A DNA stretch of 49,536 nucleotides from the NCBI GenBank assembly GCA_019894665.1, contig JAGXOC010000007.1, positions 1-49,536 on the forward strand. Reading direction: 5' to 3'. The notes under the pieces are model-generated. The model was not told the DNA's origin. It was given only the letters and a program-made list of their open reading frames with translations, and searched no databases. Source of the stretch: Candidatus Thorarchaeota archaeon. GTDB taxonomy: Archaea > Asgardarchaeota > Thorarchaeia > Thorarchaeales > Thorarchaeaceae. Made by a program: the position numbers and the translations under genes. Shown one piece after another: positions 1 through 49,536 of this stretch (its first letter is position 1; each line of letters starts with the position of its first letter).

Positions 1-296
1 ATGTGACACTTGGTCACGGATGCATTATTCATAACGCCACCGTGATGGATGAGGCGGTCATTGGTATGGGCGCAATAGTCTCAGACTATTCCATCGTTGG
101 AGAGTGGGCAATCATTGGAGAAGGAGCAGTGGTAAGGGCTAGATTCGAAGTCCCTGATGGGAAGATTGCTGTTGGTGTCCCTGCCAAGGTGATTGGGGAC
201 GTTCAAGACCATCACAAGGAAGAACTTATTCGTTTCAAAGCAATCTATCGAGACCTCGCTAAGAGATATCCTGTGGGTTTGAAGAAAATAGAATGA
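1..296 (+). CDS. hexapeptide-repeat (gamma-carbonic anhydrase/PaaY-like) transferase, 5' truncated by window edge
   Basis: Left-handed beta-helix style sequence TLGHGCIIHNATVMDEAVIGMGAIVSDYSIVGEWAIIGEGAVV...VGVPAKVIG; lacks the expected N-terminal part, so it starts outside the window. Confidence 0.8.
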   Translation, partial: VTLGHGCIIHNATVMDEAVIGMGAIVSDYSIVGEWAIIGEGAVVRARFEVPDGKIAVGVPAKVIGDVQDHHKEELIRFKAIYRDLAKRYPVGLKKIE

Positions 297-309
297 AAAG
301 AAAAAGAAG

Positions 310-324
310 AGGGCGGTGAGCCCT
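310..324. terminator. hairpin AGGGC-N5-GCCCT between convergent genes, followed by T-rich DNA
   Basis: agggcggtgagcccttttctct read directly. Confidence 0.45.
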
Positions 325-332
325 TTTCTCTC

Positions 333-1085
333 TTAGACCATTGATACAAGTTTGTCTCTGTTGAATAATTTCAGTGCGAGGGCCCAACCGATAACAAATA
401 CCATTGCGACTATTATCAGTGTCGTGATGTTAGAAAACCACACTGCTTCATTAGGCACCCCGGTTTCTATTCCCAACAATGGCATTATCATTGGTATTAT
501 GAATATCAATATTATTATAGATGTCATTTGATAGGCTTCGTATACTCTTGTCACACGGCCACTGATAATTATCATGACTGCAACTACTGCAAAAATCATT
601 AGTGGTACTGAAGTAGCCAAAAGGAAGACACCTGGAAGGTCCAGAGCAATTACCATGGGGAATCCCATTACTACAGTAAGAACCGCAACACCGACCACCG
701 ATATGATAGTGCTAGCTACCAGAATAATCAGACTTGGGATTGCGCCAGCTAATGTCTTCCCCAAAAGCAATTCTCGATCTGTGAGGGGTGTGCATAGCAG
801 AGGTTCCAGGGTATTCTGCTCTCTCTCCCCTACAAGGGCGTTGGCTGAGATCATGGTAGTTGGAATGATTGCGAATATTCCAATAATTGATGGAACCATT
901 GGTCTTAAGAATAACATAGCAAAAGCCATTTCGGAAGGAGGTATTAAAGCAGTAAGAGATACAAACATTAGAATGACCATCACAGGTCCAAATGCTACAG
1001 ACATAATCAAACCCATTTTCACGAATCTCAGGTCTAATGCGTTCTTGAAATCTGTCTTTGCTACTATTAGGGATTTTCTCATCAT
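333..1085 (-). CDS. ABC-2 type transporter permease
   Basis: Six hydrophobic segments; motif ALVGEREQNTLEPLLCTPLTDRELLLGK typical of ABC-2 permeases; start overlaps the adjacent ATPase stop. Confidence 0.85.
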   Translation of the reverse strand: MMRKSLIVAKTDFKNALDLRFVKMGLIMSVAFGPVMVILMFVSLTALIPPSEMAFAMLFLRPMVPSIIGIFAIIPTTMISANALVGEREQNTLEPLLCTPLTDRELLLGKTLAGAIPSLIILVASTIISVVGVAVLTVVMGFPMVIALDLPGVFLLATSVPLMIFAVVAVMIIISGRVTRVYEAYQMTSIIILIFIIPMIMPLLGIETGVPNEAVWFSNITTLIIVAMVFVIGWALALKLFNRDKLVSMV

Positions 1086-2035
1086 TTCTGGATTCCTCCT
1101 TTCACAACCTCTAGATAGAGGTCTTCCAATGTTGCTTCCTCTTCCGCAAATTCCACAATCTTGATACCTTGTGATAACATGTTTTGCATCAATGAGGAAT
1201 TATTCTCTGTTGGATCTTCGATTGTAACGAGTATCGAGTCAACTTCTTCTTTGACAGCTTCGACAAAGTTCATGGACTTTGCGATCGAACTGGCTTTTTC
1301 GATATCTCCAACAATACGGATTCTGAACTTTTGTTTGGAAAGAAGCTGTGAACGCAGTTCCTGGGTCTTTCCCTGGAGGAGAACCTTCCCCTCGTCGATA
1401 ATGGCAATTCTGTTACAGACTCTCTGAACCTCTGGTAAGTTATGTGAATTGATCAGGAATGTCTGTTTATACTTTTTCGAGAGTTCAAGTATTAATTCTC
1501 TAACTCGTTTCGCCGCTAACGGATCAAGCGAACTGGTGGGTTCATCTAGCAACAAAACTGTCGGTCTATGCAGTATAGCTCTGCACAACGCAACTCTTTG
1601 TCGATTACCCGTACTCAGCTCGCCTGCCTTGTCATCCTTTCGATCCCAGAGATCCATAAAGGTGAGAAGCTCTTCAATTCGCGCAGGTATCTCCTCTTCC
1701 GGCACATCATAGAGTCTTGCAAAGTATTCCAGGTTCTCATATGCTGTCATTCCAGGATAGACAGTACGATTGCTCTCTTCTGGAAGCACACCAGTGATTT
1801 CACGAACACGAACAGGCTCCTGGATAATATCAAACTCACTGACCCTTGCTGTACCATCAGTTGGTTGTAGCAATGTACTCAGCAGTCGAGTTGTCGTTGA
1901 CTTCCCAGCTCCATTGGGTCCAAGAAGCCCAAAAATCGTACCTCCGGGGATATTGAGATCCATATGGTCTACTGCGACTAATTCTCCAAAATTCTTCGTT
2001 AGTCCAAAGATTGTAATTTCATTCAATTGAACCAA
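1082..2035 (-). CDS. ABC transporter ATP-binding protein
   Basis: Walker A GPNGAGKST, signature-like LSTGNRQRV, Walker B VLLLDEPTSSLD; 4-nt overlap with permease. Confidence 0.95.
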   Translation of the reverse strand: MVQLNEITIFGLTKNFGELVAVDHMDLNIPGGTIFGLLGPNGAGKSTTTRLLSTLLQPTDGTARVSEFDIIQEPVRVREITGVLPEESNRTVYPGMTAYENLEYFARLYDVPEEEIPARIEELLTFMDLWDRKDDKAGELSTGNRQRVALCRAILHRPTVLLLDEPTSSLDPLAAKRVRELILELSKKYKQTFLINSHNLPEVQRVCNRIAIIDEGKVLLQGKTQELRSQLLSKQKFRIRIVGDIEKASSIAKSMNFVEAVKEEVDSILVTIEDPTENNSSLMQNMLSQGIKIVEFAEEEATLEDLYLEVVKGGIQK

Positions 2036-2102
2036 TTTCCTTGTTCATGTAATGATGTGGTAGAATAAAAACCTGATTACCGAGGAAGAGGAAATCAATT
2101 AC

Positions 2103-2363
2103 CTAGCCAGTCATAATCTTCACAACAACTGCGGTCTGGGTTTCTTTGATCCCTGGAATCTTGTGAATTTTGCGAACCGTGATTTCATAAAGTTCCTCTA
2201 AATTAGATGTTTCGAGAAGTACCACCACATCATATCCTCCAGTTGTTACTGCGATTGTGGTAGCTTGGTCTATCTTACGGAGCGCATCTACAACATCATC
2301 GGTCTTTCCAAGTTCAATGTCCATCAGAATATATGCAAGCACTTTATCTGTCATTTTTCTCAA
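2103..2363 (-). CDS. stand-alone Lrp/AsnC ligand-binding (RAM) domain protein
   Basis: 86 aa, AYILMDIELGKTDDVVDALRKI...GGYDVVVLLETSNLEELYEITVRKIHKIPGIKETQTAVV; no HTH. Confidence 0.8.
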   Translation of the reverse strand: MRKMTDKVLAYILMDIELGKTDDVVDALRKIDQATTIAVTTGGYDVVVLLETSNLEELYEITVRKIHKIPGIKETQTAVVVKIMTG

Positions 2364-2375
2364 TTCCTTTCTTTA

Positions 2376-3635
2376 TCATCTATATTCCTTGATTGCTACA
2401 AGGGTTTCTACATCATTAATTCCTTCAATCATCTGAATCTTCTTCAGAATTAAGGAACGTGTCTTTGCCAAGTTTCTGCTCTTGATGCTAAGCAGATAGT
2501 CATGAGGTCCTGCGAGAGCTGCAGCCTTCTCAACCCCTCTAATGTTAAACAGCTCAGGGAGCAAGTCACCTGTCAAAGGCTTTACCTTGATGAGTACGAA
2601 TGAACGAACATCTGAAGCCTCCAATGCCACAACCCCGATCATTACGAGTATCACACCAAACATCTTCAATGACCACATGAACGCATCCGCATCCAGCACG
2701 CCGAACGCTCCAGGTATCAGCAGATTGCCAATCACTGTGACGGGGATTCCAAGCACAACAGAGATTGCAGATAGGGAGTTGACAACAGCCATTTTTCCTC
2801 TACCAAGTGCCCTTACATACATCACAATTCCGAAGAATGAAGTTAGTGCACTTCCTATCATAAACCCAAGAAGAGGGATGAATCCGATAGCCATTGATTG
2901 CCATGCCGACTCATTCATGAAAGGTAAAGCTAGCAGGCTCATCACCAAATTCAGAGCAAGTAGGCTCCAAACCCTCATATTCAGCGAGTCTACTCGAAGA
3001 CCGGCTCGAAGTTCGTATCGCTTTGTCTTCCGCTGGTAGTATGTAAAAATCGCGGATGACACATTCATTGGACCCAGAACCATAAGCAGAGTCACAACGT
3101 CAAATCCACCGGGTGTTGCCCCAACGAGGAGAACTCCGAAGAGAATTGAAACGATTGATTGAACCTCAATGATAGTGGGCAGGTCCTTTTCACCCAGCAA
3201 ATCTCCTATCAAGAGATAGATGATCACAAGTTGACCATAGGGTAGAACAGTGGACGCATCAGAAGAACTTGCCAAGATGTAATAGAAATAAGTAGAGACT
3301 CCTGCAAACGCTCCAGACAATACAAGGTAGAGCATTGGTCTTTTTGGTAATAATCGTAATCTGTCGAAGTCTGGGTCAAGTCTATACCCTAAGGCACGTT
3401 TCTTTCCATTTCTGGTCCGTTTTATGCTCAACACCAAGACTACAAGTAATGTCACGATGAAACTTGTCCATTGAGCGATGAATCCATACGCAAGTGGATC
3501 GATACTCACAGTATTGAGCGCAACAATGTCGAACACCACTGAGATGGTTCTCATTACACCCGACCCTAAAGCCAGTGAATAGAACAATGTAGTTGCAGAA
3601 CTCCGACCCACAGGTCTCTGGTTTCGACTGCTCAC
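2376..3635 (-). CDS. DMT/EamA-like membrane transporter with C-terminal Lrp/AsnC-type RAM domain
   Basis: About 10 hydrophobic helices, then a soluble tail VKPLTGDLLPELFNIRGVEKAAALAGPHDYLLSIKSRNLAKTRSLILKKIQMIEGINDVETLVAIKEY resembling the AsnC C-terminal domain. Confidence 0.7.
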   Translation of the reverse strand: MSSRNQRPVGRSSATTLFYSLALGSGVMRTISVVFDIVALNTVSIDPLAYGFIAQWTSFIVTLLVVLVLSIKRTRNGKKRALGYRLDPDFDRLRLLPKRPMLYLVLSGAFAGVSTYFYYILASSSDASTVLPYGQLVIIYLLIGDLLGEKDLPTIIEVQSIVSILFGVLLVGATPGGFDVVTLLMVLGPMNVSSAIFTYYQRKTKRYELRAGLRVDSLNMRVWSLLALNLVMSLLALPFMNESAWQSMAIGFIPLLGFMIGSALTSFFGIVMYVRALGRGKMAVVNSLSAISVVLGIPVTVIGNLLIPGAFGVLDADAFMWSLKMFGVILVMIGVVALEASDVRSFVLIKVKPLTGDLLPELFNIRGVEKAAALAGPHDYLLSIKSRNLAKTRSLILKKIQMIEGINDVETLVAIKEYR

Positions 3636-3692
3636 TCACATTACCCCCGAAATTCTCTAAGATTAAGATGTGGTGATTGCCACCAGGGAGAA

Positions 3693-5003
3693 TTACTCCT
3701 CGGCGACATCTTCCACGGTTTCTTCAGAGACTGGTTCTTCAGCAACTTTAGGCTCTGGTTCAGCTGTAGCTTCTGGTTCAGCCGCTTCTTCAACAACCTC
3801 AGGTTCTGATTCAACTACTTCTTCAACATTCTCAGGTTCTTGTGCAGGAATTGCGTTGGGTTCAGCTGTTTCTTCAAGCTCGACCTCAGGTTCTGGTTCA
3901 GATACTTCTTCAACATCCTCAGGTTCAGGAAATACTTCGGGTTCAGCCGCTTCTTCAATAACCTCAAGTTCTGGTTCAGCTGCTTCTTCAACATCCTCAG
4001 GTTCTCGTTCAGGAAATGCTTCCGGTTTAGCACGTTCCTCAGCAATTTCAGCGTCCTCAGATTTACGAGATCGTTTCTTTGGTTTTCTTCTCTTGTCATC
4101 GGTCACTTGACGCTGTGCAAGGATGAACTCGTCAAAGGTAAGTCGCTTGCCGGACTGGAGCTTCTCTACAGCTTCATCAGTGCGTTCTCGAACCTGGGCG
4201 CGTTGATGGTCCCGGAGATCCTGACGATCAACATCATGTTTCTCGACTGTGACTTTCCTAAGCTTGCCCTGGATCTCATCAATCTGTGTGCGAACCTCTT
4301 TTAGCTTCGCCTCACCGTCTTTTACTTTCTTGAGCCATTCAACGAAATTCTTGTGTGCTGTATCAGCTGATTTCTTGTATTCCTCAAGTTGGGGACGAAT
4401 CCGTACGACCTCTTGATGATGTATCTGAGATTGCTCTGAAAGCTCAATGACTTTCTCGTGAGCCTCTGAAGCCTCTTCCTTTAGCTTTCGCGCTAGTCTG
4501 CGGATCTCGCTAATTCGGTCCTGTTTTTCCTTCTCTTGACCAATCTTAACGAGCTTAGATTCTATCTTTGCAATCTCTTCAACGATAGAAAGCTCCTCAT
4601 CTTTTGAGAGCTGGTCGGTTTGTTGGCGCCACTCAAGTTCTTCAACGCGACGCATCATGTGACGCTGATCAGTGGATGGACTTCCCACAAGGTTGCTTCG
4701 AAGATCCCTGATTTCGTCATACACGCTTTTCAATTGAGCATGAATTGCAGTTCTACGATCCTTGGCTTGGGAGATGTCCTTGTTTATCCGGTCGCGTTCT
4801 TCACGCTCGGCTTTTACCGACTCAATGAGACCCCTAACTTCCTTGTTATGGTCGTCTCGAATAGTTTTGTATTCTCGCATTTGATCTCGGTCACGTCTGA
4901 GAATCTCAAGTTCGTCCCGAGCCTGTATTTTGAATTCACGGAGCTTTGTCCGTAGAAATTCAACTTCTTCTGGTTTAGCTTCAGCAACTTCAGTCAAAGG
5001 CAT
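3693..5003 (-). CDS. long coiled-coil protein with acidic Pro/Glu-rich repeat tail
   Basis: Heptad-like charged N-terminal ~300 aa; C-terminal EPE/EEAAEPE-type repeats. Confidence 0.75.
   Translation of the reverse strand: MPLTEVAEAKPEEVEFLRTKLREFKIQARDELEILRRDRDQMREYKTIRDDHNKEVRGLIESVKAEREERDRINKDISQAKDRRTAIHAQLKSVYDEIRDLRSNLVGSPSTDQRHMMRRVEELEWRQQTDQLSKDEELSIVEEIAKIESKLVKIGQEKEKQDRISEIRRLARKLKEEASEAHEKVIELSEQSQIHHQEVVRIRPQLEEYKKSADTAHKNFVEWLKKVKDGEAKLKEVRTQIDEIQGKLRKVTVEKHDVDRQDLRDHQRAQVRERTDEAVEKLQSGKRLTFDEFILAQRQVTDDKRRKPKKRSRKSEDAEIAEERAKPEAFPEREPEDVEEAAEPELEVIEEAAEPEVFPEPEDVEEVSEPEPEVELEETAEPNAIPAQEPENVEEVVESEPEVVEEAAEPEATAEPEPKVAEEPVSEETVEDVAEE
3730..4035. repeat. low-complexity degenerate tandem repeat inside the coiled-coil gene
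   Basis: Recurring (c)aacat(c/t)ctcaggttc and ggttcagc(t/c)gcttcttca units. Confidence 0.7.
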
Positions 5004-5122
5004 TCTGTCCTAGAATTTCGTTTTGCAAGTCCTGCATAGCAAGACGGATTTCGTTCACCCCTTAGGGTGCTTCGACAGCGTTCCTCGCTAGAAGCCTTCT
5101 TAAAAGGTTTCGCATGAAACGA

Positions 5123-6031
5123 CTATTTTCTGGCTAAACAGTCGGCTATTCGCTCGGAGATATCAAAATCAGTGACCTGTTGAAGGCCAGTCCATCCAGG
5201 TGTTGCGTTCGCCTCTAAAACCCAGAGAGCTCCATCGACATCGGGGATGATATCCACACCTACCAACCGTCCTTTCACAGACTTTGCGGATTTCACGGAG
5301 AGGTCAGTCACATCAAGTGTGTTCTCTCTAGGAACGCCACCAGTATGTATGTTTGTAGTAATTCCTTCTCCACCCACCCGTTGCATAGTAGCAATAACTT
5401 CACCATCAAGCACCAAAGCGCGAATATCATATCCGGGACTCTTCACATATTCTTGAAGTAGATAGGCACCCTTGCCAAACATCTGACTATGGAACTTCAG
5501 GTAGTCATAGATGTTATCCAAATCAAATTCTCGTTCGATTAGCTGAACACCCAATCCTCCAAATCCTGTTATTGGTTTCAGAACGCACGGAAAATGTTCT
5601 TTGACAAATGTCGCAGCATCATCGATAGATTCTGTGATGAGCGTCTTTGGTACAGGAAGTCCTGCAGAAACCAATCGCCGCATAGTCTCAGCCTTATTTC
5701 TCATTAGAAGGAGCGATGATACCGAATTGACAACGCGGACTCTCATTTCTGCTAGGGCGGATAATAGACCAACACGATTGAAGAAAGCACCAATATCGGT
5801 TGCACCGATATCAAGAACGATGAGGAGGTCTAGCAATGAGAGATCTACACCGTTCATCGTAATCTCATGTTTGTTTGTGGAACCTCTCCTTGATACCTTC
5901 CATGGGATGACCTGAATTACATCTACACCCAAACGGCGAAATGACTCCTCGAGGCTTTGTGCTCGTCTTGACCAAGGATCGGAAGAGAAGAGCCCAACTT
6001 TCGAGATATACGTGGGGTTCAATATATTCAC
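5123..6031 (-). CDS. RimK-like ATP-grasp ligase
   Basis: MRRLVSAGLPVPKTLI, CVLKPITGFGGLGVQLIE, LLQEYVKSPGYDIRALVLDGEVIATMQR, LEANATPGW ATP-grasp motifs. Confidence 0.88.
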   Translation of the reverse strand: MNILNPTYISKVGLFSSDPWSRRAQSLEESFRRLGVDVIQVIPWKVSRRGSTNKHEITMNGVDLSLLDLLIVLDIGATDIGAFFNRVGLLSALAEMRVRVVNSVSSLLLMRNKAETMRRLVSAGLPVPKTLITESIDDAATFVKEHFPCVLKPITGFGGLGVQLIEREFDLDNIYDYLKFHSQMFGKGAYLLQEYVKSPGYDIRALVLDGEVIATMQRVGGEGITTNIHTGGVPRENTLDVTDLSVKSAKSVKGRLVGVDIIPDVDGALWVLEANATPGWTGLQQVTDFDISERIADCLARK

Positions 6032-6102
6032 TCCATTTGAGAAGTAACTGTGTCATACCCATAACGACTAGCTTTTATGGTTTCTCAATGTTGATTCAAT
6101 AG

Positions 6103-6501
6103 TTGAGTTCTATGAAACTGTTCTCTGACAAAGAGCTTGATATCATCAATAAGGAACTTCTGGAGAAAACCGGGTATTTCCTGATTGCTTTTCGCAACAA
6201 GCATGGACCGACCCATCTGAAGAAACTCTGGACAGAAATGCTTGAAGAGCTGGGACATTCGGTGAAATGTCTTAGCTGGTGGTCTAGTGCAGGTAGGTTG
6301 GGTCTCTTAGAGTGCGAAACAGAGAACGGTCTGTCAGTATTCGGTCAGTGGGTTTTGGATGATAAACAAGAACTCCTCAATGTTATGGAGCTCGACGAGG
6401 ATGAAATAGGCAACATTCGCGACGGTTTTGATGCTGGAACTGTCACCTCTTCTGCAATGAGAGCATACAGAATAGGGGACTCAGGTGGTGAGAAAGAATA
6501 G
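6103..6501 (+). CDS. hypothetical protein (ORFan-like, 132 aa; ATG alternative at 6112)
   Basis: Intact ORF filling the gap between oppositely oriented genes; no family recognised. Confidence 0.6.
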   Translation: MSSMKLFSDKELDIINKELLEKTGYFLIAFRNKHGPTHLKKLWTEMLEELGHSVKCLSWWSSAGRLGLLECETENGLSVFGQWVLDDKQELLNVMELDEDEIGNIRDGFDAGTVTSSAMRAYRIGDSGGEKE

Positions 6502-6507
6502 ACCCCT

Positions 6508-8340
6508 CTAATCAACTGTAAGCGTTTTTGATAGATTTCTAGGTAGATCAGGATTGATGCCAAGGTCAACTGATAGGTAATAGCTCAGTAGCTGAAGAGG
6601 TATCACGTCAAGGATTGGATTGATGAGCACATCGGATGTAGGTACTTCTAAATAATCATGCTTGCTATCAACGTATGGTTCTAGGGTTTCTTCGAACTCG
6701 CCTACGACAATTGTCCTACCGTGTCTTGCCTTCACTTCGTTGATGTGATTGATTACCATCCAGCTGTCTTCAGTAGTTGTTATAAAAATCACAGGATAGT
6801 TCTTCGTGACAATACTTAATGGTCCATGTTTGAATTCGGATGAATACATACCCTCGCAGTGATTGTAACAGATCTCCTTAATCTTAAGAGCTCCTTCTTT
6901 AGCCACTCCATCGGTGAATCCATAACCGAGACAGTACAAATCTTTGACATCTATCATTGTTCGTGCTAGATTCTTTGCTAAAATGCCGGTCCGATCGATT
7001 GTTGTCTGTGTCAGAGCAGGTAGATCATTTCGGAGTCTGTTGATGAAAGATTTTGCCTCAGAGGGATCTATGTGACCGTTTCGTTCACCCAGTTTTGCAG
7101 CTAAGTAAGCAAAGATTATACTTTGAGAATAGTATGTCTTTGTAGCAGGAACCGATACCTCATATCCACAAGCCATCGGAATGTATGAATCTGCTTGGAA
7201 CATTAGAGTGCTGCCAATGACGTTCAAGACACCAAGAGTCTTTCCATAATTGTCACCCTTAATCAGGTTTAGAACATTCAGAATGTCTTTTGTTTCACCA
7301 CTCTGTGAGACTAGAATGGAAAGACTATCCTCATCCATGGTCATGCCATACTGAGGCTGGAACTGACCACCAATAGCATGTAACATCGGAAGTCCTGCGA
7401 GTCTGTTGAAATAGTAGGTTCCAACTATACTTGCATTATATGAAGAACCACACGCAACCAAGTAATGCTTTGAGGCATCCTCAATAAGTTTCAACCACTC
7501 TTCTATTCTGGGACCATCAAGATTGCCAACGACATCTTGGGCGATGTGAGGTTGTTCATTGATCTCCTTGAGCATGAAATGAGGATAGCCTCCCTTCTCA
7601 GCCGCGTGAGCATCAACATTCGAGATCTGTGGTACTCTCTCAAGTTGTTTTCCATCTTCGATTCTGTATACCTTCACATCATCAGGGGTCAACACCAGCA
7701 TCTCACCGTCTGCAAGGTAAATCACATTGTTGGTAAGAGGAAGCACTGAAGGGAGATCACTTGAAACAATAGTGGCACCTTCTGCAACACCAGCAACAAG
7801 AGATGAGCCCATCTTGACTGCATAGATCTCTTGTTCATCAGCCCGACCAACAGCATAGGCAAAGGCACCCTTGAGGTCCTGAATAGAGAGCCTCACAGAT
7901 TCAAACATGTCTCCGGTCTCTTCATAGTACTTGTCCACTGCGTGAACACAAAGTTCTCCATCGTTCTCGGATCTGATAATGTGACCCGTTTCTATAAGCT
8001 CCTTTTTGTATTCTACATAATTGTGGATATTTCCATTATGCGCTCCATAGAAAACGTCGTCGCACCCAAAGTGGGGTTGTGCGTTGACTTTCGTCGGTGC
8101 GCCATATGTAGCCCATCTCAACTGAGCAATTCCACGATCACCTTTCATGGTAGAAAGGCGGAGGAGTTTGTTAACTTCCTCAACTGTGCCTACATCTTTT
8201 CTTAGATCTACCTTTCCATTACGGACTGCTGCAACACCGACGCTATCATAACCCCTGTAGGTCAGCTTGCTGCTACATCGCACAAGTAGCTCACCAATAC
8301 TGTCACTATCTCTTGTGACTATCCCAGTGATACCGCACAT
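6508..8340 (-). CDS. glmS: glutamine--fructose-6-phosphate aminotransferase (isomerizing)
   Basis: N-terminal MCGITGIV nucleophile Cys, RWATYGAPT, two SIS domains (SQSGETKDIL; GEALKIKE-like EGALKIKEICYNHCEG), 610 aa. Confidence 0.96.
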   Translation of the reverse strand: MCGITGIVTRDSDSIGELLVRCSSKLTYRGYDSVGVAAVRNGKVDLRKDVGTVEEVNKLLRLSTMKGDRGIAQLRWATYGAPTKVNAQPHFGCDDVFYGAHNGNIHNYVEYKKELIETGHIIRSENDGELCVHAVDKYYEETGDMFESVRLSIQDLKGAFAYAVGRADEQEIYAVKMGSSLVAGVAEGATIVSSDLPSVLPLTNNVIYLADGEMLVLTPDDVKVYRIEDGKQLERVPQISNVDAHAAEKGGYPHFMLKEINEQPHIAQDVVGNLDGPRIEEWLKLIEDASKHYLVACGSSYNASIVGTYYFNRLAGLPMLHAIGGQFQPQYGMTMDEDSLSILVSQSGETKDILNVLNLIKGDNYGKTLGVLNVIGSTLMFQADSYIPMACGYEVSVPATKTYYSQSIIFAYLAAKLGERNGHIDPSEAKSFINRLRNDLPALTQTTIDRTGILAKNLARTMIDVKDLYCLGYGFTDGVAKEGALKIKEICYNHCEGMYSSEFKHGPLSIVTKNYPVIFITTTEDSWMVINHINEVKARHGRTIVVGEFEETLEPYVDSKHDYLEVPTSDVLINPILDVIPLQLLSYYLSVDLGINPDLPRNLSKTLTVD

Positions 8341-8480
8341 CGTGGCTGGACACCAGTGAACGGTAATTAAGACTTACGTACGGGAAACAACTGCACGAAT
8401 TATTACTTGAACTGGGTTGAGGCGAAGCAATTATATCACCGAATTCAGATGAATGTGAAGAGAGAAGAGAGGATCAAGAC

Positions 8481-9188
8481 ATGGGACGCCAAAAACGAAT
8501 GGCATTGTTGCTACATCCGTTCCGGAGAGAATTGTATCAAGTGCTATGTGAGAATCCGGGGACGTACCTCCTTGAATTAGTGGATATCCTCTCCTCCCCG
8601 CTTGGTACTTTGACTTGGCACCTCAGAATTCTTGAACGTGAGGGCCTTGTGAAGTCAATCAAGTTTGCTGGAAAGCGACTCTATTATCCGAAGATGCTGA
8701 GATCTCAAGAGGCAGAGATGGCATATCTGACGATGAGAAGTGATACTGCCCAGAAGGTCTTCGCCTTTGTCGTCAATAACCAGGGTTGTTATCAAGAGCA
8801 GATGGCCGATTCCCTAGGAGTGCACCATGATACAGTCCGATGGCATATATCCAGAATGGAAGATGTGGGTCTTGTCAAGGTCGTTCGTGAAGGTAGGAAG
8901 AAACGACACTACTTGGATGATCTGGGAGCACTGCTTTTGAAAGGCAGCCTAAACACAATCACCGAAGCATATGTGATTTTCTTAATGGAGAAACTTGAAG
9001 ATGGATGTCTAAACCCAGAAATCCGCGAGTCAACTCCAGAACATGTTACCATCCGAATTGACTGCCCAGAGCGTGGGAAAGATTGTTTCATCACAATCAA
9101 TCTGACAGACTGGGAATTCCAGCTCATTGATGACGAGGGCGAAGAAACCGAAATTGAACAAGAACAAGCTGAGATTGGCGGGAGTTAA
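8481..9188 (+). CDS. transcriptional regulator with two winged-helix domains
   Basis: Two successive ArsR-like wHTH stretches: RRELYQVLCENPGTYLLELVDILSSPLGTLTWHLRILEREGLVKSI and VFAFVVNNQGCYQEQMADSLGVHHDTVRWHISRMEDVGLVKVVREGRKKRHYL. Confidence 0.85.
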   Translation: MGRQKRMALLLHPFRRELYQVLCENPGTYLLELVDILSSPLGTLTWHLRILEREGLVKSIKFAGKRLYYPKMLRSQEAEMAYLTMRSDTAQKVFAFVVNNQGCYQEQMADSLGVHHDTVRWHISRMEDVGLVKVVREGRKKRHYLDDLGALLLKGSLNTITEAYVIFLMEKLEDGCLNPEIRESTPEHVTIRIDCPERGKDCFITINLTDWEFQLIDDEGEETEIEQEQAEIGGS

Positions 9189-9949
9189 GCGGCTCCATCC
9201 AAAATCAGACGAATCTTTTGAGATATTGCATCTGGATTTGTACCTGGACATAAAACTGCCAAGAGGCGGGTTTCGTCAACTCTTGTTATCAATAGCCTAA
9301 GTCCTGCTGTATCAACAGAAATCGAATCTGTGACATCAGAATAGGTCAATCCATTTGCGAAGAGAGCTCCCATCATAGCTGCCACCTCTACCTCATCCTT
9401 GAACCCTACTGAGCCTAGAGGCAGACCCTCAGCCGTCAGCAGAATACCCTGTGTGACTTCTGGGATTTCTTCAACAATTGTGCCTAAGATAGTCTGTTTT
9501 CCAAAAGCACTTGTCGAACTCATCACGAGCTCCATTCGTGTGGCAATAGACTGGAATGCGGGGATTAGAGGGTCGAGATTCAATCCAGCATCATCAGCCC
9601 GTGATATCACGATGATCAGATGATAGTGTGGCTGTACAATTGTGAGAATTCTTTCAATGCGGGTTGTGTGAATAAGATGGGTCGGACTAGTACTCTTTAG
9701 GTGATGAAGGGCAGATGTTCCGCCCCAAACTAACGCGGAGGAAACTGTAGCAATTACACGAGGATCAATCTCTCCACCTCGGGCTACTGCAGCGACCACC
9801 ACACCTTCCTTGGTACATAGAACTGCATTTTTTACGGAACGATGTACCTTCAGTGTTTCTTCAAGAAGTGTGGCAACCTCTCCTAAAGTTTCTCCAGGCA
9901 TAGCATCAACCAGCGCGTTGTTTCTGCGAGTTTTCTCATGCTTCCGCAT
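9185..9949 (-). CDS. tandem roadblock/LC7-domain protein
   Basis: Two successive roadblock-like units (HRSVKNAVLCTKEGVVVAAVARGGEIDPRVIATVSSALVWGGTSALHHL...; IPEVTQGILLTAEGLPLGSVGFKDEVEVAAMMGALFANG...). Confidence 0.75.
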   Translation of the reverse strand: MRKHEKTRRNNALVDAMPGETLGEVATLLEETLKVHRSVKNAVLCTKEGVVVAAVARGGEIDPRVIATVSSALVWGGTSALHHLKSTSPTHLIHTTRIERILTIVQPHYHLIIVISRADDAGLNLDPLIPAFQSIATRMELVMSSTSAFGKQTILGTIVEEIPEVTQGILLTAEGLPLGSVGFKDEVEVAAMMGALFANGLTYSDVTDSISVDTAGLRLLITRVDETRLLAVLCPGTNPDAISQKIRLILDGAA

Positions 9950-10019
9950 TTATAACTGATGCTCTTCAATAAATGGGTTCAGAAAGTGCTTCGCGTCTCA
10001 GAGCAACAAGTTTAAATCG

Positions 10020-11171
10020 ATGGTCAAAAACTTCGAGGCTAACGACCATGGAGGCATGATTTTGAGCTCAAGGTCAAGCATCATTTCATCCGTAATTATC
10101 GTGATAATGGTATTCTCCGCAGTTGGCGGTTATGTGTTCTTGACAAATCAATATGTTCCATCAAACATTGCAGTCGTCGTTATCGACCCCGGATTTGGGG
10201 ATAGAAGTATGGCTGATCAGGCATATGAAGGACTGTTCACTGGAGAGGTCGTCGTTAGTTACGACTTCACGGTCGCAGATGATGTGGACGATTTGGAAAT
10301 CATCATTGATGGCATTGCGGGAGATCAAAACCATGATGTGATTCTAGTAATCGGAACTGAAGTAGGCCTAGCTGCTGCAGTTGATACTGTGGCACAGACT
10401 TATCCAAATCAGAGGTTTGGATTCATTGGAGGTTTCGTGGACCAGCCCAATGTAGCTTCAGCGACTTTTGCACATGATGAAGCAGCATTTCTTGCAGGTG
10501 CGCTCGCAGCCAACTTGGCTGTCGATAACGTGAATCGAACTGGAGTAGTTGGAATCATCGCCTCTGTAGCTGCAGATCCTGTTGTAGCAGAGCTGATTGA
10601 TGGCTTTCTGCAAGGTTTAGATTATGCTAATCAGACTCTCGGAAATGTCGTCCTTCTACCCGTAGTATTCGTCGGATCCTATAACGACTCATCAACAGCA
10701 GAGGTATATGCCAAGAATATGTGGAATCCCGCCCTAGGTAATGCATCAGTTATTTTTGCTCCCGTGCGAGCTAGCATCTTGGGTATTCGAGAAGCAATGG
10801 AGTACGCGAACCTTACATGGTTTGGCAATACAACAAATCATGAACCATTTGTAATCGCTGCTGAGGGTGACCAGAATTACATTGGCAATCCAGATGTCGA
10901 TATTAGAACTGGTCCTTCATGGGTTGCAACCAGTGTTGTGCCTCGGTCAGATTTGGCTGTGTTCAGGATCATCAACGCAACGCTATGGGATGACTTCATG
11001 GGAGGTTATGATTATGGCGGAATTGATGGTATGGGTACCCTTGAGAATGGTGGAATCGGTCTAGCAGACATGACAGAGTTTCAAAATGTAAATTGGGTTA
11101 CAAACGCCATGATCAACATGACAACCGACTACCGCTTAGCTATCATCAACGGTACGATTACACTATCGTAA
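10020..11171 (+). CDS. BMP/PnrA-like substrate-binding (lipo)protein with N-terminal membrane anchor
   Basis: N-terminal TM; VIDPGFGDRSMADQAYEGL, GFIGGFVDQPNVASATFAHDEAAFLAGALAANL, VAGGVFAPVRAS-like region; BMP family pattern. Confidence 0.82.
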   Translation: MVKNFEANDHGGMILSSRSSIISSVIIVIMVFSAVGGYVFLTNQYVPSNIAVVVIDPGFGDRSMADQAYEGLFTGEVVVSYDFTVADDVDDLEIIIDGIAGDQNHDVILVIGTEVGLAAAVDTVAQTYPNQRFGFIGGFVDQPNVASATFAHDEAAFLAGALAANLAVDNVNRTGVVGIIASVAADPVVAELIDGFLQGLDYANQTLGNVVLLPVVFVGSYNDSSTAEVYAKNMWNPALGNASVIFAPVRASILGIREAMEYANLTWFGNTTNHEPFVIAAEGDQNYIGNPDVDIRTGPSWVATSVVPRSDLAVFRIINATLWDDFMGGYDYGGIDGMGTLENGGIGLADMTEFQNVNWVTNAMINMTTDYRLAIINGTITLS

Positions 11172-11189
11172 AAAAAAGGTCGTTTTTTT

Positions 11190-11206
11190 GGGGGTGTTTT
11201 ACCCCC
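11190..11206 (+). terminator. hairpin GGGGGT-N5-ACCCCC downstream of BMP gene
   Basis: gggggtgttttaccccc preceded by aaaaaaaggtcgttttttt. Confidence 0.5.
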
Positions 11207-11240
11207 ACTTCTTCTATTATTCAAACACCTATCTCATGAA

Positions 11241-11891
11241 GTGATTAGATTGGAAATATCGCAGGAAATCATAGGTTTGGCAAGAAATGGCGAGACCTTG
11301 AAGAAAATTGGACGTACAGGGTGGGCGCTTGCAGGTGTTGACAGCGTCAGGCAAGAATCGGTTGGAGAACACTCGTATGGGACGATACTAGTCTCATTGT
11401 TGATCTCAAAGGCGCTCCTTCACCAAGGAGAACAAGTTGATCTTAGCAAAGTTATCACGCTGGCTGCTCTTCATGACCTCCCAGAATCAATGACATCGGA
11501 CATCCCTCGATTAGCTGTGGACCTAGGAGGGCACTTGCTACAAGAAGGAAAAAAGGAAGCTGAAAAGAATGCATTCCAACTTATTTCAAAAAAGAGCGAG
11601 TTCTTTGGAGAGTGGCTTCTCAATCTATGGCAGGAAATGGAAGTAAAAAGCAGCACCGAGGTTCGCATTGTCCGTGGAGCCGACATAATCGATATGCTTG
11701 TTCATGCAGTTTCGCTTGAAAATTCGGGTGTATCCCCAAAAATCCTGAATCAATTCTTCATTAGTAGTCATACTTCGCTGAATGAATTAGAGATAGGTCT
11801 TGTAGAGGATATCTTCTGGGACCTATACAAAGAGCACATTGACAATGCAAACAGTTTGGGAATCAAACTGGAACAGATTACTCGAAGTTAG
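11241..11891 (+). CDS. HD-domain phosphohydrolase (YfbR/5'-deoxynucleotidase-like), GTG start
   Basis: ESVGEHSYGT, LAALHDLPESMTSDIP and VRGADIIDMLVHA HD-fold metal motifs. Confidence 0.85.
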   Translation: MIRLEISQEIIGLARNGETLKKIGRTGWALAGVDSVRQESVGEHSYGTILVSLLISKALLHQGEQVDLSKVITLAALHDLPESMTSDIPRLAVDLGGHLLQEGKKEAEKNAFQLISKKSEFFGEWLLNLWQEMEVKSSTEVRIVRGADIIDMLVHAVSLENSGVSPKILNQFFISSHTSLNELEIGLVEDIFWDLYKEHIDNANSLGIKLEQITRS

Positions 11892-12537
11892 GTGTTTCAT
11901 CAACCTTTGCTGACTCGATAAAATCACGATGTAACCCAGCAGCTACTGTTCTAGCAACTCTTACAGGTTCAGGAACTCTTCCATCTATCGTCATCTTATC
12001 AAGTAGGTTTTTTGCTCTAGAAATACCAACACCAGCTACAGAGAGATGGAGGGAATGGCCAGTTTTTAGAGCGATAATCTTTCGGTCACCGGTCCTCTCA
12101 AGAATGTCAAGACGGGTTTTCCAATCGTCAGGGAAGTATTCCTTCAGGTATTTTTCAATGCCTTCTGACGGATGATAGGAAACACAAATGACAGGTGTGT
12201 CTGTATATTCATGGAGTGCGGAAATATCAACAATATTGAACCATGATATCACTGAACCTCCGAGCATCCAGGCACGGATGTCCTTACGATTGAGGCGATT
12301 GAACATTGAAACCAGCTCTTCCGTGGAATTGCAGCCGCCAATTATGGGTGTGCAGACACCAAATCCATCAATCCTCAGGTCGCCCCTCATTACAACTCCA
12401 GCCACTATGCTTCGTGAATCACTTTTCTTGAAGCTTTCAGCCACTCCAAGAACACGGACCCCTTTTTTCCAACCGATTGCTGCATCTGTTGGAGTTAATG
12501 TGTCAAGTCGATGTGTTGAGTTCATATAGAAACCCAC
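11878..12537 (-). CDS. DUF99 family (endonuclease V-like fold) protein
   Basis: RVLGVAESF...VAGVVMRGDLRIDGFGV...MLGGSVISWFNIVDISALHEYTDTPVICVSY...SLHLSVAGVGISRAKNLL. Confidence 0.85.
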   Translation of the reverse strand: MGFYMNSTHRLDTLTPTDAAIGWKKGVRVLGVAESFKKSDSRSIVAGVVMRGDLRIDGFGVCTPIIGGCNSTEELVSMFNRLNRKDIRAWMLGGSVISWFNIVDISALHEYTDTPVICVSYHPSEGIEKYLKEYFPDDWKTRLDILERTGDRKIIALKTGHSLHLSVAGVGISRAKNLLDKMTIDGRVPEPVRVARTVAAGLHRDFIESAKVDETPNFE

Positions 12538-12676
12538 CGTAATATTATTTGATCTTCAAGGAATATCCCTGAAGTAGTGTTCTGAATGCCTTAGTTACAT
12601 TTGTCATGCAAACTTTATTAATGCGCATTTCCAAGTGAAAACCATCATAATCGAGAGAGAGAAAAGAGTGGCCGCC

Positions 12677-13060
12677 ATGTTTGATCCAAGCTTCGAAGAG
12701 CTGCAGGGGAAGCTAAGGCAGATAATGGAAGAGGCTACCGCGCTTGCCGCTGGAATTCGTGCATGGATGCTTCTTTCTAAGGAAGGCCTTCCGATATCAT
12801 CAGCCGTACCTCAAGGCCTCGAAGAAGCAGAGATTGCAGCTATGGCCGCATCAATTCTAGGAGTTGCAGACCTTGCTGCTGAGAGAATGAACCAAGGAAC
12901 TCTAGAAGAGATTCTCATGACCAATGAGAAAGGACTCATGATAATGAGGAGTGCTGGAGATAAAGCAATACTCGTACTTGCAGCCAGTAAGGGCATGAAG
13001 ACAGGTCTTTTAGTATATGCTGCAAGTCAAGCCGCCGAGAAGATTGCTCCACTCCTTTAG
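12677..13060 (+). CDS. roadblock/LC7 domain protein
   Basis: AAGIRAWMLLSKEGLPISSAVPQGLEEAEIAAMAASILGVADLAAERM...EILMTNEKGLMIMRSAGDKAILVLAA; ATG at 12677 gives the compact domain. Confidence 0.85.
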   Translation: MFDPSFEELQGKLRQIMEEATALAAGIRAWMLLSKEGLPISSAVPQGLEEAEIAAMAASILGVADLAAERMNQGTLEEILMTNEKGLMIMRSAGDKAILVLAASKGMKTGLLVYAASQAAEKIAPLL

Positions 13061-15189
13061 ATATCAAGGACATGAAGCATCCAGTATGCTGACTGTAGTA
13101 CAAATCGCAAATCTTGATCAGATCGGTATAGGTCATTTAGAGCCCAATTGTCTAGAAAGAAGTTACTTCCAGTCGCAATTAAATGTCCACCATTACCATT
13201 TTCAAGACCCACTAAAACTGAACGTCGTTCGGAATGGTATGTTCCATTCTCATCCTGCCAAATCACATCCTTCCAAGCAATCTCATAGGGATCGCCAGTG
13301 AAATTGAGAGAACAACCATTGTAATCGAATGCATCTACACGGTCCGTGATTGGATGGGGAATCATCCCTGTGATTAATTCAGTAGATGAAACCCCATTCA
13401 CAACTATCGTTATACCGGGGACTTGATCGTTGTTGAGTGTGATATTGAATTGAGAGAATAGTTCGTTGGCTCGGTTTTGGTCAATACTTGAATTCGAAAG
13501 CCCAACTAAGAAAAGATTCCCACCATCTGCAAAATAATCCGCATAAGCGGTTAACTGCTGGGGAGTGTAGGAATAGAGACCTATTCGTTCGTATGAGAAA
13601 CCATTTACTGCATATGCCCAAGCACAGGGGTCGAGTACAAACACACCATCATAAAGTGACAGAACCTCTAGACTCAAGTTATCAGGAAACCTCAACTCAT
13701 CAACTGCAATACCTGCTTTTGTCAGAGTTCGGTAGAGTTGTCGGAATTGCCCATATGAAGAATCAATCGCCCAAGAAGTATGGCTGATATCAAAAGCCAC
13801 TTCGCGTAACGCAACAATTGCATCAAATTTAAGCTCAAGCTTAAGTTGTAGATATCCAGTAGAAGTGAATGAAATAGAGGTCTCCAAGTTTTCCTGAGTA
13901 TTTGATGACTCCACCCTCAAATCCACATAGAAACCACTGGTTTGGTTTACAAAAATAGAGGAGGGACCTGTCAGCCACTTTGCAGCCACGCCACGATAAC
14001 TCAGAGAAAAGGTATCATTACTTGAAGAAAAGATTGAGATGTGTATTTTGGATGTATGGTTGACAAAATAACGTTCAAATGAAAAAGGACTCGTTGTAGG
14101 AGTGATCACAGCGATTAGAGGAAGCCCATTTTCTTTCTGAGCAAAGTCAATATAGAGCAATGTAGTTTCGAGATCGAACAATCCAGCGCCAACTTGCCAT
14201 TCCTCAAATGGAAGTTCAAATGCACCAATCATCACTGCAGCCTTTACCATTCCAGGTGTCCAAATCCAATCATTTGTTATGCAATGTGCAATAATCTTGG
14301 AAACTCCAGCTGCAACAATTGGTGCTGCAAAACTTGTTCCTAGCACAGTACGTCCATTATCTTTGTAGTCGCCTCGAGCTGAGATGTCAGGTTTCATAAT
14401 ACGATCTCGAAGGGGCCCTGTAGCAGAGAAAGAATATGGAACATTTGTCTCGTCCACTGCACCCACAGCAATGACTTCAGGGTACATTGCTGGAGAGTCT
14501 ACAGAGCTTCCAGTAACGCCATCCTGACCATTGTTTCCTGCTGCAGCTACGATGGATACGCCCCGATTGAAAGCCCAATGAACTGCCCTACCAATTGAAT
14601 CGTTATAGATTGGTGATATTCCAAGACTAAGACTGATGACACTGCAACTCTCTTCAAGAACAGCCCATCTGATTGCCTCAACTATAGCTGTGTGTGTAGC
14701 AACATCACTAGATGCAACGACCTTCGCATTCACAAGTGCTGCATCAGGAGCTTCAGAAGCAATGATAGTTGCAATGTATGTACCGTGAGTAACACCTCCG
14801 GGACTGCTGTCTGTAGTTGAGTTATCAGTTTCAATATAACCATATGATGTGTTCACAAAGCTCTTCTCTGATACTACGCGAGTTTCCAGCTCCTCATTGA
14901 TGTTAATTCCGGAATCAATGATAGCAATGCGAACAGCAAGATCAGGTACGGTATAAGTTTGAGGAGCAGCATATAACCCGGCGATGCTTCCAACAACGAT
15001 TATGGTGAATAGAAGTAGCACGGTACCCCTGCGTCGTTTAGGTTCAAAACTTTCATCCACCGTAAGTTTCAACTTCCTGAATTTCGTTGTGATATTAATC
15101 AAAAATGACCTATGAAGTTCCACATAAAGTCTGTGTGGAAGAAGCAATCGTATCGATGAAGCAAACCAAATGCTTAATTCGGTTGCCAA
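13057..15189 (-). CDS. subtilisin-like (S8) serine protease, membrane anchored, with C-terminal GATase1-like domain
   Basis: Catalytic Asp (RIAIIDSGI), His (GGVTHGTYIA), oxyanion Asn (AAAGNNGQ), Ser (GTSFAAPIVAAG); TM GTVLLLFTIIVVGSIAGLY; start codon uncertain (only ~30 nt from divergent CPBP gene). Confidence 0.9.
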   Translation of the reverse strand: MATELSIWFASSIRLLLPHRLYVELHRSFLINITTKFRKLKLTVDESFEPKRRRGTVLLLFTIIVVGSIAGLYAAPQTYTVPDLAVRIAIIDSGININEELETRVVSEKSFVNTSYGYIETDNSTTDSSPGGVTHGTYIATIIASEAPDAALVNAKVVASSDVATHTAIVEAIRWAVLEESCSVISLSLGISPIYNDSIGRAVHWAFNRGVSIVAAAGNNGQDGVTGSSVDSPAMYPEVIAVGAVDETNVPYSFSATGPLRDRIMKPDISARGDYKDNGRTVLGTSFAAPIVAAGVSKIIAHCITNDWIWTPGMVKAAVMIGAFELPFEEWQVGAGLFDLETTLLYIDFAQKENGLPLIAVITPTTSPFSFERYFVNHTSKIHISIFSSSNDTFSLSYRGVAAKWLTGPSSIFVNQTSGFYVDLRVESSNTQENLETSISFTSTGYLQLKLELKFDAIVALREVAFDISHTSWAIDSSYGQFRQLYRTLTKAGIAVDELRFPDNLSLEVLSLYDGVFVLDPCAWAYAVNGFSYERIGLYSYTPQQLTAYADYFADGGNLFLVGLSNSSIDQNRANELFSQFNITLNNDQVPGITIVVNGVSSTELITGMIPHPITDRVDAFDYNGCSLNFTGDPYEIAWKDVIWQDENGTYHSERRSVLVGLENGNGGHLIATGSNFFLDNWALNDLYRSDQDLRFVLQSAYWMLHVLDI

Positions 15190-15220
15190 ACCTGTGAACT
15201 AGAGGTTATACCCTTTGGTC

Positions 15221-16024
15221 ATGGATGATCCAGACTTGTATGAACTTGAGGAAGCGACGGGGATTGGAATCTTTGAACCTGGGACGTTTCTAGAGAGCAA
15301 AATTGACAAAGACCAGATAATGGGCGTGTTAGGATACACGGCCTTGGGCATGATCCTCATGGTTGTAGCAACAGTTGTCATCATGATTCCTTTGATGATG
15401 ACATCACTCATCATTGTCACCTATTACGCTGTATACATAGACCCATTGGCGATGTTAATTATGACAGGTGCAGAGATTGCTTTTGTCATTCCACCTCTGT
15501 ACTATGTCAAGAAACGGGGTCTTCCAAAATCTGCAATAGGCATCAAGAATATGTTGTCGCCAACAGATGCAATTCTTGGTCTTATTTTCGGAGCGATAAT
15601 GATTGGATCGAACATAGCTATTTCGTGGTTGGTAACAGAGGCAACCGGTCCACCAGCACCAGGGGGAGAAGAATTTCTGGTGGCTAGAAATTGGCCTGAA
15701 ATGATTGCCTGGGTGATTGCGATGCTTGTGTTTGTTGGATTCACTGAAGAACTCATTTTCAGAGGATTCATGCAACGAAGGATGGAGATGTATTTCAGAG
15801 GACGTGGAACATCGAACCACCAGCTTGTGGCATTGTTTATCAGTAGTTTCATTTTTGCAGCGATACATCTAGACCTCATTGGACTCCCAACTAGGTTTGT
15901 CCTAGGTGTGTTTCTAGGCTTTCTTGCTCAACAACGAAACTACAATCTTCTTGGACCTTCTGTTGCCCATGGAATGAATAACGCAGTTGTTGTTCTTCTG
16001 TCCAGCCTACCATTTCTCTTTTGA
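15221..16024 (+). CDS. CPBP (CAAX/Rce1-like) intramembrane metalloprotease
   Basis: EELIFRGFMQRR, SFIFAAIHL, HGMNNA motifs and multiple TMs. Confidence 0.9.
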   Translation: MDDPDLYELEEATGIGIFEPGTFLESKIDKDQIMGVLGYTALGMILMVVATVVIMIPLMMTSLIIVTYYAVYIDPLAMLIMTGAEIAFVIPPLYYVKKRGLPKSAIGIKNMLSPTDAILGLIFGAIMIGSNIAISWLVTEATGPPAPGGEEFLVARNWPEMIAWVIAMLVFVGFTEELIFRGFMQRRMEMYFRGRGTSNHQLVALFISSFIFAAIHLDLIGLPTRFVLGVFLGFLAQQRNYNLLGPSVAHGMNNAVVVLLSSLPFLF

Positions 16025-16032
16025 AAAAGAAC

Positions 16033-16060
16033 AAGGGATCTGATCTAGTCAGATCCCCTT
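16033..16060. terminator. bidirectional-looking hairpin between convergent genes
   Basis: aagggatctga-tctag-tcagatcccctt inverted repeat. Confidence 0.6.
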
Positions 16061-16099
16061 ATTCATCTTGTACGACTAAAGCGCACAGATTAGCGAAGC

Positions 16100-16303
16100 T
16101 CATGGCTCGTACTTGAAAGCCAGTTTAATGTTAGCCCGGAAAGCTATAACTTTGTTGTCTGTCACTTTGCAAGTGAAATGATCAACATCGATTCCCACAA
16201 TATTCCTGATACTTTTCGCTGCAAGTGCCAGGGCATTCTTGCAAGCTTCTTCCCAGCTATCTGGTGACTCTCCAATTAGTTCGATTACCTTTACTACACT
16301 CAT
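16100..16303 (-). CDS. dodecin-like flavin-binding protein
   Basis: 67 aa MSVVKVIELIGESPDSWEEACKNALALAAKSIRNIVGIDVDHFTCKVTDNKVIAFRANIKLAFKYE matches dodecin layout. Confidence 0.88.
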   Translation of the reverse strand: MSVVKVIELIGESPDSWEEACKNALALAAKSIRNIVGIDVDHFTCKVTDNKVIAFRANIKLAFKYEP

Positions 16304-16461
16304 ATATCTATCAATCCTCCTTGGGAATACTATCTAATGGAAGTTGAGCCTTAAAGGGTTGTGTACTGCTAAAGTAAACCTTGACAAACTTAGACATTTC
16401 TTAGATGGACAGTGGTCAGAGAAGTAGTCATCTCTCATATACTGGAATTATGCAAGTGGGC

Positions 16462-17655
16462 TTAAGCCAAAGTTGTTCGCCGTACAAAAATGAACCAAGC
16501 AATCAGCAGGAGGATTAAGGAAAATTCCAAAATGATTATGATATCACCCATAAACTCGGCCAGCGCTACACCCTTGAATGCAGTGTCAGACATCATGACT
16601 CGACCGAGATTGAGGGGAAAATAGTCATCAACTAGACCGACATCCATGAAGCCGGTTCCCACGATTGTACTTCCAAAGAGAAGGAATAGGAACGATTGAT
16701 TAGCTTGGAGTGGTGTTGTGACAATTGTAGAGATCAGCACACCAAGAGCTGAACCAGAGAGTGACATCAATGCTAGGACAATGTTCATTGTGAGGTATTG
16801 TGCCCAGACATCGATATTGAAAAGTACCTGCCAGAGAATGAGCAAGAATTGTGCCTGGAACATTCCAACCATGAAGTACGCCGATACTTTTGCTAGTATT
16901 GCTTCCATCTTGCTTGCTGGAGTAAGGAGCATTCTGTTGAGAGGAATATCACCTACTATTGCCTGAGCTGCCGTAGCTGCAACAGCAATGAAAACAGCAA
17001 ACACAATCATGAAGACTCCAAATGTAGCCTCAAACCCGCCGGACCCAGGAGGCTGAAACTCAGCAACCATATTACTAGAAATCTCTCCTTTAACCCACCC
17101 ATGGTCGAAGCGAAAGCCTTGCACAACAACGCTAAAGGTTGAGAAGACAGCACCTTGGCTCATGAAATCAGTACTGCTAATATGAAGATCTACGAAAGCA
17201 GGAATATCTCCAGTGATGTTACCTTCAAATCCGTATGGAAGTACGGCATAGGCTGTTACCCTATCAAAGTATAATGCATCCAATGCTTCTACTTCTGTTT
17301 CGAATACTTGAACAATGAAGTCAGGACTGTTCGCGAGATACAAAGTGAAATTCGCTGACAAGTCCTCCCCAGGGAATGTATCAGTTGGGTCAATATCAAC
17401 GACACCTAATCTGATAGCACCCTCATTCTTACCGGTTTCAGGGGAGATGCCAATAGCACTCTGGTTGGTAGCAGCAAACATCGTCACCATGATCATTGTG
17501 GGTAGGACGAAAACAAGTAGGAGCGCGAATTTATCGTTCTGAACCAATCTGATTTCCTTAAGGAACATTGACCAGATACGCCACAACTTTGTGTTCTTCT
17601 TCTTTCCTACCTTAGACAAAGGTAATTCACCTGACTCGTCAATCTGGTTCTTCAA
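16462..17655 (-). CDS. ABC-2 type permease (large extracellular loop form)
   Basis: N-terminal RIWSMFLKEIRLVQNDKFALLLVFVLPTMIMV, long loop, five C-terminal TMs. Confidence 0.85.
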   Translation of the reverse strand: MKNQIDESGELPLSKVGKKKNTKLWRIWSMFLKEIRLVQNDKFALLLVFVLPTMIMVTMFAATNQSAIGISPETGKNEGAIRLGVVDIDPTDTFPGEDLSANFTLYLANSPDFIVQVFETEVEALDALYFDRVTAYAVLPYGFEGNITGDIPAFVDLHISSTDFMSQGAVFSTFSVVVQGFRFDHGWVKGEISSNMVAEFQPPGSGGFEATFGVFMIVFAVFIAVAATAAQAIVGDIPLNRMLLTPASKMEAILAKVSAYFMVGMFQAQFLLILWQVLFNIDVWAQYLTMNIVLALMSLSGSALGVLISTIVTTPLQANQSFLFLLFGSTIVGTGFMDVGLVDDYFPLNLGRVMMSDTAFKGVALAEFMGDIIIILEFSLILLLIAWFIFVRRTTLA

Positions 17656-17686
17656 CTACAGCCCTTTTATGGCTTTTCTGCCCGCC

Positions 17687-18592
17687 CTATGATTTGAGAA
17701 ACCCCAGAACTTCAGCGTTCATCAAGAGGTACAGGACCATTGTGCTTGAATCACCCCAGGTTTCAGAATGCTCTCGTACCTGTTTAGCAGTCATCCTCTT
17801 GCCTTGATTGTATAAGTTCCCCAGTATCTTCTGTATCACAAGGTCACCATATGCGAAAACAGTGAAGTTGCCTAGACCCGCTAATGACAACACTCGAATT
17901 GTCCATTCACCAATCCCCTTTATTGGTTTCAGCGCTGCAAGAACTTCTTCGTAAGGGACTCCAACAAATGAGTCGATATCCAACTCACCCTTAGCTACAA
18001 GACGTGCTACACCATGGATATATTCAGTCTTGTAGCCAAATCCAAATTTTCTGAGACCATCCAATCCCGATGTTGAGATGGTGTGAGCATCCGGAAAATA
18101 ATACCAAGACTGATCCTTGTAGGATACAGGTTTGGTTAGACCGAGTATCATTCGCTTCGTGAATATGTTTGCAGCTCTGTACGAGATCTGTTGTTGGGTT
18201 ATTGTCTTGATTAATGCTTCAAACGGCGTTGGTGACATATAGGGCCTAATACCAGCAATTCTAGGAACCAGATGGGCAACGATTGGATCTTCGCCCATTT
18301 GAATCAGTGCTTCCTCTATCTTAATCTCGAGTCCGAGTGTTCTCTTTACCAGTGTCCGAAGATCGTGTCTTCCTAAATCACTCACTGAGTGGCTAACTCG
18401 TAGCGATTCTCCAGGATTGGTTTGTCTGATGATGAATGCCACATGTTGATTATCCAAAGTATAGGCACGACCGAAGTATCCATCTCCAGTACGTTCAGGG
18501 ACTGGTTGGATTTCAGGGTATATCCAGGAATGTACCGAAGACAGCAAGTCGTAGCCTTTAGGGACATTGACGCGGAATGACAAATTTATCAC
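17687..18592 (-). CDS. DNA-3-methyladenine glycosylase / HhH-GPD (AlkA-like) protein
   Basis: PFEALIKTITQQQISYRAANIFTKRMI, hairpin LKPIKGIGEWTIRVLSLAGLGNFTVFAYGDLVIQKIL. Confidence 0.88.
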   Translation of the reverse strand: MINLSFRVNVPKGYDLLSSVHSWIYPEIQPVPERTGDGYFGRAYTLDNQHVAFIIRQTNPGESLRVSHSVSDLGRHDLRTLVKRTLGLEIKIEEALIQMGEDPIVAHLVPRIAGIRPYMSPTPFEALIKTITQQQISYRAANIFTKRMILGLTKPVSYKDQSWYYFPDAHTISTSGLDGLRKFGFGYKTEYIHGVARLVAKGELDIDSFVGVPYEEVLAALKPIKGIGEWTIRVLSLAGLGNFTVFAYGDLVIQKILGNLYNQGKRMTAKQVREHSETWGDSSTMVLYLLMNAEVLGFLKS

Positions 18593-18681
18593 TCTTAGAA
18601 AGATAACAACATCCGCCAGAATGAAATCCAGCAGATGCGTAGTGTATTGAGATAGAATTGCAATTCAGAACGAGTCTGAAA

Positions 18682-18795
18682 CTACTCCTTATCCTTTTTG
18701 AAAGGGTTACCCTTGAAGGGATTCTTCGGAGCGTGCAATTTAATCTTGAAAGTTTCCTTTACCTTATCACCAGATGAGTCTTTATCCTCGCTCAA
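18682..18795 (-). CDS. small 37-aa protein (TTG start), not in supplied ORF track
   Basis: Translates MSEDKDSSGDKVKETFKIKLHAPKNPFKGNPFKKDKE*; GAGAGGAG SD-like sequence 6 nt upstream of TTG; an upstream in-frame GTG would add MVREEKS. Confidence 0.5.
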   Translation of the reverse strand: MSEDKDSSGDKVKETFKIKLHAPKNPFKGNPFKKDKE

Positions 18796-18924
18796 TGATT
18801 TCTCCTCTCGAACCACTAAGTGGCCTTGTCTGCAAGGTTTGTGAACCTATTTGAATCTATCATACATCCAACTACAGAGCATCAGAATTATAACAAAACC
18901 AAATGAAGAGAAACAAGAAACACG

Positions 18925-19272
18925 ATGGAGAGCAAATCTAATTCCTGGTTGGATGCACCGGTCGTGCGATTAATCATGATGGTCGTTGCCACCGTTTTAT
19001 TGAATTTTGGATTGTTCCCTGTTCTGAATTTTATTGCACCTCTTGTCTCAGGGATTATTATTGGATTCTTGGTTGCGAAAATAAGGGATGGTGTTGCCGT
19101 CAGTTTCTTAGGAACCATTATCAGCTTCTCCATTGTCTTTGTCATAGCTGAGTGGTTTGCAGGGTTTACAACACCGTTCATCGATGTTGTTGGAGCAGTC
19201 CTCATTATGGGAGGAATAGGTACCGCTGGTGGGTTGATCGGCTCTGTTATCTCTTCAAACGTTCGTAGTTAA
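18925..19272 (+). CDS. small multi-TM membrane protein (DUF5518-like)
   Basis: FPVLNFIAPLVSGIIIGFLVAKIRDGVAVSFLGTIISFSIVFVIAEWF..., GGIGTAGGLIGSVI. Confidence 0.6.
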   Translation: MESKSNSWLDAPVVRLIMMVVATVLLNFGLFPVLNFIAPLVSGIIIGFLVAKIRDGVAVSFLGTIISFSIVFVIAEWFAGFTTPFIDVVGAVLIMGGIGTAGGLIGSVISSNVRS

Positions 19273-19273
19273 T

Positions 19274-20479
19274 TCAAGTATCCACAACTAATCTTCCAGG
19301 AGTAAAATCTGCATTTGGACCAACTGTGGAACTCCTCAATGGATTGCCAAATAACACCCATTCTGCTGTCGAAACAGCGTTGTCGATTGTCAGGGTTGTT
19401 GTTTCCCCTTTTCGCACATTCTCAAGTTCAGCAATCACTTTTGATTCAAGGTTCTCTGTCAGAGCCTTGTCAACTGCCAGTTTCACCTCACCTATGAGTT
19501 CGTGAGAATCTAGGAGATCAAGAAAACCGAATTTCCACCCATCAGAATAAGCACAAGTCCGCCAGTCATCAAAAGGCTCGATATTGTTCATTGTATCAAG
19601 TGTTGCACCAATATATGAAGCTCCAGAGTTCAGAAACGCTTTCAGCAAAGGGCCTTCTTGTGCCGTGCTGCACGCTTCTGAAAACACAACGGGATACCCT
19701 TCAAACTTGATAGCTGAAGCCTGATCATGACTTAGGATGATCGAGTTATGTGTAGCCCATCTATCGGGAGTACCATGAATTCGGGCTGTGAATACACCAT
19801 CTGAGAATTGAAGGATGAACTCACTGACAGAGAGTAATTTAGCTTCAGCCTCAGTATATCGATATAGCACTTCAACATCGAATCCAAGTTCAACAAGCGC
19901 CTTTACATGTCTATTAGAACGACTGGGCTGGCTATCAAAGACAACTGCAATATCGCTATCCACAATGAATGGATCCATGTGATAGAGCACCGTTTCAGTC
20001 GGTCCAAAAATGCGACCAAACGGGAAATCGGGAATGCCATCACCGTCCAGGTCCTGAATAAACCAATCAGTGAAACCATAGGAACCCTGGTAGGAGATCT
20101 GAGTTGCAGGGAGCTCCTTATTGGTCCCGATTAGTAGTACACCCTTGTGATGTGTGGGGTCGTAGTTTTCGCGGATAGTCTTCTGAGTAAGAATCCATGA
20201 ACGACCCTTTTCTAGGATGAAATCAGACCCAAGTTCTTTGGCTTTACGCTCATATTGAGCTGCAGTCTCATCTCCAACTCTACCACAGACAACAAGCATT
20301 CGTTTGAGAAGATCCCTGTTCATTTTCCCTACATCAAAAGCAAGCTCAGCCTCATCTCTTTTCCTTCTGAATTTCTTCTTGATTTCGTTGATTGAACCAA
20401 GAGCGCTTTTGCTGATGATGTTCATGGCAGTGGACCCCTCAACAAAAGTGATAATTACTGTTGCTAGTGTAGTCGTCAA
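19274..20479 (-). CDS. C25 (gingipain)/caspase-fold-like cysteine peptidase, no obvious signal peptide
   Basis: QDLDGDGIPDFPFGRIFG (C25-like), candidate His in ARIHGTPDRW and Cys in VVFSEACSTA (clan CD HG...EAC). Confidence 0.7.
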   Translation of the reverse strand: MTTTLATVIITFVEGSTAMNIISKSALGSINEIKKKFRRKRDEAELAFDVGKMNRDLLKRMLVVCGRVGDETAAQYERKAKELGSDFILEKGRSWILTQKTIRENYDPTHHKGVLLIGTNKELPATQISYQGSYGFTDWFIQDLDGDGIPDFPFGRIFGPTETVLYHMDPFIVDSDIAVVFDSQPSRSNRHVKALVELGFDVEVLYRYTEAEAKLLSVSEFILQFSDGVFTARIHGTPDRWATHNSIILSHDQASAIKFEGYPVVFSEACSTAQEGPLLKAFLNSGASYIGATLDTMNNIEPFDDWRTCAYSDGWKFGFLDLLDSHELIGEVKLAVDKALTENLESKVIAELENVRKGETTTLTIDNAVSTAEWVLFGNPLRSSTVGPNADFTPGRLVVDT

Positions 20480-20488
20480 TCAGAATTA

Positions 20489-21160
20489 TTGAAGGAAATG
20501 AGCAATGATATGACATCAGAAATCAAAGTGATCGCACTAGACTTGGATGGAGTCCTTTTCGATGGTTCAAGTGCAACTTTTACGATCTCTCAACAAGTCG
20601 GATTGAAAGACCAATACATCGCACTTTTTCAGAGAATGGCTCAAGAGGGAATGGATCTAAGAGATTCAATAATTGAAGGCGCGAAGATTTGGAAGGGACG
20701 CCCAATTGATGCTGCATATCACTATCTGATAAAACGGCTACCACTGATGGAAGGCGCAGCTGAAACAGTTTCCACACTTAAAAAATGGGATTATGAAGTT
20801 GGTTGTATCTCAAGTGGAGTCAGTCAGTACTTCATGGAACCGTTAAGCCGAAGATTGAATCTTGATTTTGCATACTCCAACATTCTTGGATCTGATGATG
20901 GGGTTCTTGATGGAACAGTCCAGTATATTATGGGGGGTCCAGAAAAAGCTACAACAATCCTGCAATATGTCCAAATCAAGGAGCATTCGCAGGAATGCAT
21001 CGCAAGTGTGGGAAATGATTTGAATGATCTTGACATATTCAAGTTCTCTAGATTCAGTATTGCATTCAACCCAGTCGACAAGAGAGTGAGTGATGCAGCT
21101 TCAGTCACAGTAGACTCTAAGGACCTGCGCGATATTTTGCCGTACTTTGAGAGGTCTTAA
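20489..21160 (+). CDS. HAD-superfamily phosphatase (phosphoserine phosphatase-like)
   Basis: VIALDLDGVLFDG, GCISSGVSQYFMEPLSRRLNLDFAYSN, VGNDLNDLDIFKFS. Confidence 0.88.
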   Translation: MKEMSNDMTSEIKVIALDLDGVLFDGSSATFTISQQVGLKDQYIALFQRMAQEGMDLRDSIIEGAKIWKGRPIDAAYHYLIKRLPLMEGAAETVSTLKKWDYEVGCISSGVSQYFMEPLSRRLNLDFAYSNILGSDDGVLDGTVQYIMGGPEKATTILQYVQIKEHSQECIASVGNDLNDLDIFKFSRFSIAFNPVDKRVSDAASVTVDSKDLRDILPYFERS

Positions 21161-22293
21161 CCCAATATTTTCTGGAATGCACTCTTGATGTGTTCCTTGT
21201 CCTCCTCAGTGAGACTAGGATGAACAGGAATATCGAAGTGCCTCAAACCGATTTCTTCGGATATAGGTAGGTTGACTGCTGAGTAATCAGGATAGTCTAC
21301 AAACTTCGCCCATCTCCACTGCTGGATATTGAGATAAGTATCCTGCTTGTGACACGGTAACGCATAGACAGCCCTTGACCCAACACCCTCATTTCTGAGA
21401 GCAGTAACCAGCTCATCTCTGTTCATTTTTTCCGAATAAAGACGAGGAGCATAGAGATGGTATGAGGACTTGAATCCTGGATCTTCTACTTGTGGTTTGA
21501 TTGAGTTGAACTCTGAGAAGAAGTCATCATATTCTTGAGCGTTTACTCTTCGCTGTTTGACTGCGTCTGGTAATCTTTTGACCTGCTCGATTCCAATGGC
21601 AGACACAATATCCATCATTCGGTTGTTATACCCAATTCTGAAGTGACTATATCCACCCTCTTTACCACGACCATGGTTCTTAACCATCAGAATCTCATCA
21701 TAGAGCTCTTCGTTGTCAGTAGTGATCATGCCGCCCTCCCCGGTCATCATGTTCTTAGTGGCATAGAACGAGAAAGAGGCAACATGTCCCAGAGCACCGA
21801 CCTTCGTCCCATCGATTTCAGCACCATGAGCTTGGCAGGCATCCTCTATGACTAGTAGATCGTGAGAATCCGCAATATCCATGATTTGCTTCATGTCAGA
21901 AGGCAATCCGAAAATATGTACGGGCATGATTGCGCGGGTCTTTTCAGTTATAGCTTTTTCAATCAGATCAGGGTCAATGTTGTAGGTATCGGGTTTGACA
22001 TCTACAAAAACAGGAATTGCTCCTACCATCGCAATTGAATTTGCTGAAGCAATGAACGTGAAGGGAGATGTAATTACCTCATCTCCAGGCTGAATGTCCA
22101 TGGCTTCAAGAGCTGTACTCAACGCTGTTGTCCCATTGCTAGTAACTGTGGCAAATTTCGAACCAGTATACTCAGCAAAAAGTTTCTCAAGCTCCCGAGA
22201 GACCTTACCTTCCGCCAGCATCCCGGATTCTAGAACACGGTTTACAGCGTCTATTTCTTCTTGACCAATTATTGGTTTAGCGAACGGAATCAT
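21157..22293 (-). CDS. DegT/DnrJ/EryC1/StrS family PLP aminotransferase
   Basis: GDEVITSPFTFIASANSI, IEDACQAHGAEIDGTKVGALGHVASFSFYATKNMMTGEGGMI. Confidence 0.93.
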   Translation of the reverse strand: MIPFAKPIIGQEEIDAVNRVLESGMLAEGKVSRELEKLFAEYTGSKFATVTSNGTTALSTALEAMDIQPGDEVITSPFTFIASANSIAMVGAIPVFVDVKPDTYNIDPDLIEKAITEKTRAIMPVHIFGLPSDMKQIMDIADSHDLLVIEDACQAHGAEIDGTKVGALGHVASFSFYATKNMMTGEGGMITTDNEELYDEILMVKNHGRGKEGGYSHFRIGYNNRMMDIVSAIGIEQVKRLPDAVKQRRVNAQEYDDFFSEFNSIKPQVEDPGFKSSYHLYAPRLYSEKMNRDELVTALRNEGVGSRAVYALPCHKQDTYLNIQQWRWAKFVDYPDYSAVNLPISEEIGLRHFDIPVHPSLTEEDKEHIKSAFQKILG

Positions 22294-22360
22294 GCCATTT
22301 CACACATAGCTGGAAATCTGTCCAAGATAAAACCCTTTGGCATGTATGACAAATGTACAG

Positions 22361-22924
22361 CTATGCCGTTGTGGCTTCAGGAGTCGCATCCAGCTCCTCC
22401 TGCATCTCCTTGTAGTAGGCATTCCGACGACGATTCTCAATCAGCCCCACAAGACCGATTGATGCGCTCATTGCTGCAAGTGCTACAAGCATATAGGCTA
22501 AGTTTGCGAGAAAGAAGATTATCGCTAGTGCTAGGCCACTCATAAAACCGGTAGATGCTCTAGTGAGGTTTGTCGTCTTTCTTGGAGTAAGTCTCTGACT
22601 CATCCAATCAATGATCGTTGTAAAGCCTAGTGCTACAGAAACAAAGAACCAAAACCACTCAGGGTTCAACTGAATCTGAAAGACCATGAGAAATAGTAGA
22701 CCTCCGCCCAAGCCGCCATAGATTCCGCTACAGCGTCCACACAAGTAGAGCGACCGACCCATGAAAGATACACGAAGGCAGTGACCATACATCGATGGCG
22801 GATGATGCGATAGTAGCATTTGGGCACCCCCACGGAAATCACCAGCCCGATCTAATTCATCCATGTCAACCAAGAGCTCGTCCGGATGTCTTGTACCTTC
22901 ATCTTCACTGCTCACAGGTATCAC
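22361..22924 (-). CDS. DUF2085 membrane protein
   Basis: HCLRVSFMGRSLYLCGRCSGIYGGLG followed by TMs. Confidence 0.8.
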   Translation of the reverse strand: MIPVSSEDEGTRHPDELLVDMDELDRAGDFRGGAQMLLSHHPPSMYGHCLRVSFMGRSLYLCGRCSGIYGGLGGGLLFLMVFQIQLNPEWFWFFVSVALGFTTIIDWMSQRLTPRKTTNLTRASTGFMSGLALAIIFFLANLAYMLVALAAMSASIGLVGLIENRRRNAYYKEMQEELDATPEATTA

Positions 22925-23214
22925 GCAAGGATACTCAGTCTGTGACTCTTAAAACCTATCGCTTCTGGCCACAACAACTATAGCAGTGAAAATCGACCTG
23001 TTCAGGTTTGATGAATTTCTTAAAGTTGACAATTAATATCTAATTGGGTCTCAGTTAAAGAAACAGCATGTCACCGGTGAACCTCTACAGACTATATCTA
23101 ACATCCGTTCTTACAAGTTTCAGAGCCATTTGGGCGATGTGAATGATTATACAGAACGACAATGGCAGGGTTTTAATGTAGGTTCAGATAATACACCTTC
23201 ACTTTAACAAGATA

Positions 23215-23721
23215 ATGGAAGTAATGACCATGGAGAAACTGCTACTCGTCGATATGGACAAGTGCACAGGATGCAAGCAGTGTACTTTGGCGTGTTCTCT
23301 GACAAAGGAAGACTTGTTCGACCCCAAGAGGGGTAGAATAAAGATTCTGAAGAAAGAGGATATTGCTCTTGGAATTCAGCTTGTGTGTGAGCAATGTGAA
23401 ACCTATCCATGTGTTGCGTCTTGCCCTGATGGAGCGCTATCAAGGGATGAAGCAACTGGGATAATAACTGTGGATGAAAAACTCTGCACATCTCAAGGCG
23501 CGTGTGTTGATGCTTGTATATATCATGCAATTCAACTGCATCCTGAAACAAAACATCCGATGTTTTGTGACTTATGTGGTGGAGAGCCGTATTGTGTGAA
23601 ACATTGTGTGCCTGGCGCATTGTTGTGGGTTGACAAGTCCGACGAGATGATCAAGGACAAGAAGAAACTCCGGTCAGCACGAATGAATATGTACCGTGAT
23701 CTCAAGAAGGAGGCCGCATGA
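23215..23721 (+). CDS. poly-[4Fe-4S] ferredoxin-like electron-transfer subunit
   Basis: CTGCKQCTLAC, CEQCETYPCVASCPDGAL, CTSQGACVDAC, CDLCGGEPYCVKHC cysteine clusters; immediately upstream of AOR. Confidence 0.92.
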   Translation: MEVMTMEKLLLVDMDKCTGCKQCTLACSLTKEDLFDPKRGRIKILKKEDIALGIQLVCEQCETYPCVASCPDGALSRDEATGIITVDEKLCTSQGACVDACIYHAIQLHPETKHPMFCDLCGGEPYCVKHCVPGALLWVDKSDEMIKDKKKLRSARMNMYRDLKKEAA

Positions 23722-23722
23722 A

Positions 23723-25648
23723 GTGTACGGACATCAAGGAAAAATATTGCATGTTGATCTGAGCAAGGGTAAGACTTGGGTCGAAGACATACCTGAAGAA
23801 TGGAGAAGGCTATACATTGGATCAAGAGGTATCAACGCCAAAATCCTTTGGGATTATTGTAAAGATCCTGATATTACATGGGAGGATCCAAGGAACATCA
23901 TCATTTTTGCACCTGGAGCAGTTACAGGTACAACAGCCCCGGCATCAGGACGAACTTCCGTCACTACTGTGGGCTGCACGACAGGGCTCTATCTGAAGAG
24001 TAACACTGGGGGTCATTGGGGAGCTGAGTTAAAGTATGCGGGATACGACCATTTGGTCGTGCATGGCGTTGCAAGTGAACCATCTTACATTCTTATCGAG
24101 GATGACAATGTTGAGGTTCGAAGTGCTAAGGAATTATGGGGTAAGGATATCATCGAAACTGATGCCCTTCTCAAGAAGTGGCACGGAGAAGACTCTCGTG
24201 GTCTGTACATCGGACCCGCTGGAGAGAATCTAGTTAGAGCCTCTTCTATTCACTGTTCTCTCTTTCATGCTGCAGGGAGAGGTGGAGGAGCGGCAGTAAT
24301 GGGAAAGAAAAATCTGAAAGCTGTCAGTGTTAGAGGAACCAAACCCATCCGTGTGAAAGATCCAAAGAAATTCGCAGAGATTGCTGAAGAGATGCGTGAG
24401 AATCTGAGAGGAGACAGTGGTGCCCAAGGTTTGCATGAATTCGGGACAGCAGGTTCAATCGCTGCAGTGAACGAGATGCATGCATTTCCAGGAAGGAACT
24501 GGCAGACTGGTTACACAGAAAATGTCTATCCAATCTCAGGTCAGGCCTTGAATGAGCTTGGATACCTGAAGAGACGTGTCGCATGTTTTGGATGCACAAT
24601 TGGGTGTCATCGATACTCTGAGATTCCCAAAGGCCCTAATCAGGGAATTGCTAGTGGTGGACCAGAGTATGAAACCTTTGGGGCACTGGGGAACGGACCA
24701 GGAGTGATTGACACAGAGGGTGTACTTTTGGCAAATGAGATGTGTAATAGACTCGGTCTTGACACCATCACAGCAGGTGGTGTGGCTCAATGGGCAATCG
24801 AGAGCTATGAGAGAGGTGTTCTCACAAAGGAAGACACCAACGGCCTAGATCTTGGCTGGGGCAAGATTCCTGAGCTCCTAGCAACAATAGAAGCACTTGC
24901 TTATCGAAAAGGCAAGCTGGGTGATCTTCTGGCCGACGGTCTCAAGATAGCCACAGGCAAAGTTGGTCATGATTCATACAAATGGGCTGTGATAAACGCG
25001 AAAGGATTAGAGCAATCAAACGTCGAAACACGTTCAGCCAAGGCTTATGCACTCGCATTCGCCGTTAATCCACGTGGACCAGACCATCTCATGACAGAGA
25101 CATTTGCTGAATTTGGTTCGAGTCCAGAAGCAGTTGATTTGATTGAGAAGCTCACTGGAGACAAGAAATGGGCATCCTCCCACTTCACTGATTTCAGAGC
25201 GGAAATTGTGAGATGGCATGAAGACTGTTACGAGATCACTGAGGCTTTGGGCTTCTGTGTCTTCACATCAACAGCAGCCTTCGGAGTTAATCCAGACAAC
25301 ATGACAAGGCTCTATGCAGCCGCTACTGGCATTGAGATGACAGAGGATGAGATGATGCTCACTGGCCGCCGTGTCTGCACACTTGAGAAAGCTTTCAATA
25401 TAACAAGAGGTGCTACACGTGAGCATGACAATCTACCTTGGCGTCTCATGAATGAAGGAGCAAAATCAGGACCTTTGAAAGGAGCCACCAACTCCCAAGA
25501 GGAACTCAATGAGGCTCTGGATAACTATTACACCCTGCATGAGTGGGATCTGAAGACCAGTTGGCCTTACAGGAGTACTCTGGAAAAGTTGGGTCTCAAA
25601 GATGTAGCAGATCATCTGGATAAGCACGACCTGCTTCCAGTGGAGTAG
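23723..25648 (+). CDS. aldehyde ferredoxin oxidoreductase (tungsten/AOR family), GTG start proposed
   Basis: YGHQGKILHVDLSKGKTWVEDIPEEWRRLYIGSRGINAKIL, APGAVTGTTAPASGRTSVTT, VACFGCTIGCHRY; GGAGG 9 nt before GTG at 23723. Confidence 0.93.
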   Translation: MYGHQGKILHVDLSKGKTWVEDIPEEWRRLYIGSRGINAKILWDYCKDPDITWEDPRNIIIFAPGAVTGTTAPASGRTSVTTVGCTTGLYLKSNTGGHWGAELKYAGYDHLVVHGVASEPSYILIEDDNVEVRSAKELWGKDIIETDALLKKWHGEDSRGLYIGPAGENLVRASSIHCSLFHAAGRGGGAAVMGKKNLKAVSVRGTKPIRVKDPKKFAEIAEEMRENLRGDSGAQGLHEFGTAGSIAAVNEMHAFPGRNWQTGYTENVYPISGQALNELGYLKRRVACFGCTIGCHRYSEIPKGPNQGIASGGPEYETFGALGNGPGVIDTEGVLLANEMCNRLGLDTITAGGVAQWAIESYERGVLTKEDTNGLDLGWGKIPELLATIEALAYRKGKLGDLLADGLKIATGKVGHDSYKWAVINAKGLEQSNVETRSAKAYALAFAVNPRGPDHLMTETFAEFGSSPEAVDLIEKLTGDKKWASSHFTDFRAEIVRWHEDCYEITEALGFCVFTSTAAFGVNPDNMTRLYAAATGIEMTEDEMMLTGRRVCTLEKAFNITRGATREHDNLPWRLMNEGAKSGPLKGATNSQEELNEALDNYYTLHEWDLKTSWPYRSTLEKLGLKDVADHLDKHDLLPVE

Positions 25649-25666
25649 AGGGGATTATTTCCCCTC
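25648..25666 (+). terminator. hairpin GAGGGGA-N5-TCCCCTC then T-rich
   Basis: gaggggattatttcccctccttttcctttgtttt. Confidence 0.65.
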
Positions 25667-25711
25667 CTTTTCCTTTGTTTTATACTATGGAATTTGAACA
25701 GATAGAGAGGA

Positions 25712-26734
25712 ATGAAGTTAATGAAAGGTTTCAAAGAATTGGGTGTCGCAATGACGGGGGTTTTTCCTGTCAGTGAAGCAGTCGAACTAGCAAGAGTTGC
25801 GGAATCATCGGGATTAGGATCTGCTTGGTTTGCAGAAGACTATTTCTTCCGGGGTGGCATCCCCTATATGTCTGCAGCAGCGATGGCAACAGAGAAAATC
25901 AGGTTGGGCTTAGGAGTTGTAAATCCATACTCTCGTCACCCAGCGCTAATCGCAATGGAGTTCGCCACTCTCGACGAGATGTCCAACATGAGGACTGTTT
26001 TTGGTTTGGGTTCAGGAGTACCCTTCTGGATGGACCAGATGGGGATCTATGACAAGAAACCATTGTCCAGAACACGTGCTTGTGTAAATCTTGTGCGAAA
26101 GATCATGACTGGTGAGAACATCAATCATGAAGACAAGTTTTTCACAGCTAAGGATATCAAACTCGTCTTTGAGCCAGTTCGAAAGAGTGCACCAATCTAT
26201 CTAGCTTTTGAAGGACCGAAGGGATTAGCTCTGTCAGGCGAAATTGGTGATGGTGTCATTCTCTCTATTTTCTGTACACCGTCTTATGTGAAATTTGCAT
26301 GGGATCGTATCGCAGAGGGAGCCAAGAAAGTTGGGAAGTCACTAGATGAATATGAGATGGTTGCATACATGCCAATGGTCATTGATGATGACCTCGACAA
26401 GGCAATCAGTACGGCCCGAGAATTCTCCAAGCTATATCTACCTCACTCTCAGCCTGGAGGCCCATTGATGACTCATGCTGGCGTCAAACCTGAAGACACG
26501 AAGGCTATGTTTGAAGCAGCGGAGAAAAAAGATGATGCACTGCTATCTGAACTCATAACTGATGATTTCGTGAAAGAGCTCTGCCTTGTTGGAGACAAAG
26601 AAGATTGTATCAAGAAACTACAACAAATGATTGACGCAGGTGCTAACACCATGGTTGCATTTCCAGTTCCTGGAACAGAACCAATAGAAAACGCAAAGAT
26701 ATTGGGTGAAGAGTTTACACATCAACTGAAGTAG
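25712..26734 (+). CDS. LLM-class (probably F420-dependent) oxidoreductase
   Basis: luciferase-like: FPVSEAVELARVAESSGLGSAWFAEDYFFRGGIPYMSAAAMATEKIRLGLGVVNPYSRHPALIAMEFATLDEM. Confidence 0.9.
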   Translation: MKLMKGFKELGVAMTGVFPVSEAVELARVAESSGLGSAWFAEDYFFRGGIPYMSAAAMATEKIRLGLGVVNPYSRHPALIAMEFATLDEMSNMRTVFGLGSGVPFWMDQMGIYDKKPLSRTRACVNLVRKIMTGENINHEDKFFTAKDIKLVFEPVRKSAPIYLAFEGPKGLALSGEIGDGVILSIFCTPSYVKFAWDRIAEGAKKVGKSLDEYEMVAYMPMVIDDDLDKAISTAREFSKLYLPHSQPGGPLMTHAGVKPEDTKAMFEAAEKKDDALLSELITDDFVKELCLVGDKEDCIKKLQQMIDAGANTMVAFPVPGTEPIENAKILGEEFTHQLK

Positions 26735-26748
26735 TAGGATTTGAAGAA

Positions 26749-28002
26749 ATGCATGACCCAGTAGAATCATTCTGTCTAGATATAGATGGAGAACCAGACC
26801 TCACATCGGATATCAAGAAAAGAAATAGAATGGTGGGGTACGTCACAGCATTTCTAACTGTTTTCACTCTTGGTACAACTGAAATCTTTGCATCGTGGTA
26901 CTCCACGCGTATGGGTGGAACTCCCTTTGAGTCTGGATTAGCATTCGGCATATTCGGACTTGTCTACATGTTCTCACCCGCAATTGGGGGAAGATTATCA
27001 GATAATATCGGCCGCAAAAAGACACTCTTTCTATCAACAGGCGGGTATATCGTTGTAATTCTCCTCTTCCTACTTCCATATGTCAGTCCGTGGCAGCTCA
27101 TAGCAATACGGGCTATAGAGGGATTTGTGTTTGGTTTTGTTGCACCAACTATTGAAGGAATGGTGAGTGAGCTTGAACCGGATTCTCAAGTAGCAGCACT
27201 GGGAAATTTCTCAACCTCGTGGAGTGCGTCTATGATTCTCCCTCCCATGGTGATAGCATATCTATCAGGCATCTATGGTGATACGTCAGGGATCTTCGTG
27301 GTTCTTGGAGTTGAGATTCTCGCGCTGATGATTGTTGCAAGATTTCTCCAGGGATACAAGCGGAAACCCATCTCTTCATCATCAAATGTAGGAATTCCAT
27401 CCACTCTATCTACCAGCCAAGTTGAAAAGGTAAGCAAGAGTTCACCTTTGTTTATCGCATCGTATCTATCTGTGATGTTGTGGGGTGTGGTCTCAACCAT
27501 CATCCTTGGTCTATTTCCATCGTATATCATAATACTGAGTGATTTGGGTTATCCATTCGTGAGCCAGGATTTCGGTATCCTCCTGCTGATATGGAACTTG
27601 GCTCGAACTGTGACCTTCATCGTAGTTGCACGGTTGCCAGGAGAGCGTATGAAACAGGCCATAATCGTTGGAGCCCTACTCTCAGCCATGTCAGGCGTCA
27701 TGTTATTCCTTTTCATAGATATCTGGATCTTTGTCATAGCTATGATACTTTCTGGAATCGCAGTTGGCTTCAACTACTTGGGTGCTCTATATCTGGTCGT
27801 TTCAGCAACTGATATTGAGAAAGGTTCCCATGCAGGACTAGTAGAGAGCATGGGAGGAGTAGGTCTGTTCATTGGACCCATTGTAGGAGGGTGGGTCATG
27901 GAGATCGGATTAAAACTTCCCTACCTCATGTATGCTGTACTATCGTTGGTTGTTCTGGTTCTGATAGTGGTGCTCTTGCAAAGGGATAAGAAACAGACCT
28001 AA
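26749..28002 (+). CDS. MFS transporter
   Basis: 12-TM pattern with GGRLSDNIGRKKTLFLS MFS loop motif. Confidence 0.9.
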   Translation: MHDPVESFCLDIDGEPDLTSDIKKRNRMVGYVTAFLTVFTLGTTEIFASWYSTRMGGTPFESGLAFGIFGLVYMFSPAIGGRLSDNIGRKKTLFLSTGGYIVVILLFLLPYVSPWQLIAIRAIEGFVFGFVAPTIEGMVSELEPDSQVAALGNFSTSWSASMILPPMVIAYLSGIYGDTSGIFVVLGVEILALMIVARFLQGYKRKPISSSSNVGIPSTLSTSQVEKVSKSSPLFIASYLSVMLWGVVSTIILGLFPSYIIILSDLGYPFVSQDFGILLLIWNLARTVTFIVVARLPGERMKQAIIVGALLSAMSGVMLFLFIDIWIFVIAMILSGIAVGFNYLGALYLVVSATDIEKGSHAGLVESMGGVGLFIGPIVGGWVMEIGLKLPYLMYAVLSLVVLVLIVVLLQRDKKQT

Positions 28003-28006
28003 GCAT

Positions 28007-28774
28007 CTAATCCTGCTTCAGTACATCATCAAAGGCTCCTTTCAAAGAAGGGGCTTCGTTAATCTTTTTCTTTGGAGGAAGGGGGTATGCAACCTTACTA
28101 TGAGATAACCCAGATTCGACAAGCATGATTGCGCTCTTTAATGCTACAACCCATGGGTCAATGATTGGTACCTTGAGTTCCTCCATAATTGGTGTAAGAT
28201 CCACCTCATAAGATAGAGCTGTGCACCCGAGGATAATTACATCGGCACCATGTTTTTGAATGAGCTCCCTACTTTCGTTAAGAATCTCTTTTTGAGCAGT
28301 TTCAGGCTTCTTCGTGATATCTAGAACCGGCATTCGCAAATAGCGAACTCCAGCACAAAATGACTCTAGGCCCTCTTTGCGAACTCCATGTTCCATACAT
28401 TTCTTCAATGATTCACCTTGAACTGTGACTACACCAAAGCGGGTTCCTAATGTGAGTGCAACGTGAAAAGCTGTGTTACGTGGTCCAACAACAGGTATCG
28501 TTGATACCTCCCTTGCGGCTTCAAGAATTGGATCACACATGCAATCTATCAAGATAACATCATAGCCCTCTTTGTTTGCACGAACAACCTGTTCAAGAAT
28601 GAAAGGAGCATTATACGCTTCATCAGTGACTGATTCAACACTGTGAGTACCATGCCTAGGAGTGAAATTTCCAATCTCCCATCCAGGTGGAGTGTGCAAA
28701 TCCACGAAAGACTTCTTCTTAGGGTCATCCCACCAGTCAATACCAGTTGCGCCGATGAGGGCTAGTTTCTTCAT
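28007..28774 (-). CDS. Asp/Glu/hydantoin racemase family protein
   Basis: VILIDCMCDPILEAAREVSTIPVVGPRNTAFHVALTLGTRFGVVT ... VIILGCTALSYEVDLTPIMEELKVPIIDPWVVALK. Confidence 0.85.
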   Translation of the reverse strand: MKKLALIGATGIDWWDDPKKKSFVDLHTPPGWEIGNFTPRHGTHSVESVTDEAYNAPFILEQVVRANKEGYDVILIDCMCDPILEAAREVSTIPVVGPRNTAFHVALTLGTRFGVVTVQGESLKKCMEHGVRKEGLESFCAGVRYLRMPVLDITKKPETAQKEILNESRELIQKHGADVIILGCTALSYEVDLTPIMEELKVPIIDPWVVALKSAIMLVESGLSHSKVAYPLPPKKKINEAPSLKGAFDDVLKQD

Positions 28775-28830
28775 ATGATACCGTCTCCTATCTGAATATA
28801 GAGAATGGCTGGAATAGCGGACTCCCGAAA

Positions 28831-29964
28831 CTAGTGTAGCCTGCCTATTATCTCTTCCATTGGTTTGTACTCAAGCTCGGGATGACCGTATCTCTCAGGA
28901 GAGAACGCTTTCTTCCCAATTTCTGTACTTCCAGCATATCGTAATCGCTCATGAGCCGGAACTGCAGTGACAACTACATCCATTCCTTTCTTGAGATCAG
29001 AGCTCATTACTCCATGGCCTGTGTCTGGATAGTGTAGACAGATAAGATCAGGGAACATGACTACAGGCACACCGTCACTCATGGCCATCATGTACTCGTT
29101 CTTCACAGCGATCTCGAAGCTGCCTTTGAGATTCTCGCCCTTGATACGTACCAACACATGCCAATGTCCTGCACGGTCCTCGCCCTTGACTTCTTCAATC
29201 CTACCTTGGGTTAATATTTGACCACCCATTTCATCTAGAAAAGCATCAACTGGGTTGTTCTTGTTCTCATTGGCATCACGAACTGCTGCACCGAGCGCGA
29301 TTGACTTCGAGATGCTGTTTGGAATCACAGCTTTCTTCAGTTGAGCTCCTGATTGAGGATAGTGATTATTTGCTCCAGCACCTCCATCCTGCACAACAGC
29401 GAATCTTCCAATTTCGTCAGCCAGGGCTGGTGAGGTGGTTTTATCGACGATAATGATACTTCCATTCTTAGATACAACAGGCATTGGACAGAGTTCAATC
29501 CCATACCCCACGAATGTTATCATCTGAGATTCAGGTGCAGATCTTCCTAGACCGTCCCCATCAACACAGGTTATCCCTGTTCTAGCGGCTAACGAGAGCA
29601 TTACCGTTGTGTTAGTTCCACCTAGTTCAAATGGGACAAGGTGGTCAACTTTCTTTCCAGCGATTTTTTCGGATATCTTCATGGCTTCATGAAGTTCATA
29701 TCGGGTTTCCCAGGTCTCTAGCATGTCTCCTATTGAAGTAAATGCATTGACAGAACCCATGTATCCTCCACAAACAATGAAGGCATCATCTTTGATATCC
29801 TCGGGTGGGATTATTTCATAGACTCGCCCCTTATTGTAGTCCCAATCTACCATGGGTTTTCCAAAGGATACAGGGTCTCCACCACCGCCTGTTCCAAGGA
29901 TTCCAACTCCAGTGAGCATATCATACGCATTCTCTTTCGACAGCTTCATACCTAACAACCTCAT
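28831..29964 (-). CDS. DUF917 (S-methyl-thiohydantoin desulfurase-like) protein, copy A
   Basis: GVGILGTGGGGDP, VCGGYMGSV, VPFELGGTNTTVMLSLAARTGITCVDGDGLGRSAPESQMITF. Confidence 0.85.
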   Translation of the reverse strand: MRLLGMKLSKENAYDMLTGVGILGTGGGGDPVSFGKPMVDWDYNKGRVYEIIPPEDIKDDAFIVCGGYMGSVNAFTSIGDMLETWETRYELHEAMKISEKIAGKKVDHLVPFELGGTNTTVMLSLAARTGITCVDGDGLGRSAPESQMITFVGYGIELCPMPVVSKNGSIIIVDKTTSPALADEIGRFAVVQDGGAGANNHYPQSGAQLKKAVIPNSISKSIALGAAVRDANENKNNPVDAFLDEMGGQILTQGRIEEVKGEDRAGHWHVLVRIKGENLKGSFEIAVKNEYMMAMSDGVPVVMFPDLICLHYPDTGHGVMSSDLKKGMDVVVTAVPAHERLRYAGSTEIGKKAFSPERYGHPELEYKPMEEIIGRLH

Positions 29965-29979
29965 ATAGCTGAATCTAAG

Positions 29980-30792
29980 TTAATCCGCGTTACGTGTTCC
30001 GTCCATTGAATGGACTATCTTGTACCAACGTTTCTTTGTGCCAACCTTAGCCCGTCGGTTCCAACTCCGTGACTTTGGAGCATCCTCAATCATTTGATTG
30101 AGCTTGTTGGCTTGCTCAATCACATGGTCTTTCTGTTCTTTCGTTATCTCATTGACTGTGGGTACAAAATCAATGAATTTCTTGAGGTTCTCTGTCACTG
30201 TGTAGTAAAAGCCCCAATCATCAGCAAGTATTTTGGAAATGTAAGAACCGTTTACCTTTCTGTCATCATCTTCTTCGCTAATTTCATGAGCTAGAAATGT
30301 GATAATCAGATCTTTCAGATCCTTTGCGTTAATTTCCACTATCTGGGTCTTCTCAAGAAACAGCTCAGCTAATGGAATAGTTGGTTTATCAACTTCAAGT
30401 CGCTTATTCTTCTTGAAATCTATCTTGTGACAGAATTCTAAATGGTCGTAGAACACATCGACTTTCCTACCTGTGTTCTGGTCAATGAACAGGTCTCGAA
30501 GGGTACTAGCTCGTGCAAAACTGGGAGGGACCCAATGATAGCCTAGATCATCTCGAAACAGATTGATGATTTTTTGCTGATGTTTAAAGTAAGACATGTA
30601 GTCTATGTCGGTCACTTCTCGCCCCATCTTGATATGAAGATCAGAATACTCTGGACTCTTAATCCTAAAAGCTAGGCAACCGATTACACGTAGAGGAATA
30701 TCTAATTCAGCGGCAGCCTTTTCAATTCGTACAGCCTCATCCATGAAGTCCTCGAGAATTGGACCATATTTGCCTGTCAATAGTAAATTCAC
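29980..30792 (-). CDS. nucleotidyltransferase-fold protein (AbiEii-like), module copy A
   Basis: LRVIGCLAFRI...GREVTDIDYMSYF; VDVFYDHLEFCHKIDF...KRLEVDKPTIPLAELFLEKTQIVEINAKDLKDL; paralogue of 44287-45057. Confidence 0.7.
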   Translation of the reverse strand: MNLLLTGKYGPILEDFMDEAVRIEKAAAELDIPLRVIGCLAFRIKSPEYSDLHIKMGREVTDIDYMSYFKHQQKIINLFRDDLGYHWVPPSFARASTLRDLFIDQNTGRKVDVFYDHLEFCHKIDFKKNKRLEVDKPTIPLAELFLEKTQIVEINAKDLKDLIITFLAHEISEEDDDRKVNGSYISKILADDWGFYYTVTENLKKFIDFVPTVNEITKEQKDHVIEQANKLNQMIEDAPKSRSWNRRAKVGTKKRWYKIVHSMDGTRNAD

Positions 30793-30934
30793 CTCAAAGA
30801 CATGGGTTGTCTTTCCATGACTGGAATGTCGTGTGAATTATAATTCTTACGTCACAGCAGTCGTGGACAGTCATTTTTCTAAGTCTTATTAAAGTGATGT
30901 GAAAGGGTTGCACCATTAAACTTTAAACTAGCTG

Positions 30935-30954
30935 GACTGACTTTTTTTTCAGTC
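30935..30954. promoter_or_regulatory. GACTGA-N8-TCAGTC inverted repeat upstream of metallophosphoesterase A
   Basis: gactgacttttttttcagtc; AT-rich attaaactttaaac just upstream could be a TATA region. Confidence 0.35.
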
Positions 30955-30993
30955 TGTGTGAAAGTATAGAGCACGGACACCTGAGGTAATCAA

Positions 30994-31935
30994 ATGAGAA
31001 TTTTTCTAGCGGCAGACCCTCATGGAAGTCAGCAGACTTGGGAGAAAATGTGCCGAGCCCCCAAGGTCTTCAAAGCAGACGTTGCCATGATGTGCGGAGA
31101 TTTGACAGGAAAGGCGATTACGCCTATCATTCAAGAGAAGGAAGGCCAGTGGTATGCACAACCAGCTGGTAAGAAAAAGACTTTCAAGAAACAGAACGAT
31201 CTGGACAAATTCGTCAAATTCACCCAGGACGAAGGATACTATCCTAAAATTCTGACTCCTGAAGAATTAGCTAAACTTCGTGAAACAAAGGGAGCCATTA
31301 CTCAACTCTTTGATGATCTCATGGTTGAGAGGATGCAACTCTGGATGGATATGGCCAATGAGAGAATCCCAGAGGAGGTCATGGTCGTGGTCAATCCAGG
31401 TAATGATGATGCTTATTCAATTGATAAAGTGATTGAAGATGATCCAAGAGTTATCTATCCACTAAAAAAGGTCGTAGACGTCAGAGGTCACCCAATGATC
31501 AGTCTAGAATGGGTAAATTCAACGCCATGGGATACTCACAGAGAATGCTCAGAGGAAGAGATGCTGGAAAAACTCGAGGCTGAATTCGCACGTCTTGAAA
31601 CGGACGATTACAGTAATGTGTTATGCAATTTTCATGATCCTCCCCATAATTCTGGACTGGATACTGCTCCTACCCTAGATGAGGACTTCAAGGTTAAGAA
31701 ATCTGGTGCGATGGAAGTTTTGGGACCCGTAGGTAGCAAGTCTGTCAGAGCTGTGATTGAAAAGTATGAGCCACTCCTAGGAATGCATGGCCACATACAC
31801 GAGTCTGTAGGGTACCGACAGATTGGCAAGACACTCTGCGTCAATCCAGGATCTGAATACAGAGAAGGAATCTTGAAAGGGTTCATTATCAATATTGAAG
31901 ATGGTAAGGTCAATGCTGGGCGAGTAGAGCTATAG
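30994..31935 (+). CDS. calcineurin-like metallophosphoesterase, module copy A
   Basis: MRIFLAADPHGS, MMCGDLTGKAI, NPGNDDAY, CNFHDPP, GMHGHIHES metal motifs. Confidence 0.9.
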   Translation: MRIFLAADPHGSQQTWEKMCRAPKVFKADVAMMCGDLTGKAITPIIQEKEGQWYAQPAGKKKTFKKQNDLDKFVKFTQDEGYYPKILTPEELAKLRETKGAITQLFDDLMVERMQLWMDMANERIPEEVMVVVNPGNDDAYSIDKVIEDDPRVIYPLKKVVDVRGHPMISLEWVNSTPWDTHRECSEEEMLEKLEAEFARLETDDYSNVLCNFHDPPHNSGLDTAPTLDEDFKVKKSGAMEVLGPVGSKSVRAVIEKYEPLLGMHGHIHESVGYRQIGKTLCVNPGSEYREGILKGFIINIEDGKVNAGRVEL

Positions 31936-32065
31936 ACCCTATGACTAAGTTTGTGAGAGTGGATTCCAATCTCCACTTCCTAGTTTTTCAAGTATCAGCC
32001 AGCGGACATAAATAGGAGTATGGCTTTAACACAATTTAACACGCTTAAAGGTCGGTGTTAACTGG

Positions 32066-33181
32066 ATGACTTTGATATTAAAGACCAGGATAGATGTTGA
32101 TGATCTTACTACCGGTTGTACCTTCTTCGGAACCGGTGGGGGTGGAGATAAACAGCTTGGCCTAAATATGCTCAATCCACACATTGATGCTGGGAAAGCA
32201 ATTGAGATAGTTGATGTCAGCAATGTCAAGGATAACGACTGGGTTGCTTGCGCGTATTATTCCGGAACGATAGCACCTCCAACTCCCGAGATAGAAGCGT
32301 TACGAACCCGTTTTCCATGGGACTATTACGAAAAGGAACTATCCTTAGGTTTGGCTACACTTGAAGACCATATGGGTGTCAAATTTGCAGCCGTTGCACC
32401 GTTTGAGTTAGGAGGAATCAACACCCCTGCACCAATCGATGCTGCAGTAAAACACGGAATTCCATGTGTGGATGGAGACTACTCAGGAAGGGCTGTTCCA
32501 GAGATCTGTCAGAATACAGTATGTGTCAAGGGCTATTCTATGGCACCAATGGCACTCATTGACTGGTTTGGGAACAAAAGCATAGTAGAGCATATAATAA
32601 ACTACGAGATGGGTGAGCGATTATCAAAGGCTCTTAGCGAAGTTGCTTGGGGCAGACTAGGAAATGTTGCATTTCCAGTCAAAGGAAAAGACTTCCATGA
32701 TGCAATCATACCAGACACTTTGACTAAGAGTTACAATGTTGGAAAGTTGATACGAGAGTCCAGAGAATCAGGAGATGACCCTGCAGACAAAATAGTTGAG
32801 AAAGTTGGAGGATGGATTCTTTTCAGAGGAGAAGTCGTTGGACGAACTTGGGAGAATAGAGCTGGTTACATGTTTGGTGAAACTGAGATAAAGGGAAGTG
32901 GTATCAGACCAGGGTCGAAAATGAAAGTCTGGTTCAAGAACGAGAACCACATTACCTGGCTCGATGACAAGCCTTGGGTAACGAGTCCGGACATTATCGA
33001 AATTATAGATGCCAAGACTGGTGAACCAATCACCAACACTGACATCAAAATTGGTGATGAAGTCAGTGTCATAGGAATGAAAACTGAATCAATCTTCAGA
33101 GACCCAGAAGGTCTCAAAGTACTTGGACCAAGCCATTTCGGGTTTGATCTTGACTACAAGCCTATTGAGGATCTAGTCTAA
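32066..33181 (+). CDS. DUF917 (S-methyl-thiohydantoin desulfurase-like) protein, copy B
   Basis: GCTFFGTGGGGDKQLG, VAPFELGGINTPAPIDAAVKHGIPCVDGDYSGRAVPEI. Confidence 0.85.
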   Translation: MTLILKTRIDVDDLTTGCTFFGTGGGGDKQLGLNMLNPHIDAGKAIEIVDVSNVKDNDWVACAYYSGTIAPPTPEIEALRTRFPWDYYEKELSLGLATLEDHMGVKFAAVAPFELGGINTPAPIDAAVKHGIPCVDGDYSGRAVPEICQNTVCVKGYSMAPMALIDWFGNKSIVEHIINYEMGERLSKALSEVAWGRLGNVAFPVKGKDFHDAIIPDTLTKSYNVGKLIRESRESGDDPADKIVEKVGGWILFRGEVVGRTWENRAGYMFGETEIKGSGIRPGSKMKVWFKNENHITWLDDKPWVTSPDIIEIIDAKTGEPITNTDIKIGDEVSVIGMKTESIFRDPEGLKVLGPSHFGFDLDYKPIEDLV

Positions 33182-33183
33182 GA

Positions 33184-33220
33184 TCCTGAGGGTCAGTTAT
33201 GCTAAACTAGCTGGCCCTCA
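33184..33220. terminator. hairpin (gagggtcag ... ctggccctc) between convergent genes
   Basis: cctgagggtcagttatgctaaactagctggccctcac read directly. Confidence 0.45.
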
Positions 33221-33235
33221 CACTCTTTACGAATT

Positions 33236-33940
33236 CTACGTCTGTCTTTCAGTAAGAATTCTCACAACGTAGTGCTTCCTGAGCCCCTTAGGTTCCTGAA
33301 TAATCTCTATGCCCCTGTATTCGTCGGTATAGATCTTTTGAGGTTTCTTTTCTGATTTAATTTCCTCTTTCCGCATAACCCGAGCTGCGTGATATATGAG
33401 GGCTTGAGTCCAGGTGTGGAGAAGCTCCTTTTCTTCCGCCAGTAAACCTCGAGTGTTTTCAGTATAATCGAAAATTGCCCATGCTACCTTACGGTTAAAC
33501 CAGGCATTAGTAAGTACTGAGAGGAAAATTGCTCCAATAGCTGTTAACGCTAAGGGTATGCTGACGACATAAACCCATTCAAGTCTAAATATCAAGCCAA
33601 AAACCAGCAAAGGCGCACTTATTGTTAATAAAGCAAGAGAAATGAAAGCAATTACCTGACGTTGGGCCATCCATTTCTCAACACCAGGTACTCTGGGTCC
33701 GATAGCCGCAAATTTATGCAATACGCCTCTCAATGTAGCCCATTGCATGAGGAATTCTCGAGGTGCTTTTCCTTTTGCCGCTCTACGCTCCATAAATGTC
33801 AAATCGAAGCATCTGTAAATTCTGTATCCATCGAATATACTGATCAAAGTCTGGGTAAGGTCCAGATCCAATTCGGACGGATCAAACTTGAAATCCTCAA
33901 GTGGGATACCAAGTCTTTTCTTTTTGCTGGTTTTACTCAT
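33236..33940 (-). CDS. 2-TM membrane protein, module copy A
   Basis: Two hydrophobic helices (VIAFISLALLTISAPLLVFGLIF; VYVVSIPLALTAIGAIFLSVLTNAWF); same layout and tail (EIIQEPKGLRKHYVVRIL) as 42510-43223. Confidence 0.7.
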   Translation of the reverse strand: MSKTSKKKRLGIPLEDFKFDPSELDLDLTQTLISIFDGYRIYRCFDLTFMERRAAKGKAPREFLMQWATLRGVLHKFAAIGPRVPGVEKWMAQRQVIAFISLALLTISAPLLVFGLIFRLEWVYVVSIPLALTAIGAIFLSVLTNAWFNRKVAWAIFDYTENTRGLLAEEKELLHTWTQALIYHAARVMRKEEIKSEKKPQKIYTDEYRGIEIIQEPKGLRKHYVVRILTERQT

Positions 33941-34073
33941 AACGGGTTGTCCTCTTTCAAGATTCGGGATTAACCCACCTAATTAACATTTAGGATTTTA
34001 AAAACCGGCTTGTTTAAGAGGGCACATAAACTCGATAGAAAAATGCTCCACATACATAGGTGGTAATTATAGA

Positions 34074-35006
34074 ATGTCAGAAGAAGCAGACCTTTCCGAT
34101 TATGAATACGTTGGGGTGGACCCTTTTTCAGAAAGACCTGACAAAGTGGCAATTGGCTCACAAGGTATACGATTTGTTCTTCAACGGGTTAAGAGAAGAA
34201 AAAGGACGCGTTATCAAGCAGTTTATGACATCGAATGGTCGGAGGTCATCTCCTTTGAGTGCTGTGAGGTCAGTTATGCGAAGGAAGGCAAATCCTGGCC
34301 CCTAGATGAGGACCCGAGAGAGAAACTTGATATCATTGGACCTGCGGGTATGATGTTCTTTTTCCTCATACCAAAAGATGAAGGGATCTTTCAGGTCTGG
34401 TCTTATATTCCTCTAGAAGATGTCAAGCATGTCAGAGAGTTAGTTGAGAAATATAAGGGCAAACCACAAGTGCATCGTCTAGCGCACCATGGAAATGCCG
34501 CAGTTGTTAGGCATGTGTTGGAGCATTGTACAGTTTTATCTCGACACCAGACCACTTGGCATGACTGGATAAAGACTGGTCCACTCCTTGGCAAACCAAG
34601 AAAGAAATTCACTGAGAAAGGACCGGAATACGTATTTTGTGAAGAAGGGTTTGCCATTGACCACTATGGAGCAGGCGAGATGCTTGAGCAGATGTCTACG
34701 TTTTGGCCTTGGCGGATAATCGAGAATGTTTTCTTAGATGACTATACGATTGTGTATCAGTGGTTTGATGATGGATACGTCTTTCGGCAACAGGTATGGG
34801 ACAAAGATGAAAGAAAAACTATCCTTGATGCAGCTAAGAGCGCATTTGCTGTAAATCAGAATGCAGTTGGTGTAAAGGAGCTACTCTTAATCAGACCTTG
34901 GGCATTTCCATCTTATTTCTACACTACTTGGGAGAAGTTGGATCCATTATCCTGCAAAGCCAGTCGAAATGGATTCCCACCAGTCTATGATTTCGTTGAA
35001 GAATGA
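34074..35006 (+). CDS. hypothetical protein, possibly two beta-rich (PH-like) domains
   Basis: 310 aa intact ORF, divergent from the membrane protein; no family recognised. Confidence 0.6.
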   Translation: MSEEADLSDYEYVGVDPFSERPDKVAIGSQGIRFVLQRVKRRKRTRYQAVYDIEWSEVISFECCEVSYAKEGKSWPLDEDPREKLDIIGPAGMMFFFLIPKDEGIFQVWSYIPLEDVKHVRELVEKYKGKPQVHRLAHHGNAAVVRHVLEHCTVLSRHQTTWHDWIKTGPLLGKPRKKFTEKGPEYVFCEEGFAIDHYGAGEMLEQMSTFWPWRIIENVFLDDYTIVYQWFDDGYVFRQQVWDKDERKTILDAAKSAFAVNQNAVGVKELLLIRPWAFPSYFYTTWEKLDPLSCKASRNGFPPVYDFVEE

Positions 35007-35105
35007 ATTGCAGAGCTCAATTCAATTTGATCTGTCAGACATTGACACAAGTCTTAGCGCATAACGGCACAGACTATCAAAAATAATTCCAAAAAGAAAA
35101 AGGTG

Positions 35106-35128
35106 GAAGAGAGCTTGCTGCTCTCTTC
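35106..35128 (-). terminator. perfect 9-bp hairpin then T-rich on minus strand, end of APC permease A
   Basis: gaagagagc-ttgct-gctctcttc; minus-strand downstream CTTTTTCTTTTTGG. Confidence 0.7.
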
Positions 35129-35140
35129 GCCTATTATTGA

Positions 35141-36703
35141 TTATTCTGGTGGTAGTTGTCCGAAGATTGCGGACATCTCGATACCCTTGGCCTTGTTCTT
35201 GCCACCATAGTACATGTATGCTATTTGACCAATTACGTACACGAGCACAGTGAAGAGAATCTCATGCTGTGCAGTGGGTACGAATGCAATCATAGCATAG
35301 AAGAATATGGCACCTGAAACCAGACCGCCTATCGCAACAAGTGGGACACCAAGGACCTTCCACCCGCCACTACGCTCCCATAACGTGGGCCGATAGTATG
35401 GTAACGACACTGCTGCCAGCGCCATCTGCCACCGTATGAAGACATAGGTGAACGCCACACCGATCAGAGCACCAAGAGCTGTCGCGTAGACAGCCTGCAG
35501 TATGGTTGCGTATAGTACGGTTGCTGTTGCAAGGATCAGCCAGAAGTACAACGTAATGTGAGGTACGTGATACTTTGGATGTACCTTTGCGAATGCTTCA
35601 GGACAGAACCGGTCCATAGCCATCGAGTGCATAGGTCTCGTGACCCAAAGCGCATTGCTTGGGGAGTCGAGCACACTAGCAAAGATTGGTCCCAAGATAA
35701 CAAACCAGGCCAGCGGACTTGCACCCAGAACAACAGCAGCATAGTTGCCGAATCCTGGGAAGAAAGTAAGTCCTTGACCGAAGGCGGTGTTTGCTTGATA
35801 CAGGAATGAACCCATTGCTGACTGAAGTGCAAAGCCGGATAGTAAGAACATGGCAGTGATGCCAGCCCAACCACCAACATTGCTCAATGGAATGTTCTTG
35901 CTTGGTTGTGATACTTCACCAGCTACTGGCATAATGAGGTAAGGCCACATCATACCCACTGTGACTATCAGAGCAGGACCCATCGCCGCAGGATTCAGCA
36001 TCGTAAACGTTCCTAGTTGACCAGGACCCGTTCCGGGCGGTATCGTAGCATTGATCGCAGCGTAGTTGCCAAATATGGCATCCCACGACCCCGCAAAGTC
36101 CTGTGCGAATATTAGGACCAGGTCACCCACTAACAGCGACGCTATGTTGATGATTCCTAATATGATCACAAACCATCCGAGCCACTTGACACTCAAGTAG
36201 CTAAAGACGAAACCAATTAGAATCATGACAAAGGCCGCAATGAACAATGGGATTGGTTCATTCAGTGTTGTCGCTAGACTCAACAGACCAGCATCACCAG
36301 AAGCACTACCGATAACGAATAGTCCACCAGCGAAAATCTGTACTGCGAAAAAGCTACCAGTTCCCCTAAATACAGGGTTGGTAATCACGCTTCGCCAACC
36401 TTCCATCACACCAAAAATTGGGCTCAGACCACGACCAGTGAAGTGGTATGAAGCTCCCGATCTTGGCATCGCAAGCATTAGACACATCAGGGCAATCGCT
36501 TCAAAGAATACTGCGAACCCTCCCAATGCGAACATTGGGACTAGAAGTGCACCTGGATTCCAAGTCGAAATCTGTGGACCAGCAAAGTGGAACCACGGAC
36601 CAAGTGTTAGTGCAATCGGAAGAAGAAGTGCGAAGCCCGTACCTACTTCCTTTACTAGGCCGGAGCTCTCTCGCACGAAGAGGAGTTTATCTTCCTCGCT
36701 CAA
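35141..36703 (-). CDS. APC-superfamily amino acid/amine permease, copy A
   Basis: 12-TM protein; MPRSGASYHFTGRGLSPIFGVMEGWRSVITNPVF; homologous to 40680-42284. Confidence 0.9.
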   Translation of the reverse strand: MSEEDKLLFVRESSGLVKEVGTGFALLLPIALTLGPWFHFAGPQISTWNPGALLVPMFALGGFAVFFEAIALMCLMLAMPRSGASYHFTGRGLSPIFGVMEGWRSVITNPVFRGTGSFFAVQIFAGGLFVIGSASGDAGLLSLATTLNEPIPLFIAAFVMILIGFVFSYLSVKWLGWFVIILGIINIASLLVGDLVLIFAQDFAGSWDAIFGNYAAINATIPPGTGPGQLGTFTMLNPAAMGPALIVTVGMMWPYLIMPVAGEVSQPSKNIPLSNVGGWAGITAMFLLSGFALQSAMGSFLYQANTAFGQGLTFFPGFGNYAAVVLGASPLAWFVILGPIFASVLDSPSNALWVTRPMHSMAMDRFCPEAFAKVHPKYHVPHITLYFWLILATATVLYATILQAVYATALGALIGVAFTYVFIRWQMALAAVSLPYYRPTLWERSGGWKVLGVPLVAIGGLVSGAIFFYAMIAFVPTAQHEILFTVLVYVIGQIAYMYYGGKNKAKGIEMSAIFGQLPPE

Positions 36704-36791
36704 AGTTTTTTGTTCTCCTTTATTTTACTCTCTCACGGGAAACAAATTGTTCCACATGATGTATCATTACATTAATTCCCTGATATTTAAA

Positions 36792-36820
36792 TTAAAGGGT
36801 ACTCTTTTTGAGTACTTTAA
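36792..36820. promoter_or_regulatory. inverted repeat TTAAAGGGTACTC-TTTTT-GAGTACTTTAA upstream of APC permease A
   Basis: Perfect gtactc/gagtac core, extended arms with 2-nt insertion. Confidence 0.45.
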
Positions 36821-36880
36821 CAAGGAGTTTAATATTAATAGTTCCTATTCGATTCGTGAAAGGCCGGGGTCATGCGTATA

Positions 36881-37672
36881 CTACGATAAACGTCGAAGAT
36901 GTTTGAAAAAATCGTGGTCCAAAAGGAGTACCTCAACACTCTTCGAACGGACACCAGTTCGGCTCTCTAGAAGAATATTTAGCATGATGTTTATGTCCAT
37001 TATGTGGACTGGAGGAACTGAAACCTTCATGCCTCCTGTGTTTCCGAGCGCCTCCTGTTTTCCCTCAGGAGTGACTGTGCCATTTGTGATAAGCACACCT
37101 TGATTTGCCTGATAGGTGGGGAGAGACCCTCGAATCTCACGTATAAGGTCAACCCCTACCTTTCCGTCGTACTCACACTTCTTTGCATATACGACAACAG
37201 GAGACTTGCCACCATCATCTCGCCACGAAGTTATGATCACAACAGTTTCATCATATCTGTGAACTTCAACAGCCTCTTCAATACGAGCTCGTGTGTTGAG
37301 TAATATGATTTTTGCTAGGTCATCGAACCCTTCCAGATCAAGCTTAGCTATCTCATGCCGCATCTCGCGACGAGTTGCATGATTAAAATCAGCGGCTCGG
37401 GAGCGCACTTCAGAAATCAGCTCTTCATCCACAGCCCCTTCGCAAAGGTCATTGTATTGATAGAGTCCTGGGCCAGTACGCATGAAGTAAGCAGGTCTAT
37501 TGTCTACCTGAGCTTGCTTGCCTTCAATGGACAAAGATGCAGAAACAGATGCGGGGTCACGTTCTAGTGCTTCTGCGATTTTCTTATAGTGGACTGGTTC
37601 AGCACGTGCGTGTTGTGCGAGCCATTCTCTCAATGTAAGTTTGGATACTCTTTCTATCAATTTCAATCGCAA
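36881..37672 (-). CDS. HARE-HTH-like winged helix fused to Mrr/restriction-endonuclease-like domain
   Basis: N-term LTLREWLAQHARAEPVHYKKIAEALERDPASVSASLS...GPGLYQYN; C-term LDLEGFDDLAKIILLN...VVVYAKKCEYDGKVGVDLIREIRGSLPTYQANQGVLITNGTVTPEGKQEA. Confidence 0.6.
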   Translation of the reverse strand: MRLKLIERVSKLTLREWLAQHARAEPVHYKKIAEALERDPASVSASLSIEGKQAQVDNRPAYFMRTGPGLYQYNDLCEGAVDEELISEVRSRAADFNHATRREMRHEIAKLDLEGFDDLAKIILLNTRARIEEAVEVHRYDETVVIITSWRDDGGKSPVVVYAKKCEYDGKVGVDLIREIRGSLPTYQANQGVLITNGTVTPEGKQEALGNTGGMKVSVPPVHIMDINIMLNILLESRTGVRSKSVEVLLLDHDFFKHLRRLS

Positions 37673-37903
37673 CCTATGGTATCGTATGTTAGTTTATCCT
37701 CACCCGTTGTGACGTTCGAACAAACTTGTGTCAGTAGAGGTGAATCAAGGTGATTACGGATGAAATCCCCTTTATGATGTTTACTCATCTTCAAAGTGTC
37801 CATTAGTATTGGAGGAAGCTACTTCCTAGGACAAACTACCACTCACTCAATTTAAACTTTAACCGTATGTTAACTAGGGCGAATTGCGAAAAGCTCCATT
37901 TCA

Positions 37904-38374
37904 CTATTTGTCCCAACGGTAAATGCAATGATCGTCGCCACGCATCATGCACTTCGGAACGCTCATTGATAGACGAGAGTCTATAGCTTGGGCGATTCCT
38001 TCGTCAATTTTAGTGACATAATCGCATATGTCTTCTTTTGCTCCTTTCACACGAAATGTGTCAATCCAAGGACACGCAGTCACCTTAATGTCTATTTGTC
38101 GATCACTCACATCAACCATTTCTAATTCGAAACCAAAGTAGGGATATGCTGCGGCAAAGAACTCGAAGATAGATTTTAGGTCCCCTTTTCTAAGTCCACC
38201 GTCTTTCACACCTTGTTCTCCAAGCTCCAGACCATGCAACCGGTTAGCTTCTGCTAGAGCATCGAGACCCTTCTTACCAAAGTTCTCCCTTACTGTTTCT
38301 ACATAAACTGTATGAGCAGCAGCTACAGTTGACATTCCAACTATTCTAACATCTTCAGCAGATGGTTTGTCCAT
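37904..38374 (-). CDS. L-2-amino-thiazoline-4-carboxylic acid hydrolase / V4R-like protein, copy A
   Basis: ACPWIDTFRVKGAKEDICDYVTKIDEGIAQAIDSRLSMSVPKCMMRGDDHCIYRW. Confidence 0.55.
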   Translation of the reverse strand: MDKPSAEDVRIVGMSTVAAAHTVYVETVRENFGKKGLDALAEANRLHGLELGEQGVKDGGLRKGDLKSIFEFFAAAYPYFGFELEMVDVSDRQIDIKVTACPWIDTFRVKGAKEDICDYVTKIDEGIAQAIDSRLSMSVPKCMMRGDDHCIYRWDK

Positions 38375-38389
38375 TTCTAATACATCCTT

Positions 38390-39856
38390 TTAGTTAGACT
38401 TCGTTTTCTTTGTGCGATCCTCGATTAATTTCCTCATGGCTGATTCCATTTTCTTATCGAGTGGTTCAATCTTGTGTGTCAAAAGAATCTCCTTTACTTT
38501 CTCTCTAGCAACATCTTCTATGGTCTTTGAGCCTCTCTTTTCCCACTCAGGCCGTGATGTCCTATTACTAATCAGAGGTTGCCATTGTTCCTCCAGAAGA
38601 TGCTTTTTAGTAAACTTGAGAGCTTCAGGGGTATTCAAATGGTTCTTCTCATGTCCAACGGTTTCTATGATGTCTACAGCCAAAGTTTCGGGAGTTACTT
38701 GAATGCCCTTGGATATACGTTTAATGGCGCCACAGATATCATTGCTAATTGCAAACATCTCGTAACTAGCTGTGACCCCAGCCTCAACGATTCCATAGAC
38801 AGCATCATGAACCACGTCAGCACCCGAAACAGTAGCAAGTAACACGTTCATAGTATTTTCGTATGCAGCTTGTTGATCAGGGACCTTAGAGTCTATCACA
38901 CCAGCAGCACCATAATATGGAAGACCATAGTAGTGAGCCATCTGGCAAAATGCGGCATGAATCAGTCCATTCTCAGGTGATCCATAGGCGGCAGTCCCGT
39001 ACCGCTGATCCAATATTGTGGCACAGGACCCCCACATGATAGGAGTTCCAGGACCAATTAGCTGAGCCAAAACTACTATTGCATGATTCTCGGCAATACC
39101 TTGCACAATTGTTCCTGCAAGTGTTACAGGTCCACTTGCACTTGATAACAAACCTGTGCTAATATCAAAGGGTATTCTATACTTAGCACATTCAAGAACC
39201 ATATCAATGATTTCACGTGTATATTTCAGAGGGGGAACGTTATTGAATCCGGTATCAATGATAGATGGATTCTTGATAAACTCGTCCTCGCCTCCTGCAT
39301 AGATCTTTGCCATCTCTATGACATCTCTCCAGCCCTCAGGAGTTAGTGCCACAAGACTCAGGTGTTTCTCTGCACTCTTGAACATTGCAAGAGCCATTTC
39401 CTGCTCCCATACCGACTTCGGTACATCCTGAGGCAAAATGTTCGGTTTGATGTAGTCAACTGTTTGGAAATAATCTGCTAGAAGTGTAAACTCTTCTAAG
39501 TCCTTGATTGTTGAGAGTCGACGTTCTCCTGTTTCCAAGTCTATTGTATAATGAGCACCAAATGCATTTGTGAAATAAGAGTCCCCATCACCTATGACGA
39601 TATTGTATTTTGGATTTCGAGCAATGAGTTTATGCCTTCTAGGACTTTTCTGAAGCGCATCGTGAACCATGTATTCAGGGATTTTTACGACCTTTGTCTT
39701 GTCATCAACAGTCGCTCCAGCATCAGCGAGTTTCTTCAATGCTGCATCATGTTGAATGACTACACCAATTCGTTCAAGAACTTCCATTGCTGCTGTATGT
39801 ACTGCAGATATTTCACCGCGACCTAGTAATCTATACATGTAATTCCTCCATATCAT
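38390..39856 (-). CDS. trimethylamine methyltransferase (MttB) superfamily protein, no internal stop/Pyl codon
   Basis: GRGEISAVHTAAMEVLERIGVVIQ...DSYFTNAFG...GLPYYGAAGVIDSKVPDQQAAYENTMNVLLATVSGADVVHDA. Confidence 0.9.
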   Translation of the reverse strand: MIWRNYMYRLLGRGEISAVHTAAMEVLERIGVVIQHDAALKKLADAGATVDDKTKVVKIPEYMVHDALQKSPRRHKLIARNPKYNIVIGDGDSYFTNAFGAHYTIDLETGERRLSTIKDLEEFTLLADYFQTVDYIKPNILPQDVPKSVWEQEMALAMFKSAEKHLSLVALTPEGWRDVIEMAKIYAGGEDEFIKNPSIIDTGFNNVPPLKYTREIIDMVLECAKYRIPFDISTGLLSSASGPVTLAGTIVQGIAENHAIVVLAQLIGPGTPIMWGSCATILDQRYGTAAYGSPENGLIHAAFCQMAHYYGLPYYGAAGVIDSKVPDQQAAYENTMNVLLATVSGADVVHDAVYGIVEAGVTASYEMFAISNDICGAIKRISKGIQVTPETLAVDIIETVGHEKNHLNTPEALKFTKKHLLEEQWQPLISNRTSRPEWEKRGSKTIEDVAREKVKEILLTHKIEPLDKKMESAMRKLIEDRTKKTKSN

Positions 39857-39863
39857 TCATCAA

Positions 39864-40511
39864 CTAGCCTTTGATAAGCTGTTTCACCAGAGAAACAGCT
39901 GATACAGCATCTCCGGCCCAACCATCGGCTCCAATTTCGTCAGCCCATTCTTGAGTTGTAGGAGCTCCACCAACTATTACCTTGACATCTCCCCTCAATC
40001 CTGATGCTTTCAGTTTCTCGATTACATCCTTTTGAGCGGGCATCGTAACAGTAAGAAGAGATGACAAACCTAGGACATCGGGCTTGTGTTCTTTCACCTT
40101 CTCCATGAAGGTCTCTGATTGGACATCCTCACCAACATTCAAGACTTCGAATCCATCAGCTTCAAGCAGGGTTCCTACTATGTCTTTGCCTATGCTATGA
40201 ATGTCACCTTGGACTGTGCCTATCATTACTTTTCCTGCCGAAATCATCTCTGCTTTGGATTCTTTAATCACAGGGAGAAGAACTGACATACCAGCTTTCA
40301 TGGCATCTCCAGCCAGGATTAGTTCAACGAGGAATACCTGTCCCTCACTAAACAAATCACCTACTGTCTTTACACCCTTTGCTAGCCCATTTGTGATCAC
40401 ATCAAGGGGAGGGATTCCAGCTTCGAGCGCGTTCTTAGCTAAACTCACCGATTTTTCTGAATCACCCTCTATGACTGCATTTTGTAATTCTTCAAAAATC
40501 ATAGACTCCAT
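39864..40511 (-). CDS. corrinoid (B12-binding) methyltransferase partner protein
   Basis: VMIGTVQGDIHSIGKDIVGTLLEADGFEVLNVGEDV (DxHxxG) with helical cap domain. Confidence 0.93.
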   Translation of the reverse strand: MESMIFEELQNAVIEGDSEKSVSLAKNALEAGIPPLDVITNGLAKGVKTVGDLFSEGQVFLVELILAGDAMKAGMSVLLPVIKESKAEMISAGKVMIGTVQGDIHSIGKDIVGTLLEADGFEVLNVGEDVQSETFMEKVKEHKPDVLGLSSLLTVTMPAQKDVIEKLKASGLRGDVKVIVGGAPTTQEWADEIGADGWAGDAVSAVSLVKQLIKG

Positions 40512-40648
40512 TCTTCAACTCAACCTCACAGAATTTACGGTCTACTCCATCATATATATCTAATCATGAACGATTCAAATTATTAAACTGGTTCCCCTTT
40601 ATCTTATAATCTTCTTAAACTAATCTCTAACTGGGCTAATATTGAGGA

Positions 40649-40681
40649 AAAAAAAGGGGGAGAAGGGGCGTTGAAGCCCCT
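40649..40681 (-). terminator. hairpin plus poly-T (minus strand) at end of APC permease B
   Basis: aggggc-gttgaa-gcccct; minus-strand downstream CCCCCTTTTTTTTCC. Confidence 0.7.
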
Positions 40682-42284
40682 ACTCTGGTGGTAACGATTC
40701 GTAGATCGATTCCACTTCAATGTCCTTGTTTCGTAGCCTTTGGCTATACACAACAAACCACAGTGCTGAAAAGCCATATGTTATGCACATCATGACTATT
40801 GACACGAATGCAGCACCTTGGAAGAATCCTATAGCCAAGAAGAGCGAAACTGGTAGGATTATGACGCCCAAGAGCGACATTAATGGGTATTTCGCAATCT
40901 CAGGTTGTTTACGAATGCTTCCCTCATATAACGGCCGTTTCATGTATGGAATTCCTAATGCCGATAGCGAATGGAATATCATCTCAATACCCCAGAGCCC
41001 TATTAGCGCCGTAAGGACCGCCAAGAAACCAGCAAGTTCAGGGACCGCAAATGCGAATGCAAATGGAGCACCAAAAAGGAAGTAGTAACCGATTGCATAT
41101 GTCGGTGTGTGGTATTTAGACAGCTTTCCGAAGAAAGAAGGCATCATCCGGTCTAGTGAAGCTTGGAAGAAGCCCCTAGTAACCCAGGCCATATTCATCG
41201 GTGTAGCAGTGAGACCGACAACCACAGGTGAAAGTAGTATCCATCCTGCAATTATAGGATTGCCAGCCAGTACCGCAGCGAATGTCCCTAGTCCTCCTTG
41301 AAAGATTCCATTAAAAGCAAACGTCGCGTCTCCCCGACCTACCGCGGCCGCAGCCGTAGCGTACTCCGTAGAGAATGTCCCGAAAACGCCCTGGAATATT
41401 GCTGCTGCAGATGCGAGCATGATGGCAAGAAGTATCCCACCAACTACCTGAACTCTGACAAGGTTCTTTGCGGGATCTGATATTTCACCACCATAGTGAA
41501 GAATCAAGTATGGCCATACAAGACCAATGGGCCATATTGTTGCCAATAGTGTCATCTGCAAGTTGAATGGCGCTGCACCAAACCCAGCAGCCGATGCTAC
41601 AGTTGTTACTTCTGAATAAGCACCTGCTCCCCAAACAGCATCCCAGCGACCCGGAACGGCTGAAACAGGAGTTGCTATCATAACAAGGATAGCCAAAATC
41701 CAGCCTACCGTTGAGAAAACGCCTCCTGCCATCATAATCGTAGGTTCAACTTTAAAGAGCGGACCTAGATAGGCAATAATGGAGAACAATGCCAATAGAC
41801 CTATTGAAAGACCTATCAGAACGCCAGGACTCTGCATGGAGAATGTGACTCCCAATGCGGTCAATGCCGCGTTACCAGAAACAGCACCCCACTGTGCGAA
41901 TGCAGCACCCAAAAAGACAAGGAATAAGTAGAATTCGCTCATCTTTATGATCGGATTTGCGATGATGCCACGCCACACAGCAATTATCCCCGCTTGTGGA
42001 TTAAGACCACGTGCAGAGATTTGATATATTCCCGCTGAGCGAGGCATCGCCATCGACATCAACGTTATCATCACAGTATAGATTAACATGAATAGCATCC
42101 CTATGCCCCATGTCATACCAGCATTAATACCAGGGTACATGTCTTGAAGGGTTCCAACAAAGAGCCATTGAAATGTGCCCAAGCTAGCGCCCATCATGGC
42201 AAAGAGAGCAGTCCATGTTCCAAAATACTTCGTCAATCCTGAAGTCGGTCTTAGAAACAGGATCTCTGAAGAAGTTTTTTCCAT
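40680..42284 (-). CDS. APC-superfamily amino acid/amine permease, copy B
   Basis: 12-TM protein; AMPRSAGIYQISARGLNPQAGIIAVWRGIIANPI parallels copy A. Confidence 0.9.
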   Translation of the reverse strand: MEKTSSEILFLRPTSGLTKYFGTWTALFAMMGASLGTFQWLFVGTLQDMYPGINAGMTWGIGMLFMLIYTVMITLMSMAMPRSAGIYQISARGLNPQAGIIAVWRGIIANPIIKMSEFYLFLVFLGAAFAQWGAVSGNAALTALGVTFSMQSPGVLIGLSIGLLALFSIIAYLGPLFKVEPTIMMAGGVFSTVGWILAILVMIATPVSAVPGRWDAVWGAGAYSEVTTVASAAGFGAAPFNLQMTLLATIWPIGLVWPYLILHYGGEISDPAKNLVRVQVVGGILLAIMLASAAAIFQGVFGTFSTEYATAAAAVGRGDATFAFNGIFQGGLGTFAAVLAGNPIIAGWILLSPVVVGLTATPMNMAWVTRGFFQASLDRMMPSFFGKLSKYHTPTYAIGYYFLFGAPFAFAFAVPELAGFLAVLTALIGLWGIEMIFHSLSALGIPYMKRPLYEGSIRKQPEIAKYPLMSLLGVIILPVSLFLAIGFFQGAAFVSIVMMCITYGFSALWFVVYSQRLRNKDIEVESIYESLPPE

Positions 42285-42509
42285 CAGTAAATCTCCTCCA
42301 TGTTATGATGAGCTTTTACTATAGCTCACCTAACAACGCGAAACAATAAATAACGACTTGATATATATAAACTAATCGAATTAATTTTCTAATGGTTATA
42401 ATATTTAAACGAATAATTAAATCCATTAATTATCCTGACTCGATTATTTTTAAAAAAATCTCTCAGCAGACTTCAGGAAATTCTTAGATTTTCATATAAA
42501 CTTCATGAA

Positions 42510-43223
42510 TCACTCAGGATGTGGTGCGTCGATAAAGATTTTTACAATGTAATATTTTCGCCATGGTTTGGGGGTTTTTGTAATCTCAATATTCTGGTAA
42601 TCAATCATACCTAGCGCGACTTCATGATCCTCAGGATCTTCACCGGTTATGAGTAAATACCTATGTAACTCATCAATAAGTAATTGGACAGCTTTGCGAA
42701 CTGCAATTTCTCGAAGTTTATGTGCATCAGGGTTGTCATCATAAAATGCATGGATTCTCTTGCCAATTCTGTTACCTATCAAAAATCGTGAGAAAAGACC
42801 AGTAAACAATGATGTGAACGCAATAATCATCACATAGGGCGAAACTACTCCGAGGATTGGTATATCTGGAGCCATAATGCTCACGAACAATAATATAAAC
42901 ATGATAGGAACTGAAACTTGCCAAAGTATTTCGAAATACGATTGTATCCTCGCTAGACGTATAAGACCCGGAATAGATGAGGTTATTCGGGCCATTTTTA
43001 TTAAGTTCTTATGAATGTCTTTCCAGTTGTTTGAAAATTCACGTCCTATGCTACGACTTTTTACAAGCGGCTCGACCCAAGAAACGTCATAGAAGACATG
43101 ACTTCGATAAGCATCCACATTGTAGATGACCTTTCCTATATCAGTAGGTTTGATTCCCAATACTCGGCGATCTATTATTGGAGAGCCTTTTCTCTGACGC
43201 TCGCTTCTTTTCCCTTTTGACAT
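42510..43223 (-). CDS. 2-TM membrane protein, module copy B
   Basis: Two hydrophobic helices mid-protein; C-term NIEITKTPKPWRKYYIVKIFID parallels copy A. Confidence 0.7.
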   Translation of the reverse strand: MSKGKRSERQRKGSPIIDRRVLGIKPTDIGKVIYNVDAYRSHVFYDVSWVEPLVKSRSIGREFSNNWKDIHKNLIKMARITSSIPGLIRLARIQSYFEILWQVSVPIMFILLFVSIMAPDIPILGVVSPYVMIIAFTSLFTGLFSRFLIGNRIGKRIHAFYDDNPDAHKLREIAVRKAVQLLIDELHRYLLITGEDPEDHEVALGMIDYQNIEITKTPKPWRKYYIVKIFIDAPHPE

Positions 43224-43247
43224 CGGTTCATCACATGTTTTTCTTTG

Positions 43248-44201
43248 TCAGGCGGATACATTGAGGACCTCTACTTTTCCCCCAGATTCCTTCGGCAGGT
43301 CAATGACGAAGGCATTTAACATTCCCTGCGTGTAGACTGATCCAGAGTTTACACAGAGCGATCTACCAATATGCTCAATCCCTCCAGACTCGTGAATGTG
43401 TCCATGAAGACCGAGAAGTGGTTGATATTTTTCAATCAGTTCACGAACACTCGTGCTACCCACATTAACCATTTTTGGACGTCCAAACCGCATCTTCACG
43501 CTGAGATTCTCGTCAAGCTTTGGTGCAAGGTCAATCCTCGTTCCATAAGGTGGTGCATGGAAATTGCAAATCAGATTCTCATACTTGTCGACTCTGTCGA
43601 ACTCTCTTTGTAATTTATCCCTTAATTCATCTTCAGGACATTCACGGGGTGTATTATCCCATGGAGTCGTGTTTACCCATTCGCAACTTATCAGTTGGTG
43701 GTCTTCATCAATGTCCACAACGGTTTCTAAGGGGTAAATGGATTTAGCGCTGGCTTTAATGAGACCATCAATTGGTTGGTGGTCGTCATTTCCTGGTGAG
43801 ATTATCACTTTGATTTCGTCAGGTATTGTTTCATCGATAAGCTTCATCCATTCCTCCATGCGGTCCATCATTAGTTTGTTAAAGAGTTCATCAACCTTCT
43901 CTCGGTTCGATTGAAGCTCAGTCAGTTCGTCTTGAGTTGTGAGGAACCAGTAGAATCCTCTCTTCTCGTACATTTTCTTGGCTTGTTCGACATCTTGTTC
44001 CGATGTGTATTTTTCTTTATTGCCATAAGGGGATGACCACCATAAACCGGGCTTCTCTTCAACTATAGGAACAATAGCCTTCCCGGTAAGGTCACCACAC
44101 ATCATCACGACATCACAGTTGTATGCCTTGTGAACCTTTGCCATCTTACGAAGTACAGGTACACTACCATGAGCGTCACATGCGAAGAAAATCCGAGTCA
44201 C
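43248..44201 (-). CDS. calcineurin-like metallophosphoesterase, module copy B
   Basis: RIFFACDAHGS, MMCGDLTGKAIVPI, SPGNDDHQ, CNFHAPPYG, GLHGHIHES; clear paralogue of 30994-31935. Confidence 0.9.
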   Translation of the reverse strand: MTRIFFACDAHGSVPVLRKMAKVHKAYNCDVVMMCGDLTGKAIVPIVEEKPGLWWSSPYGNKEKYTSEQDVEQAKKMYEKRGFYWFLTTQDELTELQSNREKVDELFNKLMMDRMEEWMKLIDETIPDEIKVIISPGNDDHQPIDGLIKASAKSIYPLETVVDIDEDHQLISCEWVNTTPWDNTPRECPEDELRDKLQREFDRVDKYENLICNFHAPPYGTRIDLAPKLDENLSVKMRFGRPKMVNVGSTSVRELIEKYQPLLGLHGHIHESGGIEHIGRSLCVNSGSVYTQGMLNAFVIDLPKESGGKVEVLNVSA

Positions 44202-44286
44202 AAACTAGCCTCTCAAGCGAGTTCCCACAACAGATATTTAAGCATTCGTGTGGAATGCGACGACTCAGGCTCTTGAGGGTTTAAGC

Positions 44287-45057
44287 ATGGAAGATGATAT
44301 TAAACAGGACAATATTTTCATTGATGAATCTAAGAAAATCCTTGAGGAGGCGGAAAGACAAGGTGTGACTCTGAGAGTCATGGGTTCCATCGCTGTAAGA
44401 CTTCACTGTCCGGATTCTATTGATCTGATTAAGAAACTCGGTCGACCAATAACCGACATAGATTATGTTGCCTATGACAAACAGAGTTCCAAGATTCAGA
44501 AGCTCTTTGAGAATCTTAGCTATGTGCAAAGACAGCTTTCCTATAGCTATGTGCAAGCTGGAAGACTGATTTTCATTAACCCAGTCAATCAAGAAGTTGT
44601 GGATGTTTTCTTAAATCGACTAGCCATGTGTCATACCATTGATTATTCTAAAAGACTCGAGGTAGATAGTCCAACAGTACCTCTTGCGGAGATAATCTTG
44701 CAGAAGATGCAAATTGTGATGATTAGCGAGAAAGATGTGAAAGATACATTTGTTCTCTTTAGAGAGCATGATGTAGGGGATAATGACAACAATATGATTA
44801 ATGGGAAGTATATTGCGAAACTGATGTCTAAAGACTGGGGTTTCTATTACACTGTGACAACTAATTTACAAAAAGTAAAGAATCTAATGCCACAATTTTC
44901 AGTATTAAGTGAGCAGGATAAGACAACCATCTCTAATAGAATTGACAGTCTCCTTAGGAGAATTGAGGACGAACCGAAGAGTAGTTCATGGAAAATACGA
45001 GCGAAGGTCGGTCCCCGAAAGAAATGGTATAATGATGTCTACTCGGCTCCCAAGTGA
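44287..45057 (+). CDS. nucleotidyltransferase-fold protein (AbiEii-like), module copy B
   Basis: LRVMGSIAVRL...LGRPITDIDYVAYD; KRLEVDSPTVPLAEIILQKMQIVMISEKDVKDT; NGKYIAKLMSKDWGFYYTVTTNLQK; ATG at 44287. Confidence 0.72.
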   Translation: MEDDIKQDNIFIDESKKILEEAERQGVTLRVMGSIAVRLHCPDSIDLIKKLGRPITDIDYVAYDKQSSKIQKLFENLSYVQRQLSYSYVQAGRLIFINPVNQEVVDVFLNRLAMCHTIDYSKRLEVDSPTVPLAEIILQKMQIVMISEKDVKDTFVLFREHDVGDNDNNMINGKYIAKLMSKDWGFYYTVTTNLQKVKNLMPQFSVLSEQDKTTISNRIDSLLRRIEDEPKSSSWKIRAKVGPRKKWYNDVYSAPK

Positions 45058-45168
45058 TTTAGAGTTTTTAATTCTGATTCAGTGTCTTCCAGACCCAATC
45101 TCTTTGCTGAACTAAATAGTTGATACTAATATGTTCAACAATCGTGTTTCATAACACTCCTAAAGGCT

Positions 45169-45693
45169 TCATTTTCTCCTTTTGGAAATAATAACTGTGC
45201 AGAATTTGCCGTTCTTCTGAAGACCTGTTTCTCCAACATCTGGAGGTGTCTGGATTTCAAGTTCAGGATTCCAACCCTCGACAAACCCATTATCGAAAAG
45301 CTCCATAATAGGGCAAACCGTTTTCAGGTAGTCTTCAGACAGCCCCTCATCTTTGAAAGCTGGGACAAGGGTTGGTACTGGACATCTACGCCAATGGATG
45401 ACTGCACGATCTTCTGTGATCTCAACAATCTCTGGGCTGAATACTTTGGTACCTCCAAAAAGCTCTCCCAGTGTCACTAAATCATTCTTCCCTATAGCTT
45501 TTGCTGCATTCTTCCCAGCGACGTATCCAGCATCGTAATTTACTTTCTTGAGATCTTCAAGAATCTCATCACCATATTTACCGGGAAGTCTATGGATAAG
45601 ATATGACACAATCAAACAACGTGTTGCTATCTCTCCAGCAACTAGTTCATTGCATAGATTCCAAGTAAGTTCTCTGTCTGACAACATAATCAC
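45169..45693 (-). CDS. L-2-amino-thiazoline-4-carboxylic acid hydrolase-like protein, copy B (divergent)
   Basis: WRRCPVPTLVPAFKDEGLSEDYLKTVCPIMELFDNGFVEGWNPELEIQTPPDVGETG. Confidence 0.45.
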   Translation of the reverse strand: MIMLSDRELTWNLCNELVAGEIATRCLIVSYLIHRLPGKYGDEILEDLKKVNYDAGYVAGKNAAKAIGKNDLVTLGELFGGTKVFSPEIVEITEDRAVIHWRRCPVPTLVPAFKDEGLSEDYLKTVCPIMELFDNGFVEGWNPELEIQTPPDVGETGLQKNGKFCTVIISKRRK

Positions 45694-45716
45694 CCTTTTC
45701 TTTTCATTCGCAATAT

Positions 45717-46772
45717 CTAGTAAGTAATTTGAACCTTGATGGATTGTGAAGTGCTCTTTTCTAGAGCTGCTTCAAAAGCCTCTGATGCTTTCTCCAGAGG
45801 AAACTTGTGAGTGATCAGGGATTTTGCATCAATTCTGCCTTTTTCTAATACTCCCAAAGACACTGCAAACTCTTTCAAATGATTCCAATACCCGTAACCC
45901 CATGCACTTGTTAGTCTTACTTCTTTTGTCACAAGTGAAAACATATTGATGAGAACTTGATCTAAGAAGATACCAGTCGCAACAATTATTCCTTGACGAC
46001 GAACCATACTAATACCTTCGTCAATCACTGGTGCGGTTCCCCCTACAGCTTCAATCACCTTATCAACGCCTTTTCTAGAAGTCAGTTCCATAAGCCTTTC
46101 AACTGAATTCTCTTTTCTCGCATTGATCGTAGCTGTTACTCCAAAACGTTCAGCAGTCTTCAGCTGGTACTCATGAGTGCCAGTAACATAGACCTCTCTT
46201 GCTCCAGCTAATATTGCTAGTTGAGCAGCAAAAAGCCCGATAGTTCCTGCACCAAGAACTGCTACAGAATCCTCAAGTGATACCTCTGCTCGTTTGACTG
46301 CACGCGCCGCTACTGCAATGCAGTCTAGTGTTGCTGCTTCTTCGAAAGATGTTCTTTTGGAGAGCTTGAAGCATTTCTCCTCGGGGACTACGCAATATTC
46401 TGCAAGACCACCAATGTAGTAAAAGCCGATAAGTCCAGAGTTCTCACAGAGGTTGAATAATCCAATCTTGCACCAATCACATTTCCCGCAATTGATAGTT
46501 GGTTCTACAACTACTCTGTCCCCTTCTTGAATAGATTCTACACCCTTACCTACTTCCTTGACTTCTCCAGAAAGCTCGTGACCTGGAACATATTTCCCCT
46601 CACCAAGAACTGATGAGATAGGAATGAAAGTCTTCTCTTTATAGAGATGCAAGTCACTTCCACATATGCCTGCTGCTCGAATTTTCAATAGAACCCAGCC
46701 AGGCGAAAGGTCTGGAATATCAATTTCCTCAATCCGTAAATCCCTGGGGCCATATAGGATACCAGCTTTCAT
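45717..46772 (-). CDS. zinc-dependent medium-chain alcohol dehydrogenase
   Basis: MKAGILYGPRDLRIEEIDIPDL, GICGSDLHLY, VPGHELSGEV, CGKCDWCKIGLFNLC, AVLGAGTIGLF; internal ATG preferred over ORF start. Confidence 0.93.
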   Translation of the reverse strand: MKAGILYGPRDLRIEEIDIPDLSPGWVLLKIRAAGICGSDLHLYKEKTFIPISSVLGEGKYVPGHELSGEVKEVGKGVESIQEGDRVVVEPTINCGKCDWCKIGLFNLCENSGLIGFYYIGGLAEYCVVPEEKCFKLSKRTSFEEAATLDCIAVAARAVKRAEVSLEDSVAVLGAGTIGLFAAQLAILAGAREVYVTGTHEYQLKTAERFGVTATINARKENSVERLMELTSRKGVDKVIEAVGGTAPVIDEGISMVRRQGIIVATGIFLDQVLINMFSLVTKEVRLTSAWGYGYWNHLKEFAVSLGVLEKGRIDAKSLITHKFPLEKASEAFEAALEKSTSQSIKVQITY

Positions 46773-46939
46773 CTTTTCCAAATCGCAGAACCTCCTCAAG
46801 AAGATATCCTGACTCTTCGAACTACATAAACATTTCCGCTTAAGATTCACGAAACCTGAAAAGAATATTGAACCTACTTCGACATACTTAATTTGAAATT
46901 TAGTGATGTACTAACAAGAGTAAGTGGTGAATTAGAAAA

Positions 46940-47230
46940 TTGACCGAAGTCTTTGTGAAACTCATGAATAAGGGACTCAAAAACTCAGAGCATAACAAGT
47001 TCACATTTGAAACCAAAGAGGACGGAACTGTCCGAGATCTGATTGATGAGCTACATGAAGAGTATGGAGAGAGATTCGAAGTCTATCTTGAGGACAAAGA
47101 AAAACGAGTCCTGAGAAGAGACGCAGTGGTCGTTGTCAACGGAATGAATATGGTTGCTCGAAAAGGAGAGAAAACAGAATTATCCAAAGGCGACCTCATC
47201 GTATTCATGATTGCAGCTGTTGGTGGATGA
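46940..47230 (+). CDS. MoaD/ThiS-type ubiquitin-like sulfur-carrier protein (TTG start)
   Basis: 96 aa with C-terminal ...GDLIVFMIAAVGG di-glycine end. Confidence 0.82.
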   Translation: MTEVFVKLMNKGLKNSEHNKFTFETKEDGTVRDLIDELHEEYGERFEVYLEDKEKRVLRRDAVVVVNGMNMVARKGEKTELSKGDLIVFMIAAVGG

Positions 47231-47242
47231 AAATTGGGAGGA

Positions 47243-47262
47243 GAGGGTGAAAAACCACCCTC
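47243..47262. terminator. hairpin GAGGGTG-AAAAAC-CACCCTC between convergent genes
   Basis: gagggtgaaaaaccaccctc. Confidence 0.55.
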
Positions 47263-47264
47263 AA

Positions 47265-48461
47265 TCAGTCTTCAGGGAAGTAGTCTGGTTCAAGAATCTC
47301 TGAGTCCACGATTCCAGCTGATACAGCCATTATTTCAGCTACATCTAGAACTCTTATGTCTAGATCAGCCTCGTACATTCCGTGTGTAAGATTCATCTCG
47401 CATGCAGGACAAATTGTAGTCATCAACTCTGCATTGGTTTCGACAAAGTCACGAATTCGTTCGTCAGATACCTTCTGTGAATGGTCCGGAAACATGATTT
47501 TGCATCCTCCGCCACCCCCGCAGCAGAATGCCTGCTCTCGATTCCTAGACATCTCGATAAGTTCTATTCCGGGGATTGCTTCTAACACCTTGCGTGGCGG
47601 GTCGTAGATATCACGGTAGCGTCCAATCTCACAGGGGTCGTGGTAAGTGACCTTCTTGTTGACCAGAGTGTTGAACTTCAATTTCTTCTGGTCGACAATC
47701 TCTTGTAGAATCTCACTTGTGTGACGGACCTTGAAGGGAAATTCTTCTATTCCGAGAAGATGAGGATATTCTTCATCAAAAGCCCTGAAACAACTAGGAC
47801 AGGGTGTTATGATCTCCTTTACTCCCCGATCCTGTAATTTCTTCAGGTAAGCTTTGGCATAGTCTGTAGCGTTTTCCATCTTACCGGTTATCCAGTACGG
47901 AGTCCCGCAACAGGTTTGGTCATCACCAAGGAAATCCAGCGCATACCCGGCGGCTTGAAGAAGCCGGACTAGGATGTTGGTCTTCTCTTTGAAACGATGA
48001 CTCGCAAGACAGCCCGGATAGAACAGTGTTCCTGAGCCCTCTTTGAATTCTAACCCCTCAGCCCATTTGTTATGCACTTTGGGGAGATCAGCAAAGATGT
48101 TACCTGAAGAGGTGACTGTGTCAGCCATATTCGCTCCATCTTCAGGAATCTTGATTCCCTGCTCAATGAAGTCTTGGCGCATCGCCTTAGTGATTTCAAT
48201 CACATCAATCTGAGCGGCTTTCTTACATTCCTCTCTACATCGTCCGCACATGAAACAACCAAAAATCCGTTCTGCAAGGTCTTCTGAGTATTCGAGCTTG
48301 CCCTCAAGGATTGACCTAGCAATAGCCATTCGACCTCTGGCTGTAGAGGACTCCCAGTGCTGGGTGAAAATCTCAGGACACCGGTCATTGTAGTCCATGC
48401 CACGGCAAAACTCACATCTCCCGCAAGCATAGATCATGTCCTTGTACTCTTCGATTCTCAT
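47265..48461 (-). CDS. (Fe-S)-binding protein with two CCG domains (GlpC/LutA/HdrD-like)
   Basis: CGRCEFCRG...CFMCGRCREEC; LFYPGCLASHR...DQTCCGTPYW...CPSC; HDPCEIGRYRDIYDPPRKVLEAIPG...AFCCGGGGGC. Confidence 0.92.
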   Translation of the reverse strand: MRIEEYKDMIYACGRCEFCRGMDYNDRCPEIFTQHWESSTARGRMAIARSILEGKLEYSEDLAERIFGCFMCGRCREECKKAAQIDVIEITKAMRQDFIEQGIKIPEDGANMADTVTSSGNIFADLPKVHNKWAEGLEFKEGSGTLFYPGCLASHRFKEKTNILVRLLQAAGYALDFLGDDQTCCGTPYWITGKMENATDYAKAYLKKLQDRGVKEIITPCPSCFRAFDEEYPHLLGIEEFPFKVRHTSEILQEIVDQKKLKFNTLVNKKVTYHDPCEIGRYRDIYDPPRKVLEAIPGIELIEMSRNREQAFCCGGGGGCKIMFPDHSQKVSDERIRDFVETNAELMTTICPACEMNLTHGMYEADLDIRVLDVAEIMAVSAGIVDSEILEPDYFPED

Positions 48462-49536
48462 CGCAATTCCTCCTCTGGAATGAAGATTCCGCGTTGCAGG
48501 ATGTTCTTTGGATCAAGGGTCTTTTTGAGTGTCTTCAATAACCGATAGTACCCAGTGTCTCTCTCAGCAACAAATCTCCGCAGTCCGTCTCTTCCACCTA
48601 TTCCATAGGGGACAACAGGGCCGCGGAGTGTAATCTCGTCGATCTCATCAGCCATCTTGACGAGTTCTTGCCAATCCTCAGGTTCTTTGTAATTGGTAAC
48701 CATGAATGCAAGCCAGTCTCTGGGGAGAATCTGTCCACCAAAACCAGCTTTGGTGTATCCTCTTTTCTCGATGAGCTCCTCCTTCCAGATTCTATACATG
48801 AAGGGAATGTCGTCAATTCGGAGAGACCCCGAACCAAAGAAGTGCCAGACTCCAGAGGTGAAAAGGTCTGTAAGTCCAGTAAGGATTCTTCCGAAATAAT
48901 CGTCTGCAGGTGCACGGTCTCCAATCTCACCGCCCAGCTCATTGAGTTTCTCAACTATCTTCATCTTTCTGTGGTCGACTATCTCTTGCTCATATCCGAA
49001 TATGTCCATCATCAGGAAGAACACTTCAGGTGCCGAGGGATCCACCCAGAGGTAGATACCTTGCATATACTCGTCACCCACATGCCTGTTGATGAAGTGA
49101 CCAAATTCTATGACATCATCAAGGGTCTTCATTGTCGCGGTGAGACGTTCAGACACGTCAGTTGTCGGTCGGATCCGCACTGTGAGTTCTGTACAAACTC
49201 CGAGAATGCCTTCTGCACCGATAAACATGCCAGCAAGATCAGGACCTAAACATTGACGTTTGAATTTCCCAGCGCTTGGCCATGCAGCAGAACCGGTCTC
49301 AACTATGTCGCCATTAGGTAGAACCATCTCCAGAGTGACTATGTCTGAATTACCATGGAAACCAAACTTTGCTGTTGAATGTGGCCCACCTCCAGCTTTC
49401 ATGACTGACCCACCAACGGTCATAGCAGGACCTCCTGCTTCACTGCAGAGGTAGGTCAAGCCTTGTTTACGCAATTCGTGGTCTAGTTTGGCCCAGGTAC
49501 AGTTGGGTTGTACAGTTGCAACGAGATCACGCTCAC
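48458..49536 (-). CDS. FAD-linked oxidase (GlcD/lactate-glycolate dehydrogenase-like), truncated at window end
   Basis: C-terminal oxidase SEAGGPAMTVGGSVMKAGGGPHSTAKFGFHGNSD...FIGAEGILGVCTELTVRI...LDPKNILQRGIF; frame stays open to the last base (ERDLVATVQPNCTWAKLDHEL upstream). Confidence 0.92.
   Translation of the reverse strand, partial: ERDLVATVQPNCTWAKLDHELRKQGLTYLCSEAGGPAMTVGGSVMKAGGGPHSTAKFGFHGNSDIVTLEMVLPNGDIVETGSAAWPSAGKFKRQCLGPDLAGMFIGAEGILGVCTELTVRIRPTTDVSERLTATMKTLDDVIEFGHFINRHVGDEYMQGIYLWVDPSAPEVFFLMMDIFGYEQEIVDHRKMKIVEKLNELGGEIGDRAPADDYFGRILTGLTDLFTSGVWHFFGSGSLRIDDIPFMYRIWKEELIEKRGYTKAGFGGQILPRDWLAFMVTNYKEPEDWQELVKMADEIDEITLRGPVVPYGIGGRDGLRRFVAERDTGYYRLLKTLKKTLDPKNILQRGIFIPEEELR

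Follow-up and report, generated by a model that had tools for sequence, protein, structure and literature searches.

The locus raises the question of why a Thorarchaeal genome carries two paralogous pairs of a nucleotidyltransferase (NTase) and a metallophosphoesterase (MPE) among genes for transport and amine metabolism. The best explanation, albeit a tentative one, is that the window, that is, the whole stretch of 49,536 nucleotides that was analysed, encodes a transport module twice, each time with three components: a tailed APC permease, an NTase with a pol-beta fold and a calcineurin-like phosphodiesterase. The six open reading frames on which the initial annotation was built, two each for NTases, MPEs and 2-TM membrane proteins, are all present where it had placed them. 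Together with the permeases and their tails, the relevant features are:

29980..30792, minus strand: NTase of module A, pol-beta-type nucleotidyltransferase fold (homology to copy B, alignment, AlphaFold, Foldseek)
30994..31935, plus strand: metallophosphoesterase of module A, phosphodiesterase-like, GNDD motif (profile matches, BLASTP, alignment)
33236..33940, minus strand: 2-TM membrane protein of module A, archaeal accessory (homologues adjoin modules in other archaea)
34074..35006, plus strand: conserved protein with a very weak bacterial-PH match, possible accessory (next to the 2-TM gene wherever the contig of a Thorarchaeal A locus extends far enough)
35141..36703, minus strand: APC permease a of module A (Pfam AA_permease; subfamily profile 463.6 bits)
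35144..35185, minus strand: C-tail motif of APC permease a, GIEMSAIFGQLPPE-COOH
36650..36679, minus strand: N-tail motif of APC permease a, FVRESSGLVK
40680..42284, minus strand: APC permease b of module B (AA_permease_2 just below cut-off; subfamily profile 419.8 bits)
40683..40724, minus strand: C-tail motif of APC permease b, DIEVESIYESLPPE-COOH
42228..42257, minus strand: N-tail motif of APC permease b, FLRPTSGLTK
42510..43223, minus strand: 2-TM membrane protein of module B (AlphaFold model pLDDT 88.8)
43248..44201, minus strand: metallophosphoesterase of module B (profile matches, BLASTP, alignment)
44287..45057, plus strand: NTase of module B (ORF list, BLASTP)

The NTase and MPE genes of module A are divergent with 201 bp between them. 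For the NTase of module B, the ATG at 44287 is the better start; an in-frame GTG is also present at 44248. Copy B had been described as inverted relative to copy A, and this is true for the divergent NTase/MPE pair, but the 2-TM and APC genes are encoded on the minus strand in module A as well as in module B, and this is therefore not a single inverted block.

The two NTases are paralogous, as had been proposed, with 43% identity over 247 aa (BLASTP, E 4e-70). Residues G38, D62, D64, D112, K148, K157, D158 and D161 are invariant in an alignment of 60 sequences, and the number of invariant residues in the family amounts to some 22. The invariant glycine, the DxD motif and the third acidic residue, together with matches to the NTase fold, place the proteins in the pol-beta nucleotidyltransferase superfamily. 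When the AlphaFold model of the module A protein (pLDDT 93.4) was compared with the PDB using Foldseek, the best matches were NTase-fold proteins (probability about 1.0, E about 2e-3), with MenT1 at the top (E 1.7e-3) and LnuA, ANT(2'')-Ia, JHP933 and CD-NTases (6u7b, 6wt9) also included. No match above a curated cut-off was obtained in Pfam, NCBIfam or PADLOC; the best relevant one among the weak matches was NTP_transf_5 (E 5e-4, in 13 of 36 members), and a sequence search of the PDB returned nothing meaningful for the NTase.

The paralogy of the two phosphoesterases is equally clear (47% identity over 314 aa, E 9e-108, BLASTP). They carry the DxH, GD, GN[HD], H and GHxH metal motifs of calcineurin-like metallophosphoesterases, and the module B protein scores above the Pfam cut-off for Metallophos_2 and Metallophos. 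D8, H10, D36, N137, D138, D139, H214, H267 and H269 are invariant in 35 aligned sequences, so that catalytic residues, the loss of which in homologues would have spoken against the initial annotation, are retained in both enzyme families. The nearest named relatives of the MPE, yfcE, PRK09453 and MJ0936, are phosphodiesterases, and the enzyme thus appears suited to the phosphodiester of a nucleotidylated protein.

Permease a is a clear member of the APC superfamily (AA_permease 58 versus a cut-off of 24.6), while permease b stays marginally below the threshold for AA_permease_2 (26.3 versus 27) but is clear in the subfamily profile. The permeases linked to the two enzymes are only about 25% identical overall, yet they have a common N-tail, FxRxx[ST]GL, and end in an exact C-terminus, typically xE[IL]PPE and more generally of the [IL]xP[EDA] type. 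The [ST] and G of the N-tail as well as a proline as the third residue from the C-terminus occur in 36 of 36 permeases, and identity within the N-tail reaches 64% compared with 25% for the whole protein; the C-tail is devoid of an invariant hydroxyl residue. By APC topology, both tails are cytosolic. They are absent from other APC permeases of the same genomes and from solved APC structures, which match positions 12-516 of the subfamily profile at most and mostly start at 17. Across nine genomes, an MPE is encoded near 10 of 13 tail-bearing permeases and never near tail-less APCs. Both permeases of the window fit the proposed tail-bearing, NTase/MPE-partnered subfamily.

The 2-TM proteins do match each other, as had been noted from their layout (22% identity, E 1e-10, BLASTP), and a 31-member alignment with an invariant R222 and near-invariant D37, Y39 and R40 supports a single family. 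The model of the module B protein consists of long central helices and C-terminal strands; it gave no significant fold match in the PDB, and a sequence search of the same database likewise yielded nothing meaningful. As the family is confined to archaeal modules (Asgard, Thermoprotei, Thermofilaceae, Thermococci), we rejected it as a universal core component. The DUF917/S-Me-THD genes were discarded as a core component for a similar reason, as it is only at the A loci of Thorarchaeota that the NTase/MPE pair is flanked by them. The neighbours of the module are genes of amino-acid and amine catabolism that vary between loci. An MttB-like gene lies in the neighbourhood of the module-B permease, for which betaines and amines are candidate substrates.

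Is the association of the remaining three families more than a peculiarity of this contig? Among 52 relatives from bacteria and archaea, found by the NTase sequence alone and outside the close Thorarchaeal set, 46 loci encode the same MPE within 3.5 kb of the NTase and 44 encode an APC permease; compact operons are frequent, and intergenic gaps of 1-40 bp are common. Fusions among the enzymes or to the permease were not encountered in the ORFs examined. In the Asgard survey (99 genomes), all three families are present in 19 genera and none in 18, with no discordant case. In 121 Chloroflexota genomes, NTase and MPE occur in identical sets of 28, and the permease in 28 with one additional tail-less match; among 298 Actinomycetota genomes, all three are found in 33 and four are discordant (Fisher p 7.5e-45 for NTase and MPE, ignoring phylogeny). 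The genes co-occur even where they are dispersed, as in one Asgard family (f12; G058, G073, G080), and the trio is also present in the cultured haloarchaeon Halobellus limi (NZ_CP031312.1), with the MPE at 386259-387281, the NTase at 387328-388080 and the APC permease at 388209-389795. Apparent exceptions are the megaplasmid of Thermomicrobium roseum, where a search of this replicon revealed APC and MPE without NTase, and some loci with two NTases for one MPE and one APC permease (L204, L234, L209). The statistics on linkage and co-occurrence exclude chance proximity, and it is close to certain that NTase, MPE and permease are functionally coupled. The co-occurrence that the initial annotation had asked about thus holds for NTase and MPE in other genomes, with the 2-TM protein joining them in archaeal modules; the unit is separable from DUF917 (S-Me-THD) genes but not from the APC gene, and this inseparability is the informative result.

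Within a genome the three families have equal copy numbers, such as 2/2/2 in eight Chloroflexota genomes, and this suggests that the action is cognate and local. The distance matrices of MPE and APC permease are correlated (r 0.86, 0 of 2000 permutations). Whereas the permeases have diverged to 25% identity and the catabolic neighbours change, about 41% is preserved in NTase and MPE, which points to a constant target rather than to the transported substrate. The duplication in the window takes in the permease as well, since the Thorarchaeal A and B copies form sister groups in the trees for MPE (100/99) and APC (100/100), although this relationship is left unsettled by the tree for the NTase. 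The duplication must be old because both copies are found across Thorarchaeota. The permeases, which had been seen as lying near each copy, are indeed there, not as mere context but as a third obligate partner that had been missed.

We tentatively favour the view that NTase and MPE constitute an undescribed local and reversible writer/eraser switch that is dedicated to its own permease. The NTase would nucleotidylate a hydroxyl group of the permease itself, for which the Ser/Thr that never varies in the N-tail FxRxx[ST]GL is the best candidate, or of a protein partner bound by the tails; the MPE would hydrolyse the resulting phosphodiester, and uptake of amino acids or amines would be gated by the state of the cell; in archaea, the 2-TM protein may assist. 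We infer nucleotidylation and its reversal, the permease as the target, the modified residue and the effect on transport. A more specific version, in which the pair reversibly nucleotidylates the cytosolic N-tail Ser/Thr, the module has moved between archaea and bacteria and each permease paralogue possesses its own pair, is rather doubtful as a whole. Of the earlier idea of a writer/eraser pair with a membrane partner "perhaps tuning" transporters, the conserved enzyme unit tied to transporters survives, whereas the membrane partner is reduced to an accessory. Several points count against a switch: loci with two NTases are not predicted by a simple pair, the T. roseum megaplasmid has the permease and the MPE without the NTase, the C-tail offers no invariant hydroxyl, and the APC subfamily may have conserved its tails as gating elements of its own. 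Toxins that modify tRNA and adenylyltransferases that act on antibiotics are among the nearest folds of the NTase, so that its target could also be RNA or a small molecule.

ANT and Lnu enzymes nucleotidylate antibiotics, and the structural matches to LnuA and ANT(2'')-Ia, together with the adjoining catabolic genes, would fit metabolic trapping, in which the NTase nucleotidylates the imported amino acid or amine and the MPE frees it for catabolism. This is unlikely, given that the enzymes and their many invariant NTase residues are preserved while permeases and catabolic neighbours vary, and that tails conserved only in partnered permeases are left unexplained. We judge it decidedly unlikely that a nucleotide second messenger is synthesised by the NTase, degraded by the MPE and sensed by the 2-TM protein or by the tails of the permease, although CD-NTases are among the fold matches and the MPE profile weakly matches Rv0805, a cyclic-nucleotide phosphodiesterase: a diffusible signal would not call for an NTase and an MPE for every permease, yet their copy numbers correspond, profile searches recognised no nucleotide-binding domain in the accessory proteins, and such a domain would not fit into the short tails.

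Catalysis is not required to explain why the families are almost always found together or why MPE and APC permease co-evolve so strongly, and the two enzyme homologues might mainly be docking or assembly subunits of the permease, with catalysis in a minor role; the chance of this appears small, since metal-binding and catalytic residues are invariant, in the NTase over two domains of life and in the MPE over Asgard lineages. A toxin-antitoxin or anti-phage device, as also suggested initially, would combine a MenT-like NTase toxin with an MPE antitoxin that lies near transporters by happenstance. The top fold match, MenT1, and a match of the MPE to PADLOC PDC-S10 speak for it, but the latter spans mainly generic C-terminal phosphoesterase motifs, PADLOC models match neither the NTase nor the 2-TM protein, the context is metabolic, and co-occurrence with a single APC subfamily is all-or-none in three large surveys. 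Nor does an AbiEi-, HEPN- or MenA-type partner recur beside the NTase, the recurrent neighbours of which are MPE and APC, so that neither NTase toxin-antitoxin systems (MNT-HEPN, AbiE, MenAT) nor, given context and PADLOC results, CBASS accommodate the module. Such a device is therefore very improbable.

The switch that we favour has precedents in the reversible control of nitrogen handling by nucleotidyltransferases, where GlnE acts on glutamine synthetase and GlnD on PII. Reversible adenylylation is also exemplified by SelO, which is paired with the deAMPylase RNase Z (PMC12663964). As in these systems, the predicted writer would put a nucleotide on a protein and the eraser would cleave the phosphodiester; unlike there, each of the two functions has its own gene, both genes are linked to that of a membrane permease, and a calcineurin-like MPE takes the part of the eraser. 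A sequence relation to curated families was not detectable, and we know of no transporter target of reversible adenylylation of this kind. MenT1, LnuA, ANT(2'')-Ia and JHP933, NTases of solved structure that act on small molecules or tRNA, have the nucleotidyltransferase fold in common with the NTase, but TM-scores are at most about 0.5 at 10-17% identity, and these proteins have other partners and no transporter link. MPEs of the YfcE/MJ0936 type (Metallophos_2, Metallophos_3) resemble the module MPE in their dinuclear-metal motifs and phosphodiesterase-type relatives, whereas the latter, with about 310 aa, lies at or near Pfam cut-offs only and is permease-partnered. GkApcT (5oqt, 6f34) and CAT/APC transporters are the best solved relatives of the permease with the same transport core, but their alignments end before the N-tail motif and the PPE-type C-terminus, and no partner enzymes are described for them. 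Nucleotide- or nitrogen-linked control of uptake via a cytosolic element is represented by c-di-AMP-regulated APC transporters (KimA type) and AmtB-GlnK, which do not have an NTase/MPE pair and whose regulators are unrelated to those of the module. Full-text searches of an open-access library yielded no paper that describes the trio, an absence that is not proof.

To our knowledge, there is hardly any record in prokaryotes of a secondary transporter controlled by its own pair of covalently modifying enzymes. In the present case, genomes that encode the permease subfamily seldom if ever lack the two enzymes, whose chemistries are opposite in principle. The pattern recurs in each of the three large genome sets that were surveyed separately and in cultured Halobellus limi, which renders it directly testable. 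The permease tails provide a ready marker for locating the system, the NTase and the 2-TM protein are named as families that had not been annotated, and a previously unassigned clade of phosphoesterases gains a lead to its function.

The 49.5-kb contig of this draft Thorarchaeota genome carries two copies, modules A and B, of a set of genes for a nucleotidyltransferase-fold protein (NTase), a calcineurin-like metallophosphoesterase (MPE), an APC permease and a protein with two transmembrane segments (2-TM protein). The open reading frames and coordinates of the initial annotation proved correct in an ORF check, as did the paralogy of the NTase, MPE and 2-TM copies in pairwise comparisons, while the inversion that it assigned to copy B applies solely to the divergent NTase/MPE pair; the 2-TM and permease genes lie on the minus strand in both modules. 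With 43% (NTase) and 47% (MPE) identity, the copies are about as diverged as modules from different phyla (mean identity 41%), and the duplication is therefore old. Thorarchaeal A and B copies form sister clades in the MPE (100/99) and permease (100/100) trees; their branching point in the NTase tree lacks resolution. Further genes in the window are:

28007-28774, Asp/Glu/hydantoin racemase, accompanying the S-Me-THD pair in Thorarchaeal A loci
28831-29964 and 32066-33181, pair of S-Me-THD (DUF917) proteins, bracketing the module A NTase/MPE genes in Thorarchaeal A loci
36881-37672, protein with an Mrr-type restriction-endonuclease domain, separating permease a (of module A) from module B, a position kept in Thorarchaeota
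37904-38374 and 45169-45693, two small ATC-hydrolase-like proteins, on either side of module B
38390-40511, MttB-superfamily methyltransferase and corrinoid protein, adjoining permease b (of module B)

The S-Me-THD genes and the racemase form a conserved block, putatively for the catabolism of hydantoin or thiohydantoin. The MttB-superfamily gene has no in-frame stop and is therefore not of the pyrrolysine type; with its corrinoid neighbor it suggests that module B handles a methylated amine, betaine-like or otherwise.

The NTase had no match above the cut-off in curated families. Its AlphaFold model (pLDDT 93.4) matches the nucleotidyltransferase folds of MenT1, JHP933, CCA-adding enzymes, LnuA and ANT(2'')-Ia at high probability, with E-values between about 2e-3 and 2e-2, and none of its catalytic carboxylates, D62, D64 and D112, varies across the 60 sequences aligned. 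The MPE, whose closest named relatives are phosphodiesterases, keeps all metal ligands and an invariant GNDD in its alignment. For the 2-TM protein, no curated family matched, and its confident model (pLDDT 88.8) gave no significant fold match. Two unannotated small families recur next to the module in bacteria and archaea (loci L189, L190, L191, L200, L204, L219 and L234), one of about 150 aa that combines hydrophobic segments at the N-terminus with a soluble domain, the other soluble and of about 160 aa; they may correspond to the 2-TM accessory of archaea. Two divergent NTases occur at L186, L195, L204, L209, L219 and L234, with one MPE where the locus is complete, and NTase heteromers or two modification sites are possible there. 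A second NTase class, about 30-35% identical, is solitary in Asgard genomes (L042-L051, L096-L099), with no MPE or permease nearby.

A scan of the genome collection with an NTase profile yielded 360 relatives, of which 80 loci were kept, 52 of them outside the close Thorarchaeal set. Using profiles made in this analysis, we detected an MPE within 3.5 kb of the NTase in 46 of these 52 loci, an APC permease within 7.5 kb in 44 and both in 40, many exceptions being short contigs. The permeases, noted initially as lying near each copy, are thus indeed linked, not as mere neighbors but as the core third partner. Gene orders seen repeatedly include APC>MPE>NTase and MPE>APC>NTase, the genes lying 1-100 bp apart, and hosts include Chloroflexota, Actinomycetota, Pseudomonadota, Thermodesulfobacteriota and Bacillota among the bacteria and Bathyarchaeota, Nitrososphaeria, Thermofilaceae and Methanomicrobia among the archaea. 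On a Halobellus limi plasmid, an MPE, an NTase annotated as 'hypothetical protein' and an 'APC family permease' bearing both conserved terminal motifs (N- and C-tail, see below) are adjacent. On the Thermomicrobium roseum megaplasmid (L305), a tail-bearing permease adjoins an MPE; the NTase is absent from this plasmid, the only replicon searched.

Whole genomes, many of them MAGs, were scored independently of linkage, albeit with profiles derived from linked loci. In the 99 Asgard genomes, the complete trio is found in 19 genera and none of its members in 18, and no genus is discordant; genus- and family-level tables agree with the genome-level result. In the Asgard family f12 the genes are scattered, yet all three are present, and the association is therefore more than linkage. 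Among 121 Chloroflexota genomes, the NTase occurs in 28, the MPE in the identical 28 and the permease in all of these; an extra permease match without NTase and MPE (G198) is a protein without either tail. The 298 Actinomycetota genomes contain the NTase in 36, the MPE in 35, the permease in at least 35 and all three in at least 33, permease counts being lower bounds because the initial search step scored only four permease candidates per genome; of the four exceptions, G406 and G508 have their MPE at a contig edge. Fisher p-values are merely indicative since phylogeny is ignored. Within a genome the copy numbers match, for instance 2/2/2 in eight of the Chloroflexota genomes, which is what a separate enzyme pair for every permease would predict. 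Family distances are correlated for MPE-permease (Mantel r 0.86), NTase-permease (0.65) and NTase-MPE (0.54), each with 0 of 2000 permutations. It is close to certain that the three genes are functionally coupled. A clade of Thermoproteota, Bathyarchaeota, Actinomycetes and Chloroflexota modules, present in MPE and permease trees alike, suggests that the module was transferred whole between domains, although single-MAG members may be misbinned.

Partnered permeases share a mean identity of 25%, yet have in common an N-tail before TM1, [FY]xRxx[ST]GL[VTI][RK], with 64% pairwise identity and with R, G and Ser or Thr each in 36 of 36, and a C-tail, G[IV][DPE]xxx[IA][FY]xE[IL]PP[EDA] or a near variant, that stops at the same point with Pro third from the end (36/36). 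These statistics reflect in part the common descent of one permease subfamily. When a general Pfam permease model was applied to nine genomes, 10 of 13 tail-bearing permeases had an MPE nearby and nine an NTase, as against an MPE near none of about 15 tail-less ones; tail-bearing permeases distant from the enzyme genes keep both tails. No solved APC structure aligns to permease-profile positions 1-11 or past 516. The tails thus mark the enzyme-dependent permease subfamily.

The folds are already known; the system is one that we cannot name. The NTase and the 2-TM protein have no curated family, and a full-text search of open-access literature found no description of the NTase/MPE/APC trio. The toxin-antitoxin or defense-type device considered in the initial annotation was abandoned, as the module falls outside both toxin-antitoxin systems and CBASS in the respective membership tests. 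It is a candidate protein-nucleotidylation system.

While the enzymes have invariant catalytic residues and keep about 41% identity, the permease core and the catabolic neighbors vary, the latter comprising aminotransferases, FGGY kinase, glutamine-synthetase-like, dimethylglycine-dehydrogenase-like, proline racemase, MttB-like methyltransferase, aldehyde dehydrogenase and nitrilase-like genes. This contrast suggests a target that stays the same from locus to locus, the permease tails being the simplest choice. One main rival explanation, that imported substrate is trapped by nucleotidylation, fits poorly with this substrate diversity across loci and with the tails themselves; the other, that the NTase makes a nucleotide messenger, is disfavored by the cognate copy numbers. 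The NTase would instead attach a nucleotide to a hydroxyl, for which the invariant Ser/Thr of the N-tail is the best candidate, and the YfcE-like MPE would cleave the resulting phosphodiester. We therefore propose, tentatively and at slightly less than even probability, that NTase and MPE act as writer and eraser of a switch on the permease.
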